Assembly: GCA_037043015.1 (NCBI GenBank)
Contig: CM073321.1
Coordinates: 6,468,001-6,532,000 of the forward strand
Reading direction: 5' to 3'
Length of the DNA stretch: 64,000 bases
Source: Bryum argenteum
Taxonomy: Eukaryota; Streptophyta; Bryopsida; Bryales; Bryaceae
Every line of letters begins with the position of its first letter. The stretch's first letter is position 1. The notes below the pieces were generated by a model. It worked only from the letters and a program-made list of their open reading frames with translations, was not told the origin of the DNA and did not search any database. A program made the translations under genes and the position numbers. Below are positions 1-64,000 of this stretch, in pieces.

Positions 1-2378
1 TTTCTTCGACCCCATCACGCTAAATACGACCCTTAGCCTTGCAAAGCCACGCATTGACACCTTTTAGTCGATGACAGACAAGCTTACAAGATCTCATAAT
101 CTAAACCCTCCCTAAGCTTGACAACACACTTCGAAGCTGCAAAACGTATCAAAACCCTAGAAAACAAAAAGGAGGACACAAGCGAGGCCTTCACTGCACA
201 CTTCCAAGCTGCGAATGTACCTAAACCCTAGAAAAAAAATGAGGGGATCGTGCCTTTACCTTGCTAGTGCAGTACACGAGTTTCTTCAACCCTAAGCCGT
301 GCTCCTCACAGCACGCCTGAAGGTGAATGCATTGTCTTCCTGCGATCCTCTAAACAGCAATTACACCTCGCAATTGAGACTCGATCGCTTTGGTAAGGAA
401 ACTTGAGTAAGTGGAGTGCCAAGAAACGACAAGTCTGAGACCGTCGCCACACTGAAGGATTCGGAAATCATCGCCACAATACAACAACTGAAATAAGCGC
501 CACGAAGTTGAGAGACAAGTTCAAAGAAGCAACAAGTGAAACAAGCGACACAAAGTGGAGAGAGAAAGGGACTGAAACCCTAAGCTCTGTACGTCGTACA
601 CGTGGTTGATCATCCTAGGTCCGTTCCAGTAGCCCCTATTGGAATCAACCAATTTTTGAATTCTAAATACAAGCCACTCTAGATAAACCCAATCAGAACA
701 TCTTTAGGTCTGACCCTACTCCCAAATTCTAATTGTAAGACCATGAAAAATGACACCAAAAAATAGCTTCCTTTCTGACCATTTCAAAGTCCATTTCTAT
801 GGACTATAAGGTAGATTATGACATAGTTTTGGGCTAGACAATTACTACTTAGTATGTAACACAACCTATGTGAAATTTAATTCCAACCTCTTCCCTATTT
901 TATTGAATTCTAGAGTCCTTTAATAAAAAAGACATGGACTCTGACAGTCCTTTTGAAGTAAATAATCAAGTCCTTCATTTGTATAGAAACGCACACATAT
1001 GAATGATAAATTTTGTGCATGTACAACTCCATTAATTGATCCAAACGCTTGTACAGAAGAATTAAGTACCGCATTGCGACATCCACTACTCAATGCAAAT
1101 GGAATTATCAATGCTTCATATTTTCAAAAGTGTCACAATTAAGTGCAAAACAACTACAAAAACCACAATTTGACTAGTGATATTGAGTATCAAGTTTGCA
1201 CTAAGACAAAAGAAGAGTTTGAGGATCGCAACCTGAGCGAAAATGATTCTCTAGGTGATGTCGTAACTCGTCCGCCCAATTTTCACCCATTTACGTCATT
1301 TTCATCGTTATAGCGGGAATTTTTTGAATATTAATCCGATTACTCATTCAACGGGAATCCTCTGAAGTCTAACCATCAGTAACTATCAATTCAACCGTTT
1401 AGCAAGAGCAAACGATTCTTCAACACCTAACCACGTTTTACTCTCCCCTCCATATCCGCGTAACCACATCCCTTTATACACCCAAATCCGGTTCACTATT
1501 CGTAACTAATTTTGGTTTAGTTTAGCCTTTGTATAGTCTTCAGAGAGATCTTTCTTTGTTTAGAAAGTATTGGACTACGACACTTCTCTCTTTTATTCAT
1601 GTGACAAGTAATGTCACTCACATATTCTCCCCTTCTTTCTTTGACCGGTTAGGTTCTTTACTTGTAACTCTCTTCTACTTTCAGGCTATCAAAGCCCTAC
1701 GGAACATCACTCATGCGTTACCTTGTTTACCTACTCTCCATACTAGAACAACTCACTATCTGAGAAGACCAAAAGAGGATTACCTAGTTCGAGAGTGTCT
1801 AGTTAATTCAAAGATTACCAGGTTCTCCTCTAATCTCCTTATCCGCCTGTGCTACACCGAGCTCCATAGAAACTCAACCAGATCAACTATGCAGGAGTTG
1901 TTTGGGCAGCAAAGATCCCTCTCCTGCTACAATAATTCCGTATACGCTTACTAACTATTCTTCTTACATCTTGGATTCTTACTCCGTAGAATACAGAACC
2001 TGAATCTACTTTATTAGACAGCAAGGGACTCTCATACGACTAGATATACTCAAGACTCAAGATACAAGACTAGAAAGAAGAGTACAAACACTAAGAAATT
2101 TGGAAAAAACGTACTTGTAGCGACTGAATTAGACTAGAACCGTTTTACAAAGAGACCCGGAGAGCTTTACTCACTCCCAGTTAAGTAGTGGATCATTTGC
2201 GGATAATCCAGAAAACGCCAAATCTGGGATTTCTGGATTACCTAACTGTCTTGATATGGTGTTGCCGTTGTTATTCTTCTACCTTACATGTCTCCTACTC
2301 TAATTCAAAGTGATCTACAAGCTAGTCTGAGACCTTCCTACCGAGATACTATTATAGCTATGTTACCTTATGGAACCG
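1..2378. other. Unassigned left-edge region
   Basis: I recognise no gene here. Composition is ordinary plant intergenic sequence with scattered AAACCCTAG-type stretches. An open frame on the plus strand at 1529-1954 has no recognisable domain and I do not treat it as a gene. If the 13.7-kb element seen at 49770-63504 had a full-length sister ending at about 24295, this region would lie inside that sister, but I see no sequence similarity by eye that proves it. Confidence 0.4.
124..240. repeat. Two-copy direct repeat, period about 72 bp
   Basis: Two similar blocks of about 45 bp start near 124 and 196. Both read cactt-c-aagctgc, then a short variable stretch, then aaaccctagaaaa. The copies have diverged at several positions. 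Function unknown. Confidence 0.55.
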
Positions 2379-2732
2379 CTATTTTGTTGTGATCAAAGTC
2401 TGGGGCAGTTTGGAGGGGAGCAAGACTCCCGAGTTCCCCGAGTTGCTCGATACTTCCTCTCTACCTTGCCGAGCGGATAATACCTCCCCTTTCTTGGTGT
2501 TGTGCCTCCCCAAAGGAAACTTGTTGAGGGCTCTCGGTTCCTTCTTCCAACACCACCATATTCCCGGAGAGGAGGTCCCTTTTTCGAGTTTCCCACACCC
2601 TTTCAATTTGGGGACGTCCACTATCTCCTCTAAGATGATGATGACCCTTGCAAACCACATGTTTGCTTCCGTCATGTTTACCTTGTCTAGGAGTCTTGTT
2701 AGTAACGGATCTGGCTCACCTCTATTCCCTTC
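2379..2732 (-). pseudogene. Open reading frame interrupted by CACTA copy 1 (3' part)
   Basis: On the minus strand an open frame runs from the left end of CACTA copy 1 to a stop near 2379. Removing the 14.6-kb transposon and one copy of its TTC target duplication joins this frame in phase to the open frame at 17303-17434. The joined piece is about 160 codons. It contains a leucine-rich stretch beginning DPLLTRLLDKV and a basic C-terminal part. I do not recognise the family. It could be a host gene exon, part of an older mobile element, or chance. Coding status is inferred only from the frame continuing across the insertion. Confidence 0.35.
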
Positions 2733-3221
2733 CACTAGTACAGAGCAGCGTCAAAAGCGACGCGGTTTAACGCGGTTTTTAACGCGGTTTAACGCAAATT
2801 TTTTGGACACTGAAAAGTCACATATGTGTCACCAAGGCTTTTTGCTTAAACGCGGTTTTTAACGTCTCCGTTATCTAGAAAACACAATACGTTAAACCAT
2901 GTTTATGTACGTTTGAGTTGACACCAAAAAGTTACCTGGGTCAGTAAATGCTTGGAGTTACTTACTTGACACGTTGGCATTTTCTTAAGTTTTTTATTCC
3001 ACGTAGGCGCTGAGGTGGATATTTCACATTCCACGTCAGAAAATACGTGGACAAGGATCCGTCCATGTAATGGATGAAAAATTTGCTTATGTGGCAAGTA
3101 ATTCTGACATGGCATTTTGGTTTTGGATGGTTCAGATGGTGCCACGTGGCATGGTGATTGATTTTGCACTATCGAATGGGACGTTTAAGTAAACATGTAA
3201 CGTTTTCAATGACGGTAGTTT

Positions 3222-3330
3222 GGAAGGTTTATGTTAACGTGTACGAAGGTTTATGTTAACGTGTACGAAGGTTTATGTTAACGTGTACAAACGTTTATGT
3301 TAAACGTGCATAACGTTTCTTTTAACGTAT
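3222..3330. repeat. Subterminal 22-bp tandem repeats, CACTA copy 1
   Basis: About four tandem units of the form aaggtttatgttaacgtgta lie some 500 bp inside the left end. The corresponding part of copy 2 (about 39605-39655) has fewer units. Subterminal repeats of CACTA elements usually bind the TNPA-type protein. That role is inferred here from position and repetition only. Confidence 0.7.
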
Positions 3331-3796
3331 TCTTTATTTCTTATAACGTCTGTGCACATTTTTTGTATCATGTTCGACGTTATATTTAACACATAGGACT
3401 AATATTGTAACGTAGACAACGTTGATTTTAATGCGATGTTTGACGTCTGAATAGATGTTTAGGACGTTTAATGTAACGGTTTTATTGATTTCCCAAGTTT
3501 ACAGAAACGCGAAGTGATGTTAATCGGGACGCAAACGTCATGGCCATAAAAGCGGAAACAAATTGCATGGAACGAGAAGGGTGACGTTTAGTAACCCGAG
3601 AAAACGTCATGCAAAACGTTCAAAAAACGTCAATTAAAACAGAAATATATGCGTTATAACGTCTTCTACCACAAAAAAAAACCTGTTCTAACACACAAGT
3701 AAACGCATCATAAAGTCCTATGCATACGTGCACGTCACGTTCAAAAATGCACTATTTAACATCAAAAAACCATTATGCCGATTCTTGGACTCCAAT

Positions 3797-6700
3797 TCAG
3801 TGAGCGCGGTTTAGGGCTGCCTTGAGAAGCGGTTGGCATTTACAGGCGTCAGGAGGCCTAAGTCGTAGACGCTCACGTAGTCGTAGTCCTTTTCGTCTAC
3901 ACATAGACGTGATGAAGGCATCAGTGAGTTTATAGCAAAAAAGCAAACAACCCCAACTGAAGGGTTTACTAAGAATGGAGCTCTTACCCGTTTCAAGTTT
4001 TTCACGGACGCTACCGCCTTCTGATGCAGCAAATTCTCCAAAGCCCCAACTTCTTCCTGTATACACAATTGAGTCATCATAAGGGTAGAGGATTTTATTG
4101 GCCTGTGCCACCGCCTTGATATAGGATCTATTATTTTGTTCGGTGCGTGCTTGGAGAGGGAGAGACCTTGGACTCAAAAGCCGCCCCTGCATATTGGAAT
4201 ACACCGCCCTTGATTTTGTAACGCCCTCAATGTACAACTTCTTCGAGGGTAGTATACATGTTCAACCGCATGAAATCACGTCAAATCACATCAATCGTAC
4301 AAAAGAAATGTATTGAGAATGTTAACCTGTGCTGCAGGGTTGAATGCCACTTTCTTCGACTTCTTGTTATCCTCCTTTGTCTTCTTCTTGATAGGAGATT
4401 TGGACTCCTGCTTCTCTGGAGATTTGACTTTCTTCGCACCAGCTCATGTTGTTGCCCTCTCCTCACGTGTTGTCGCAGCAGCAGCGTTGGTGTCGCAAGC
4501 GGCATCTGTTTCATTAATAATGGCCCCCACTGGCCGCAGTGCTCGCTGGACTTCCGAAGAGAGACGTCTCAAGTCTGTAGCAGGCCATCGAATGATCCAA
4601 CCTATGGCCTGCCTCAAAGTGAACAAATTTTCATCTGATACTGGAAACTGAAGTTTGTGCTCGTCTATGAAACTCTCCTTCACCTGGACAGAGAATTCGT
4701 CATCTTCTAATGGAACGCAATGGTGTAAGTCTCCGAGCATTCCATGTAGCAATGCAGTTCCAACAACTTCGGTGGAGGCATCGTCGCGAGGTTTACTGAG
4801 CAACTGGACCTCCATTTCTTTTGCAAACTCACCCTGCAATACAAGAAACACATGACGCAAAATTGGTGTAGTTCAGTACATGAAAGAAGGAAATACGTCA
4901 CATGAAACGTAAGGTTACGTTATGTAGCGTCATTCAAAACGTCAACTTTTGTCATTGCAAATGATAATAGAAGTCAATTTAAACACGACGTCGTGTCAAT
5001 GTAAACAATAAGTTACGGCATTGGAAACGTGATGGGACGTCACATGAAACGTATTGTAACGTCTTCAACAACGTGTTGTAAATAAACTGCGGCAACATAT
5101 CGATCTTTTTCACACCAAGTTAGTGACAATGCTAATACAATCAATGAAGAGTCATGTGAAAAAAGAATGTATCTCATATGTCATCGGGAGCGGTCTTCTC
5201 AGCCGACAGCTTTGCCATCGTTTCGACAACCTGTAGCTCGTCAGCTGTTTCAAAGGTGACCTTATGGCCATCGGAGGCGTCCACTGCTTCGTCTGTTCCG
5301 CCGGTCGCGTCGACTACCTATGCATGCTTGTCCTCCTCAATCTCTGTCTCCATGGGTGCATTTGGGGCATCTTTGCCTGCCGTGGCATCTTCCGCCTCTT
5401 CCAATCCAACCGCAAGCTCTATGCCTGCTTCTTCTAAAGCCTCATCCGCCTCCATGTCATCTTTTGCCGCCTCGTTGGGCTCCTTTGCTAGTGGTAATGC
5501 CTCCTGAGTCTCTATGGCTACATCTGGTGTGCCTTCCTTCTCTGCTGTGGTGACTTGTTGTTTTGCTTTCCGAGAGTCACGCTTTGGCTTCACTCTGGAT
5601 GAAGACTTCTTCATGCCCTTCTGTTCAGGATCCTGTGGCATTACAGATGTGGAGGGCCCGAACCTAGCGTCGAATTGTTTACATGAGTTGGTGACAAGGT
5701 CCTCCACCTTCTTCAACCTCATGTCTTGCGATGCAACCAGCGCTTCAATCGTGTCCAGCCTCTCTCGATCAGGACCTTCGACTGCATTGGGCTTGGATGC
5801 TGCAATGCGTTCTTCTCTCTCACATCTCTTCATAGCCTTAACCTCAGCTACAATTTCAGCTTCAGTAGGCTTCCTTCCAAGCTTTATACTCTGCGTACGA
5901 GTCCCACATTGCATTCATTTAGCAATTAGTGGCATTTCTTTAGAAATAAACACAAAATTGACTGTTCATTATTTGGCGTCAATGCTAACATTAAGCCGTT
6001 CATATGCGTTTATATTGACACAAGACCATGTTCATTAAAACGTCAAGAAACACAAATTTCTCTCATAGTAAACGTGTGGAAACACGATCATACGTCTTCC
6101 AAAATGTAGGATCAACGTCAAATGTAACAGGTATAACTTTCGCTCAATGAACTTACCAGCGTTGACATTGCGTCCATAGATTGTGTCCGGGCTTTACCAC
6201 TCTTGCCCGGCCTCCCAAGCAAAATACTAGACATCATTCTTGATTTCTCTTGCACTACTGGGTCGTCTTGAAGTTCCAACAATTTATTCCAATGATCCAC
6301 AGCAATGTCCGCGGGCTTCGCACCTCACTCCTTGATTAGCTTATTCAACTGGTACTTCACCCGCGTAATGCACCTCGACATCTTGGCTTTGAACCAACTC
6401 TCACTCAGTTCAGTCGTATCACCATAGAATTGAAATTCTGACCTAACCCTTTTAGTGAAGGCCTTTTTGGCTGCTTCCGTCTGCCCGATCTAGCACGGAT
6501 CAGCTGTTGGATCTAATCGCCTCGAAAATTTCTGAAGCTCCTTGCCAAGTAATGGGTCGTGACTGCCCATAGGCATGCCGTGTCGATCCAGCCGTATGCG
6601 CATCAACTCACTGCATGGATCTTTGACTTCGACATCCTCTTCGTCGGATTCTCCTCTATCATCTTCCTCGTCTATGTATTCGTATTGAAATTCTTCTTCA

Positions 6701-8739
6701 TCTGCATCTTCTGCATGTCCGAAAGAGGAAGAAAAGGGGTTAGCACCCTGTGAGCCGCGCTTCTTAGTCACAGGCCCAGTCCTTGCTGGTCCCTTTTCTT
6801 TACAGGACTGCATGGCCTTCCCCGAAGTGGTGTCAGTGTCACCGGCGTGAGATGGTGGCGTCATTTCTTCGTTGTTCTTGAGTGAACGTCTCGCAAGTAG
6901 AGTCGGTATGCTTTTCACAACCCCTACAGGTTATTATAGAATACATGTTAACTACAAAGTTTGCAGTATCATGGTACATGCACAACCAACACTGTACAAT
7001 AAATCTCGTGTACTAAACTTCCTGGATCACACGACACATTAGAATTGGCGTTGAGTCACATTTCATTTAATGTTATGAATCGTTCAAATGAGGATTCATG
7101 TTCTTCAGAATAACTTATCAGCATGATTAGGGATTGCAAAGCTTTGTAACTTCTCCCGGAGTTGTCGTTTCCAAACAGGGCTTGATAACTGGAGGCTTAC
7201 TACTCCTTCAAAACTTTCCGAACATCACACATTCTGTGCGTGTCGAAAGGCCAGCAAGATTCATTGTGCACAAGCAACCAATTTAATTTTTCAAGACTGG
7301 AGTATTCACACTTATGCCCAACGACATCGAACAGACACAGATGTGATGCAGTAACATACATCAACCACCCAACATGCGAAGTAATCATCGATAATGCAGG
7401 CATTTGCCACTTTTGCGAATCTTGAGGCCTGTCTATCACCGACTCCACTCTCCATTTAGCATTGGACGTAGATGCTTACCCTTACTTATGCTTGACTGTT
7501 GGGTGGATTCTAACAGTGTGGATGGTATATACTATTTCACAATCATCAGGTTATTGTCTTGTTCCACCCAAATTTAGAGGACCAGTCCACTAGAAGTGTT
7601 TAATCTCCTTTAAATGTGCACCGTCATTGTTATCATTCATGGCTATTTAGCAAGATGTGGATTATCGGCAATCCTTATGTGCATATTCATCCAGAGAAAC
7701 TTACCTGCAGGTTTATGACGTTGAGGTGGTGGTGAAGCCGTGCCACTCGCGCTGTGGGAGTGTTTCCGATGTTTAGGGCTTGGGGGCACATGTAGGTCCA
7801 TCCAATTTGTGTCTACTCCGCGCATTGTGTTCTTTCGCCTCTTTCGGGACTTCTTCACGTCATCATCTCAGTCCTCCATCTCAAAATCGGTAAAGCCTTC
7901 TTCTGGCAGTGCTGCTCGAAGCGCTCGCAGTGATGTCAAGTTTCTACTTACCAGTAACTTTGAAACTCGTTGCGGCCAGTTGTGAAATAATTCCTCTCTT
8001 AGACGGAGTTTCTGTTACCATGAAGCGACAAGTGCTTCTAGTGTTATGAACCTCGCCAAATCCAAATACGGTGAAGGTAATCAAAAGTTTACAGTCTCTA
8101 GTTTGGACGTTGATGCTACGTCACTGACGGTTCAAGGTTGACAGCAAAACTAAACCCTAAATCAAAGAAAAGCTAGTTTGAGGGAAATAGTTCACAGAAA
8201 CTGAGGCCATGTGACATAAAAGCAAATCAGATCCATACCCTAGATGTGAAGAAGTACTAATTAGTTCGACAAACTATGACGGCTGTTGCATGGTTTAGGT
8301 TTACCTCTACACGCAACCTCAATACACTTGGAAGTTTTTGAAAAAAAAAAAAACGACTTAAATAGCCGCCAGAATAGCTTACGTAAACTTTGGCGTTTCC
8401 AGTAGGTTGGGAAGCTTCTTCGGGCTCGTAATACGCTTGCCTTTGTGTCTGCCGTGTGCTTCGCCTTGGCACGAAATCTAATTCGTGTGACGCCGATCGC
8501 CTTCTCTACCTATCTCTGTTCACCACTGTAGCAATGGAGGATTTTATCGATGAAGCCGCACGCAAAGTTTCAAACAACAAATTGCTGAAGTCCTCCTCAA
8601 ATCCTGCCTCTTTCAAACGCTGCGCAATCTCACTTCTATTTCTCTCTACAATGTCATCACGAAGAAGCTCATACTGAGGTTTAACAGCCGCCGCATCCAT
8701 ATCTCCCATGATCCGAGTACTGAGTGGGAAATCTGGCAC
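3797..8739 (-). pseudogene. CACTA accessory gene (Transposase_24 / DUF8039-like, TNPA-type), copy 1
   Basis: This is a multi-exon gene on the minus strand. The first exon starts at 8739 (MPDFPLSTR..., leucine/acid-rich helix). A basic exon lies at about 7985-7690, an acidic exon at 6918-6490 and a core exon at 6490-6118 (W-K-LLELQDDPVVQEKS then a basic block). A conserved exon at 5914-5178 contains GRKPTEAEIVAEVK, the pattern seen after the core of plant Ptta/En/Spm proteins, then an acidic/alanine-rich tail. An exon at 4860-4313 resembles DUF8039 (LLHGMLGDLHHCVP ... TLRQAIGWIIRWP) followed by a lysine-rich tail. Lesions include a frameshift near 8475, TGA at 7868-7870 and TAG at 6490-6492 (both at Trp codons), TGA near 6330, TAG near 5318 and a GT-to-AT change at the donor near 5177. 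In En/Spm the equivalent protein binds subterminal repeats. Orientation opposite to the transposase is unusual. Exon ends were placed by eye. Confidence 0.7.
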
Positions 8740-9999
8740 CCATCAATGAGGTGGAGTAGTGACCCCTAAACCCGTGGCTATTCCATCATGCGGCGGTGAC
8801 CAGGTACGTCTGACCCGTTACCGTTACTTTTCTCAATCGCCCTTGCAATACTAGAGTAAAAAAAATGCTATCATGTACTCTCTATTATTTGTATGATTTC
8901 ATGTCCTTCTTGCTGTAGAAAAAGTAATGTCAAATATTAAAAAGCGGCAGAGGCACATTAATACGTTTTTTTGAAACCTGTACTGAATTTGGTCCAACGC
9001 TATTTCTAAGAAGCTAAGTGTTATTTGATGTCTTCCGAAACGACATAAACCATAAAATAAAATGCAATTTCCATCATTTATGACGCAATAGCAAGTCATC
9101 TGAAAAGCAATTTCCCATCATTTCACGTCACGTAGCGTCAAATTGAACGCGTTGTCACGTCAATCATGACGGTATATGACATCATGTAACGTCAAATAAA
9201 ACTATTGCATATCCTAGTTTTGGGGACCAATATTTTAAAAGAAGTAGTACTTCCAAAATCCTATAGAACCATGTGGCCGATAAAACTACTACACATGAAC
9301 AGTCTAAGGACATTGACTATTTCTAGCTTCCAGCATACCTCATACATTTTTATTCTAAGAGATATTTATTAGTTAAAGAGATTATGTAATTAGAAGCTAC
9401 TACTTGTTATTCATGGTGATCACGGAGAGGTTTTGTTAGTAATAGTTGAAGAGGATGGGGCCAAGTGTGTTGTATAGGGGAGGCTCCCAATGTGGTCATA
9501 GGACATTTCCACAACCTTGGATTAGTCAGAAGTGAAATCACATCAAAAATAGAGAGGCCTCTCTTAGCGAGCAGAAGAAAACTAAATAATTTGGGCTCGT
9601 TTTTCTCAATGCTCCATAATTCAAACCACACTCTTATCTCCATGTATAGTAGTGGTGCATGGATGCTTCATACAAAGATAATCCAGCATGAGAAATATCC
9701 CCTGACTGCATGATGTCACGTCAAGAAAGTGTATTTATGAAATTGTAGTTACCGTCTTCCGAAACGACAAGAACCATCAAATACAAACGCGATGTCGCGT
9801 CATTTTTGACGGGATCTCATGTCATGTAAAGTCATATGGAAGACAGTGTACCGTAAAATATGACGGCCTCAAACGTCATCTTCTACACATATATGTTTTT
9901 GGAAATGCCAGTGCACGTCATTTGTTCTGAATCATTCTGCAAAGTATGGTCGATTGAGTTGCTTGCATGCCACTAAACGTTTTTTTGGAATTTTGACAG
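8740..9999. other. Intergenic region of CACTA copy 1
   Basis: This stretch lies between the divergent element genes and is rich in ACGTCA/AACGT motifs. An embedded block at about 9360-9715 has no such motifs and is also present in copy 2 (about 34020-34380). It contains short overlapping open frames on both strands that I cannot identify. It may be an older captured fragment. Confidence 0.5.
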
Positions 10000-10546
10000 G
10001 CTCGTTGTGGGGGTTGTCATCTTTCAAGGAAGGAGCTATTTCAAGTGCAGTTTTTCTTGGACTTTGCTTGTAAGATTTTACCGCTTTTGAACGTTTTGTT
10101 TTGCTACTTTGTTTTCGACTTTCATTGAAATAAATCAATTGCTTGTTGCTGTGCAGGGGCTCGTATGTCTGGGGCTTTGTGTCTGACTTGAAAGGACGTA
10201 GACTTGGTTTCCTCGCAACTGCCATCTTCACTTTTTTCTTCGGTCTCTTGAGGCAAGTCTCCGGATTCTCAAACAAATCATCGCTATACCAACTTCTCAT
10301 GTTAAATATGCGGAACTTCTTATGTTAAATATGAGGATGTTCAAACTATGAATAATCGTTCATTACTCCATATCCCATCCTTTGTACTTCAAATTCTTAG
10401 TACATAGAAACCTGCCCATGAAGTCGATGAATACTGTCGCTTTATATTGAATGTTATGTGGTGTTTATTGTAGTGCATGGTTGCCATATTATTGGTTTCT
10501 TCTCCTCTCCCAAACTTTTGTCGGTTTTGGCCTCGGCGGCTCATTT
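10000..10546 (+). pseudogene. Captured MFS transporter exons (organic cation/nicotinate-type)
   Basis: Three exons join in phase: 10000-10069, 10157-10252 and 10474-10546. They encode a typical major-facilitator start: a W-G-L-S-x-x-K-E-G-A helix leading into GSYVWGFVSDLKGRR (the loop 2-3 MFS signature), then a hydrophobic helix ending FFGLL, then a helix ending VGFGLGGSF. This resembles plant SV2-like organic cation or nicotinate transporters of the plasma membrane. Only about 80 codons covering the second to fourth helices remain, so it cannot encode a transporter. The second intron has a GC donor (AG then GCAAGT), which keeps the frame. These exons are absent from copy 2, so they were captured by this lineage only. 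The intron-containing structure shows capture from genomic DNA, not from mRNA. Confidence 0.85.
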
Positions 10547-10687
10547 GTAAGTCTTCAATTCTGACCATTCAACTATCATGAGCATTAATGTTATAACTCT
10601 ACAATCTTGCAATTTTGCAGTATACAATAATATTGAACTTTTGTATCATACATTTAAGCTTGAATTGATTGCGTTGTTCACTTGCAG

Positions 10688-11023
10688 GTGGTGGTGTTGT
10701 TGTGCATGGAGATGAAACTGCCGCTCTTCAAATTTTAGCCTTGTATGTGTCTTTCCCTTCAATTGAATCATTTTGGTTGTGAGAGCTTTTTGATTGTGTC
10801 TTTGGATCGGCAATAAGTGACGTTTCAGGTCAGCTTATTTGCTACTCTTTTCAATTTACATCTAATATAAATTAGAGTTAAGCTTCGGACGCTATAATGT
10901 TACTTGGCATATCATTTTTCTGAAAGTTATTGAACTCAAATGGTTCGTATGTATGCTTCAGAAAACTAGAGGATAGTGAAGGAGCTACCGTGCGAAGTTA
11001 GGCAGACCCGAGGTTTACTTGCA
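10688..11023 (+). pseudogene. VPS39: Captured VPS39/VAM6 exons, copy 1
   Basis: Two exons remain: 10688-10742 (contains GDETAALQILAL) and 10962-11023 (begins KLEDSEGA). They match, in order and splice phase, the VPS39 exons better preserved in copy 2. VPS39 is a subunit of the HOPS tethering complex at the vacuole/late endosome. The exon that precedes these in copy 2 is missing here, its place taken by the MFS exons. The second exon has lost its frame. The fragment lies in the same orientation as the transposase, just upstream of it, and could be included in its transcript as leader sequence. Confidence 0.7.
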
Positions 11024-11445
11024 GTAAGTGCCCCATCTTACCTGGTTGGAATGTTTTTATCTACTACGACTTTTCAATCGATGGCGTTTAGTATCTCTGT
11101 ACTTTGGCTGGAGGATTCAAAAAGTTATGTAGCAGCTTCACGACATGTATCGTTTAACAAAATCTTCTCGAAGCCTTTGTGACACCATGCTGTAACCGTG
11201 CAAAATGTTAGAAAGATTGTAATCATAGGGAGTATCAGCATTACCAATGCTAAGCTCCCATTAAAGTAAGCTACGTATTTTAGGGTGACAGACCGTTATG
11301 TAGTGTCATTGGAAACGTGCCCCTCTGTCATGTTAAACGTGTTGCACTGTAATCTATAATAATATGTAACGTCTAATGAGACGCATATGAACATTAGTAA
11401 TTTCAGCATACAAAATTCTAATGTAAGTTTGCAATGCGTGCAGTA
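11024..11445. other. Upstream region of the copy 1 transposase
   Basis: No domain is visible. An open frame at 10976-11182 overlaps the last VPS39 exon and the following intron and looks non-coding. The rest contains AACGT-type motifs. A promoter for the transposase may lie here, but I see no convincing TATA box. Confidence 0.4.
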
Positions 11446-14400
11446 ATGGCATCAAGACGCAAATGGAGATCCAGGGACGAAATTATCCATCGACATGAAG
11501 TTCAATTTGCTGCAACTAGGAATTTCCCTATAACAAAGTGGTCATGCCCATGCAGGTAGTGTCATGGAGGCCGACGTTTGCCCACGCGGGCTATTACAAG
11601 ACATCTCACAGCTTATGGACGAGACCAATTTCTCAACCGATCCATGATTGGAGGGGATCCCCTAGGGGGGTACCCGGAGAATGGAGCATGGTACTGCAGT
11701 GACGAGGAGTGGATGAAAGACAACGGCAACGTTTTGGAAGAAGAATTCGTGGAATTTCTCCCCAACGACACACACTGTGAAGCAGAAGGACACCTCAACG
11801 TTCACAAACAGTTTGAGGATGCACTTCGAACCGCGGAAGAGTTACAACAGATGAGAGAGGATTGTGGGAATATGCAAGAAGTTGAAGTACAGGACTCCGA
11901 GTTACCAGATTGTACAATTCCCGCTTTGGAGTTACTGTATGCAAAGGCTTCACACCCAGTCTATCCAGGTAGTTCAGTTAGCCTCATTTCAGCAGTGGTT
12001 GTATTGATGACATTGTGCACCACGCATGGCGTCAGCAAAGACTTCGTAAATGAGCTACTTCAATATCTATCCGTCGAGCTACTACCAAAAGGAAATGTGT
12101 TGCCAACAACGTTGTACAGAGCAAAGACGATGTTGCAAGCACTTGGATTAGCATACAATGTGATACATGCGTGTCGATCAGGATGTGTCCTATTTCGAGG
12201 AGACCATGCGGATCTAGAATCGTGTCCCATCTGTGGCAAAAGAAGATACAAAGAAGGTACAAATAATGCGCCTATGAAGGTTGTGAGACACTTTCCTCTC
12301 ATTCCAAGATTGAGGCGCATGTACAGCTCGCCTAAAATTGCTAAGCTGATGAAATGGCATTCGGAATGGGAGATTAGCGTGAATGACAATGGGGAAAGCG
12401 TCGTGAAGACCGTCATGGACAGTCCAGCTTGGAAACATGTCAATGTTATAGACCCCACATTCGAGGCAGAAAATCGGAACGTGCGCATGGCATTGTCAGT
12501 GGATGGCCTTAATCCTTTCTCGGTTCGGAGTACTTCACACTCAACGTGGCCTGTTTCATTGCTTATGTACAACCTCCCACCATGGCTGGTTACAAAACGC
12601 TTTTTCATAGTGATGGGCATTTTAATTTCTAGGAAAGAGTCACTAACAAACAAGAACATTGATGTTTACATTGCGCCATTGGTGGAAGAATTACAGGAGC
12701 TATGGGTTGGAGTTGAAGCTTTAGACGGCTCAAATGAAGGCGTGGAAAGAAGATTTACTCTTCGCGGAATCCTTTTGTAGACGATTTCTGATTTTCCAGC
12801 TTATGGTTTAATTTCAGGACAACAAACAAAAGGATACAAAGCCTGCCCCGTATGCGGTCCAAACATAGTTTCTAGAAGCGCCAGAGGCCCCAAGAAGGAC
12901 AAAGTTGTATATGTAGGTGCACGGCAACGCCTTCCACGGAACCATCCTTTTCGTCAAGACCCACGCATCAACGGGCTTCCAGAATTAGAGGCTTCCATTT
13001 CCAGGATGAGTGGTGAAGATGTTTGCCAGTTTGCACAAGATAGGGAGTTATACCTTACATCCAGAGGAAGGGCAGAAGGACCAAACGATCCTGTGAGGAC
13101 GTACGGAGTGAAGAGGCTTTCAATACTTTTTGGTCTTCCGTATTGGAAGGTGACTGCTCTCAATTGTTGTAATTAACCTTTCATTGGGGTTTTTTTCTTA
13201 TTTCCTTAACCCAACAAACATCTAGAGCACAGAAGTAAACCTTTATGAAAGACCGCTTAAGATAATCATGTTCAAGTGGGTAGAACTAATAAAATTTATC
13301 ATATAAACCTTAAGTATAAACACGTAGCTCGATTCAGCATCAACTGAAACGCTAACTAACGTACCATAACGTCTTCTCTAACGTGATCTAACGTCATCGA
13401 AAACATGATAAATCAATACAAGAGACGCGATAGAAGATGATATACCGTCATCACAAACGTGTTGTGAAGTCATGTACCGTAATGGAAAATGTGATTGCAC
13501 GTTTTATTTTGTACTCCTTTTGTAAACAATGAACATACAATAACCGTTGGACGTTTGCAAACGTTCATGCTTGTTCATTAATGTTTTTGAATTGTAATTA
13601 ATCTCCAGGTGGGTATACGTTTCGAGTTATCTTTGGATATATGGAGGAGAAGAATTCAGACCTGCTCGTTGATTGTGGTGCAGGACTTGCTTATCAGACA
13701 CACACTTGACGTCATGCACTGCGAGAGGAACCTTTGTGAAAATATCATAAAGGCGTTGTTTGGAGAGACAGATTTTCCACGAGGACGGTTGGACTACAAA
13801 GATATGGGAGTGAGGTCTGATCTATGGTTGAGAGAGATAGAAGGAAGAAACGGGCGGCTGTTCATGCCGCATGCGCCTTATGTCCTTCTCCATCAAGCAA
13901 AGACGGACATGCTTGCTGTCATAGGATCTACGAAGTTTCCCAAAAATTATGCTGGAGCAATTCACAAACGGGTTTCAGAGGGAAGACTAAGATTTCTGTA
14001 ATCCCATGACTTTCACGTCCTCATGCAGCAGGTATTCCCGATTTCCAGGTCCATGTTAAACTAAAGAGAAGTTCCTTATCACAACAATGTTAAGTGTTGA
14101 AGTGGCGTGACGGTGTGCCATTTTCTGCATCTGGTAGTGTAACAAGTATCCTACATAATCAAATAATATTTTAGTTTCGGGAAAGTCATCTTTTACGTTA
14201 CAGCTTACAGCACGTTTCACATGACGTCCCATCGCATTTCCGATGACGTAGTGTTTACAATGACATGACTTATTGTTTCAAATTATTTGCCTTATCGTTT
14301 GTAGTGACGGTTGTTGACGTTTCTAATGACAGTGCCTGACGTACCCTCACGTTTCATTTGACGTGTTTCCTTATCTGTTGTACTGAATATGCAGATGCTG

Positions 14401-16031
14401 CCCTCATCACTGCGCAATGTGGAAATGAATGCAGAAGTCCGATTATGTGTTATGAGAGTAAGCAGAGTATTCAGACGCTTGTGCAGTGGCGTGGTGGATG
14501 CATCTAAAGAGAAAGAGTATGTCGAAGACGCTTCCGTGACACTTTGTATGATTGAGAGAGAGTTCCCTCTAGGATCCATGGTCATCATGACGCACTTGCT
14601 TGTGCATCTCATGGAGGAGCTGTTTCTATGCGGCCCAGTTCAAAGCCGCTAGATGTACCCAATGGAGCGTTACATGAAGACACTTAAGGATTACGTGCAT
14701 AATGTTGCTAAGCCAGAAGGTTCCATGGCAGAGGCATATTCTATGGAAGAAACACTTGGATTTTGTTCTGAGTATATGGAACGATACGACGGTACGTCGC
14801 GAAGATTGTGGGATGCAAATGAAGATCAGACAATGCACGACGAAATGGTGGAGGGAAAGGGAATAAAGCGCCCCATGTCCCGCACTCTTCGTGATTGGAT
14901 TCACAACTTTGTGGTCAAAAACGCCCCCACACTTGAGCACTACAGAAGGTATGTACATTCCCATGGCCATGATCAATGCATTTTTTGAACTTTATTCATT
15001 ATAGTATAGTGTCTTGAAACGGAGACAGACTTGTCTAGCAGGGAAGGCACGTCATAGGCGACATGATGTATTGTCATGCAGAACGTTAAAAGCGTTGCGG
15101 ATGTCAGATTAGAAGTTATGTAACGTCTTGAAAAACTTAACATAACGTCATTATAGACGCGATTGACTGTCCATGCATCCGTCTTGTAACGCTATATAAA
15201 ACGCGATTGTTAGAGGTGTACCAGAATTGAACTTGTACACTACTACTTGCAGCGTCTACTAAAGATGATTGCACACAGGAGGGTGTATGAAGTGGAGAAG
15301 ATTTCCAGGACCACTGAACGTCGGCAGAGTCACTCTGCACGACTTGAGCGAAGGAGACATAAGTCCTCAGACATTCCGGAGATTGCAAGCTTTGCAACCA
15401 TTTCCAGGTTGGTTGACAACAGCCGTTGAAGCGGATCGGAGGACAGGCTCACGACGTGTCGATCAATCGACATTTGATTTGTCTAGACCTCCATTGGAAA
15501 TTGCAACTGCTTATTGCTCAATGAAGGCTTATAGTATGCACTTCCGTTGCCGCTCAGCAGACGCTTCGAGAACCACTATGGACAGTGGAGTGCATGCAAC
15601 CTTCACCGATGATGCTGGCAGAGAGACGGAGGAATATGTGGGGTGGATTGTAGAGATTTTGGAATTGGAGTATAGGCGCACCTGCGTTGTTGTCCTCCTA
15701 TGTTCATGGGTTAGAGGAATTATAAGAGGTGCTTCACCAACAATGAAGCGCGATCAGCATGGGTTTCTCTCCATGCATTTCACAAATCATTGCATATAAC
15801 CTTAGGGTCCGCACTCTTTTTGCGTTCCCCATTCACACACACAAGTGTTTTTTTTGTCGATGACATGGGGCCTTGGAAGGTGGTCTGCTCGGCAAATGTT
15901 CAAGGAAGCCGTGGAGATTGTGCCTTTGCTGAAGAACATCACGATACAGAAGCACAATCAGCCAGCCCAGCTTCACCATGAGCAATTGATACAGGGGTTG
16001 GCACAATACAGCCTCGAGATTCAGACTTCAT
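11446..16031 (+). pseudogene. tnp2-type CACTA transposase (TNPD-like), copy 1
   Basis: Domain order is that of plant En/Spm transposases. Exon 1 (11446-13149) has a transposase-associated CPC-x2-C zinc motif near residue 35 followed by LPTRAITRHL. The Transposase_21 catalytic core starts near residue 350 (ALSVDGLNPF, then YNLPPW, NIDVY and SDFPAYG) and ends with the ACPVCG zinc motif. Exon 2 (13609-14031) completes the core with HTLDVMHCERNLCENI. Exon 3 (14395-14948) is DUF4218 (MYPMERYMKTLK, FCSEY). The last part (about 15253-15980) is DUF4216 (EYVGWIVEILELEY ... VFFVDDMGPWKVV). In-frame stops are TAG 11557-11559 (TAC in copy 2), TAG 12778-12780 (conserved Trp), TAA 13999-14001 and TAG 14650-14652 (conserved Trp). 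The DUF4216 part is frameshifted near 15797. The last three stops are also in copy 2. It would cut and paste the element if intact, but it is not functional as read. Confidence 0.88.
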
Positions 16032-16429
16032 AGTTAACGGGTCTCGTGGATGGCCAAGGAGATGGGCCAATTGCAGCGGAGGCAGGTGAGGAGGACTACG
16101 ATCGCATTCTTGGCGAATCCTCTGATAGTGAGACATCATCGATGGGTTAGGCTTTGTACGGCTTCGACATGGATTCAACAAGGGTGTATATCCCTAAACA
16201 CAAACATTGACATGTTTTTGAACAGCTTTTAACGCCGCATTGATTACTAGTAACGAGCTTCATGTTATAAGAAACGAGGGCGTCAATGATGATAGCCTCC
16301 TACAAATCCCCATCTATTTATTGCATGTTTGAATACTTAATGACGTTTTTATTGCATCTTCAAGTTCTTATTGACATTTTTTAACGCACCATGAATGCAT
16401 TCTACGTCACGAAACGCGGCGCGTCCATG

Positions 16430-16930
16430 GTGACAAACCCCTGAGACTACGGAACATGGTTTGATTGGCCAAATCCTACACTCCACGTCGCCTACCAATT
16501 TACAATGAAGTCCACGTCATCGATATATTCCACGTCATCACGTTTATGTACGTTTTTTTTAACGCACCGAAAACATAATCCATGTCAGAAGAGACGCATG
16601 CGTCAATGTTGACAGGCCGCTAGGTTCTGAATTATGGTTTGACAGGTCAAGCCTTAGGCTCCACATAAGCCTACTAATGTACAATGAAGTCCACGTCAGC
16701 AGATTTATTCTACATCATCACATTTACCTACGTTTCTTTTAACGCACAAAAAACGCACACCATGTCACAAGAGACGCAGCGCCAACGCGTTGACAGACCC
16801 TACATTCTGAATTATGCTTTGACCGGTCAAGCCCTAGGCTCCCCATCAGCCTACCGATGTACAATGAAGTCCACGTCAGCAGATTTATTCCACGTCATCA
16901 ATGTCCTAACGTTAATTTTAACATAATTAA
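16430..16930. repeat. Subterminal tandem repeats of about 179 bp, CACTA copy 1
   Basis: Three units recur with tacaatgaagtccacgtc at 16501, 16680 and 16859. Each unit also contains an acgttt...aacgcac segment and a ttgac...ggtcaa segment. A more diverged related unit lies just upstream (16250-16430). The same array is in copy 2 at about 25590-26110. The array is rich in CACGTCA and AACGT motifs, plausible binding sites for the accessory protein. Confidence 0.75.
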
Positions 16931-17302
16931 ACGTGGAACACGTTACATGCAACGCTTTCCACGTTAAAAGAAACGCGCTGACTTGGAGTCTTTCTACTTT
17001 TATCCAGAACTTTTCTACCTTTTGGTAAAAAAAGTTAAGAAAAAGTTACTGCCCTAGAACGCGCTTACGTTTAGTTTAACGTGCCACCGTTCATTTAAAC
17101 GTACAGCCGTTATTACACGTTTACCCAATATCTTGTTTGACGCGGTCTGATTTCACCGCGCCTCTTATGACGTATCCACGTTAAATGTTTAACGCATCGA
17201 TACGTTCATTTGGATATGTTTACTACACTATTTCCATATAGTGTGGTTTGCATTAAAATTAACGCGTAAAAACGTCCCTTTAGACGATGCTCTGTACTAG
17301 TG

Positions 17303-17434
17303 TTCAGTCATACTATAACTGCGTAGTTTGCGGTTGACTTCCTCGTGTTGGTTGTCTTGCATAGGTTGGATAATAGCCTCAATGGTGGAGGAAATGCCTA
17401 CTTGATCAGCCACTCTCAGTCTCATCGTATAGGC
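17303..17434 (-). pseudogene. Open reading frame interrupted by CACTA copy 1 (5' part)
   Basis: The minus-strand frame starts at an ATG near 17434 (MRLRVADQVG...) and continues in phase into 2732-2379 when CACTA copy 1 and one TTC duplication are removed. The family is unrecognised. Further upstream on the minus strand (to about 17620) the sequence is purine-rich and could be leader or another exon. Confidence 0.35.
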
Positions 17435-17619
17435 TTACAACCTAAAGAAATATCATCTCTTTCTCCTCTTCATTCTTCCAAGCTGAACTCTAGAGGGGCG
17501 GAAACGACATAGTCTAAGGGTCTTCCATGCGTTGAAGCCATCCTTCTCCTTCTTCTTCTACTGCCACTTCTTGCTCCTCTATAGAGTTGCTCGCCTCTCA
17601 GCTACTTCTCTCAACATTG

Positions 17620-18765
17620 CGTTCACAGCCCTTGTGCAGATCCGGCATGATCTCTCCTGGGAGGACCGTTCATATCTCGCATAAGGATATCGTTTTTTTT
17701 TTTTTTTTTGAAAGGTTTTTCGTATGATTCTTTGCCCATGTTTTGGTGTCGGTCCTTATGGCTTACGGTGCTGAAATTTGCTATGAAGTGCTTTGGACTG
17801 ACAGCCCTTGTGTAGACCCGGGGTGATCCTTGCGTGGGAGGTCTTGCGTGGGAGGTCTGTTCAAGTCATTCTGAATCCCTCCTTGTGGGTCCCTTTTTTC
17901 ATTTTCTTGTGGGTCGCGTTTTTTATTTATTTGCAAATGTATTGAGATTGAATTTATGCAATTTTATTGTCCGTTCCTGTGGCTTTTGGTGCCGAAAGTT
18001 GCTTTGAAGTGCTTCAAAGTCACAGCACCAGTGCAGAACCATGATGATTCTTGCGTCGGAGGACTGTTCAAGATATACCTATCTCGTCTTGGTTCATGAG
18101 TTTTTTTTATTGAAAGGCTTTTTGAATGAGTCTTTGACCTTGTTTTGGTGTCGGTCCTTATGGTTTTCGGTGTCGAAAGTTGCTATAAAGTACTTCGGAG
18201 TCATAGCCCTTGTAGAGATCCAGGGTGATCCTTGCGTGGGAGGTCTGTTCATAAGATACAAATCTCGTCTCGATTGAGGATTTTTTTGTATGATTCTTTG
18301 CCCATGTTTTGGTGTTCGTCCTTGCTTTCGGTGCCGAAAGTTTCTATGAAGTGCTTCAGTGTCACAGCCTTTGTGCGAACCCGCAATGCTCCCCGCGCGG
18401 GAGGACTGTGAATGCCTCCATCACTCGCATTTTTCATTGATTTGGAAATGTATTGAGATTGGAGTTATGGAGTTTTGCTGTCGGTCCTTGTGGCTTTTGG
18501 TGCCGAAAGTTGAAGCTCCGTGCAAAACCAGAATGATCTTTGCGTAGGAGGACTGTTCAAGAGATTCCGCTCCTATTTCGGTTCATGATTTCTTTCTTTT
18601 GGAAGGCTTTTGAAATGATTCGTTGACACTGTTTTGATGTCGGTCCTTATGGCTTTTGGTGCCGAAAGTTGCTATGAAGTGCTTTGGAGTTACATCCCTT
18701 GTGCAGATCCGGGATGATCCCCGTGTGGGAGAACTTGTTTGACTAGTGGTCTTGGTCTAGTTTTT
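17620..18765. repeat. Intronic/upstream tandem repeat array, about 7 units of 160-210 bp
   Basis: Units contain cggtccttatggcttttggt, then gccgaaagttgctatgaagtg, then acagcccttgtgcagatcc and tgcgtgggaggactgttc. They recur near 17620, 17750, 17975, 18150, 18310, 18480 and 18640. Unit length varies and two runs of T (17692-17709 and 18762-18776) occur in the spacers. The array directly precedes the exon at 18829. In the sister element an unrelated array (55600-57330) sits at the same place relative to the homologous exon. Confidence 0.8.
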
Positions 18766-18828
18766 TTTTTTTTTTTAAATTCTTTGTGGTTATTAATTGT
18801 CGATTGTTGTGGTTGGTTTTGTTTGCAA

Positions 18829-19149
18829 GTTACATTGAGTGGTGGACCTCAAGAATCAATTGACATTTCAGACAATGAAAGCGCCGTTACAAATTTTTCA
18901 GTTCGTGTTACTTCAATCATCGTGAATCGATATGTAGTGCTTGGTTTACCTGGTTTTCCACCATCGTTAGACAATTCATGTGTACGACATATGCGAACCT
19001 CATCGGTTGTCGTTGATCGCGTTGCACGTGCGCTGTACATGCGTGAGCGGCGAGCATTTAATAGATTGCGTCAGTTAGAGTCTAGGAAACAAGCAATCAT
19101 AGCTCCCCGACGCTCCCCTAGGCAACGTGCTAAACCTACCTTGAGTTGA
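18829..19149 (+). pseudogene. Basic-tail protein exon of element 1 (homologue of 57496-57813)
   Basis: The frame opens after a splice-acceptor-like tract (tttgtttgcaag) and ends TLS at 19149. The conserved part reads VDRVARALYMRER ... APRRSPRQRAK, close to VDRIARAVNMRIK ... APRRSPRLAAK in element 2, while the upstream part is poorly conserved. The RRSPR motif resembles DNA-binding minor-groove tails. Conservation at protein level despite diverged DNA suggests it was once under selection. No partner first exon was found here. Confidence 0.55.
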
Positions 19150-19289
19150 TTTTACCAATCAATACTCTATTCCAAATTTATGTATGAGATGGACACAAAT
19201 TCTTGGAAATTTCACTTATAATGGTCTATTCCCATTGTCAATTCCCTTATACATATATCGTTTGGCTTTTATATTTCTAACAATTTTTC

Positions 19290-22200
19290 AAATGTTTCAA
19301 ATGCGGCTAAACGACATGGCGGCCTTGCACGATGTCGTTTCGCTCACAATGCAAACTCTGAGTGAGGATAGTGTAGCTCCTCCCACTCAAGATAGCCAAC
19401 AAGCTACGGAGTCTCCAACCTCTCAATCTCCAACCGGGCACGTCCACGAAAAAGCGAGCGGACCCACGAGCGAGGTAGCCCAAGATGTAAGTCGAATTTG
19501 ACGCTCCTATAGAGGATGTCCAAATTCAAACTCCTCCGCCTATTGAGAATGCCAAAGCCGATTTGTCAAAGAAAGTGGGGAGCGTACATGTTGGGGTTGT
19601 CGAAATGCCAACGCATCTTAAGGATATGGATCCCAAGTGGAGTGCAAATGCTATGCGAGTTCTCCACAAGAGCGACTCCAACTCCATGATCAATAGGTTC
19701 TGGGTCAAACCTGTCGAGAAGACAAGGATGCTAATTCCTTTATGCCGCCTGGTTTGTTACCCCAAGGTTCGACCCATCATTAATCGAGATGTCCAAAAAC
19801 TTGAGAATGAGTTCGTAAAGGGATACCGCGAAGGCAATCGGGTTCTCTACGTCTCGCTCTTTGATAACAAGGCTAGAGAGAAATTGGTCTCCTTCGAGGA
19901 TGAGATTTGGTCTAACCCGCTCTGGAAATCTGCCAATGATTGATTTGAAGAGTCATTGCGTGCCGATCCAGACCTTCATCAATTCTGCGATAAATACTTC
20001 TGGGTCTATGAGGATAACCACCGTGTCACTGCTTGGATACGATACATCGAGACGTATCAAAAATCCAATGCCTCTTGGTATATCTCCGTTGATTGCATTG
20101 TCTTTGATGCGCGTGAGGAGAGCAATCTGCTCATAGAGGCGATGAACGGCAATAATTGGTAAGTATCCATGCAGATTCTCAATATATGGTCTTATACAAG
20201 GTAACAAACAAAGTGTATCATTACTCTTGTAATGTCATTTACAGGTCAATGGAGCATGATCATGTTGAAGACAATTTTCCGGCCGAATTGCAACGTATGC
20301 GGAAGTTTGGAAAGTTGAAACTTCCAGACTTTAAAAATCTTATTACCCCAGTGGACTACAAGATTTGCGAGTCCGTCAAATCAAAGCGACCAACTTGGTA
20401 CCCTCTGACTATTGACGTCTTCATCAAATTCCTATAAGCGATAAATTTCTTCTTCAACCATTTTCTTTTTATTTAAATAAGCCGGTTGTAAATATGTTGT
20501 TGTTTGATTTGCAACGTAGATGTGCAAAAGCCTCTGACAAAGCCGAAGCCACTTACAATGACATGACTCCGGAAAATGAACGGACTTGGCTGGAAGTATG
20601 GAGTGCAATGGACAAAGCCATCCAAAGAGAAATCAAGAAAATCTGTGGAAAGAACTTCGACAAAATGCTCGCTGTCGCTAATCCAGAGTTAGGCAAGGCT
20701 TGGGATCGCGAGGTATAAATACATATCAATCTATTTAGCAATGAATTTCAGCTTCCGTACTCCCCAATGATCACCAATCCCTCAAGTCTAAATTCCATGC
20801 GCAGATCAATAACCACTACAGCGCCAATTTTGAACCGGACATGACAATCGAGCGTTTGCACAAGATTGCGACTACAAATGTCCACATCAATTTCAAAGCC
20901 AAATGGCTTCAATGGTGAAACTCATTTCCCACAGGAAAACCCATTGAAAGACAAAGTCCCTGACGTTTGGCTCAGTCCAGCTTTACTATCGGCTCAGGTA
21001 CTTTAATATTTCTTCCTTTCTGTCCTATCAGTATTCTGTCCTTTCTGAACTTTAATATTTCTACTAACGAATTATGTCGTTTTGGATTACAACTGGAGAA
21101 GAGCCTAGAAACAATGTTCGAGAAACTTGTCAAAGATAACAAACTCCACATTGAATGGAGTGACACCATTCTAAAGCCAGCTGATTACATTGAGAAATGG
21201 AGGTTGCTCTTATGGACCAAGGCTTTTGGGTTCTACCTGGACTCTAATGCAAGTCCAATATCCCTCAAATGTTCGGAAATTGAGAAGATCGGCGGCGACA
21301 AGGAAACTACGAAACGACTACTGTTCCGGTAGGTAATTTTATCTAATTTGATCATCTAGCATGTGTATAAGTATTTATTGACTCTAACATTCTATTTGTC
21401 ATTTTGTACTTGAATATACAAAACAAGAGCTCGTAGCCAAGGGTGGGCTCGCTTCCTGGTCCGTTCCAGTATCATATCAAGATGCGACTATAAAAGAATC
21501 GCCTCTCCTATTCTTCTTCTAAATCCAAAAGCAACGATTCACTATGTCCCAATTGTTGATAGGTGGATGGTTCCCTGAGTGTCAAAATAACGACGCTCAC
21601 AAAGAGGAGAAACATCTCTTCCAGATTGTTGGTCCAAGCGCTACTGGTGTTGAGATCATGGACATCGACGATGATGACGAATTCTCCATCTCTCCAGGCG
21701 CACCACCTGCACCCGCTGCACCAATTGCACCCGCTGCGAGACCTAAAGGCAAAGGTAGTAGAAAACGCCGCAACAATGCCCCTCAGCCAGAGCATGAAGA
21801 CGACTCGGAACATGATGCAGAGCCGCAATCTGAAGGTCCATTTCCATTTGAGAATGCAGGTCCAGGCGGACCAATTCTTACACAAACTTCTCATGGAATA
21901 GTCGTCAATGCAGTTCTTGGTGGTGCAGGAATCACTTTGGCTTCGCAAAGGACAACTGCCATTGCAGGGAGACGAACCATGGATTGACTCAATGTTCTAA
22001 AGGCAGGGTATTGACGATGGGCTCACCTCCTTGATCGTTCAACGTAGATCACAACTTTGACCCTTTACCGCATCGTACTAGACAGTCCAAATATGCGAAG
22101 CGCCCTATTTCTATTCTGAAGCATGTCAACAACAGCTCTTCGTCGGCGATTACTGTTACTTTGCCGATGTATCTCGAGAAGGGGAACATGGGGGACTTGG

Positions 22201-23645
22201 ATCATTGCTCCTTACATTCTGGTGCTTGGGAGACCCAAATCCTTGAGGTGGTTGAGTACATAAAGAAGGTACTACACTCCCACATACCTAAACTCATTCG
22301 TTTTTATGATATCTTATACGTGAACGGTACTTATAAAGCCTAATGCATGTTTCCTTCAGATCGGCAAGGACAGGTCGTATCCTTGTACACAGATGGAAAT
22401 GAAACCCAAGCATCCAGGAATCGATTGGATTTTTGCTGATGTTCCTGAGAACTTGCCAGTCATTAGAGTGTCGCCCAAAGAAATTCCTACTTGGAACCAA
22501 CGTGACAAAGACTACTTCGAGCATTTGTTCTGTTTCGCCTCGTACCACTTGACAGACGTCGGGGCGATTCTCCTCATGCACCCCAAGGACCGTCGAATCG
22601 AGCGTAATCTTGACAACCGAGCGGCCGCTTACGGGTTCCGTGTCGTTCGAGATTGGTGGGGTTATAAGCCCCTACCTATGGCTTCTACACTCCCTGACAA
22701 GTCTAAGCAGGTACTCTTTAAACTAAATTTCATACTAGTTACTTATTTACTGGTGTGAATTGTATCTCACCATTGCTTGAAATCTCTTATGGAGACTCAC
22801 GTCTTCAACATCAAGGTTTTTGCTCGAAGGAAGTTCGTGTCTAAGTTCAAATCCCGTCAAGTAGCTCAAGCGTAGGGGGGGGTGAATATAATGCCTGATG
22901 AGGAAGACCTCGTCTCCAATTTTGCTGACACGGAGACCTTGACTTATCGCCCCAACGGTACGCCTTGGCGTGGCTTACGTGAGAAGGATCCATCCTTCAT
23001 CCAGTGCTTCATGGGTTGTCGCACTGACGAGGGTGGTATTGTCTTTGACTGAAGTACTAGTACTGGTAATACTCCTCTCAATTCTACCTATCAATGGAGA
23101 TTAATGAACAATATTATAAACATATGTTTCTTCTTTGTCAGGTGCTTCAGTTATTGTGTGGGCTCGTTCAAACCGCCACCTGATTGTTCTAGAACCCGAC
23201 GATGAAATATTTGACGGTGTTCTATCGACTTTCAAGGATGCACCTCCAATTGAGGAAGAGAGTGGTGAATCCACACCAGGTGGCAACTACGACTCTGATG
23301 TTCCACTTGTCAAGAAGCAGCGAAAGTACATTGGTGCGTAAAATTTTTAACTCATAACATATCTATATTCTACATGTTTGAATATCTTGTACTGACTTTG
23401 TTTGAATATTTAGCTTTGAATATTTAGATTTCAAACGACGATTGAGTCGAACCGCTCTAAGTCCTCCAGCCACTTACGGCCTACCTTCTTACGGGGAACG
23501 CCAAGCTCGTGAGTTTGTTAGAGCTCCATCTCCTATTCTATCAGGCGCAACACGAAAGCGCTTCAACAAAGGCGTACTTAGGTTCATAGACTTTGAGGCT
23601 GATCAATGTGATCAGCATTTTAATGGTGCTTCACCGTCTTCTTAG
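19290..23645 (+). pseudogene. Methyltransferase-like gene of element 1, decayed copy
   Basis: Exons align one-to-one with those at 57946-62512: 19563-20158 (RMLIPLCRLVCYPKVRPI), 20245-20437, 20518-20718, about 20805-20995, 21090-21329, 21440-22269 (GGWFPEC then an acidic/proline-rich linker, then LPMYLEKGNMGDL), 22360-22709 (WIFADVPENLPVI, YHLTDVGAILLMHP), 22800-23064, 23142-23335 (ARSNRHLIVLEPDDEIFDGVL) and 23420-23645 (ends FNGASPSS). The C-terminal half has the motif order of beta-class N6-adenine/N4-cytosine DNA methyltransferases: a DPPY-like position first, the SAM-binding loop later. Stops include TGA near 19941, TGA 20916-20918 and TGA 23050-23052 (both at Trp codons) and TAG near 22873. 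It is not translatable as a whole. Confidence 0.55.
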
Positions 23646-24295
23646 TATGTGTTTTTTCGATATCTTATTCTGGACTAAGTAGTGCCATCTATCTATAGTT
23701 GGCCTTTATTTCTTAATTTTTATGCATCTTATCCTTTATATATGTTTTGAGTCTTTTTATATATGGTCTTTCTATTGCGATTCATCAAAATAATAATCTG
23801 AGTACTTTATAAAAATCATAATCATTTTATTACACAATAGGTGATAGAATTTTGCCAAAGTGGATAGGAGCTCTTGATGACGTCAGCCCTAATTTAATCA
23901 CTATCCTAGTACTCCAAGTGATCGACTTCTAAAAAATTGTAGAAGTAACCGACACATTGTATCAAAATTTGTCTTTATTACACCCTAAAATCAAAATCGA
24001 TCTAACTAAACCAAGTCACAAATGATGATGTCAGCCCTAAATACATAGAAATTGTTATATTCACTTAATAATATTGATTATATTAGAAGTGGTGAACTAA
24101 GACCCTTTTTTAATACACACGGAAGCAGGACCATCTACCACGGATTTGGGGTACTTTATACCCTATAAATAAACATTTGAACATTTTAATAAAACCCATT
24201 CAATGGTAATAGGGTCTTAATCTTTGATAAAAAAATATTTAAATTGTGCCAATAATTCACGCTCACCGCTTTCCGCTCACACCCGTGCATTCCCC
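23646..24295. other. 3' region and right end of element 1
   Basis: This is AT-rich, with no gene. Two copies of TGATGayGTCAGCCCTAA lie at 23875-23893 and 24023-24040. Shared with element 2 are ccacgg-ttt-ggtactttatac, ccattcaatggtaatagggtc and the terminal block gctcaccgctttccgctcacac ending ATTCCCC at about 24295. Confidence 0.65.
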
Positions 24296-24296
24296 C

Positions 24297-24872
24297 TCTG
24301 GGACTGCTGCCTCCTGCGACTCTCCAATGTTCAGAGGAGCATACCTCCCTCATTGAAGTACCAATTGAGACAAGTGAGGAGTCTATCGACATTTGGTCAG
24401 AGAGTAGATGTTGAAAATGGGCTTGCACAGCCCATTTGAATAACTAAGCTACGAGTTAGCTCGAGAAGAAGTTACAGCTTGTTTTTGAGGCTAAGGCAAA
24501 AACGGGTGGTCTTCCAAAAGAAAAGTGTGTCACGGAAGGCTCCTCAACACAAGAGGGGGCAGCCTACTAAAGATTCCAGATAGTACTATGAGGAGGGGTG
24601 GTCTGCCTCCTCACTTCCACATGGTGCCAAGGAGAGCCGGGGTGGCTCCAAGGGCTAGGGCTTGGGATGGAGCCTCACTCCCGCATCTTAGAGAAGTAGG
24701 AAGGTGCATTGGAGCATCTCTAAACATGGCGTTGGGAAGTGTTCCTCTCCAAGCTAGTCCCCGTGATAAATAGTGCCGGTTCCCAGAAGTAACCGAGAAT
24801 GGCTCGAAAAGGTAAGGCATGAAAAGGAAGCCTCACTCCCGCTTTTTGGGCATTGTGGAATGCTCTTGAGGT
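24297..24872 (+). mobile_element. Gypsy LTR fragment (sense orientation)
   Basis: This is the reverse complement of parts of the LTRs at 44008-45516 and 47590-49059, for example the matching ggtggcacca/ggagccaccccggct region near 24620-24660. Primer-binding-site evidence at 43994 shows the true LTR orientation is the reverse of the plus-strand reading there, so this fragment is sense on the plus strand. It is cut on the left by element 1 and on the right is joined to a pol fragment. Confidence 0.75.
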
Positions 24873-25224
24873 TTAGCGATAGCTACGCTCGGAGGTCATC
24901 ACCCGTGACCAAGCTGCTGAAGATCAACGAGCCTTTCTTGTGGACATCCGAACGGCAAGCCGCTCTCGAGGACCAGAAGAAGCAATTGGTTTGTGCTCAA
25001 ATTCTATCCCCACCACATTGGAAAAGGTAGTTCGTCGTCACTATTGACACATCCGGTTGGTGCCTCGGAGCCATACTATGGCAAACCCATGATCAGGAGG
25101 GGGAATCCGATCTACTACGCAAGCTAGCAGATGAGCACCGCAGAACCCAATTACACCACCACGGAGAGAGACGCATTGGCAATGGTGTATTCTTGCAAGA
25201 AATTCCGTCATAACCTCCTAAGCT
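24873..25224 (+). pseudogene. Gypsy pol fragment (RT end / RNase H start)
   Basis: Translation shows VTKLLKINEPFLWT, then AALEDQKKQLV, then FVVTIDTSGWCLGAIL after an in-frame TAG near 25027, then TTERDALAMVYSCKKFRHNLL. These are the RT connection and RNase H of Ty3/gypsy elements. A frameshift lies near 25110. The reading breaks off at 25224 where CACTA copy 2 is inserted and resumes at 40137. It is non-functional. Confidence 0.85.
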
Positions 25225-25589
25225 CACTAGTATAGAGCAGCGTCTAAATGGACGTTTTCACGCGTTACTTTTAATGCAAACCACATTATATGGTAAACAT
25301 ATCCAAATGAATGTATCGATGCGTTAAACATTTAACGTGGATAAGTCATAAGAGGCGCGGTGAAATCAGACCGCGTCAAACAAGATATTGGGTAAACGTG
25401 TGATAACGGCTGTACGTTTAAATGAACGGTGGCACGTTAAACTAAACGTAAGCGCGTTCTAGGGCAGTAACTTTTTCTTAACTTTTTTTACCAAAAGGTA
25501 GAAAAGTTCTGGATAAAAGTAGAAAGACTCCAAGTCAGCGCGTTTCTTTTAACGTGGAAAGCGTTGCATGTAACGTGTTCCACGTTTAA

Positions 25590-26110
25590 TTATGTTAAAA
25601 TTAACGTTAGGACATTGATGACGTGGAATAAATCTGCTGACGTGGACTTCATTGTACATCGGTAGGCTGATGGGGAGCCTAGGGCTTGACCGGTCAAAGC
25701 ATAATTCAGAATGTAGGGTCCTGTCAACGTTGACGCCTGCGTCTCTTGTGACATGGTGTGCGTTTTTTGTGCGTTAAAAGAAACGTAGGTAAATGTGATG
25801 ATGTAGAATAAATCTGCTGACGTGGACTTCATTGTACATTAGTAGGCTTATGTGGAGCCTAAGGCTTGACCTGTCAAACCATAATTCAGAACCTAGCGGC
25901 CTGTCAACATTGACGCATGCGTCTCTTCTGACATGGATTATGTTTTCGGTGCGTTAAAAAAAACGTACATAAACGTGATGACGTGGAATATATCTGATGA
26001 CGTGGACTTCATTGTAAATTGGTAGACTGACGTGGAGTGTAGGATTTGGCCAATCAAACCATGTTCCGTAGTCTAGGGGGCTGTCACCATGGACGCCCGC
26101 GTTTCTGGTG
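25590..26110. repeat. Subterminal tandem repeats of about 179 bp, CACTA copy 2
   Basis: This is the reverse-complement counterpart of 16430-16930. The phrase gacgtggacttcattgta recurs near 25639, 25818 and 25997, giving three units. It retains the same CACGTCA/AACGT motifs. Confidence 0.75.
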
Positions 26111-28857
26111 ACGTAGAATGCATTCATGGTGCGTTAAAAAAATGTCAATAAGAACTTGAAGATGCAATAAAACGTCATTAAGTATTCAAACATGCAATAA
26201 ATAGATGGGGACTGTAGGAGGCTATCATCATTGACGCCCTCGTTTCTTATAACATGAAGCTCGTTACTAGTAATCAATGCGGCGTTAAAAACTGTTCAAA
26301 AACATGTCAATGTTTGTGTTTAGGGATATACACCCTTGTTGAATCCATGTCGAAGCTGTACAAAGCCTAACCTACTGATGATGTCTCACTATCAGAGGAT
26401 TCGCCAAGAATGCGATCGTAGTCCTCCTCACCTGCCTCCGCTGCAATTGGCCCATCTCCTTGGCCATCCACGAGACCCGTTAACTATGAAGTCTGAATCT
26501 CGAGGCTGTATTGTGCCAACCCCTGTATCAATTGCTCATGGTGAAGCTGGGCTGGCTGATTGTGCTTCTGTATCGTGATGTTCTTCAGCAAAGGCACAAT
26601 CTCCACGGCTTCCTTGAACATTTGCCGAGCAGACCACCTTCCAAGGCCCCATGTCATCGACAAAAAACACTTGGTGTGTGTGAATGGGGAACGCAAAAGA
26701 GTGCGGACCCTAAGGTTATATGCAATGATTTGTGAAATGCATGGAGAGAAACCCATGCTGATCGCGCTTCATTGTTGGTGAAGCACCTCTTATAATTCCT
26801 CTAACCCATGAACATAGGAGGACAACAACGCAGGTGCGCCTATACTCCAATTCCAAAATCTCTACAATCCACCCCACATATTCCTCCGTCTCTCTGCCAG
26901 CATCATCGGTGAAGGTTGCATGCACTCCACTGTCCATAGTGGTTCTCGAAGCGTCTGCTGAGCGGCAACGGAAGTGCATACTATAAGCCTTCATTGAGCA
27001 ATAAGCAGTTGCAATTTCCAATGGAGGTCTAGACAAATCAAATGTCGATTGATCGACACGTCGTGAGCCTTTGTCCTCCGATCCGCTTCAACGGCCGTTG
27101 TCAACCAACCTGAAATGGTTGCAAAGCTTGCAATCTCCGGAATGTCCGAGGACTTATGTCTCCTTCGCTCAAGTCGTGCAGAGTGACTCTGCGACGTTCG
27201 ATGGTCCCGAAATCTTCTCCACTTCATACACCCTCCTGTGTGCAATCATCTTTAGTAGACGCCGCAAGTAGTAGTGTACAAGTTCACCTTACGTACACCT
27301 CTAACAATCGCGTTTTATATAGCGTTACAAGACGGATGCATGGACAAATCAATCGCGTCTATAATGACGTTATGTTAAGTTTTTCAAGACGTTACATAAC
27401 TTCTAATCTGACATCCGCAACGCTTTTAACGTTCTGCATGACAATACATCATGTCGCCTATGACGTGCCTTCCCTGCTAGACAAGTCTGTCTCCGTTTCA
27501 AGACACTATACTATAATGAATAAAGTTCAAAAAATGCATTGATCATGGCCATGGGAATGTACATACCTTCTGTAGTGCTCAAGTGTGGGGGCGTTTTTGA
27601 CCACAAAGTTGTGAATCCAATCACGAAGAGTGCGGGACATGGGGCGCTTTATTCCCTTTCCCTCCACCATTTCGTCGTGCATTGCCTGATCTTCATTTGC
27701 ATCCCACAATCTTCGCGACGTACCGTCGTATCGTTCCATATACTCAGAACAAAATCCAAGTGTTTCTTCCATAGAATATGCCTCTGCCATGGAACCTTCT
27801 GGCTTAGCAACATTACGCACGTAATCCTTAAGTGTCTTCATGTAACGCTCCATTGGGTACATCTAGCGGCTTTGAACTGGGCCGCATAGAAACAGCTCCT
27901 CCATGAGATGCACAAGCAAGTGCGTCATGATGACCATGGATCCTAGAGGGAACTCTCTCTCAATCATACAAAGTGTCACGGAAGCGTCTTCGACATACTC
28001 TTTCTCTTTAGATGCATCCACCACGCCACTGCACAAGCGTCTGAATACTCTGCTTACTCTCATAACACATAATCGGACTTCTGCATTCATTTCCACATTG
28101 CGCAGTGATGAGGGCAGCATCTGCATATTCAGTACAACAGATAAGGAAACACGTCAAATGAAACGTGAGGGTACGTCAGGCACTGTCATTAGAAACGTCA
28201 ACAACCGTCACTACAAACGATAAGGCAAATAATTTGAAACAATAAGTCATGTCATTGTAAACACTACGTCATCGGAAATGCGATGGGACGTCATGTGAAA
28301 CGTGCTGTAAGCTGTAACGTAAAAGATGACTTTCCCGAAACTAAAATATTATTTGATTATGTAGGATACTTGTTACACTACCAGATGCAGAAAATGGCAC
28401 ACCGTCACGCCACTTCAACACTTAACATTGTTGTGATAAGGAACTTCTCTTTAGTTTAACATGGACCTGGAAATCGGGAATACCTGCTGCATGAGGACGT
28501 GAAAGTCATGGGATTACAGAAATCTTAGTCTTCCCTCTGAAACTCGTTTGTGAATTGCTCCAACATATTTTTTGGGAAACTTTGTGGATCCTATGACAAC
28601 AAGCATGTCCATCTTTGCTTGAGGAAGGACATAAGGCGCATGCGGCATGAATAGTCGCCCGTTTCTTCTTTTTGCCTCTCTCCACTACTAGAAAATTGTG
28701 ACCGAATCATCATGAAATCAACTGATTTTTGTGGTTTGGGGCACTGCATTGACCGTATTCACAAATTTATGAGCTTTTTTGTAAAACTCAACAGTTTGCT
28801 AAATATATTTTGTTCATTTGAGTAGTGTGATGACCGAATCAACAAACTTTCATCAAA

Positions 28858-29028
28858 AATGGAATCTTTTTGGAATCTTTTTCGGAATCTTTTCGGAGTC
28901 TTTTTGGAATCTTTTTGGAATCTTTTTGCATTCTTTTTGGAATCTTTTGGAATCTTATGAAATAATTTTGGAATCTCTTTGGAATCTACCAAAATCTTGG
29001 GAATCTATGGGAATCTTTTGAATCTTTT
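28858..29028. repeat. Low-complexity ttttTGGAATCt array
   Basis: About 12 degenerate units of ggaatcttttt run across this stretch, with small changes between units. It is a simple tandem expansion inside the nested CACTA. Confidence 0.85.
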
Positions 29029-29109
29029 TCTAACATTGATTAAAATGCAAAATGAAAAATGAAGATGCTTTGGGGCATCCTCACTTCTTCAAAATAAAAC
29101 AATTCAAAA

Positions 29110-29500
29110 TGTTTTGATATTTTTCCTATATGTAGAATAATATCTGCACAAAATAGAGCATAAATTTTTTTTGAAAAAATCTAAAGTTTTTACATCGTGA
29201 AAAATACTCAAAGTCTGCTGGGCAGTAAAAAGACGCCCAAGCCTCAAAAAAAACAAAAAAAATTCAAAAAATTTCGAAATTTTTTCTACATGTAGGATAA
29301 TATCTGCATGGAACAGAGCATAAAAAAATTTTGAATTTGTTTTTTTTTACATCGTATAAAATATTCAAAGTCTGCCAGGCAGTAAAAAGACGCCCTGGCT
29401 TAAAAAAAATATATATATTCAAAAAATTTCGAAATTTTTTCTGAATGTAGAAAAATACCTGCATGAAATAGTGCAAAAAAAAATTTTGAAAAAAAAAAAA
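29110..29500. repeat. Tandem units of about 150 bp in the nested CACTA
   Basis: Three imperfect units share ttttttctacatgtag-ataatatctgca, then agagcataaaa, then aaaatattcaaagtctgc and ggcagtaaaaagacgccc. Starts are near 29125, 29277 and 29428, the last unit truncated. No coding potential. Confidence 0.7.
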
Positions 29501-29559
29501 CGTTTTTACAAGGCAAATTAATAGCCAATGGGGCAGTTTCCCTATAAGTACAAAAGTAA

Positions 29560-29755
29560 TACATGCATGGACTTAGGTGGTGTAGTGGCGAAGGATGTGG
29601 GTTGGGAGTCGGGAGGTCTTGAGTTCGAGATTGGCTGCCAGCAATTAAGGCAAAGGAGGGGTTCGAGGTGGGCCCCACTTGTGCGATGGTTGGATTTGAA
29701 ATGGTCCCCCGCTGGTTTTTCTAATTTTAATTTCAATCTAATAAAAAGATAAATT
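29560..29755 (+). mobile_element. tRNA-derived SINE-like sequence
   Basis: An RNA polymerase III box A-like sequence (ggtggtgtagtggcga, near 29577-29591) is followed 30-40 bp later by a box B-like sequence (gagttcgagat, 29621-29631). An unrelated body and an AT-rich tail (aatctaataaaaagataaa) follow. This is the layout of a tRNA-derived SINE. A cloverleaf does not form, so it is not a tRNA gene. I could not define target duplications. It lies wholly inside the nested CACTA. Confidence 0.55.
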
Positions 29756-32696
29756 ATGCTTAACCGAATCAACAAATAATATGAACACTTTTGTGTCGAT
29801 CAATGTCCAGATCAACGCGTCTGAATCAACTGAAAATATCAACGTTTTCATGTTGATTCGGACGCTGAATTTTCTAGTAGTGCTCAACCATAGATCAGAC
29901 CTCACTCCCATATCTTTGTAGTCCAACCGTCCTCGTGGAAAATCTCTCTCCCCAAACAACGTCTTTATGATATTTTCACAAAGGTTTTTCTCGCAGTGCA
30001 TGACGTCAAGTGTGTGTCTGATAAGCAAGTCCTGCACCACAATCAACGAGCAGGTCTGAATTCTTCTCCTCCATATATCCAAAGATAAGTTGAAACGTAT
30101 ACCCACCTAGAGATTAATTACAATTCCAAAACATTAATGAACAAGCATAAACGTTTGCGAACATACAACGATTATTGAATGTTTATTGTCTACAAATGGA
30201 GTACAGAATAAAACGTGCAATCATGTTTTCCATTACGGTCGATGACTTCACAACACGTTTGTGATGACGGTATATCATGTTCTATCGCGTCTCTTGTATT
30301 GATTTATCATGTTTTCAATGACGTTAGATCATGTTACAGAAGATGTTATGGTACGTTGATTAGCATTTCAATTGACGCTGAATCGTGCTACGTGTTTATA
30401 CTTAACGTTTATATGATAAATTTTATCAATTCTACCCACTTGAACATGATTCTCTTAAGCGGTCTCTCATACATGTTTACCACTGTGCCTAGATGTTTGT
30501 TGGGATGAAGGAAATAAGAAGAAAACCCCAATGAAAAATTAATTTTAGCAATAGAGAGCAGTCACCTTCCAATACGGAAGACCAAAAACTATTGAAAGCC
30601 CCTTCACTCCGTGCGTTCTCACAGGATCGTTTGGTCCTTCTGCCCTTCCTCCGGATGCAAGGTATGACTCCTTATCTTGTGCAAACTGGCAAACATCTTT
30701 ACCACTCATCCTGGAAATGGAAGCCTCTAACTCTGGAAGCCCGTTGATGCGTGGGTCTTGACGAAAAGGATGGTTCCGTGGAAGACGTTGCCGTACACCT
30801 ACATATACAACTTTGTCCTTCTTGGGGCCTCTGGCGCTTCTAGAAACTATGTTTGGACCGCATACGGGGCAGGCTTTGTATCCTTTTGTTTGTTGTCCTG
30901 AAATTAAACCATAAGCTGGAAAATCAGAAATCGTCTACAAAAGGATTCCGCGAAGAGTAAATCTTCTTTCCACGCCTTCATTTGAGCCGTCTAAAGCTTC
31001 AACTCCAACCCATAGCTCCTGTAATTCTTCCACCAATGGCGCAATGTAAACATCAATGTTCTTGTTTGTTAGGGACTCTTTCCGAGAATTTAAAATGCCC
31101 ATCACTACGAAAAAGCATTTTGTAACTAGCCATGGTGGGAGGTTGTACATAAGCAATAAGACAAGCCACGTTGAGTTTGAGGTACTCTGAACCGAGAAAG
31201 GATTAAGGCCATCCACTGACAATGCCATGCGCACGTTCCGATTTTCTTCCTCAAATGTGGGGTCTATGACATTGACATGTTTCCAAGCTGGACTGTCCAT
31301 GACGGTCTTCATGACGCTTTCCCCATTGTCATTCACGCTTATCTCCCGTTCCGAATGCCATTTCATCAGCTTAGCAATTTTAGGCGAGCTATACATGCGC
31401 CTCAATCTTGGAATGAAAGGAAAGTGTCTTACAACCTTCATAGGCGCAATTCTTGTACCTTCTTTGTTTCTTCTTTTGCCACAGATGGGACACGATTCTA
31501 GATCCGCATGGTCTCCTCGAAATAGGATACATCCTTATCGACACGCATGTATCACATTGTATGCTAATCCAAGTGCTTGCAGCATCATCTTCGCTCTGTA
31601 CAATGTTGTTGGCAACACATTTCCTTTTGGTAGCAGCTCGACTAACAAATACTGAAGTAGCTCATTTACGAAGTCGTTGCTGACGCCATGCGTGGTGCAC
31701 AATGTCATCAATACAACCACTGCTGAAATGAGGCTAACTGAACTACCTGGATAGACTGGGTGTGAGGCCTTTGCATACAGTAACTCCAAAGCGGGAATTG
31801 TACAATCTGGTAACTCGGAGTCCTGTACTTCAACTTCTTGCATATTCCCATAATCCTCTCTCATCTGTTGTAACTCTTCCACGTTTCAAAGTGCGTCCTC
31901 AAACTATTTGTGAACATTGTGGTGTCCTTCTTCTTCACAGTGTGTGTCGTTGGGGAAAAATTCCACGAACTCTTCGTCCAAAACGTTGTCGTTGTCTGTC
32001 GTCTACTCCTCGTCACTGTAGTACCATGCTCCATTCTTTGGGTACCCCCCTGGAGGATCCCCTCCAATCATGGAGCGGTTGAGAAATTGGTCTCGTCCAT
32101 AAGCTGTGAGATGTCTTGTAATAGCCCGCGTAGGCAAACGTCGGCCTCCATGACAGTACCTGCATGGGCATGACCACTTTGTTATAGGGAAATTCCTAGT
32201 TGCAGCAAATTGAACTTCATGTCGATGGATAATTTCATCCCTGGATCTCCATTTGCATCTTGATGCCATTACTGCACACATGGCAAACTTACATTACAAT
32301 TTTGCATGCTGAAATTACTGATGTTCATATGCGTCTCATTAGACGTTACATATTATTATAGATTACAGTGGGACACATTTAACATGACAGGGGGGCATGT
32401 TGCCAATGACGCTACATACCATTCTGTCACCCTAAAATTGGTTATGTAGCTTACTTTAATGGGAGCTCAGCATTGGTAATGCTGATACTCCCTGTGATTC
32501 TAATCTCTTTAACATTGTGCACGGTTACAGCAGGGTGTTACAAAGGCTTCGAGAAGATTTTGTTCAACAATACATGTCGTAAAGCTGCTACATAACTTTT
32601 TGAAACCTATAGCCAAAGTACAAAGACACTAAACGCCATCAATTGAAAGGTGGTAGTAGATAAAAACATTACAACCGAGTAAGATGGGGTACTTAC

Positions 32697-33482
32697 TGCA
32701 AGTAAAGCTCGGGTCTGCCTTACTTCGTACAGTGGCTCTTGGCTCCTTCACTATCCTCTAGTTTACTGAACCATACATACGAACCGTTTGAATTCAATAA
32801 CTTTCAGAAAAATGATATGACAAGTGACATTATAGCGTCCGATGCTTAACTCTAATTCAGATTAGATGTAAATTGAAAAGAGTAGCAAATAAGCTGACCT
32901 GAAACCTCACTTATTGCCGATCCAAAGACACGATCAATAAGCTCTCAGAACCAAACTGATTCAAAGGGAAAGACACATACAAGGCTAGAATCTAAAGAGC
33001 GGCAGTTTCATCTCCCAACTTCTGGTGTAAAATTACCTGCACATGAATAGAAACATGTGAGCGTGCCGCAAATACAAACAAGGACAGAATTTGAAAGAAA
33101 AGGCATTCTATGAACATCACTTGATGTCGAGTGATACTTTGATGCCTACAACAAGAAACGTAAAGAGTGTGGATGTTATATAAGGTTGGTAACGTACTTG
33201 CTCTTTCCAGAGTTCGGACCCCTCTATCAATGTCAAAACTTTGTCAGCTTTATACTAATCCGATGCAGCTAAAAATTCCTGTAACATGGCTCGTACTTCA
33301 TCGTGGTTCATAGACGGTCCTCTTCTAAGTGAATGATCATTCATTGCAAACTCAATAAATTCATCATCGACCCCTTCGAAGCTTGGAGGGAGACTGTCCA
33401 CTGCTGCTTTAGCAAGAGACAGGGCCAGCTTTGTGTGATACAGAGCGGCATCTGGTCCATCCTCTTGAACAAACCATTGCAA
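32697..33482 (-). pseudogene. VPS39: Captured VPS39/VAM6 exons, copy 2
   Basis: Three exons on the minus strand join in phase: 33482-33198, 33036-32981 and 32765-32697. They read QWFVQEDGPDAALYHTKLAL and then LIEGSELWKEQ, next VILHQKLGDETAAL and ILAL, next KLEDSEGAKSHCTK and GRPELYLQ. This is the mid/C-terminal region of plant VPS39, a HOPS/vacuolar fusion subunit. Stops: TAG at the residue after AASD near 33255, TAG in place of a Gln after ETAAL, and TAA before GRPE. The fragment retains introns, so it came from genomic DNA. Its two downstream exons also occur in copy 1, so capture predates the copies. Confidence 0.82.
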
Positions 33483-34979
33483 CTATCTGAGAATCACAAC
33501 ACGAGCAGACAAATCAGTCTAACCATCGTCTTTGAATTAAAAAATGCATATATGTGATTGACGATTTATAGACAAAGAACTAATCACCACGTTAGGCCAT
33601 CATGTTATTCTATAGAGATGATGACTTCAATACACTGATGCCAAGCAAAAACATATGAATAAGAAGAAATGTACAACATGCTTGCAGATGCAAACACCCA
33701 AATCTAATGTACTTCAGTTGCACCAATTGTATCAACCTGGTTACAGTTGTACCCAAGTAAGAAGCGACTTCCTAAAAACGTATCACTACGTTTATATATG
33801 ACGTGCACTAGCGTTTCCAAAAACGTGTATGTGTAGAAGATCACGTTTGAGGCCGTCATAATTTACGGTACACTGTCTTCCATATGACTTTACATGACAT
33901 GAGATCCCGTCAAAAATGACGCAACATCGCGTTTTATTTGATGGTTCTTATCCTTTCGGAAGACGGTAACTAAAATTTCATAAATACACTTTCCCGACGT
34001 GACATCATGCAGTCAAGGGATATTCCTCATGCTAGATTATCTTTGTGTGAAGCATCCATGCACCACTACTATACATAGAGATAAGAGTGTGGTTTGAATT
34101 ATGGAGCATTGAGAAAGACTTAAGCATCGCCGGACACGAGCCCAAATTATTTAGTTTTCTTGTGCTCGCTAAGAGAGGCCTCTCTATTTTTGATGTGATT
34201 TCACTTGTGACTGATCCAAGGTTGTGGAAATGTTGTATGACCACATTGGGAGCCTCCCCTATACAACACACTTGGCCCCATCCTTGTGAGCTATTACTGA
34301 CAAAACCTCTTTGTGATCACCATGAATAACAAGTAGTAGCTTCTAATTACATAATCCTCTTTAACTAATAAATATCTCTTAGAATAAAAATGTATGAGGT
34401 ATGCTGGAAGCTAGACATAGTCAATGTCCTTAGACTGTTCATGTGCGGTAGGTTTTTCCGCCACATGGTTCTATAGGGTTTGGAAGTACTACTTCTTTTA
34501 ATATTGGTCGCCAAAACTAGGATATGCAATAGTTTTATTTTACGTTACATGACGTCATATACCATCATGATTGACGCGACATCGTGTTCAGTTTGACGGT
34601 ACGAACGGTACGTGACGTAAAATGACGAGAAATTGCTTTTCAAATAACGTGCTATCGCGTCATAAATGACGGAAATCGCGTTTCATTTTATGGTTTATGT
34701 TGTTTCGGAAGACATCAAATAACACTTAGCTTCTTAGAATTAGCGTTGGACCAAATTTAGTACAGGTTCCAATAAAACGTATTAAGGTGCCTCTGCCGCT
34801 TTTTAATATTTGACATTGACTTTCACTACAGCAAGGACATGAAATCATACAAATAATAGAGATTACAGAATTGCAAGGGAGATTGAGAAAAGTCACGGTA
34901 ACGGGTTAGACGTACCTGGTCACCGCCGCATGATGGAATAGCCACGTGTTTAGGGGTCACTACTCCACCTCACTCATGG
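33483..34979. other. Intergenic region of CACTA copy 2
   Basis: This lies between the VPS39 capture and the accessory gene. It carries many ACGTCA/AACGT motifs and the motif-free block at about 34020-34380 shared with copy 1. No gene recognised. Confidence 0.5.
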
Positions 34980-37900
34980 TTGCCAGATTTCCCACTTAGT
35001 ACTCGGATCATGGGAGATATGGACGCAACGGCTATTAAACCTCAGTATGAGCTTCTTCGTGATGACATTGTCGAGAAAAATAGAAGTGAGATAGTACAGC
35101 GATTGAAAGAGGCAGGATTTGAGGAGGACTTCAGCAATTTGTTGTTTGAAACATCGCGTGCGGCTTCATCGATAAAATCCTCCACTACTGCAGCGGTGAA
35201 CAGAGATCGGAGGAGACGGCGATCGGCGTCACACAAATTAGATTTTGCGCCAAGGCGAAGCACACGGCAGCCACAAAGGCAAGCATATTACGAGCCCAAA
35301 GAAGCTTCCCAACCTACTGGAAACGCCAAAGTTTACGTAAGCTATTCTGGCGGCTATTTAAGTCGTTTTTTTTTTTCAAAAACTTCCAAGTGTATTGAGG
35401 TTGCGTGTAGAGGTAAACCTAAACCATGCAACAGCCGTCATAGTTTGTCGAACTAATTAGTACTTCTTCACATCTAGGGTATCGATCTGATTTGCTTTTA
35501 TGTCACATGGCCTCGGTTTCTGTGAACTATTTCCCTCAAACTAGCTTTTTTTAAGTTTAGGGTTTAGTTTTGCTGTCAACCTTGAACTATTAGTGATGTA
35601 GCATCAACGTCCAAACTAGAGACTGTAAACTTTTGATTACCTTCACCGTGTTTGATTTGATGAGGTTCATAAAACTAGACGCACTTGTCGCTTCATAGTA
35701 ACAGAAACTCCGTCTAAAAAAGGAATTATTTCACAGCTGGCCGCTGCAAGTTTCAAAGTTACGAGTTAGAAGAAACTTGACTTCACTGCGAGCGCTTCGA
35801 GCAGCATTGCGAGAAGAAGGCTTTACCGATTTTGAAATGGAGGACTAGGATGATGACGTGAAGAAGTCCCGGAAGAGGCGATAGAACACAGAGCCCCGAG
35901 TGGACACAAATTGGATGGACCTACAGGCGCTACCAAGCCTTAAACATCGGAAACACTCCTACAGCGCATGTGGCACGGCTTCACCACCACCTCAACTACG
36001 TAAACCTGCAGGTAAGTTTTGCAATCCATAATGATTTAGAATTTAAAAAAATGTATTGGGTGCTTACTTCGTTATTACCTTTCTAACAAGGCGAAAGAAC
36101 ACAAAGCGCTGAGTGGACACAAAATGGATGGACCTACAGGCCCCACCAAGCCCAAAACATTGGAAACACTCCCACAGCGCAGGTGGCACGGCTTCACCAC
36201 CACCTCAACGTCGTAAACTTGCAGGTAAGTTTCTCTGGATGAATATGCACATAAGGATTGCTGATAATCTCACATCTTGCTAAATAGCCTTGAATGATAA
36301 CAATGACGGTGCACACTTAACGCAGATTAAACACTTCTAGTGCGACTGATCCTCTAAATTTGGGTGCAGTATGTGCATCACATCTGTGTCTGTTCGATGT
36401 CGGTGGGCATGAGTGTGAATGCTCCAGTCTTGAAAAATTAAATTGGTTGCTTGTGCACAATTCTGCTGGCCTTTCGACACCCACAGAATGTGTGATGTTT
36501 GGAAAGTTTCGAAGGAGTAGTAAGCCACCAATCATCAAGCCCTGTTTGGAAAGGACAACTCCGGGAGAAGTTACAAAGTTTTGCAATCCCTAATCATGCT
36601 GATAAGTTATTCTGAAGAACAAGTATCCTCATTTGAACGATTCATAACATTAAATGAAACGTGACTCAACGTCAATTCTAATGTGTTGTGTGATTCAGGA
36701 AGTTTAGTACACGAGATTTATTGTACAGTGTTGGTTGTGCATGTACCATGATACTGCAAACTTTGTAGTAGTTAATATGTATTCTATATTAACCTGCAGG
36801 GGTTGTGAAGAGGATACCGACTCTACCTGCGAGACGTTCATTCAAGAACAACGAAGATTTCACGCCACCATCTCGCGCCGGTGACACTGACACCTCTTTG
36901 GGGAAGGCCATGCAGTCCTGTAACGGAAAGGGACCAGCAAAAACTGGGCTTGTGACTAAGAAGCGCGGCTCACAGGGTGCTAACCCCTTTCCTTCCTCTT
37001 TCGGACATGCAGAAGATGCAGATGAAGAAGAATTTCAATACGAATACATAGACGAGGAAGATGATAGAGGAGAATCCGACGAAGAGGATGTCTAAGTCAA
37101 AGATCCATACAATGAGGATGTCCAAATCAAAGATCCATGCAGTGAGCCGATGTGCATACGGGTGGATCGACACGGCATGCATATGGGCAGTCACAACCCA
37201 CTACTCGGCAAGGAGCTTCAGAAATTTTCGAGGCGATTAGATCCGACAGCTAATCTGTGCTGGATCGGGCAGACGAACGCAGCCAAAAAGGCCTTCATTA
37301 AAAGGGTAAGGTCAGAATTTCAATTCTATGGTGATACGACTGAACCAAGTGAGAGTTGGTTCAAAACCAAGATGTCGAGGTGCGTCACGCGGGTGAAGTA
37401 CCAGCTGAATAAGCTAATCAAGGAGAGAGGTGCGAAGCCCGCGGACATTGCTGTGGATCATTGGAATAAATTGTTGGAACTCCAAGACGACCCAGTAGTG
37501 CAAGAGAAATCAAGAATGATGTCTAGTATTTCGCTTGGGAGGTCGGCCAAGAGTGGTAAAGCCTGGACACAATCCATAGACGCTGTGTCAACGCTGGTAA
37601 GTTCATTGAGCGAAAGTTATACCTGTTACCTTTGACGCTGCTCCTACATTTTGGAAGACGTATGATCGTGTTTCCACACGTTTACTATGAGAGAAATTTG
37701 TGTTTCTTGACGTTTTAATGAACATGGTCTTGTGTCAATATAAACGCATATGAACGGTTGAATGTTAGCATTGACGCCAAATAATGAACAATCAATTTTG
37801 TGTTTATTTCTAAAGAAATGCCACTAAGTGCTAAATGAATGCAATGTGGGACTCGTACGCAGAGTATAAAGCTTGGAAGGAAGCCTACTGAAGCTGAAAT

Positions 37901-39110
37901 TGTAGCTGAGGTTAAGGCTATGAGGAGACGTGAGAGAGAAGAACGCATTGCAGCATCCAAGCCCAATGCAGCCGAAGGTCTTGATCGAGAGAGGCTGGAC
38001 ACGATTGAAGCGCTGATTGCATCGCAAGACATGAGGTTGAAGAAGGTGGAGGACCTTGTCACCAACTCATGTAAACGATTCGACGCTAGGTTCGGGCCCT
38101 CCACATCTGTAATGCTACAGGATCCTGAACAGAAGGGCATGAAGAAGTCTTCATCCAGAGTGAAGCCAAAGCGTGACTCTTGGAAAGCAAAACAACAAGT
38201 CACCACAGCAGAGAAGGAAGGCACACCAGATGTAGCCATAGAGACTCAGGAGGCATTACCACTAGCAAAGGAGCCCAACGAGGCAGCAAAAGATGACATG
38301 GAGGCGGATGAGGCTTTAGAAGAAGCAGGCATGGAGCTTGCGGTTGGATTGGAAGAGGCGGAAGATGCCACGGCAGGCAAAGATGCCCCAAATGCACCCA
38401 TGGAGACAGAGGTTGAGGAGGCCGAGCATGCATAAGTAGTCGACGCGACCGGCGGAACAGACGAAGCAGTGGACGCCTCCGATGGCCATAAGGTCACCTT
38501 TGAAACAGATGACGAGCTACAAGTTGTCGAAACGATGGCAAAGCTGTCGGCTGAGAAGAGCGCTCCCGATGACGTATGAGATACATTCTTTTTTCACATG
38601 ACTCTTCATTGATTGTATTAGCATTGTCACTAACTTGGTGTGAAAAAGATCGATATGTTGCCGCAGTTTATTTACAACACGTTGTTGAAGACGTTACAAC
38701 ACGTTTCATGTGACGTCCCATCACGTTTCCAATGACGTAACTTACTGTTTACATTGACACGACGTCGTGTTTAAATTGACTTCTATTATCGTTTGCAATG
38801 ACAATAGTTGACGTTTTGAATGACGCTACATAACGTAAGAAGTGTTCGCTACATAGCAAGAAGTTGGGGCTTCAGAGAATTTGCCGGATTAGAAAGCGGC
38901 AGCGTTCGAGAAAAACTTAAAATGGATAAGAGCTCCATTTCTAGTAAACTCATCAGATGGGGTTGTTTGTTTTTTTGCTATTAACTCATTGATGCCATCA
39001 TCACGTCCATGTATAGACGAAGAAGACTACGACTACGTGAGCGTCTACGACTTAGGCCTCCTGACGCCTGTACATGCCAACCGCTTCTCGAGGCAGCAAT
39101 AAACCGCGCT
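34980..39110 (+). pseudogene. CACTA accessory gene (Transposase_24-like, TNPA-type), copy 2
   Basis: The first exon is 34980-35336 (119 codons, intact, ending at a GTAAGC donor). It keeps the frame that copy 1 has lost and shows a leucine-rich helix then RRSTRQPQRQAYY. A basic exon lies at about 35765-36008 and its 3' half is repeated at about 36100-36226. Then come an acidic exon 36805-37095, a core exon about 37140-37600 (CWIGQTNAAKKAF, DHWNKLLELQDDPVV) and an exon 37839-38573 (GRKPTEAEIVAEVK). Stops: TAG 35846-35848 (at the codon that is TGA in copy 1), TAG in the RKRR-NT basic block, TAA near 37093 and TAA near 38433. The DUF8039-type exon is deleted at about 38840-38862. It is non-functional, but it shows what copy 1 lost. 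Confidence 0.7.
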
Positions 39111-40136
39111 CACTGAACTAGAGTCCAAGAATCGGCTTCATAATTTTTTGATGTTATATAGGGCATTTTTAAACGTGATGTTCACGTATGCATAGGACTT
39201 TATCATGCGTTTACCTGTGTGTTAGAACAGGGTTTTTTTGTGGTAGAAGACGTTATAACGCGTATATTTCTGTTTTAATTGACGTTTTTTGAACGTTTTG
39301 CATGACGTTTTCTCGGGTTACTAAACGTCACTCTTGTCGTTCCATGCTGTTTGTTTCCGCTATCATGGCCATGACGTTTGCGTCCGGATTAACATCACTT
39401 CGCGTTTCAATAAACTAGGAGAATCAATAAAACTGTTACATTAAACGTCCTAAACGTCTATACAGACGTCAAACATCGCATTAAAATCAACGTCGTCTAC
39501 GTTACAATATGAGTCTTATGAGTTAAACATAACGTCGTAGATGATACAAAAAATGTGCACAGATGTTACAAGAAATAAAGAATACGTTTAAAAAAACAAT
39601 ATACACATTTAACATAAACGTTCGCACACGTTAACATAAACCTTCCAAACTACCTTCAGTGAAAACGTTACACGTTTACTTAAATGTCCCATTCGACAGT
39701 GCAAAATCAATCACCATGCCACGTGTCACCATCTGAACCATCCAAAACCAAAATGCCACGTCAGAATTACTTGCCACAGAAGCAAATTTTTCATCCATCA
39801 CATGGACGGAACCTTGTCCACGTATTTTTTGACGTAGAAGGTGCAATATCCACCTCAGCGCCTACGTGGAATAAAAAACTTAAGAAAATGCCAACGTTTC
39901 AAGTAAGGTAACTCCAAGCATTTACTAACCCGGGTAACTTTTTCGTATCAACTCAAACGTACATAAACGTGGTTTAACGTGTTGCGTTTTCTAGATAACG
40001 CAGATGTTAAAAATAGCATTTAAGCAAAAAGCCTTGGTGACACAAAGGTCACTTTTTAGTGTGCAAAAAATCTGCGTTAAACCGCGTTAAAAACCGCTTT
40101 AAACAACATCCCTTTTGACGCTGCTCTGTACTAGTG

Positions 40137-40354
40137 GCTACAAGGTGGTTTTCCACACTGATCACGACTCCCTGAATTACCCTGTGAACAAAGCTGATCT
40201 ATCCGGAAGAATTGCGAGGTGGATCCTACTACTCCAAGAATTTGACTACGAGGTAAAGGTCCAACCCGGAAAGGCGAACTCTAATGCGGATTACCTCTCA
40301 CAGATCCGAGGAAACAGAGCATTCGAGGATGTTCCCTGCCTTTTTCCAGACTAG
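40137..40354 (+). pseudogene. Gypsy RNase H fragment continuing from 25224
   Basis: Open frame YKVVFHTDHDSLNYPVNK, then ADLSGRIARWILLLQEFDYE, then VKVQPGKANSNADYLS. This is the RNase H C-terminal region of Ty3/gypsy pol. It continues the frame broken at 25224 by CACTA copy 2. Integrase does not follow. Instead the sequence runs directly into an inverted LTR at 40374. Confidence 0.88.
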
Positions 40355-40373
40355 TTTGAGAAAGGCAAACCTT

Positions 40374-41654
40374 TCGCGACCCTAATTACTCCAACTTTTT
40401 TTTTTCTTAGTGAGCCTAAGTTGGTAGCGGAATCCCGGCTCACTTAGTTGGTAGCAACCGGCCACGACTTAACTAACACTAGCATGTGGCCCACACACAC
40501 AATGTCAGCACCATTCCAAGTCAAGGTGTCCAACCCACCTTGACTCCATAACTCATTATCCAATACTCATTGTCCGGAACTCCCACCACATATGGGCGTG
40601 CGACTTGGTGGCACGGGGCGGCCTTCCACTATTGTCCAAGCTCCCAAGGGTGGCACTACTCACCCCCGGAGCTAACCGCCCTTGCATATTGTCCAACTCC
40701 CCATTAGTCTCCTTCCATTCATGTCTACACTCTCCATTCGGGACACTACCGGAAAGTGGCACTACTTTTCACGGGGACTAGATTGGAGCGGGAAACTTTT
40801 CCAAACCAACGTTTTGGGATGCACACGACAAGCATCCCATAGTGCCCAAAGTTGCGGGAGTGAGACCCCATCCCAAGCCTCCCCACTTCGAGCCACCCCG
40901 GCTTTCTTTGGCACCATGTGCAAGTGAGGAGGGAGACCACCCCTCCTCATAGTTCTCTCTGGAGTCTTAGGTAGGCCCCCCCCCTCTTGTATTAACGGAC
41001 CTTCCGTGACACACTTTCTTTTTGAAAGACCTCCCGTTTTTGCCTAAGTCTCAAGAACAGGCCGTAACTTCCCCTCGGGCTAGCTCCTAGCTTAGGTATC
41101 TCAATGGGACGTGCGAGCCTATTTTTGACATCTACTCTTTGAGTAGATATTGAAGAACTTCCTCCTTGCCCCTTTGGTGTCCCGGGAGGCAACATTCCCG
41201 AGTCCCGAAGTCCCGACCACTTTGAAGAGCCATATCTCCTAGACTATTGCTTTGCTCATCATCAGCCTTAGCATTCTAGAAAGCCCTTGTCAATAGCTTT
41301 CCGGCGATATGCAACATGCTGGCCTCCACGAAGGTCGACACATTAAGTCCCAAAAGGCAACACTCCCGAGTCCCGGGGTGTCCGGGAACGCGCTCCAACT
41401 TTGGAGAGCCATATCTCATGACTCACAACTCCAAATTGCGCGTTCCTTGGACCCGTGGGTGCATGCTTGAACAAGGTTCCCAACCATGGAAGGCACACTA
41501 CCGAATTTATCCCAAGCACGACCCCACTGCGTGCTGTTTGCTCGGGACTCTCCTTGGTCACTTCACCTTGTCTCTTGCCAAGCCGGGGACGTCACTCCCG
41601 AGGTCCTCTTGGCTCACTACGGTGCTCGGACATCCTATTGAAAGGGATGTGACG
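40374..41654 (-). mobile_element. Gypsy LTR (antisense), nearly complete
   Basis: This starts TCGCGACCCTAATTACTCC and ends near GGATGTGAC, matching the LTRs at 44008 and 47590 over about 1.28 kb with internal losses. True LTR sense is the minus strand. It is directly joined on the left to plus-strand RNase H and on the right to an LTR fragment in the opposite orientation. Confidence 0.8.
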
Positions 41655-41873
41655 GTGTTGGTGGGAGTTCCGTACAATGAGTATCGGATAATGAGTTCTA
41701 GAGTCAAGGTGGGTTGGACACCTTGACTTGGAATGGTGTTGACATTGTGTGTGTGGGCCACATGCAAGTGTTAGTTAAGTCGTGGCCGGTTGCTACCAAC
41801 TAAGTGAGCCGGGATTCCGCTACCAACTTAGGCTCACTAAGAAAAAAAAAAGTTGGAGTAATTAGGGTCGCGA
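41655..41873 (+). mobile_element. Gypsy LTR end fragment (sense)
   Basis: This is the reverse complement of the first 220 bp of the 40374 LTR, ending attagggtcgcga. Together with 41874-42120 it forms an inverted copy of 40137-40600. Confidence 0.8.
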
Positions 41874-42120
41874 GAGGTTTGTCTTCTTCAAACTCGTTCC
41901 GGAAAAGGTAGGGAACATCCTCGAATGCTCTGTTTCCTCGGATCCGTGAGAAGTAATCCGCATTAAACTTCGCCTTTCCGGATTTGACCTTTACCTCGTA
42001 GTCAAATTCTTAGAGTAGTAGGATCCACCTCGCAATTCTTCCGGATAGATCAGCTTTGTTCACAATATAATTCAAGGACTCGTAATCCGTGTGGAAAACT
42101 ACCTTGTAGCAAAGGGGCAA
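41874..42120 (-). pseudogene. Gypsy RNase H fragment, inverted copy
   Basis: On the minus strand it reads YKVVFHTDYESLNYIVNK, then ADLSGRIARWILLL, a TAA in place of Gln, then EFDYEVKV. It is homologous to 40137-40354 but in reverse orientation, with the same junction to the LTR (...LATLITPT). The stop shows it has decayed. Confidence 0.85.
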
Positions 42121-42196
42121 CCCATTGCTGTATAAGTCCTGAAGCATCGAAGAGGATGGGCTTGCATTTGAGTAAGCAAGCTCATCCAAGTGAGGT

Positions 42197-42866
42197 TTGC
42201 AAAAAGGCAAGCTCCACGAAACATGCCTTGTAGCTATAGAAGTGGAAGTGGAGTGTCAAAACTTTACCTTTGTGGAAAACTTCACTATAAGTGAGATGGA
42301 TGGGATTGATTCCATCATGAGTAAGACTTTCTTTGATACCTATGAGGTAAAGATAATGAGGCGGCCATTGAGAGTGGTTGCCAACCTTAAAGGCAAGGAG
42401 ATTGACTTAGAGTTCACTAAGGCTCCCAACATCATAGGAAGTAGGATCAACTTGGTGAACTTAGAGGAGTTAGAAGAATCCCGGTTCTTGATGATGCTAA
42501 AGACCGATTTGGGAATTGAAGGGAATAAGCCCAAATGTATTCGGGAGGTGGAAAAGGCTATGGTGATGCCTTTTGGGTTGTGCAACGCCCCATGAACGTT
42601 CACAACCCTCATGAATACGGTGTTCCATCAAGAGATGGATGTGTTTGTTATTGTCTACATTGATGACATATTGGTGCTCTCCAAAACCGTGGAAGAGCAT
42701 GCACAACACCTTGCAATTGTGCTTCAAAAACTTAGGGACAATAAGTGGTATACAAATGGGGAGAAGAGTGAGTTTGGCTTGCAAGAGATTGAGTTCTTGG
42801 GACACATTATGACGGGGCAAGGTGTCAATCCAAACCACAAGAAGATAGAAGCAATCAAGAAGTGGA
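42197..42866 (+). pseudogene. Gypsy protease/reverse transcriptase fragment
   Basis: The N-terminal part resembles the end of the retroviral-type protease (SIMSKTFFDTYEVKIMRRPL). After an internal deletion near 42540 the RT palm follows: MPFGLCNAP, a stop, TFTTLMNTVF, then VYIDDILVLSKT with the catalytic YIDD, then EFLGHIMTGQGV. It ends abruptly after AIKKWS where minus-strand gag begins. The RT finger region and everything after the thumb are missing. Confidence 0.88.
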
Positions 42867-43856
42867 GCGGAGCCAATTTTGGAGCAATGCATTGCCATGT
42901 GGCCTTTTTCACCACAATTCTAACAAGTTATGTGACTTGTCTCTTTTTTTAGACATATCCCCACTTTTGGTTTTGTTCTTGGCAAACTTGTCATTTTCAT
43001 CCTTGGAAGGCCCACTCTTACCGTCCTTAAGCTTTTGCCAACCATATTTCTTATGTTGGCTCTTGGATAGTAATTTGCCTTGCTCTCCGATTGAGGCCTC
43101 CTCTTTAGAGGCCTTTTGGTGACCTTCATCATCACCAATCCTTTTTGCCATCTTGAGCAACTTGGAACAAGTCTCCGGCAATCTCGGCATCTTGAATAAT
43201 GGCCGCTCCACCCAACCTTAGAGTCCATTGAAGAATATGACCTATTTGGCCAATTCATCCAACTGCGGGAGGACATTCAAATGTGCATTGAAATCCTTCA
43301 CATAGGGATGAAGGGTGTCCGATTGCTTCAATTGCAGAAGGGCCATGCCATCCCAAATCTCTTGGTACTCTGGGGTAAAGCGATCACTTAGGATCCCCTT
43401 GAAACTGGTCCAAATCAAGTTGCTCACGACTCCCGCGTTTTCTTCCCGGAAACGAGTCCACCGCAAAAGAGCTTGCTCTTTGAAGAAGGTCACGAGAATG
43501 TTGATCTTATCTTCTTCACAAGTCCTTTGAGTCTCAAAGCAGAGCTCAAGTTCCACAATAAAATCCTTGACCTTGTTTGCCTTGCCCAATCTCGTGAAGG
43601 AAGAGGGCAAGTTGGTCTTGCACAACTTGCGGGAAGAAAGGCTTGATGACTTCCCCTTGAGCTCCTCGATCTCTTGTTGCATGACATGAAGAGTTTTCAT
43701 AAGCTCATGGTACATTTCCTCTCGTGCCTTCCGCTTGTGGCCGTGTTTCTCGGCAACAGGACTTGAAGGAGCTTCTTTTTCCTCGTGGTAAGTGTCCTCC
43801 TCACTACTAGCAACTCCTCTTGTTTCTCCTTGCTCGTCATTTATTTCCATCCGCAC
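42867..43856 (-). pseudogene. Gypsy gag
   Basis: The minus-strand frame starts at 43856. An acidic N-terminus and coiled-coil-like stretch (MQQEIEELKGK) lead into the retrotransposon gag domain (FIVELELCFE, ALLRWTRF, IWDGMALLQLKQSDTLHPYVK), which stops near 43242. Lysine-rich sequence follows, then a CCHC zinc knuckle near 42920-42885 reading C-stop-NCGEKGHMAMHC, with TAG at the usual aromatic position. The PBS and LTR lie just upstream, so this is the 5' part of a gypsy element. It is truncated at 42867. Confidence 0.85.
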
Positions 43857-43993
43857 ATTCGATGGACCTTAAGAAGAATCCTCATGAGGGGCATCCCCGG
43901 CCTCAAAGGCTTGACTACGTGTCTTCGGGCCACGTCGCGAGCTTTCGGCCTCCCGTGCCATCCTAATCTTGATTGGATTCCGATACGTAGCCT

Positions 43994-44005
43994 GCTCTGA
44001 TACCA
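43994..44005 (-). other. Primer-binding site (initiator Met tRNA)
   Basis: The minus strand reads TGGTATCAGAGC, complementary to the 3' end of plant initiator methionine tRNA, two bases after the end of the LTR at 44008. This fixes the true orientation of the LTR family as minus at this locus and places gag directly downstream. Confidence 0.9.
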
Positions 44006-44007
44006 AG

Positions 44008-45516
44008 TGTCGCGACCCTAATTACTCCAACTTTTTTTTTTTCTTAGTGAGCCTTACTTGGTAGCAAAATCACGGCTCTCCTAGTTGGTAGCAACCGGCC
44101 ACGGCTTTGCTAATACTTGCATGTGGCCCACACACACAATGTTAGCACCATTCAAGGTGTCCAACCCACGTTGACTCCATAACTCATTATCCGATACTCA
44201 TTACTCGGAACTCCCACCAACACATGGGCGTGCCAACCCGCAACTCCCACCAACACATGGGCATGCCACTTGGTGGCACAAGGCGGCCTTCCACAAATGT
44301 CCAAGCTTCCAAGGGTGACACTAATCACCCCCGGAGCTAACCGACCTTATTCATTGTCCAACTTCCTACTAGTCCCCTTCCACTCTTCTCTCTCACTCCA
44401 TTCAGGACTTTGCCGAAAACCCTCCGGCAATCGAGCACTAGTTTTTTTAGGATAGTTTGGAGCGGGACTCTTTCCAACCCAATGTTGCGAGATGCTCAAG
44501 AGCAACCCACAATGCCCAAGGTGTGAGAGTGAGGCTTCCTTTCCATGCCTCACCCTTTTGAGCTATTCCCGGTTACTCCCGGGAACCGGCACTACTTATC
44601 ACAGGGACTAACTTGGAGAGGGACACTTCCCAACCCCATGTATAGAGATGCTCCAAAGCACTCTCTATTTTCCCCAAGGTGCGAGAGTGAGATTCCATCC
44701 CAAGCGTCAACCTTTCGAGCCACCCCGGCTCCTCATGGCACCATGTGCAAGTGAGGAGGGAGACCACGCCTCCTAATACTACCATTTGGAGTCTTCGGTA
44801 GGCCGCCCTCTTTGTGTGGAGGGGCCTTCCATAACACACTTTTCTTTTGGAACACCACCCGTTATTGCCTTAGCCTCAAAAACGGGCCGTAACTTCTTCT
44901 CAGGCTAACTTGTAGTTCATTTCCTCAAATGGGCCGTGCAGGCTCATTATCAACATCTACTCATTGAGCTGGTATTGATAGTCACCTCACTTGTCCCAAT
45001 CAAAGCTCCCATGTGGGAGCTATGCTCTTTTGAACATTCGGGAGTCCCGAGAAGCACTAGTCCCAGAGTCCCGAAGTCCTGAAGCTTTGGAGAGCCATAT
45101 CTCCCAAAGCATTGTTTTGCTCCTCACGAGCCTTAGCATTTTGAAAAGCTCTTGTCCATAGCTTTCCAACAACAAGCAACATGCCGCCATCCATGAAGGA
45201 CGACAAATTGAGTCCCGAAAGGCAACACTCCCGAGTCCTGGAGTGTCCCTGAACGCGCTCCGACTTTGGAAAGCCATATCTCATATCACAACTCCAAATT
45301 GCGTGTTCTTTGGTCCCATGGGTGCGTACTTGAATGAGGTTTTCAACCATATAAGGCACACTACCAAGTTCTTCCCGAGCACAACGCCATTGCGTACTGT
45401 TTGCTCGGGACTCTCCTTGGTGACCTGACCTTGTCTCTTGCCAAGCGCGGGGCGTCACTCCTGGGGTCCTCTTGGCTCACCACGATGTTCGGGCATTCTT
45501 TGGAAAGGATGTGACA
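44008..45516 (-). mobile_element. Gypsy 5' LTR
   Basis: This is about 1,509 bp. On the minus strand it starts TGTCACATCC and ends GGGTCGCGACA, so it has TG...CA ends, followed by the primer-binding site and gag. No matching 3' LTR with the same target duplication was found. Confidence 0.88.
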
Positions 45517-46260
45517 TGCCGGCTCCGGTGATCTCTCTAGGTCGATTGGCCGCACCCTTGGGTTCTCATCGTCGGACTCCGATGAGATGTCCTCTTGCGG
45601 GTCTCCGGATAACATCGGTTGAATATTGCTCCAGTCTCAAAGCTCCCAGTCAGTGAGGAGGGCAAATCGGACGTAGAGATGGAAAAGAAAGGCGGATTGG
45701 AGACACTCCTTCCGGTTGCCAATCTTGGCAACCTCCTGCTGCACCACATCGCTAATGATGTGATGCCACTCGATCTGCTGCTTACCATCGTAGCTCCACA
45801 GAATCGACTTCATGAGCTTGATGGTGCAGGATTGGCTTCTCCAGGTTGAGGATGGGAACAAGAAACTATAGCACCCGCATCCTCCGGTCACTCTTGCAGT
45901 ACTCGATTTTGAAGCCACCCTTCGTGTCGGGCGACTTCCGGGATCGGCTTCGTAGCCCTTCTTCGCCCTTCCGCGTGATGTAGCCCACATCCGACTCTGG
46001 AAACCGGTACGTCGCCCTCCAATGGCGCGGCGCTCAGTTTTCTGGCTTCCCCCTCACTCAGTGTTCCACGAACTGCTCTCGATTGCTGACCGTCTCCTCG
46101 ATGATCAGCTGGTCGGACATGTCCCATGGAACGTCAATAACGCCGGCGCACTCTATCTGAAGGAGGTCCTCTTTTAGTTCCGCTTCATGGCGCGTCGTTC
46201 GGGAAAAGTCCGGCTTCACCATCTTGATGGGGATCGGCTTCCCCACCCGCCATAACTCCG
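45517..46260 (-). pseudogene. Unrecognised coding-like fragment
   Basis: The minus strand shows consecutive open frames: MGKPIPIKMVKPDF ... VPWDMSDQLIIEE (46246-46058), then ATYRFPESDVGYITRKGEEG (about 46005-45930), then SSTWRSQSCTIK and WHHIISDVVQQEVAK (about 45890-45640), then an acidic stretch SSESDDENPRVRP (about 45610-45520). Stops and frame changes separate them. I do not recognise the family. The gypsy 5' LTR truncates it at 45516. It may be a gag-like or host gene remnant. Confidence 0.4.
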
Positions 46261-46860
46261 TGTCCCTCTGTGAACCGCCGAAACAGTTTACTCTTTTACG
46301 AATTACTTTCTATAAGCAATAGTTTAATGTATTCATATTCAAAGTCCCTAATTGGGACATTTAGGCTAATTCTTCCGGTTTCCGGAAAATCTATGATATT
46401 TGGAGGGGTCTTGCTTAAAGGCCCTGGCGTTTATTTTGTTTATTCTAAATTAGTAATCTTGAGTGGTGTCAAAGTATTAGGACATGTTTTTGGTTATGTT
46501 TTATGACTCTATTATTATTCATAAATTAGCAAACGTACGTGTGATTGCTTCGATTCATCCTAATTAATAATCATAATCAAAGAACTTAAGTAAACTCTAC
46601 GGATGAATTTGCCGGATGAACAAAGTTTCATCCGTTTGGAACAGATGAAGGTATACCCCTTCCAATTATCCAACTAGAGAGCGGGTGAGAGTTAGGGTTT
46701 ATGTTTTGGAGAGTGAGAGTGCGAGGGTTCAGTGTGTTTGGGGAGTGTGTATGAGGGATTGAGATCGAGAATTGGTGTGAGATCTAGATTGTGTTTTGGT
46801 GGCATTGTTCGTGGGTATGTGTGATGTATGTGTGAGATTTAGGAGAGAAGGAGAACGGTA
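46261..46860. other. AT-rich spacer
   Basis: No gene seen. Composition changes from AT-rich (to about 46690) to a G/T-rich stretch with gtgagagt/gtgtgtatgag repeats, leading into a GC-rich block. Confidence 0.4.
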
Positions 46861-47589
46861 CCAGGTGGAAGCAGAATCAGCACGGCGCTGGAAGTCAGAT
46901 CGAGGCGGAAGGAGCGACGAGTTTGGGGTCCGAAGTGGCTGACATCAACTAACGCCGGAAAACACAAGCTGGAGCCAGCAACGGCAGTTCGGTAGTTGAA
47001 GGCGGAAGGCAGATCAGTATCGATATACGGGGCGAGCGGATAAGAAGCCGAACCAACTTCAACAGCAAGGTGAAAGTGGCGGTGATATTAGTACGAGGAG
47101 GAGGTTCGGTGCAAACAGCATCGACACCGGCAGCAGCGCCGGCGCCGACCAGGAGCACGTGTTCGAGGCGATTCAGCCGAGGACTAGCTCAGAGGCCGCC
47201 GAGAGCTTCGAGAGAACGGTGATCAGCAACTACGAGCAACACGGAAGCGGCGACTCGGGACCAATTAGCAGCGCCGGAGGGACAACACAGCTCGTGCAGG
47301 GCGATCGGATCAAAGGCAATCAGCGCCGGAACCGCTCAAGACGGCAGAGCATTGGCAAATCGCTGGAAGTGGGGAAAAATCGGTACTGCCAATATACTAG
47401 AGCCAGTATAGATTCCAATACCCAACAGCCCAGCAGTCGCCGGATCGGAGGCCGACCTAAGCAGCACGAGGAGGCCGACTCGAGCAGCAGGGCAGTTCAG
47501 AGTGTCGAACACCGAATACACGGGGACGGAGAGACGGCCGGTGACAAGGCGAGCCGACAACGCCGGCAGTCGAGCATTGCCAGGCCAAA
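46861..47589. other. GC-rich block, left of solo LTR
   Basis: Unusually GC-rich for this window, with long overlapping open frames on both strands and no recognisable domain. The same kind of sequence resumes at 49060 after the solo LTR, so the LTR split one unit. It could be the leader or an untranslated region of another retroelement or a host gene. Confidence 0.45.
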
Positions 47590-49059
47590 TGTCGCGACCC
47601 TAATTACTCCAACTATCTTTTTTCTTAGTGATCCTTACTTGGTAGCGGAATCCCGGCTCACTTAGTTGATCTAAACCGGCCACAACTTTGCTAACACTTG
47701 CATGTGCCCACACACACAATGTTAGCACCATTCTAAATCAAGGTGTCCAACCCACTTTGACTCCTAACTCATTACCGGATACTCATTACCCAGAACTCCA
47801 ACCAACACATGGGCATGCCACTTGGTGGCACAAGGCGGCCTTCCACAAATGTCCAAGCTCCCAAGGGTGATACTAATCACCACTGGAGCTAACCGACCTT
47901 ATCCATTGTCCAACTTCCACTGGTCTCCTTCCACTCTTGTTTCTCACTCCATTCGGGACTTTGCCGGAAACCCTCCGGCAATCGAGCACTAGTTTTTTTA
48001 GGATAGTTTGGAGCGGGACTCTTTCCAACCCAATGTTGCGGGACGCTCAAGATCATCCTTCAATATTCAAGGTGTAGAAGTGAGGGTTCCTTTTCATGCC
48101 TCACCCTTTTGAGCCATTCCCGGTCACTCCCGGGAACCGGCACTACTTATCACGGGGGCTAACTTGGAGAGGGACACTTCCCAACCCCATGTTTAAAGAT
48201 GCTCCAAAGCACTCTCTATTTTCCCCAAGGTGCGAGAGTGAGATTCCATCCCAAGCTTCACCCCTTGGAGCCACCCCGGCTCTTCATGGCACCATGTGCA
48301 AGTAAGGAGGGAAATCACCCCTCCTCATAGTACTCTCTGGAGTCTCTGGTAGCCCCCCCCCCTCTTGTGTTGAGGGGTCTTCCGTGACAAACTTTCTTTT
48401 TGGAAGACCACCCGTTTTTGCTTTAGCCTCAAAAACAAGCCGTAACTTCTCCTCGGGCTAGCTCATAGCTTGGGTATCCCAATGGGACGTACGAGCCCAT
48501 TTTCAAAATCTACTCTTTGAGTAGATATTGAAGAACTACCTACTTCCCTTAATCAAATCTATCCCAAGGGAGATATGTCCTTCTGAACATTTGGTGTCCC
48601 GGGAGGCAACATTCCCAAGTCCCGAAGTCCTGACCACTTTGACGAGCCATATCTCCTAGACTAATTCTTTGCTCATCATGAGCCTTAGAATTCTACAAAG
48701 CCCTTGTCATTAGCTTTCCAGCAATATGCAACATGGTGCCCTCCACGAAGGTCGACACATTGAGTCCCGAAAGGCAACACTCCCGAGTCCCGGAGTGTCC
48801 CGGAACGCGTTCCAACTTTGGAGAGCCATATCTCATGACTCACAACTCCAAATTGCGCGTTCTTGGAACTTATGGGTGCGTGCTTGAAGAAGGTTTCCAA
48901 CCATGTAAGGCACACTACCAAGTTCGTCCTATTGCGTGTTGTTTGCTCGGGACTCCCCTTGGCCACCTCACCTTGTCTCTTGCCAAGCCCGGGGCGTCAC
49001 TCTCGGGGTCCTCTTGGCTCATGGCGATGTTCGGGCATCCTTTGGGAAGGAATTTGACA
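47590..49059 (-). mobile_element. Gypsy solo LTR
   Basis: A complete LTR of about 1,470 bp with TG...CA ends and no adjacent primer-binding site or internal sequence. Flanks are ccaaa (47585-47589) and gcaaa (49060-49064), a 4-of-5 match to a 5-bp target duplication. This is the product expected from recombination between the two LTRs of a full element. Confidence 0.8.
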
Positions 49060-49400
49060 GCAAAGCAGGCACTGATCAGGACAAAGAGGACTGCGACCGC
49101 CAGCATTGGCGACAAGGGCAGTCGGAACGACCACCGGCACTTCGACACCGACAATACGGGCCTCGAGAGCACGGCAGGAGCGGCGACCGTGGGTCATCAG
49201 TCGGCAGGCCACCCCGACAGTACATTGGCAGTGAACGCCGAAGGCAGCACCGACGAATTCCGCAATCTCGATCAAGACGACGAGGACAGTCAGCACGTGG
49301 ACCAGCAGCATTGCCGGCATCGGGATGGTTACCTGCAGCGTCGAAGTTGGACAGAGCCAGCAGTCGGTGCTTCACAGGGAGCTTCCTTCATCGTTAAAGA
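49060..49400. other. GC-rich block, right of solo LTR
   Basis: Continuation of the GC-rich block from before 47590. A plus-strand open frame runs to 49527 (Asp/Gln/His-rich) with no recognisable domain. Confidence 0.4.
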
Positions 49401-49585
49401 ATTGTTGGTTTGGGCTTGGTTTAATTCAATAATTAGGATTCAATTTTGTGAAAGCAAGAGAAAAGGCAAGGCTAATTTGCCACCAAAAATACTTATGAAT
49501 ATCTTAGTTGAACTTGAGATGGTATGATTGCATGTTGTCTATGGTTGTGCGTGTTTTTGCTTGATTCAATTGTTGAATTACATCT

Positions 49586-49634
49586 TTAGTGGTACGGGGT
49601 ATGGGTCAAGCGCGGAAATGCTGTTCGAATCACC
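49586..49634 (+). other. Possible pol III promoter (SINE head)
   Basis: ttagtggtacggggt (box A-like) is followed about 25 bp later by tgttcgaatcacc, close to the box B consensus. No cloverleaf or tail is evident. Either a SINE head or chance. Confidence 0.3.
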
Positions 49635-49759
49635 CGGTCCCTAAGGTAGTTCGTAGCATGTTTTGATTACCATTTTAGGGTTTTCAGCAGAACGCGGAAG
49701 CGTCACGCGATTTGATTCTTGTGGTTGTATTTAGGTTGAATTTTGTTATTGTATGAGGG

Positions 49760-49769
49760 AGTTGTGTGT
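49760..49769. repeat. Left 10-bp direct repeat flanking element 2
   Basis: AGTTGTGTGT, repeated exactly at 63505-63514 next to the opposite terminus. Interpreted as a target-site duplication. GT-rich sequence lowers the weight of the match somewhat. Confidence 0.65.
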
Positions 49770-49782
49770 GGACGTTGCTACC

Positions 49783-49810
49783 GTGTGAGCGTTGAGCGGT
49801 GAGCGGTAAG
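49783..49810. repeat. Left terminal inverted repeat core of element 2
   Basis: Contains GTGTGAGCG then two GAGCGGT units. The reverse complement recurs at 63444-63492, where the GAGCGGT unit is present about five times. Multiple short units near the end may be binding sites for the protein that moves the element. Confidence 0.75.
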
Positions 49811-49894
49811 ATTTTGAATTTTTAGGACGGAGTTTGAATTTTTAGTAATAAAATTTCTAAAAATATTTTTTTAAAAAAATAGAGAATACTTTTC

Positions 49895-49922
49895 GAATAT
49901 TCTTGGGAATATTCGAATATTC
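49895..49922. promoter_or_regulatory. Heat-shock-element-like array
   Basis: Three copies of GAATATTC lie within 28 bp (49895-49902, 49907-49914, 49915-49922), about 120 bp inside the left end of element 2. GAAnnTTC is the core of the heat-shock factor site. AT-rich surroundings make partial chance matches possible. No gene starts immediately next to it on the plus strand. Confidence 0.4.
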
Positions 49923-50180
49923 TTGACTTATTACCGTGGATTTAGTGACCCAAACCCGTAGAAAGTAAGGCTTAAGTTCCTTGAATTTGGTTAGACTTGA
50001 GCTACAAAACTCGAGAGTACATCACAATTCGTAAATGTAAAGAGTTTTCTAATGTAATATTACTAAATGATTAGTACTCCAAGTTAGACAAATTAGCAAG
50101 GTTTGTTGTACATGTAGGTACTGGTATAATTAATTTTGATAAGTTTTGAAAAAATATCACATACAGTGTGAAGCACACAA

Positions 50181-50580
50181 TCATAGGAATAACATATAGC
50201 GTATGTAGATGAGGAGATATAAGATATAATTTTTCCTCAAACGGGCAATGTGCCACAGCCTCTCGTCCACTTTAGTCTCCTGAACAGCGGTCACACGTTC
50301 AATACTAGGTCGAGCAAAAGTGGGTGGTATTGTCGGTGGCTCCTCAACTTCATCCTCTTCATGGATAGTACTCAGATTTTCAGCACAAGCTCGGGTAACC
50401 CTTCTCCCCATTTGGGGACGTGAGTAGCTCACGGTGTCTGGTCTGTGTGTTTCATCATCAGCTTTAATTGGAACATTAGCCTTACGTTTCTTAGATCCGA
50501 ACACCTCAGCCCCCTCAAGGTGATTCGGTCCAAAACCAGCTTGGTATGAATTGTAGTGTCCCCAACATCGAAAATATATT
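50181..50580 (-). CDS. Unrecognised basic protein exon in element 2
   Basis: The minus-strand frame is open from about 50580 (GPNHLEGAEVFGSKKRKANV) through a Ser/Arg and Glu/Pro-rich stretch (STIHEEDEVEEPPTIPPTF) to ERLWHIARL, after which it becomes hydrophobic and probably leaves the exon. KKRK could be a nuclear localisation signal. No ATG lies at the start of the frame, so it is probably an internal exon. Family unknown. Confidence 0.4.
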
Positions 50581-50789
50581 CTTAGCTGGAAGGAATTGAT
50601 ATGAACCTGCTGCTATGGTATCACTTTTCTCTCTCACAGGCCACTTTTTTTTTCACTGTTATGTCAATGATGAGCTTTCAAGGTGGATGTCCTTACTCTG
50701 AATGCAAACTTCGGAACCAAGATTACCTCTTCTGAAATACTCCGCTTTTATCCCTTCTCTGGTCTTTTCCAACTATTACCTTGCATTTC

Positions 50790-50976
50790 TTATTGAGATT
50801 TTCTGGCACATCTCGCGGAAAAGGAGTTGGACGGGGTCGTGGTCGTGGTCGTGGTCGAGGAGCAGCAACAGCATAGAATGGTCACCTTGACGATTCACCT
50901 TCAGCAAAGAAAGGCCGTCGAGGTCGAGCCGCGGCAGCAAAAGAAGCCGCAGCAGCTCTGGCTGGGATGACATTCT
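50790..50976 (+). pseudogene. RG-repeat ORF fragment in element 2
   Basis: The plus-strand frame reads SGTSRGKGVGRGRGRGRGRG, AATA, a TAG stop, then NGHLDDSPSAKKGRRGRAAA, an alanine-rich stretch and GMTF before TAA at about 50976. RG repeats bind nucleic acid in many proteins. There is no start codon and one in-frame stop, so this is either a decayed exon or a coincidence of a GTCGTG simple repeat. Confidence 0.35.
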
Positions 50977-51155
50977 AACATGAAAGGACTTCAGAGCACT
51001 TCACTTGAACTTCAGAGCATGGAGTCAAGCAGTCAAACACGGTCCTCGGCAATGCCGAAGTCTGTAATTTGTATTAAAAAATTTCATCACATTCAATGCC
51101 AACTCTCATTTCAAATGTGAGTCGTGGCCATACAACTTCTATAACTATCCATCAG

Positions 51156-51593
51156 CTAGTCATAGTTGGAGTCAGTCTCTGTATCACTGCTGCTGCGATC
51201 ACCAGCGTTTGAAGTGAATTCTAAAACATCCTCCCAAATCGTCTGTAGTGGCAGTATTTTATACGCATTGCAGCTGAAGCACCCCCATGTCTTGCCCGTC
51301 AGGTCCTTCAGGTAGTCGTCTCCCTTGTTCCGTGCTATACACGCTGAACACCACGCCTTATGACAATAATCACAGGGGATCACAAACTCAACTCCTCCAC
51401 ACCAATTGCATTGCTCATCATCATACTGGGCGTTCTTCGTAAATACAACGTCGTCCAACAAAAGTTTGCACAAAACGCAAATTCCAGCACCAAGACGAGG
51501 ATGCTCCATCAAACGAGCACGGATTTTTCTCTCTCCACATGCAGTGCAGGAATACAAATACAAAGGATCGAAATCGGCTGCATGCCATGCCAT
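51156..51593 (-). CDS. ADD-type zinc-finger protein (ATRX/DNMT3-like ADD domain)
   Basis: This is an intact 145-codon frame on the minus strand. Twelve cysteines follow the ADD plan: a GATA-like finger with C16, C19, C39 and C42, then a PHD-type finger with C62, C65, C74, C77, C82, C85, C105 and C108. Hallmark text includes CTACGE, HPRLGAGIC, DDEQCNWCGG and CDYCHKAWCSACIARN, which is closest in feel to ATRX ADD. ADD domains read the histone H3 tail (unmodified K4, methylated K9) in ATRX and DNMT3. Residues 128-145 are Ser/Asp/Glu-rich. There is no catalytic domain. The frame extends upstream without a stop for a few codons to a possible splice acceptor (gtttgttag), so a short upstream exon may exist. 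It is the best-preserved coding region in element 2. Confidence 0.75.
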   Translation of the reverse strand: MAWHAADFDPLYLYSCTACGERKIRARLMEHPRLGAGICVLCKLLLDDVVFTKNAQYDDEQCNWCGGVEFVIPCDYCHKAWCSACIARNKGDDYLKDLTGKTWGCFSCNAYKILPLQTIWEDVLEFTSNAGDRSSSDTETDSNYD

Positions 51594-52236
51594 TTGATCG
51601 ACTTCAACAGTGCAAGACTAACAAACTTCGAATGAGAGATGGCCCAAAAGTCCGAGCTTTGAGATGCTCGCTATCCTCCCAAACCGTTCTTGTATAAAAC
51701 GACAGCAAACCGGATTGCCTTGATTTTACCTTGAAGTCCCATCCCTCCGCACCAATCCATCGACCTATCAACGGCACCGCCGACAGCACCGGCAGCTTTT
51801 TTGCAGGACTGTAAGGCACCGACATTTCTACAAATTAGGAACCGACACTTCGGCACCGGCACGAATTCTCATGACAATCGACCTGATTTTTCTTACATTT
51901 TCACAAGAAATCAAATCACTTGAGCATCCTTTCCTCCCATCTGTACCAGCACATCACAATGAGCTCCAACATGGCACAGCTACATGGGACGTTAAAACCG
52001 ACACTCCGACACTCTTTATGACACAACCCATCCGCTCTCATGCATGGCCATGTTAGAATAGAACATGAGCACCGACATCTTGTACCGAGACCATGCTGTT
52101 TACTTCACTAACGTCACGGTCCCATGACATGTTCGGCCGGATTGGTTGGCGATATCGATTTTTTTAAAATGATGATGCTGGGACTGGCCTCCATACGGAA
52201 AATAAGAAATTTGTTTCAGCTCAAGGACCCTCCAAT

Positions 52237-52617
52237 TCAGCATTTTTGAGATGGTAGAAGAACTATGATGGTGGAGGCGTTCATGACGGACTCTTTGAAG
52301 CCATACAGCTGATACTGTCCAAGCCGTAGCTTATACATTTTACAATTACTCTCTAGGTCAACGAGGTCGACAAGGACGGAGTCCTGAACAAGATTAGAGT
52401 TTGGATCCAAGACATGTTTCTCTAACCACAGAGAGGACTCATCAAACCCGAAACAAATTGCTACCCACGACGGAGTGACTTTTGCCACTCCATCCACCCT
52501 CGGAGGAATGCAGATGGGAGGACTTAAGTCTTCTGACCTAATGGCAATGACGTCTGCAGCGGGAGGTAAGGGAGTGGAGGATGCCATGATAGACGTCGGC
52601 GAAGAGGACAACATCAA
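52237..52617 (-). CDS. Unrecognised ORF in element 2
   Basis: A 126-codon minus-strand frame from MMLSSSPTSIM to LLPSQKC. It has a Pro/Ser-rich start, then WVAICFGFDESSLWLEKHVL, then SVLVDLVDLESNCKMYKLRL. Balanced composition and the absence of repeats favour real coding sequence. No family recognised. Divergent to the gene at 53100. Confidence 0.4.
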   Translation of the reverse strand: MMLSSSPTSIMASSTPLPPAADVIAIRSEDLSPPICIPPRVDGVAKVTPSWVAICFGFDESSLWLEKHVLDPNSNLVQDSVLVDLVDLESNCKMYKLRLGQYQLYGFKESVMNASTIIVLLPSQKC

Positions 52618-53031
52618 AAAGTGCGCGGAGAAAGAGAGTCTCGGGTGTGTTTCCAGTGTTCAAATATGTGACATTGGTGTACGATGTTTGCATACGTATT
52701 GAATATATATTAGACGTAATTTTTTATAATGACCCGTACAGAAACCCAATACTCTGAATCGTGAATATGATGATTTGAAATCACATTACCTAGAATACTT
52801 AAATTATCTGAACTGGCAATATTGCATTATGTACTGACGATTAAAAATATTAGATTCGTCGATAAATTAAGTAGGTGTAGAAGGTAAATTGACGGCCGCA
52901 GTCATTGTCAGAGATTTAGTTGGATAATAGATGCGTTCAGAAGTTAGCTTATTAGGGATTGTCAGACACCGTGATAGCGGGATGTTAGGGAATACGCGTT
53001 GGCTGATTAGGGCTTAACCGCATAGAGAAAC

Positions 53032-53040
53032 TTATATAAT
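53032..53040 (+). promoter_or_regulatory. Putative TATA box for the gene at 53100
   Basis: ttatataat lies 60-68 bp before the ATG at 53100, a reasonable distance for a plant promoter with a short leader. Confidence 0.4.
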
Positions 53041-53099
53041 GGAGTTCAAACTCATAGATCGACCCCTTCATTTGCAGCGAGAAAGCTTGGACTCGTTAA

Positions 53100-53768
53100 G
53101 TGGAACGTGACAAAAGTTATTTCATTGCAAGCAGCATGGACGAGACCGCTAGCGGTACTGAGAGAGGAAAGGAAATGGGTCAGAGGAAGAAGAAGCGGAG
53201 GGGTGGTACAAAGTTCACTAATTCTAAAGCACAGAGGCGTAGTGCTTTGCGGAAGCGCGACGGGATAAGCTCAAGCGGCGAATATCGAGAGCCAGACGGG
53301 TACGATCTCTTGATCGACGATGATGTGCTACCGCCGTTTAGGCGGACTATTAAGATGCGATCGCTGAACCTCGACACTGTCCAAGAGAGTGTCGCGACGG
53401 ACGAAGCCGAAGAAGAGGAGGATGAAGGGCAGATCAGAACAGCTAGCGAGATTGTTTGCGTGGATGGGGATGACGATGGAGGTGTAGACTCTACATAGGA
53501 GGTAATTAAGTTTTGTATGTTATGAACCCGTGGATATTTCTAAAGGTTAAACTATTACTGAATATGTATATGGATTAATATAAACATGTTATGTCTCCAG
53601 GGCCGCCAAGGATCGGAAGAGGAAGACAATCGATCAGGAGATGAATCAACAATGTTTGAGGAGAAAAGAGTCACTGATACGGGCGAGAAAGGAGAAGCCT
53701 CTTTTCATCAGAAAACACATGATGATACGACGGATGGATTTGAGACAAGTGCTGAGGAATTAGAGGAG
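53100..53768 (+). CDS. Acidic/basic two-exon gene in element 2
   Basis: Exon 1 starts at the ATG at 53100 (also Met13 at 53136). It is basic first (GQRKKKRRGG, KAQRRSALRKRDG), then YDLLIDDDVLPPFRRTIKMR, then acidic (DEAEEEEDEG). An in-frame TAG at 53496-53498 lies one codon before a GTAATT donor. Exon 2 is about 53599-53768 (GSEEEDNRSGDES ... TSAEELEE), ending at a GTACAT donor. The protein may end at the TAG or the stop may be a late lesion. The pattern resembles a nuclear linker protein. Family unknown. Further exons may lie at 55112 and beyond. Confidence 0.45.
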
Positions 53769-53809
53769 GTACATGAGAAACCCTACTTCCTGGTTTACTA
53801 GGAGGACCT

Positions 53810-54165
53810 AGGGTTGGTTAAATATACAGTCAACGAGAGTTCATTCTTCAATATAAGTAGTTCTGAGGTTTGACGTGATATAATTTCATGATATGAATGG
53901 ACCCGAGATTGAAAAATATATTTTATATTCATTTTATAGTGCAAATATTGTTTTGATAGTGGTATAAATTGTATTCATATGGATTGCACTGAGTGAGTGC
54001 GGTGATCATAAATACAATATGTAGTATTGGTGAAATCATCGCGGAGAAAACAAAAAAATAGTCCATGACAAAGAAGGTCTAGTGAAGTAGCCGGGTAGGT
54101 ACGGGCATGGTATGGAGAAATGTGTAGGTAAATAATTCGGCCGAAGTAGGGATGAGGTAGGTAAT
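53810..54165. other. Non-coding spacer
   Basis: AT-rich. No gene seen. Confidence 0.4.
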
Positions 54166-54169
54166 TAAA

Positions 54170-54540
54170 TTGGGCCGGGAACGGGGTACATAATTCGGCC
54201 CGGGTACGGGGCGAGCCGGGTAGGATCAAGGTACAGGACGAGCAGGGTAGGGGCGGGGCCAGGCGAGTAGGGGTGGGAATAGCCGGGTAGGTTGAAAATC
54301 GGGCTGGGGTAGGGTTTAGGCGGGTAGGGTCCTGGGCGTGTAGGGTTTAGGCGGGTAGGAACCTGGGCGGGGTAGGGACCAGGGCCGGGTAGAAACCTGG
54401 GCCGAAGTAGGGACCTAGGCCGGGTAGGGACCTGGGCGAGGTAGGGACCATGGCCGGATAGGGACCTGGGCAGAAGTAGGGACTTGGTCCGGATAGGGAC
54501 CTGGGCAGAAGTAGGGACCTGGGCCGGGTAGGGACCATCG
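54170..54540. repeat. G-rich minisatellite
   Basis: About 18 degenerate units of gggtagggacctgggc run on the plus strand. Runs of three or four G at short spacing could form G-quadruplexes. The proline-rich reading on the minus strand is a by-product of the repeat, not a gene. Confidence 0.85.
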
Positions 54541-55111
54541 ACGTCGTCCCTCCATCTGCTATAGCGGCGAGCCAGTAAGGAGCACGGCGAGCCGGCGGAG
54601 CCACCCCTGATGGCAGCCAGCGGAGCCACCCCCGATGGCAGCCTTCCTCACCAGCCATGAACGCCGTGATTGCTGTCAGCTCGTGCACGAAGTTTGTGCT
54701 GGCATGACAGCGCTCCGTTCCGGGTCGATTTGAGCTTGTCCTTTCCGGAGCCTCAGGAGGCGTTACTTTAGTTCCTCTTTCCCGCAGGAGAGGGTCGACC
54801 AACGCAAGTGGTTGGCGATGGTGCCTGTGGCAGAGGATAAGACAATGGAGATTAATTGAACCCTAATTAGGGATTCCTCTACGCCGCCTTGGTGATTAGT
54901 GCCAAATTTATGGCGTACTATTTTTAGAAGAACAGAGGGATCTGCTCTGACAACAGCAGGTTTGAGATGGCTGACACTGTTGAATATGGATTGCAGACCT
55001 AGTTTGAGACGTTGATGAAAATTATCAGATAGTTGTGTTTAGCATCGTGGTTGGATTCCTTGTGCATATTGTGAATCGAAGGTAAGAAGTGCTGAATTCG
55101 GAGAAGGAGAA
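54541..55111. other. Non-coding region before the small gene
   Basis: Contains a short direct repeat (ggagccacccc-gatggcagcc, two copies at about 54598-54640) and a GTAAGA donor-like site near 55081 that could end a 5' untranslated exon. Confidence 0.4.
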
Positions 55112-57813
55112 ATGGCAGACAAAGTGTACAAACAGATGACACTGCTGGGAGGAATGGAGGAAGAGGTGCTGCGAGGAGAGGAGGAAGAAGTGCGGCGAGG
55201 AGAGGAGGAAGTCGAGATGAGAGGAGAGCAGCTAGTCGTCAAGGATCTAGAAAATGTGAGTTCTCAATCATCAGAGACGAGTATCTTCTCTTGGATTTAT
55301 AGGACTCAGCCAAATTGGGGCCAAGCGATGAAGACTCGACTCGTGTTGGAAAACGTCCACGCCAGGAACTTTAAGGTATGGATTCCAAGTAGTTTTTTCA
55401 AACTTCATCTTGTCTGCCTAGCTCGTGTCAATGCTGGCTGCTCATTGTGTCGATGATGAGCATCATTGTGGATTTTGTGGATTCCTGACAAGCTGCCGAA
55501 TCCCGAGCTCGCTTTTCAATTCCCAACGAGGTGCCGATTCTCGAGCTCGCTTTTCGATTCCTGACAAGCTGCCGATTTTTTATTTCAATTTTGGTTGGTT
55601 GATTAGTGAGCTCTGTTGAGGCTTCAATTGGAAATGCTCGTAAGTCCTTCATAGCGCCGTGATGGTCTGTGAAAAGTGAGAGCTCGGAAGGTCCGGCATG
55701 CACCCTGTCTGGAAGATTTTATTTTTCATTTCAATTTTTGGTGCTTGATTCATTAGCTGTGTGCAAGCTGGGATCGAGGAGGCTGTTGACTCCTTCGTAG
55801 CGCCCGTGATGGTCTGTGCAAAGAGTGAGCTGGGTGGTCCGGCATGCAGCAAGTCTGGTTGTGTCAACGCTGAGCTCGTGATGGGCAGGGCACGCAACCT
55901 TTCTTGCTCAGGGCCTCCTTTGCCCTCGTGGGTTTTGCAACGGGCAATGAAGCACAATGCTGAGCTTGGATACGAGTCTGCTCAATGTAGCTAAAACCGC
56001 AAACTTTCTTCTTGATGGCTGAGGCTTAAATTTTGTTTGCGGAAGTGTAATTTGGTTGGACCAGTGCCAGACTTGCGTCGACGCAAGTCTGACACTTGTC
56101 CGACAAGATTTGATTTTTTATTTCATTTTTGGTTGTCTGATTGATGAGCTTTCTTAAAGCTTGGATCGGTTATGCTGGTGACTCCTTCATAGCGCCGAGA
56201 TGGTCTGAAAGTGAGGGCTGGGAGGTCCGCCCTGCAACATGTCTCCCAATGTTGGGCTCGGCATGCAGCCTCTCCTGCACAGGGCCTCCTTCGCCCTTGT
56301 GGATTTTGCAACGGGCAATGAAGCTCCTTGCTAAGCCCGGTAACAATCCTGCTCAGCTGAGAATTGTCCACGAACCTTCATCTTCATGGCTGATGCTCAA
56401 ATGTTGTTTGCGGAAGTGTGATTTGGTCGGACAAGTTTCAGACTTGCGTCGACGCAAGTCTGGCACTTGTCCGACAATCTGCCGATTTTTTTTTTTCAAT
56501 TTTGGTTGCCTGATTGATGAGCTCTCTTGAAGCTGGGATCGAGGAGGCTGTTGACTCCTTTGTTGCGCCGTGATGGTCTGTGCAAAGTGGGAGCTGGGGA
56601 GGTCCGGCATGCACGTGCATGCTTGTGTCATCGCTGAGCCCGTACCGTGATTCGGTATGCTGACCGTTTGCTTGTGTCAACGCGCGGCTCTTGATGGGTC
56701 GGGCATGCGGACTCTCTTGCACAGGGCCTATTGGGAGGCTTTTGACTCCTTCGTAGCGCCCGTGATGGTCTGTGCAAACTGTGAGCTGCGAGGTCCGGCA
56801 TGCAGCAAGTCTGCTTGTCTCAACGCTGAGCTCGAATTGGTCCGACAAGTGCCAGACTTGCGTCGACGCAAGTCTAACACTTGTCCGTCTGAATTTGCAT
56901 TTTCTTTTTAATTCTCATTTCTTCTTCTTTGCTTGTGTCAACGCTGAGCTCGTGGGCTCCTAGGGAGGTCGGGCATCCAGGCTCTGATTTCATCGAGGAG
57001 AGGTCGGGCATCCAGCTGGAGCCTGCCGATTTTCTATTTCAATTTTTGGTGCTTGATTGATGACCTCTGTGCAAGCTGGGATCGGGGATGCTGGCGACTC
57101 CTTCGTAGCGCCGTGATGGTCTTTGCAAAGTGTGAGCTGGGGAGGTCCGGCATGCATCGTCTGTGCTTCTGTCAACGCTGGCCCCTTGGGGAGGTCCTGC
57201 ATGCAGTCTGTCTTATTGTGTCAACGCTGAGCCCGTGATGGGTCGGGCAGGCAGCCTCTCATGCACGGGACCTCGATGGTCCTCGTGGGTTTGTCAACGG
57301 GTGATGACGCTCCTCGCCAAGCCCGCAAACCAGCCTGCTCGATTGAGATTTTTCCACAAACTTCCTTCTTGATGGCTAAAACTCAAATGTTGGATGGGCC
57401 GTGATATATGAAGCTGGATTGATTAAATTGAGTTTTTCTGAAATTTGAATTTTGTGGTTTGGTATTTAAATATTGGATTCTTGGTGTTTTTGCAGGAACC
57501 TTTAAAGCGAGTTGCAGTTCATTCAGAAGAGGAATCTAATGCAAATAGTGACCTCTCTTTTTTAAGAGACGAAGTGTTAGCTTATGTGGAGTCCCGTCGA
57601 TTAGTTATAGCTTTGTCTTTGGTCCCGGAAACTCCACCTCTTGCCTCACCTGTCCGTCACACATCACGTGTTCACGTTGATCGGATTGCACGAGCAGTTA
57701 ACATGCGAATTAAAAGGAATGAGGCCAACGCTCGTCGTAACCAGGCGAAGGAATTTGCTAGACTTGCACCTAGACGTTCTCCGCGACTTGCTGCAAAGAT
57801 GCACCAGCCTTAG
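55112..57813 (+). CDS. Small two-exon nuclear-type protein of element 2
   Basis: Exon 1 is 55112-55375 (88 codons: a glutamate/arginine-rich stretch, then SIFSWIYRTQPNWGQAMK), ending AAG before GTATGG. Exon 2 is 57496-57813 (105 codons) after a tttttgcag acceptor. The phases match, giving a protein of about 193 residues with no internal stop. The C-terminus has VDRIARAVNMRIKRNEANAR and ends APRRSPRLAAK..., a basic motif like DNA minor-groove binders. The C-terminal part is conserved in element 1 (18829-19149). The 2.1-kb intron is filled by tandem repeats and palindromes. Linkage of the two exons is my inference from phase and position. Confidence 0.55.
55600..57330. repeat. Intronic tandem repeat array of element 2
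   Basis: Recurrent modules: gattgatgagctctctt-aagctgggatcg, gactccttcgtagcgcc, gtgatggtctgtgcaaag, gaggtccggcatgca, tgtcaacgctgagc and cctcgtgggttttgcaacgg. They occur in about six irregular copies near 55620, 55750, 56130, 56520, 56730 and 57050. The array is interspersed with a GC-rich palindrome. It is unrelated in sequence to the array at 17620-18765 in the sister element. Confidence 0.8.
56057..56886. repeat. Three copies of a long GC-rich palindrome
   Basis: Each copy has a perfect core ACTTGCGTCGACGCAAGT centred at 56079/56080, 56450/56451 and 56864/56865. Imperfect arms extend to about 24 bp per side (ggacaagtgcc-ag...ct-ggcacttgtcc). Each could form a hairpin or cruciform. Confidence 0.85.
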
Positions 57814-57945
57814 TTTTATCGGAACATTAAATAATATGTTTATCATATTCTAATTTACAAGAAGATTATGTATTCCTTTTAATAAATTATTGATCATTTC
57901 ACACTATCTTATGCTTATTGTGGTGTGTTGTATTTGATTTTCTAG

Positions 57946-60900
57946 ATTGCCAGATGAACATAGCTCAGGTTCATCTCATTCAAGATGAAGAAGCCAACCC
58001 GCTTCATCATAATCCTCCACAACCTGTATCTTCCAACGGAGATGAACTCATACTTGATAGTGTGAGAGATGTTGATGACTTGAGAAGTGGAGATCCACAA
58101 GACAGTCCTTTGGAAACTGCTCGCCAACATGTGGTAGGCGAATGCAATGCAGTGTCAAGTGACAATCCTCTCGAAGCTGCAGATATTCATCTACCAACTC
58201 AAGACAATGATGGACACCAATCCCTCTCAGATGATGAAGAATCTACATTGCCTGAAGGTGTCAACGTTGGACTCATTCACATGCCCGCACATCTTGAAAA
58301 CAAAGACCCCGACTGGAGTGCTAACGAGATGCGAATTCTCCACAACAGTGATTCGATTGCAATCATCAACAGGTTACGCTACAAACCTGTTAAGAAGTCT
58401 CGTATGCTAATTCCACTTTGTCGCCTCGTTTGTTATCCGAAGGTTCGCCCGATCTCAGAACAAGACGTCAGAAAGCTCGAGAATGAGTTCAACAAGGGAT
58501 ACCGCAAAGGCGATCGAGTAATGTACGTGTCTCCCTTCGACAAGAAAGGCCGAGAGAAAATTGTTGACACTCAAGATGAACTTTGGAAGAACCCGCTTTG
58601 GACAGCCGCGAATGAAGAGTTCGAGAGTACGCTGCGGGCTGATCCAGATCTTCTTAACCTTTGTGACAAATATTTCTGACCACCGTGTTACAGCGTGGAT
58701 GCGCCATATCGAGAGGTACCACAAGAATGATCCCTCGTGGTTCATTTCGGTTGATTGCATCGTACTCGATGCCCGTGGAGAGAGCAATCTCCTCCTCGAT
58801 GCTATGAACGACATTAACTGGTAAGTGAATGTCGCATTTTGTAAAATTTGTTTCCTTTATAAATTGTCATATGCAATTTTTATCATCTTTCATTCTATGT
58901 TGTAGGCCCACTGAACATGATCACGTCGAAGACAGTTTGTGTGCGAAACTCCAACGCATGAGGAAGTTTGGTAAGTTGAAACTCAAAGATTTCAAGGACC
59001 TCATTTCTCCAGAAGATTACAGAATCTGTAAGAACGCCAAAGCAAAAAAGGAGACGTGGTATCCTTTCACAATAGACGACTTTGTAAAATTTCTATACAC
59101 GGTACGTTCACTACATATGTGCTCGACTACTTTTCTTTAAATTTATCTAAAACAACTTCTCATTTGTGTTCTGGTTGTTATATAGAGGAGGTTAGCGAAA
59201 AAATCCGACGATGCTGAAGCTACGTACTACGCCACGGTTCCAAAAGATAAACAAACTGGACCGGGAGTATGGAGTGCCGTGGATAACGCAATCAAGACTG
59301 AAATCAAATTAATACGTGGCAAGAATTTCGACAAGATGGTCGCCGTGGCCAATATCAAACTCGAGAAAGTATTTGCGAAAGAGGTATTGCTAGCTGGGTT
59401 CTTTGATTACTGACACTGTAACTGTCTCTACGTTCTACTACTCTAATCGAAACTGTGATTCTAATGTGCAGATTAATTCTCATTACAGCCAGAAGCTGAA
59501 ACCCGATATGACAATCGATCGCTTACAAATGGTGGCCACTTCCAATGTTCACTTCGATTACAAGGGAAAGTGGCTCCAATGGTGGAACTCATCAGACGAA
59601 GTTCGACGATCAGTTCGCTTCCCTGAGGATCGCCCTATGAAAGATAAAGCTTTCGTTTCATTTTTACATCGTGCTTCTCTTTGGGCACAGGTAACTCGCA
59701 TTTTTGTTCTCTGATTACAAAATTTGAGTTTATATGTTACTTTAAATACTAACATGTTTCCTGTATTCTCAGCTTGAGCAATCACTTGAAAGTGAATTGC
59801 ATAATCTAGTAGATAACGAGAACCTCAAAATTGAGTGGTCTACTGTTGTCCTAAAGCCATCCGCGTATATATCGAGAAGTGGAGGTTGCTCTTATAGGAG
59901 AAGGCATTCGGAAACTATCTTGCTCCAACTGCAAGTCCGAAGTTCATTAAAGGCTCGGATCTTTGTAAGATTACTAGAGGCAAAACCACAATTAAGCGAC
60001 TTTTATTCCGGTATGTATTCCTTTTCCTATAAAGTATTATTGAAATTGGTTCAACGTATGCAATTTTCCCAATCTAATTTGTTTACTTTTTTGTAGGTAC
60101 TTAAAACAAGAGCTCGTTGCCAAGGCAGCATTACCTTCGTTCTCCATTCCCATGGAGCTCGAGGACGTTGCGGTGACAAATGATACCCGCAACTTTTTCT
60201 CCTCAGCTCAACAAGAGCGGTTTACTAACTCCCAATTGACGATCGGTGGATGGTTCCTTGAGTGCGACGACAACTACGTGCACAAGGAGGAGAAGCATCT
60301 TCTTCGAAACCTGGCTTCAAACCCAGCTGACTCTGCACCGATGGAGATTGACAACGATGACGATGACGACCTATCCATTTTACCAGTCGCTGCTGATCCA
60401 ATCGCTTCTCCTTCTTCACTAGTTGCAGTGCCGAAGTCTCGTGCAAACAGGAAGCAACGCAATGCTGTTGCAGAACCTGTTGTAGATCTTGAACAATACT
60501 CCGAAGACACTGCTCCTCTACCACAAGACATTGCAGGGCCAGAAGATGCTGATCTGACTCAGGCTTCAGAGGGAGCGACAAACAATGCAAATCGACGCAG
60601 TCCAAGAGTGACTCAACTTTCTTCAGGTGGTCTTACGAATGTTGGGTCCCCTCCTCAATCATTCACCGTTGACCACAACTCTCCGCAGTCTCCTCGCCGT
60701 CTCAGTCAGCCAAAATTTGCTAAGCGCCCTCTTCCGAAACCCAATCACATTGGTAGCAGCTCGTCGTCAAAAAATTCAGTCACTCTGCCAATGTATCTCG
60801 AAAAGGGGAACATTGGAGATTTGGTTCATCACTCGGCGAAGACTGCAAAATGGGGGTAAGCGTTCGTAGCAGCTACCAAGGAGGATGGAGGAGGGGTAAT

Positions 60901-62512
60901 GAGCCCCCTAATGTTTTTATGTTTAGACATTAAATGCCAAGGAGTAGGCTTCCAAGGGTAACTTGGGGTCGTAGACCTCAAATTTGAATTCAAAATTATC
61001 AAAAACGGCCCTGGGAGGTACCCACGGATTCTAGGGTGCCTCCTTGGTAGCTGCCACGAACCATTGCCCGCAAAATGGGATTCGCAAATCCTCGATATCG
61101 TTGAGCACATCAAGAAGGTACTACTTTGTTCATTTGTCATTTATAATCTTTGTACTTACATTTTGTGCTTATAAATCTATTAGCCACTTTCTAATCTTTG
61201 ACTTGTATCTCAGATTGGAAAAGACCAAAAGTACCCGTGTTCGGCGATAGAATATGATCCAAAGCATCCATGGATTGATCTTATTTTTGCAGTCGCTCCC
61301 GAGAACTTACCTGTACTGGGTGTGTCTCCAACAGAAATTCCATCTTGGAACCGGCGTGACAAAACCTACTTTGAGAGCCTCTTCGTGTTTGCCGCGTATC
61401 ATTTGACAGACGTTGGAGCCATTCTTCTGATGCATCCCAAATGTCGTAGAATTGAGCGTACTCTCGATTCCAAGTCGCATACATATAGTTATCGTCTTGT
61501 TCGAGACAGGTGAGGATATAATCCCCTCCCTATGGCCTCTACCGTGCCTAAACCGAAAGAGGTAAGGACCAGATTCTACTTTCCAATTTCACAATTTGTG
61601 ATTATTGCCTTCTATGCTTGTATGTTAACGTATGTATACTTGTGTTTTGCAGACTCATTGCTTCCATATCAAAGTGTATGTTCGTAAAGAGTATGTTCCG
61701 AAGTTCGAAACTCGACAAGTGTCACACGCATACGCGGGCGTGGCAATCATACCTGATGAGGAAGACCACCTCTGTAACTTTGCAGAGAAAGAAACCTTGC
61801 GTTATCGTCCGGACGGTACGCCGCGCGGCGAGGCTCACGAGAGAAGGACCCCTCCTTCATTCAATGTTTCGTGGATTGTCTCACGGACGAGGGGGTATAG
61901 TCTTCGACTGGAGCGCAAGTACAGGTATCGTTTCCGTAAACACTACATTAGAATTCGTTTCTACATTTTGCATTTCTAACGTTTTCTTCTGATTTTTTAG
62001 GTGCATCTGTGATTGCTTGCGCGCGCTCCAACCGACACCTCATCGCCATGGAACCTGACGAAGAAATCTTTGATGGTGTACTAGCGGAATACAAGAATGG
62101 TCCTCCCGGTGATGAGGAAAGTGGAGAATCGGCCCCTCCCGCGGATTATGACTCTCACGAACCGGTCGTGAAGAAGCCACGAAAGTTCATTGGTGTGTAA
62201 TACCATCTTCTTTTCTCTTTCTCGATTTCAAATTACTCACTTACAAATCAATAGTATTGACTTTCCTTGTACTTTTAGGATCGCAGGTCTGAAAGAGCGA
62301 TTGACTCGCAACGCTCATCTCTACAAGAGCCCTCCATCAAAATTCACCCTACCATCATCGCTAAGTGTCTTGCTCAAGAGTTTGTTCAAGCTCCATCTCC
62401 CATTTTGTCTGACACTCCACGTGGACGTTATAGCAATAGTATGCTTGAGTTTATAGACTTTGAGGCTTATCAATGTGATCAGCACTTTAATGGTACTACA
62501 CCGTCAGCCTAG
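57946..62512 (+). pseudogene. Methyltransferase-like gene of element 2 (ten exons)
   Basis: Exons by splice sites and homology: 57946-58820 (ATG 57954), 58906-59101, 59188-59383, 59472-59690, 59773-60010, 60097-61117, 61214-61561, 61653-61924, 62001-62192 and 62279-62512, about 1,190 codons. The N-terminal half (RMLIPLCRLVCYPKVRPI; DDFVKFLYT) is conserved with element 1 but unrecognised. The C-terminal third resembles beta-class N6A/N4C DNA methyltransferases: WIDLIFAVAPENLP at the DPPY position, YHLTDVGAILLMHP, then VVFDWSASTG at the SAM-loop position and NRHLIAMEPDEEIFDGVL. Canonical DPPY and FxGxG are not preserved. Lesions: a 14-bp loss near 58678, a 2-bp AT gain near 59869, TAG 59895-59897 and TGA 61512-61514 (both Trp codons), frameshifts at 61830-61910, and a MITE in exon 6. 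It is probably inactive as read. Confidence 0.6.
60855..61071. mobile_element. 217-bp MITE in exon 6 of the methyltransferase-like gene
   Basis: Terminal inverted repeats share GTTCGTrGCAGCTACCAAGG. An exact 8-bp direct repeat AAAATGGG flanks the insert (60847-60854 and 61072-61079). Removing the insert and one repeat restores the reading AKWDSQILDIVEHIKK, matching element 1 (AWETQILEVVEYIKK). An 8-bp duplication points to a hAT-type element. Confidence 0.9.
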
Positions 62513-63504
62513 TTTGTGATTTGTTTTCTAATAGGTAGTGGACATGGTAGCGCCATACATTTGTAGTTTACCATGATCTATTACTTATATACTATCTATA
62601 TGTGTTTTTCAATATATATGGTTTGATATTTTCATTTATTGTTATTATCGTTTATAGCTTAAGCTCCACTAAGTGTTTCAAGTATTACTCTAAGTATCTC
62701 AATACACTGTAATCTAAGCCATGCATGCCTTTAACGGTGATGTCAGCCCTAATTTTGATGTAACTTCTTCAACTCCAATCTAAATGTTTAAGTTTTAAAC
62801 TCAATGCAGCCTAAAAGTTTCAGAAGGTTTTTTTATTTTCCATTGGAGTGATTGAATCTTGTCAATGTTGGTAGGGGCTATAGTCCAGTATTTGTATAGT
62901 TCAGGATAGCAGCCTTAAGACGCAGTGCAACGCTCAAACGAGGCCGAGGAAAATCAAACCACTACAATGCCACGTAAATGTCTTTCTGTACACCTTACAA
63001 GGAGACACGGGAAGACGACCTGTAGTTATAAATTTCAGATTATATAAACCGAAGCATTTACATATAATTCTGACAAGTGTAATAGGAAATTGATGACATC
63101 AGCCCTAATTAGACTCCTAATATTAAAATCGATAAAATAAACTTATTGATTACCTAAAGGGCCATCCAAAAGTCGTCGTTTAGATTTTGTTATATGATTT
63201 GAATTGTATTGGTTACACATGATGATGCCAGCCTATAATTTAATTAACGTTTATTCAAACTTGCAAATGTGGATTATTTATGAAATATTGTATGACCTCA
63301 ATACTATGAAAATGGATGGATAAATGACCTATGTCCACGGTTTTGGGTACTTTTATGCCTAAAAATAACCATTTCAAAATTTCAGAACCACACATTCCAT
63401 GGTAATAGGGCCATTAACTTTTACATTTTTTTCTTCTCACCGCTCAAACTTTACCGCTCACCGCTCACCGCTTACCGCTCAACCCTCACACCGGTGGTTT
63501 CCCC
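62513..63504. other. 3' region and right end of element 2
   Basis: No gene. Three TGATG...TCAGCCcTAAT motifs lie at 62738-62753, 63091-63109 and 63220-63240. Blocks shared with element 1 are ccacggttttgggtacttttatgcc and ccatggtaatagggcc. GAGCGGT units in reverse complement fill 63440-63492, and the element ends TTTCCCC at 63504. Confidence 0.65.
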
Positions 63505-63514
63505 AGTTGTGTGT
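63505..63514. repeat. Right 10-bp direct repeat flanking element 2
   Basis: AGTTGTGTGT, identical to 49760-49769. Confidence 0.65.
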
Positions 63515-64000
63515 TCATTGCTTGAAAGTTTACATTGGTTGCACCCCCCCCCCACGGCCCAACTTGTCAGCTAGAACCGAACAACCGGAATTTAGCCTCA
63601 CACCCTCTTCTCGTCATTGCGTTGATGCTACGCCTTCTCTTCCGGCGTTTGGAGTCGCTCGCCGAACCCTGCGCTTCCGGACTTCTTCCGGTAGAAACCC
63701 TATCTCCCGGACTCCTTACTGGACTCGCTGACTCACACTCTCCTCCGACGTGCTGAGTGCGCGGCGACGTATGAGGACTGAAGGTGCGCAAATCAAACTT
63801 GGAATGACAAAGAATGGTGGTGGCAGCCCTTAAACGCCATAATCCGGAGACTTCCTCCCGAAACATCATTACTCTGGCCTTGAAAGGTACACCGGTTATT
63901 CTTCCGGGCGCGAGTGGGCCGCCGGTGATACTTGCGGGTGCGGGTGGATTATCCAACCGTACGTCAGGTCTATGGGTAGCTCCGTTAGCGACCTGGTAGA
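63515..64000. other. Right flank, unassigned
   Basis: GC-rich compared with element 2, with a run of ten C at about 63545. Overlapping open frames on both strands have no recognisable domain. It may continue the sequence at 49401-49759 on the other side of the insertion. Confidence 0.4.

Follow-up and report, generated by a model that had tools for sequence, protein, structure and literature searches.

The window, a 64,000-nucleotide stretch of a moss genome (C1:6468001-6532000), contains an element of 13,735 bp at 49770-63504, which is bounded by terminal inverted repeats and flanked by an exact 10-bp direct repeat. Inside it lie remnants of a transposase gene, an open ADD zinc-finger gene, further reading frames and the broken copy of a gene that resembles ParB in its first part and N6A/N4C DNA methyltransferases in its last. 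A diverged relative of that last gene is found elsewhere in the window. The features, in window coordinates, are as follows.

19578..24295 (+), second, diverged methyltransferase-like gene copy, with 7 stops and a degenerate right end at 24295
49760..49769, left 10-bp target-site duplication AGTTGTGTGT, read in the sequence
49770..49814 (+), left terminal inverted repeat, containing GAGCGGT units, read in the sequence; outer bases conserved in 8/8 left-end loci
50181..50612 (-), C-terminal transposase remnant; 50228-50522 aligns at 91.5% to positions 1285-1579 of copy D (see below)
50523..52247 (-), ADD-bearing segment in place of the transposase core of copy D (D 1580-3910), from comparison with copy D
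51156..51617 (-), ADD zinc-finger gene in an open frame of 153 codons between stops; the first Met is residue 9
52237..52659 (-), N-terminal transposase remnant, from comparison with copy D
53137..57813 (+), gene(s) of unknown function; frames at about 53137-53498, 53603-53769, 55108-55380 and 57497-57813, assigned by eye
57954..62512 (+), ParB-like/N6A-N4C methyltransferase-like gene, broken copy, from spliced alignment to the gene of locus L042 and profile matches of its relatives
60854..61069, small inverted-repeat insert within the methyltransferase-like gene; the sequence GCAAAATGG(G) is duplicated at its two sides, over 9 or 10 bp
61274..61303 (+), motif IV region, which is AVAPE in the window; the 18 remaining readings give AD[V/A/I]PE
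61890..62080 (+), motif I region IVFDWSASTGASVIACARSNRHLIAMEPDEEIF, interrupted by an intron and directly preceded by a frameshift, from spliced alignment
63446..63504 (-), right terminal inverted repeat, from the sequence, arm comparison and fetched right-end loci
63505..63514, right 10-bp target-site duplication AGTTGTGTGT, read in the sequence

The left terminus begins GGACGTTGCTACCGTGTGAGCGTTGAGCGG (in a longer reading GGACGTTGCTACCGTGTGAGCGTTGAGCGGTGAGCGGT) and the right terminus, taken as reverse complement, GGGGAAACCACCGGTGTGAGGGTTGAGCGG (longer reading GGGGAAACCACCGGTGTGAGGGTTGAGCGGTAAGCGGT). Over 25-30 bases the two arms show 87-89% complementarity (87% for arms of 30 nt), the inverted ends being imperfect and the two ends of one copy related, not identical. 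Direct reading, arm complementarity and recurrence in the genome all uphold the inverted ends with GAGCGGT units that had been described in the original prediction, as does the reading of AGTTGTGTGT on both sides for its exact 10-bp flanking repeat. In the frames at 53137..57813, the three pieces tried had no Pfam match.

The search for further copies with the same ends and 9-11-bp duplications, which that prediction had called for, was carried out in the window's own genome (258.8 Mb, ∼259 Mb, in 25 contigs). An 80-base query from the left end, starting 17 bases inside the element, returned at least 40 genomic matches (292 candidates), and a 100-base query from the right end, containing the terminus itself, likewise at least 40 (384 candidates), both at 91-100% identity and with the window included. 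The outer 17 bases of the left end were the same or nearly so in 8/8 fetched loci, and in 30/30 fetched right-end loci the likeness stopped at the terminus, with differing flanks beyond. Among the matches listed, left and right ends were paired by eye in correct orientation, 12-19 kb apart, at no fewer than eight places including the window. Chance inverted ends were rejected, both ends recurring genome-wide. All five independent insertions that were read at both flanks have an exact 10-bp target-site duplication, which lies within the 8-11 bp of Mutator-like elements (MULEs), and terminal inverted repeats as in MULEs are present in the arms of the window copy and conserved at the ends of the fetched loci. 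Besides the window, the insertions read are these.

C1:26212303-26227275, copy D, exact 10-bp duplication CGTCAGACGA
C1:19210321-19222089, exact 10-bp duplication AGTGACATGG
C5:16163258-16174729, exact 10-bp duplication CTTGTTCGCC
C1:5579105-5594563, exact 10-bp duplication GTATAGAAAT
C1:5268722-5280467, sixth insertion, 9/10 duplication match, flanks the same as those of C1:19210321-19222089

The sixth insertion goes back to a segmental duplication and is not counted as independent, because its flanks equal those of the copy at C1:19.2 Mb. Such a pair is what a duplicated cluster of host genes, as opposed to a transposon, would offer in its favour, but five different 10-bp duplications sit directly at conserved termini and matches to the element are spread over C1 to C11; the host cluster is exceedingly improbable and was rejected, contradicted by the target-site duplications. 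Copies with these termini thus abound, the 10-bp repeats are not parts of a longer host repeat, and the identity as a transposable element is secured by recurring ends together with target-site duplications: the segment 49770-63504 is a copy of a real, multi-copy DNA transposon family. A virus-derived element was also considered and, on a weak test, tentatively set aside (0 relatives confirmed in two viral-contig scans, with two short patterns each).

Copy D carries a transposase with an open core reading frame on its minus strand, the methyltransferase-like gene being on the plus strand. The predicted fold of this transposase is nearest to that of ISCth4, a Mutator-type transposase, which suggests a Mutator/IS256-like DDE fold. 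At the level of family profiles, the copy D protein had no Pfam match, and with E values of up to 1 allowed, PF10551 (MULE) was matched by 0/30 homologs, one of which reached Transposase_mut at E 0.18. Profile searches of the PDB with two alignments (A1 and A2) gave no match. The window has kept the outer pieces of the transposase gene and lost its core, with the ADD gene between them; it holds a decayed, non-autonomous member of the family. The earlier statement that there is no transposase, and that the manner of movement is open, is superseded by the gene of copy D, by the remnants in the window and by the predicted Mutator-type fold. MULEs, in the account given by the accessible part of PMC6446971, combine 8-11-bp duplications and inverted ends with a DDE transposase, often with a zinc finger, and additional open reading frames. 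The moss element is like them in its 10-bp duplications, inverted ends and extra genes but differs in that its transposase is without a Pfam MULE match; the main text of PMC6446971 never uses the word methyltransferase.

The window copy of the METHYLTRANSFERASE-like gene, with two in-frame stops and six frameshifts, is a pseudogene. The beta-class motif order given for the ten-exon gene in the original prediction was confirmed. Broken as well are the genes in copy D (three stops, four frameshifts) and in loci L064, L066, L067 and L069, and L068 has one frameshift. The gene of L042 is unbroken, its 10 exons encoding 1164 aa, and no stop or frameshift occurs in L065 (query residues 15-1163) or in the aligned part of L063 (16-1087), the latter having three further gaps, all in the low-complexity linker. 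Between L042 and L063, 8/9 introns are common in order and phase, at an identity of 39-53% in the tblastn pieces. A search of 5.8 billion proteins yielded a single relative, a hypothetical protein from the moss Ceratodon purpureus (49% identity, 68% of the query), a rarity that may be overstated because the search requires shared 5-residue words and similar protein length.

The encoded protein is tentatively understood, from profile comparisons, as a ParB-like start joined to an N6A/N4C methyltransferase-like end in beta order. Its C-terminal part matched DNA methyltransferases of PHROGs (best E 2.5e-5 for the Ceratodon protein, 1.4e-5 and 4.3e-5 for overlapping pieces of L063), and Pfam N6_N4_Mtase was reached below cut-off at E 0.0024 and 0.011, the match at 0.011 forming one stretch over residues 875-1046. 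Alignment by hhalign to four phage methyltransferases recovered the motif X/I block at 94% (E 1.3e-7, for a library of one), with motif IV appearing in a second, weak alignment (1.3%); the comparison was not blind, the four having been picked from the best tblastn records with the same region. Motif IV precedes X/I, which is the order of the beta class. In the phage tblastn search itself, 17 of the best 20 of 162 records had methylase or methyltransferase names (E 0.008-0.8, many from near-identical phages). The N-terminal part matched the ParB-like phage family phrog_1033 at E 0.0081 (L042) and 0.02 (L063), around the YEGNHRVTAWMR/GNHRVTA stretch, and had no match in Pfam, NCBIfam or phage tblastn. 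The AlphaFold model of the Ceratodon protein (P0001) has a pLDDT of 43, so it was left out of fold searches. A methyltransferase with a predicted ParB-like N-terminus has been described in a Wolbachia prophage, according to the available text of PMC3089641.

The catalytic site departs from the canon. Motif IV reads D[V/A/I]PE in 18/19 places, AVAPE in the broken window copy and DAPE in Ceratodon; the Asp is thus kept in 18/19 places and in Ceratodon, and the position of the DPPY aromatic is Glu in 19/19 and in Ceratodon. The four phage methyltransferases have DPPY at motif IV, and the form [D/N/S]PP[Y/F/W] was not found in the moss proteins. Motif I in the unbroken copies is DWSPSTG, DWSASTG or DFSASTG, with single changes such as STC in L059. 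Since the conserved catalytic motif is non-canonical, 'methyltransferase' designates ancestry and not a shown activity, and of the methyltransferase-like protein said to be encoded by the element, the carriage of the gene stands, qualified by the dead window copy and the altered motif. A functional N6A or N4C DNA methyltransferase marking element DNA, with the ParB-like part giving the choice of sequence, would be consistent with the beta-class order and the matched motif I region, with the retained Asp and with strong purifying selection (below), and a role of this kind is proposed for a similar protein by the Ectocarpus authors, as far as the accessible part of PMC12477816 goes. Against these points stand the Glu in place of the DPPY aromatic and a glycine-rich motif I that is SASTG or SPSTG in almost every copy where it was read whole, and we consider such an active modifier unlikely. 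Ordinary methylation is doubtful because DPPY reads D[V/A/I]PE, and a protein that would bind DNA or catalyze a changed reaction is favoured over ordinary 6mA/4mC methylation.

The protein is nonetheless maintained, because dN/dS is low, with a median of 0.086 in the methyltransferase-like region over 117 usable of 171 pairs, as obtained from a simple pairwise Nei-Gojobori count in which 54/171 pairs were saturated. Among the loci used, L049-L060 are those that best matched a query which is itself intact, and this biases the set towards intact copies; L049 coincides with L042 and was left out of the final dN/dS and motif count, and L080 is the window. Within these bounds, the codon comparisons show strong purifying selection on this region.

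The ADD zinc finger was described as intact in the original prediction, and the frame 51156-51617(-) is indeed open; its residues 21-133 match ADD structures of ATRX (E 9.6e-16). The Pfam profiles ADD_DNMT3 (E 0.021) and ADD_ATRX (0.12) were both reached below cut-off; the Cys pattern and the sequence similarity are those of an ADD domain. In the ADD domain of ATRX, the DEQC and YYM positions have roles in H3K4me0/K9me3 binding. The moss protein resembles ATRX and DNMT3 in its GATA-like and PHD-type fingers, in Cys pattern and in keeping DEQC, but differs from them as a small stand-alone protein in a transposon, with LLL aligned to the YYM of ATRX. Searched against its own genome, the frame had at least 150 matches (the best 150 of 283 candidates), the strongest 89 of which (at least 181 bits) were used to examine linkage.

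Among these 89, the ADD gene adjoins a methyltransferase-like gene in two fixed layouts in 40 cases, namely the layout of the window (5-20 kb apart on opposite strands, 22/89) and a convergent one (within 1.3-1.7 kb, 18/89). Other arrangements account for 2/89, and 47/89 have no methyltransferase-like match within 20 kb. In 500 trials with randomly placed genes the mean was 0.95 and the maximum 4, rough guesses being used for the lengths of C4 and C10. The count compares the 89 ADD matches with 155 methyltransferase-like matches, 5 of which were added as already known pairs, and it remains at 35/89 without them. The two genes that had been assigned to the element as its cargo thus recur together in the genome. 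In the window-type setting, the ADD gene is found just inside the left end, where copy D has its transposase; at extra ADD loci a left-end piece joins the ADD segment directly in 4/5 (L044, its duplicate L045, L046 and L048), and at L047 no left end was seen. At L082, ADD directly adjoins the methyltransferase-like gene at the 3' end of the latter. The same ADD gene is present in a second, related transposon family (L061, L062) with transposase reading frames of its own and GAGCGGT-like repeats, and L061 encodes a second ADD-like protein (ATRX E 4e-4) about 1.5-2 kb away. A homolog search with the second-family ADD protein found none among 75 candidates.

For the ADD gene, dN/dS is 0.15-0.22 between window-type copies and the second family (12 pairs), 0.08 within the second family (1 pair) and 0.34-1.47 among window-type copies, where 10/15 pairs fall in 0.79-1. 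We read this as selection that would have acted in the second family and before the window-type amplification, followed by near-neutral drift. The near-neutral pairs, the dead methyltransferase-like gene and missing transposase core of the window copy, and ADD segments joined in at least three layouts, as swapped cargo would be, are what one would expect if both genes had been picked up by chance, in the manner of Pack-MULEs, and were functionless for the element. Yet the median of 0.086 in the methyltransferase-like region (from loci favouring intact copies), the 8/9 introns kept by L042 and L063 at 39-53% identity, the relative in Ceratodon, the low ADD values between families and within the second, and the fact that the other setting of ADD is again a transposon family speak against such a chance pick-up, and we judge functionless cargo to be quite unlikely.

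The reading that we prefer, with a probability of about 0.72, is that the window holds a non-autonomous copy of a high-copy, cut-and-paste moss transposon family equipped with a Mutator-like transposase and with accessory proteins that may counter silencing. Copies such as D, with their open core frame and predicted fold, would encode the active transposase; the family inserts as a unit with 10-bp target-site duplications, as the five independent insertions show; and the window copy, its transposase core lost, would have been moved in trans. The family carries the ParB-like/methyltransferase-like protein, and part of the copies ADD proteins also. Most likely, the former would bind element DNA and the latter histone H3 tails, and both would jointly shield or mark the chromatin of the element against host silencing, or aid targeting, comparable to VANC of VANDAL elements. 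The element may in this way interfere with host DNA marking. A more far-reaching version, put forward as a tentative possibility, is a land-plant Mutator-type family with a self-directed epigenetic kit, composed of a ParB-guided, methyltransferase-derived binder of element DNA (possibly of the GAGCGGT arrays at the ends) and an ATRX-like ADD reader of unmodified H3, with the cassettes swapped between related transposons to escape silencing or steer insertion.

Precedent exists for individual parts of this arrangement. The accessible part of PMC12477816 describes Sola1-1_Ec32 of Ectocarpus, a giant DNA transposon with a ∼1100-aa ParB-like and N4mC/N6mA-type methyltransferase protein encoded on the strand opposite to the transposase, cites ParB-methyltransferase cases in transposons of green and red algae and mentions giant EnSpm elements in red algae. 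Compared by description only, the moss family is similar in having a ParB-methyltransferase gene in a DNA transposon on the strand opposite to the transposase, as seen in copy D, but Sola1-1_Ec32 belongs to the Sola superfamily, comes from a host that is not a land plant and is presented there with no mention of an ADD protein. Because genes for ParB-methyltransferase proteins have been published from transposons of algae, the kind of accessory gene is already known. Retrotransposons with cytosine methyltransferases (LINE/DIRS of dinoflagellates, charophytes), again under purifying selection, are covered in the available text of PMC5890265, which cites Dam-like enzymes in DIRS; these share with the moss family that selfish elements carry DNA methyltransferase genes under purifying selection, but they are retrotransposons and their enzymes are of C5 or Dam type, not ParB fusions. 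Anti-silencing by a transposon-borne protein has its precedent in VANC of the Arabidopsis VANDAL/Hiun elements, which belong to the MULEs (PMC10398659, PMC5735166 and PMC13317346, each as far as accessible), although VANDAL has a non-TIR MULE structure and the moss element has TIRs.

A literature search, with subscription papers mostly outside its coverage, found no land-plant transposon with an ADD or ParB-methyltransferase protein among the hits listed, and PMC12695648, which deals with eukaryotic 6mA, does not contain 'land plants' or 'moss' in its main text. The earlier remark that no plant family of this type has been described is uncontradicted by the search, with the reservation that ParB-methyltransferase transposon proteins are in print for algae in the accessible part of PMC12477816. 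No precedent turned up in those hits for the host group, for a Mutator-type element as vehicle, for the change in the catalytic motif or for the presence of ADD fingers alongside. Accessory genes of a kind that had been known from algae are here described in a moss-like plant and a Mutator-type element as well. Transposons are usually viewed as the targets of chromatin marks, and whether those of land plants bring chromatin tools of their own now becomes directly testable. As the catalytic motif deviates from the canonical form in a conserved way, the question is raised of whether the protein is a writer, a changed enzyme or a pure binder.

Lastly, the diverged second copy that was predicted in the window is present at ∼19.6-24.3 kb. 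No left end was found for it with up to 5 mismatches allowed, and its main blastn pieces have 67% identity to the window element.

Repeats of several kinds lie within the large element, one of them, an insert of 0.2 kb, interrupting its ParB/methyltransferase-like gene:

window 54300-54540, tandem array of GGGTAGGGACC-like units of 17-18 bases
window 56049-56110, 56421-56475 and 56840-56895, three near-identical palindromes built around GACTTGCGTCGACGCAAGTC
window 60854-61069, inverted-repeat insert

The palindromes are all contained in a region of diverged direct repeats (window 55570-57390), and the insert, which is bounded by a duplication of 9 or 10 bp, GCAAAATGG(G), looks like a small non-autonomous element.

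Elsewhere in the host genome, the ParB/methyltransferase-like genes of L063, L065 and L067 (whole loci) make up a subfamily of their own, with L063 and L065 sharing 39-53% identity, in tblastn pieces, with the unbroken reference gene of L042. The gene is free of stops and frameshifts in L065 and broken in L067. One element occurs with the same flanks at two places on the contig holding the window (C1:19210321-19222089 and C1:5268722-5280467 of G000), and because the flanks are shared, the pair is a segmental duplication.

In the related transposon family, a second ADD-like protein lies beside the ADD gene:

L061 3998-4396, (-), second ADD-like protein (ATRX match, E 4.2e-4)

The search with ADD in its own genome gave weak matches ~2 kb away from a number of ADD copies, suggesting that the two genes regularly occur as a pair.

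Separately, a Transposase_21 match (tnp2, CACTA/EnSpm-type; window 11560-12780, +; E 1.7e-36) lies ~7 kb ahead of the diverged second copy in the window.
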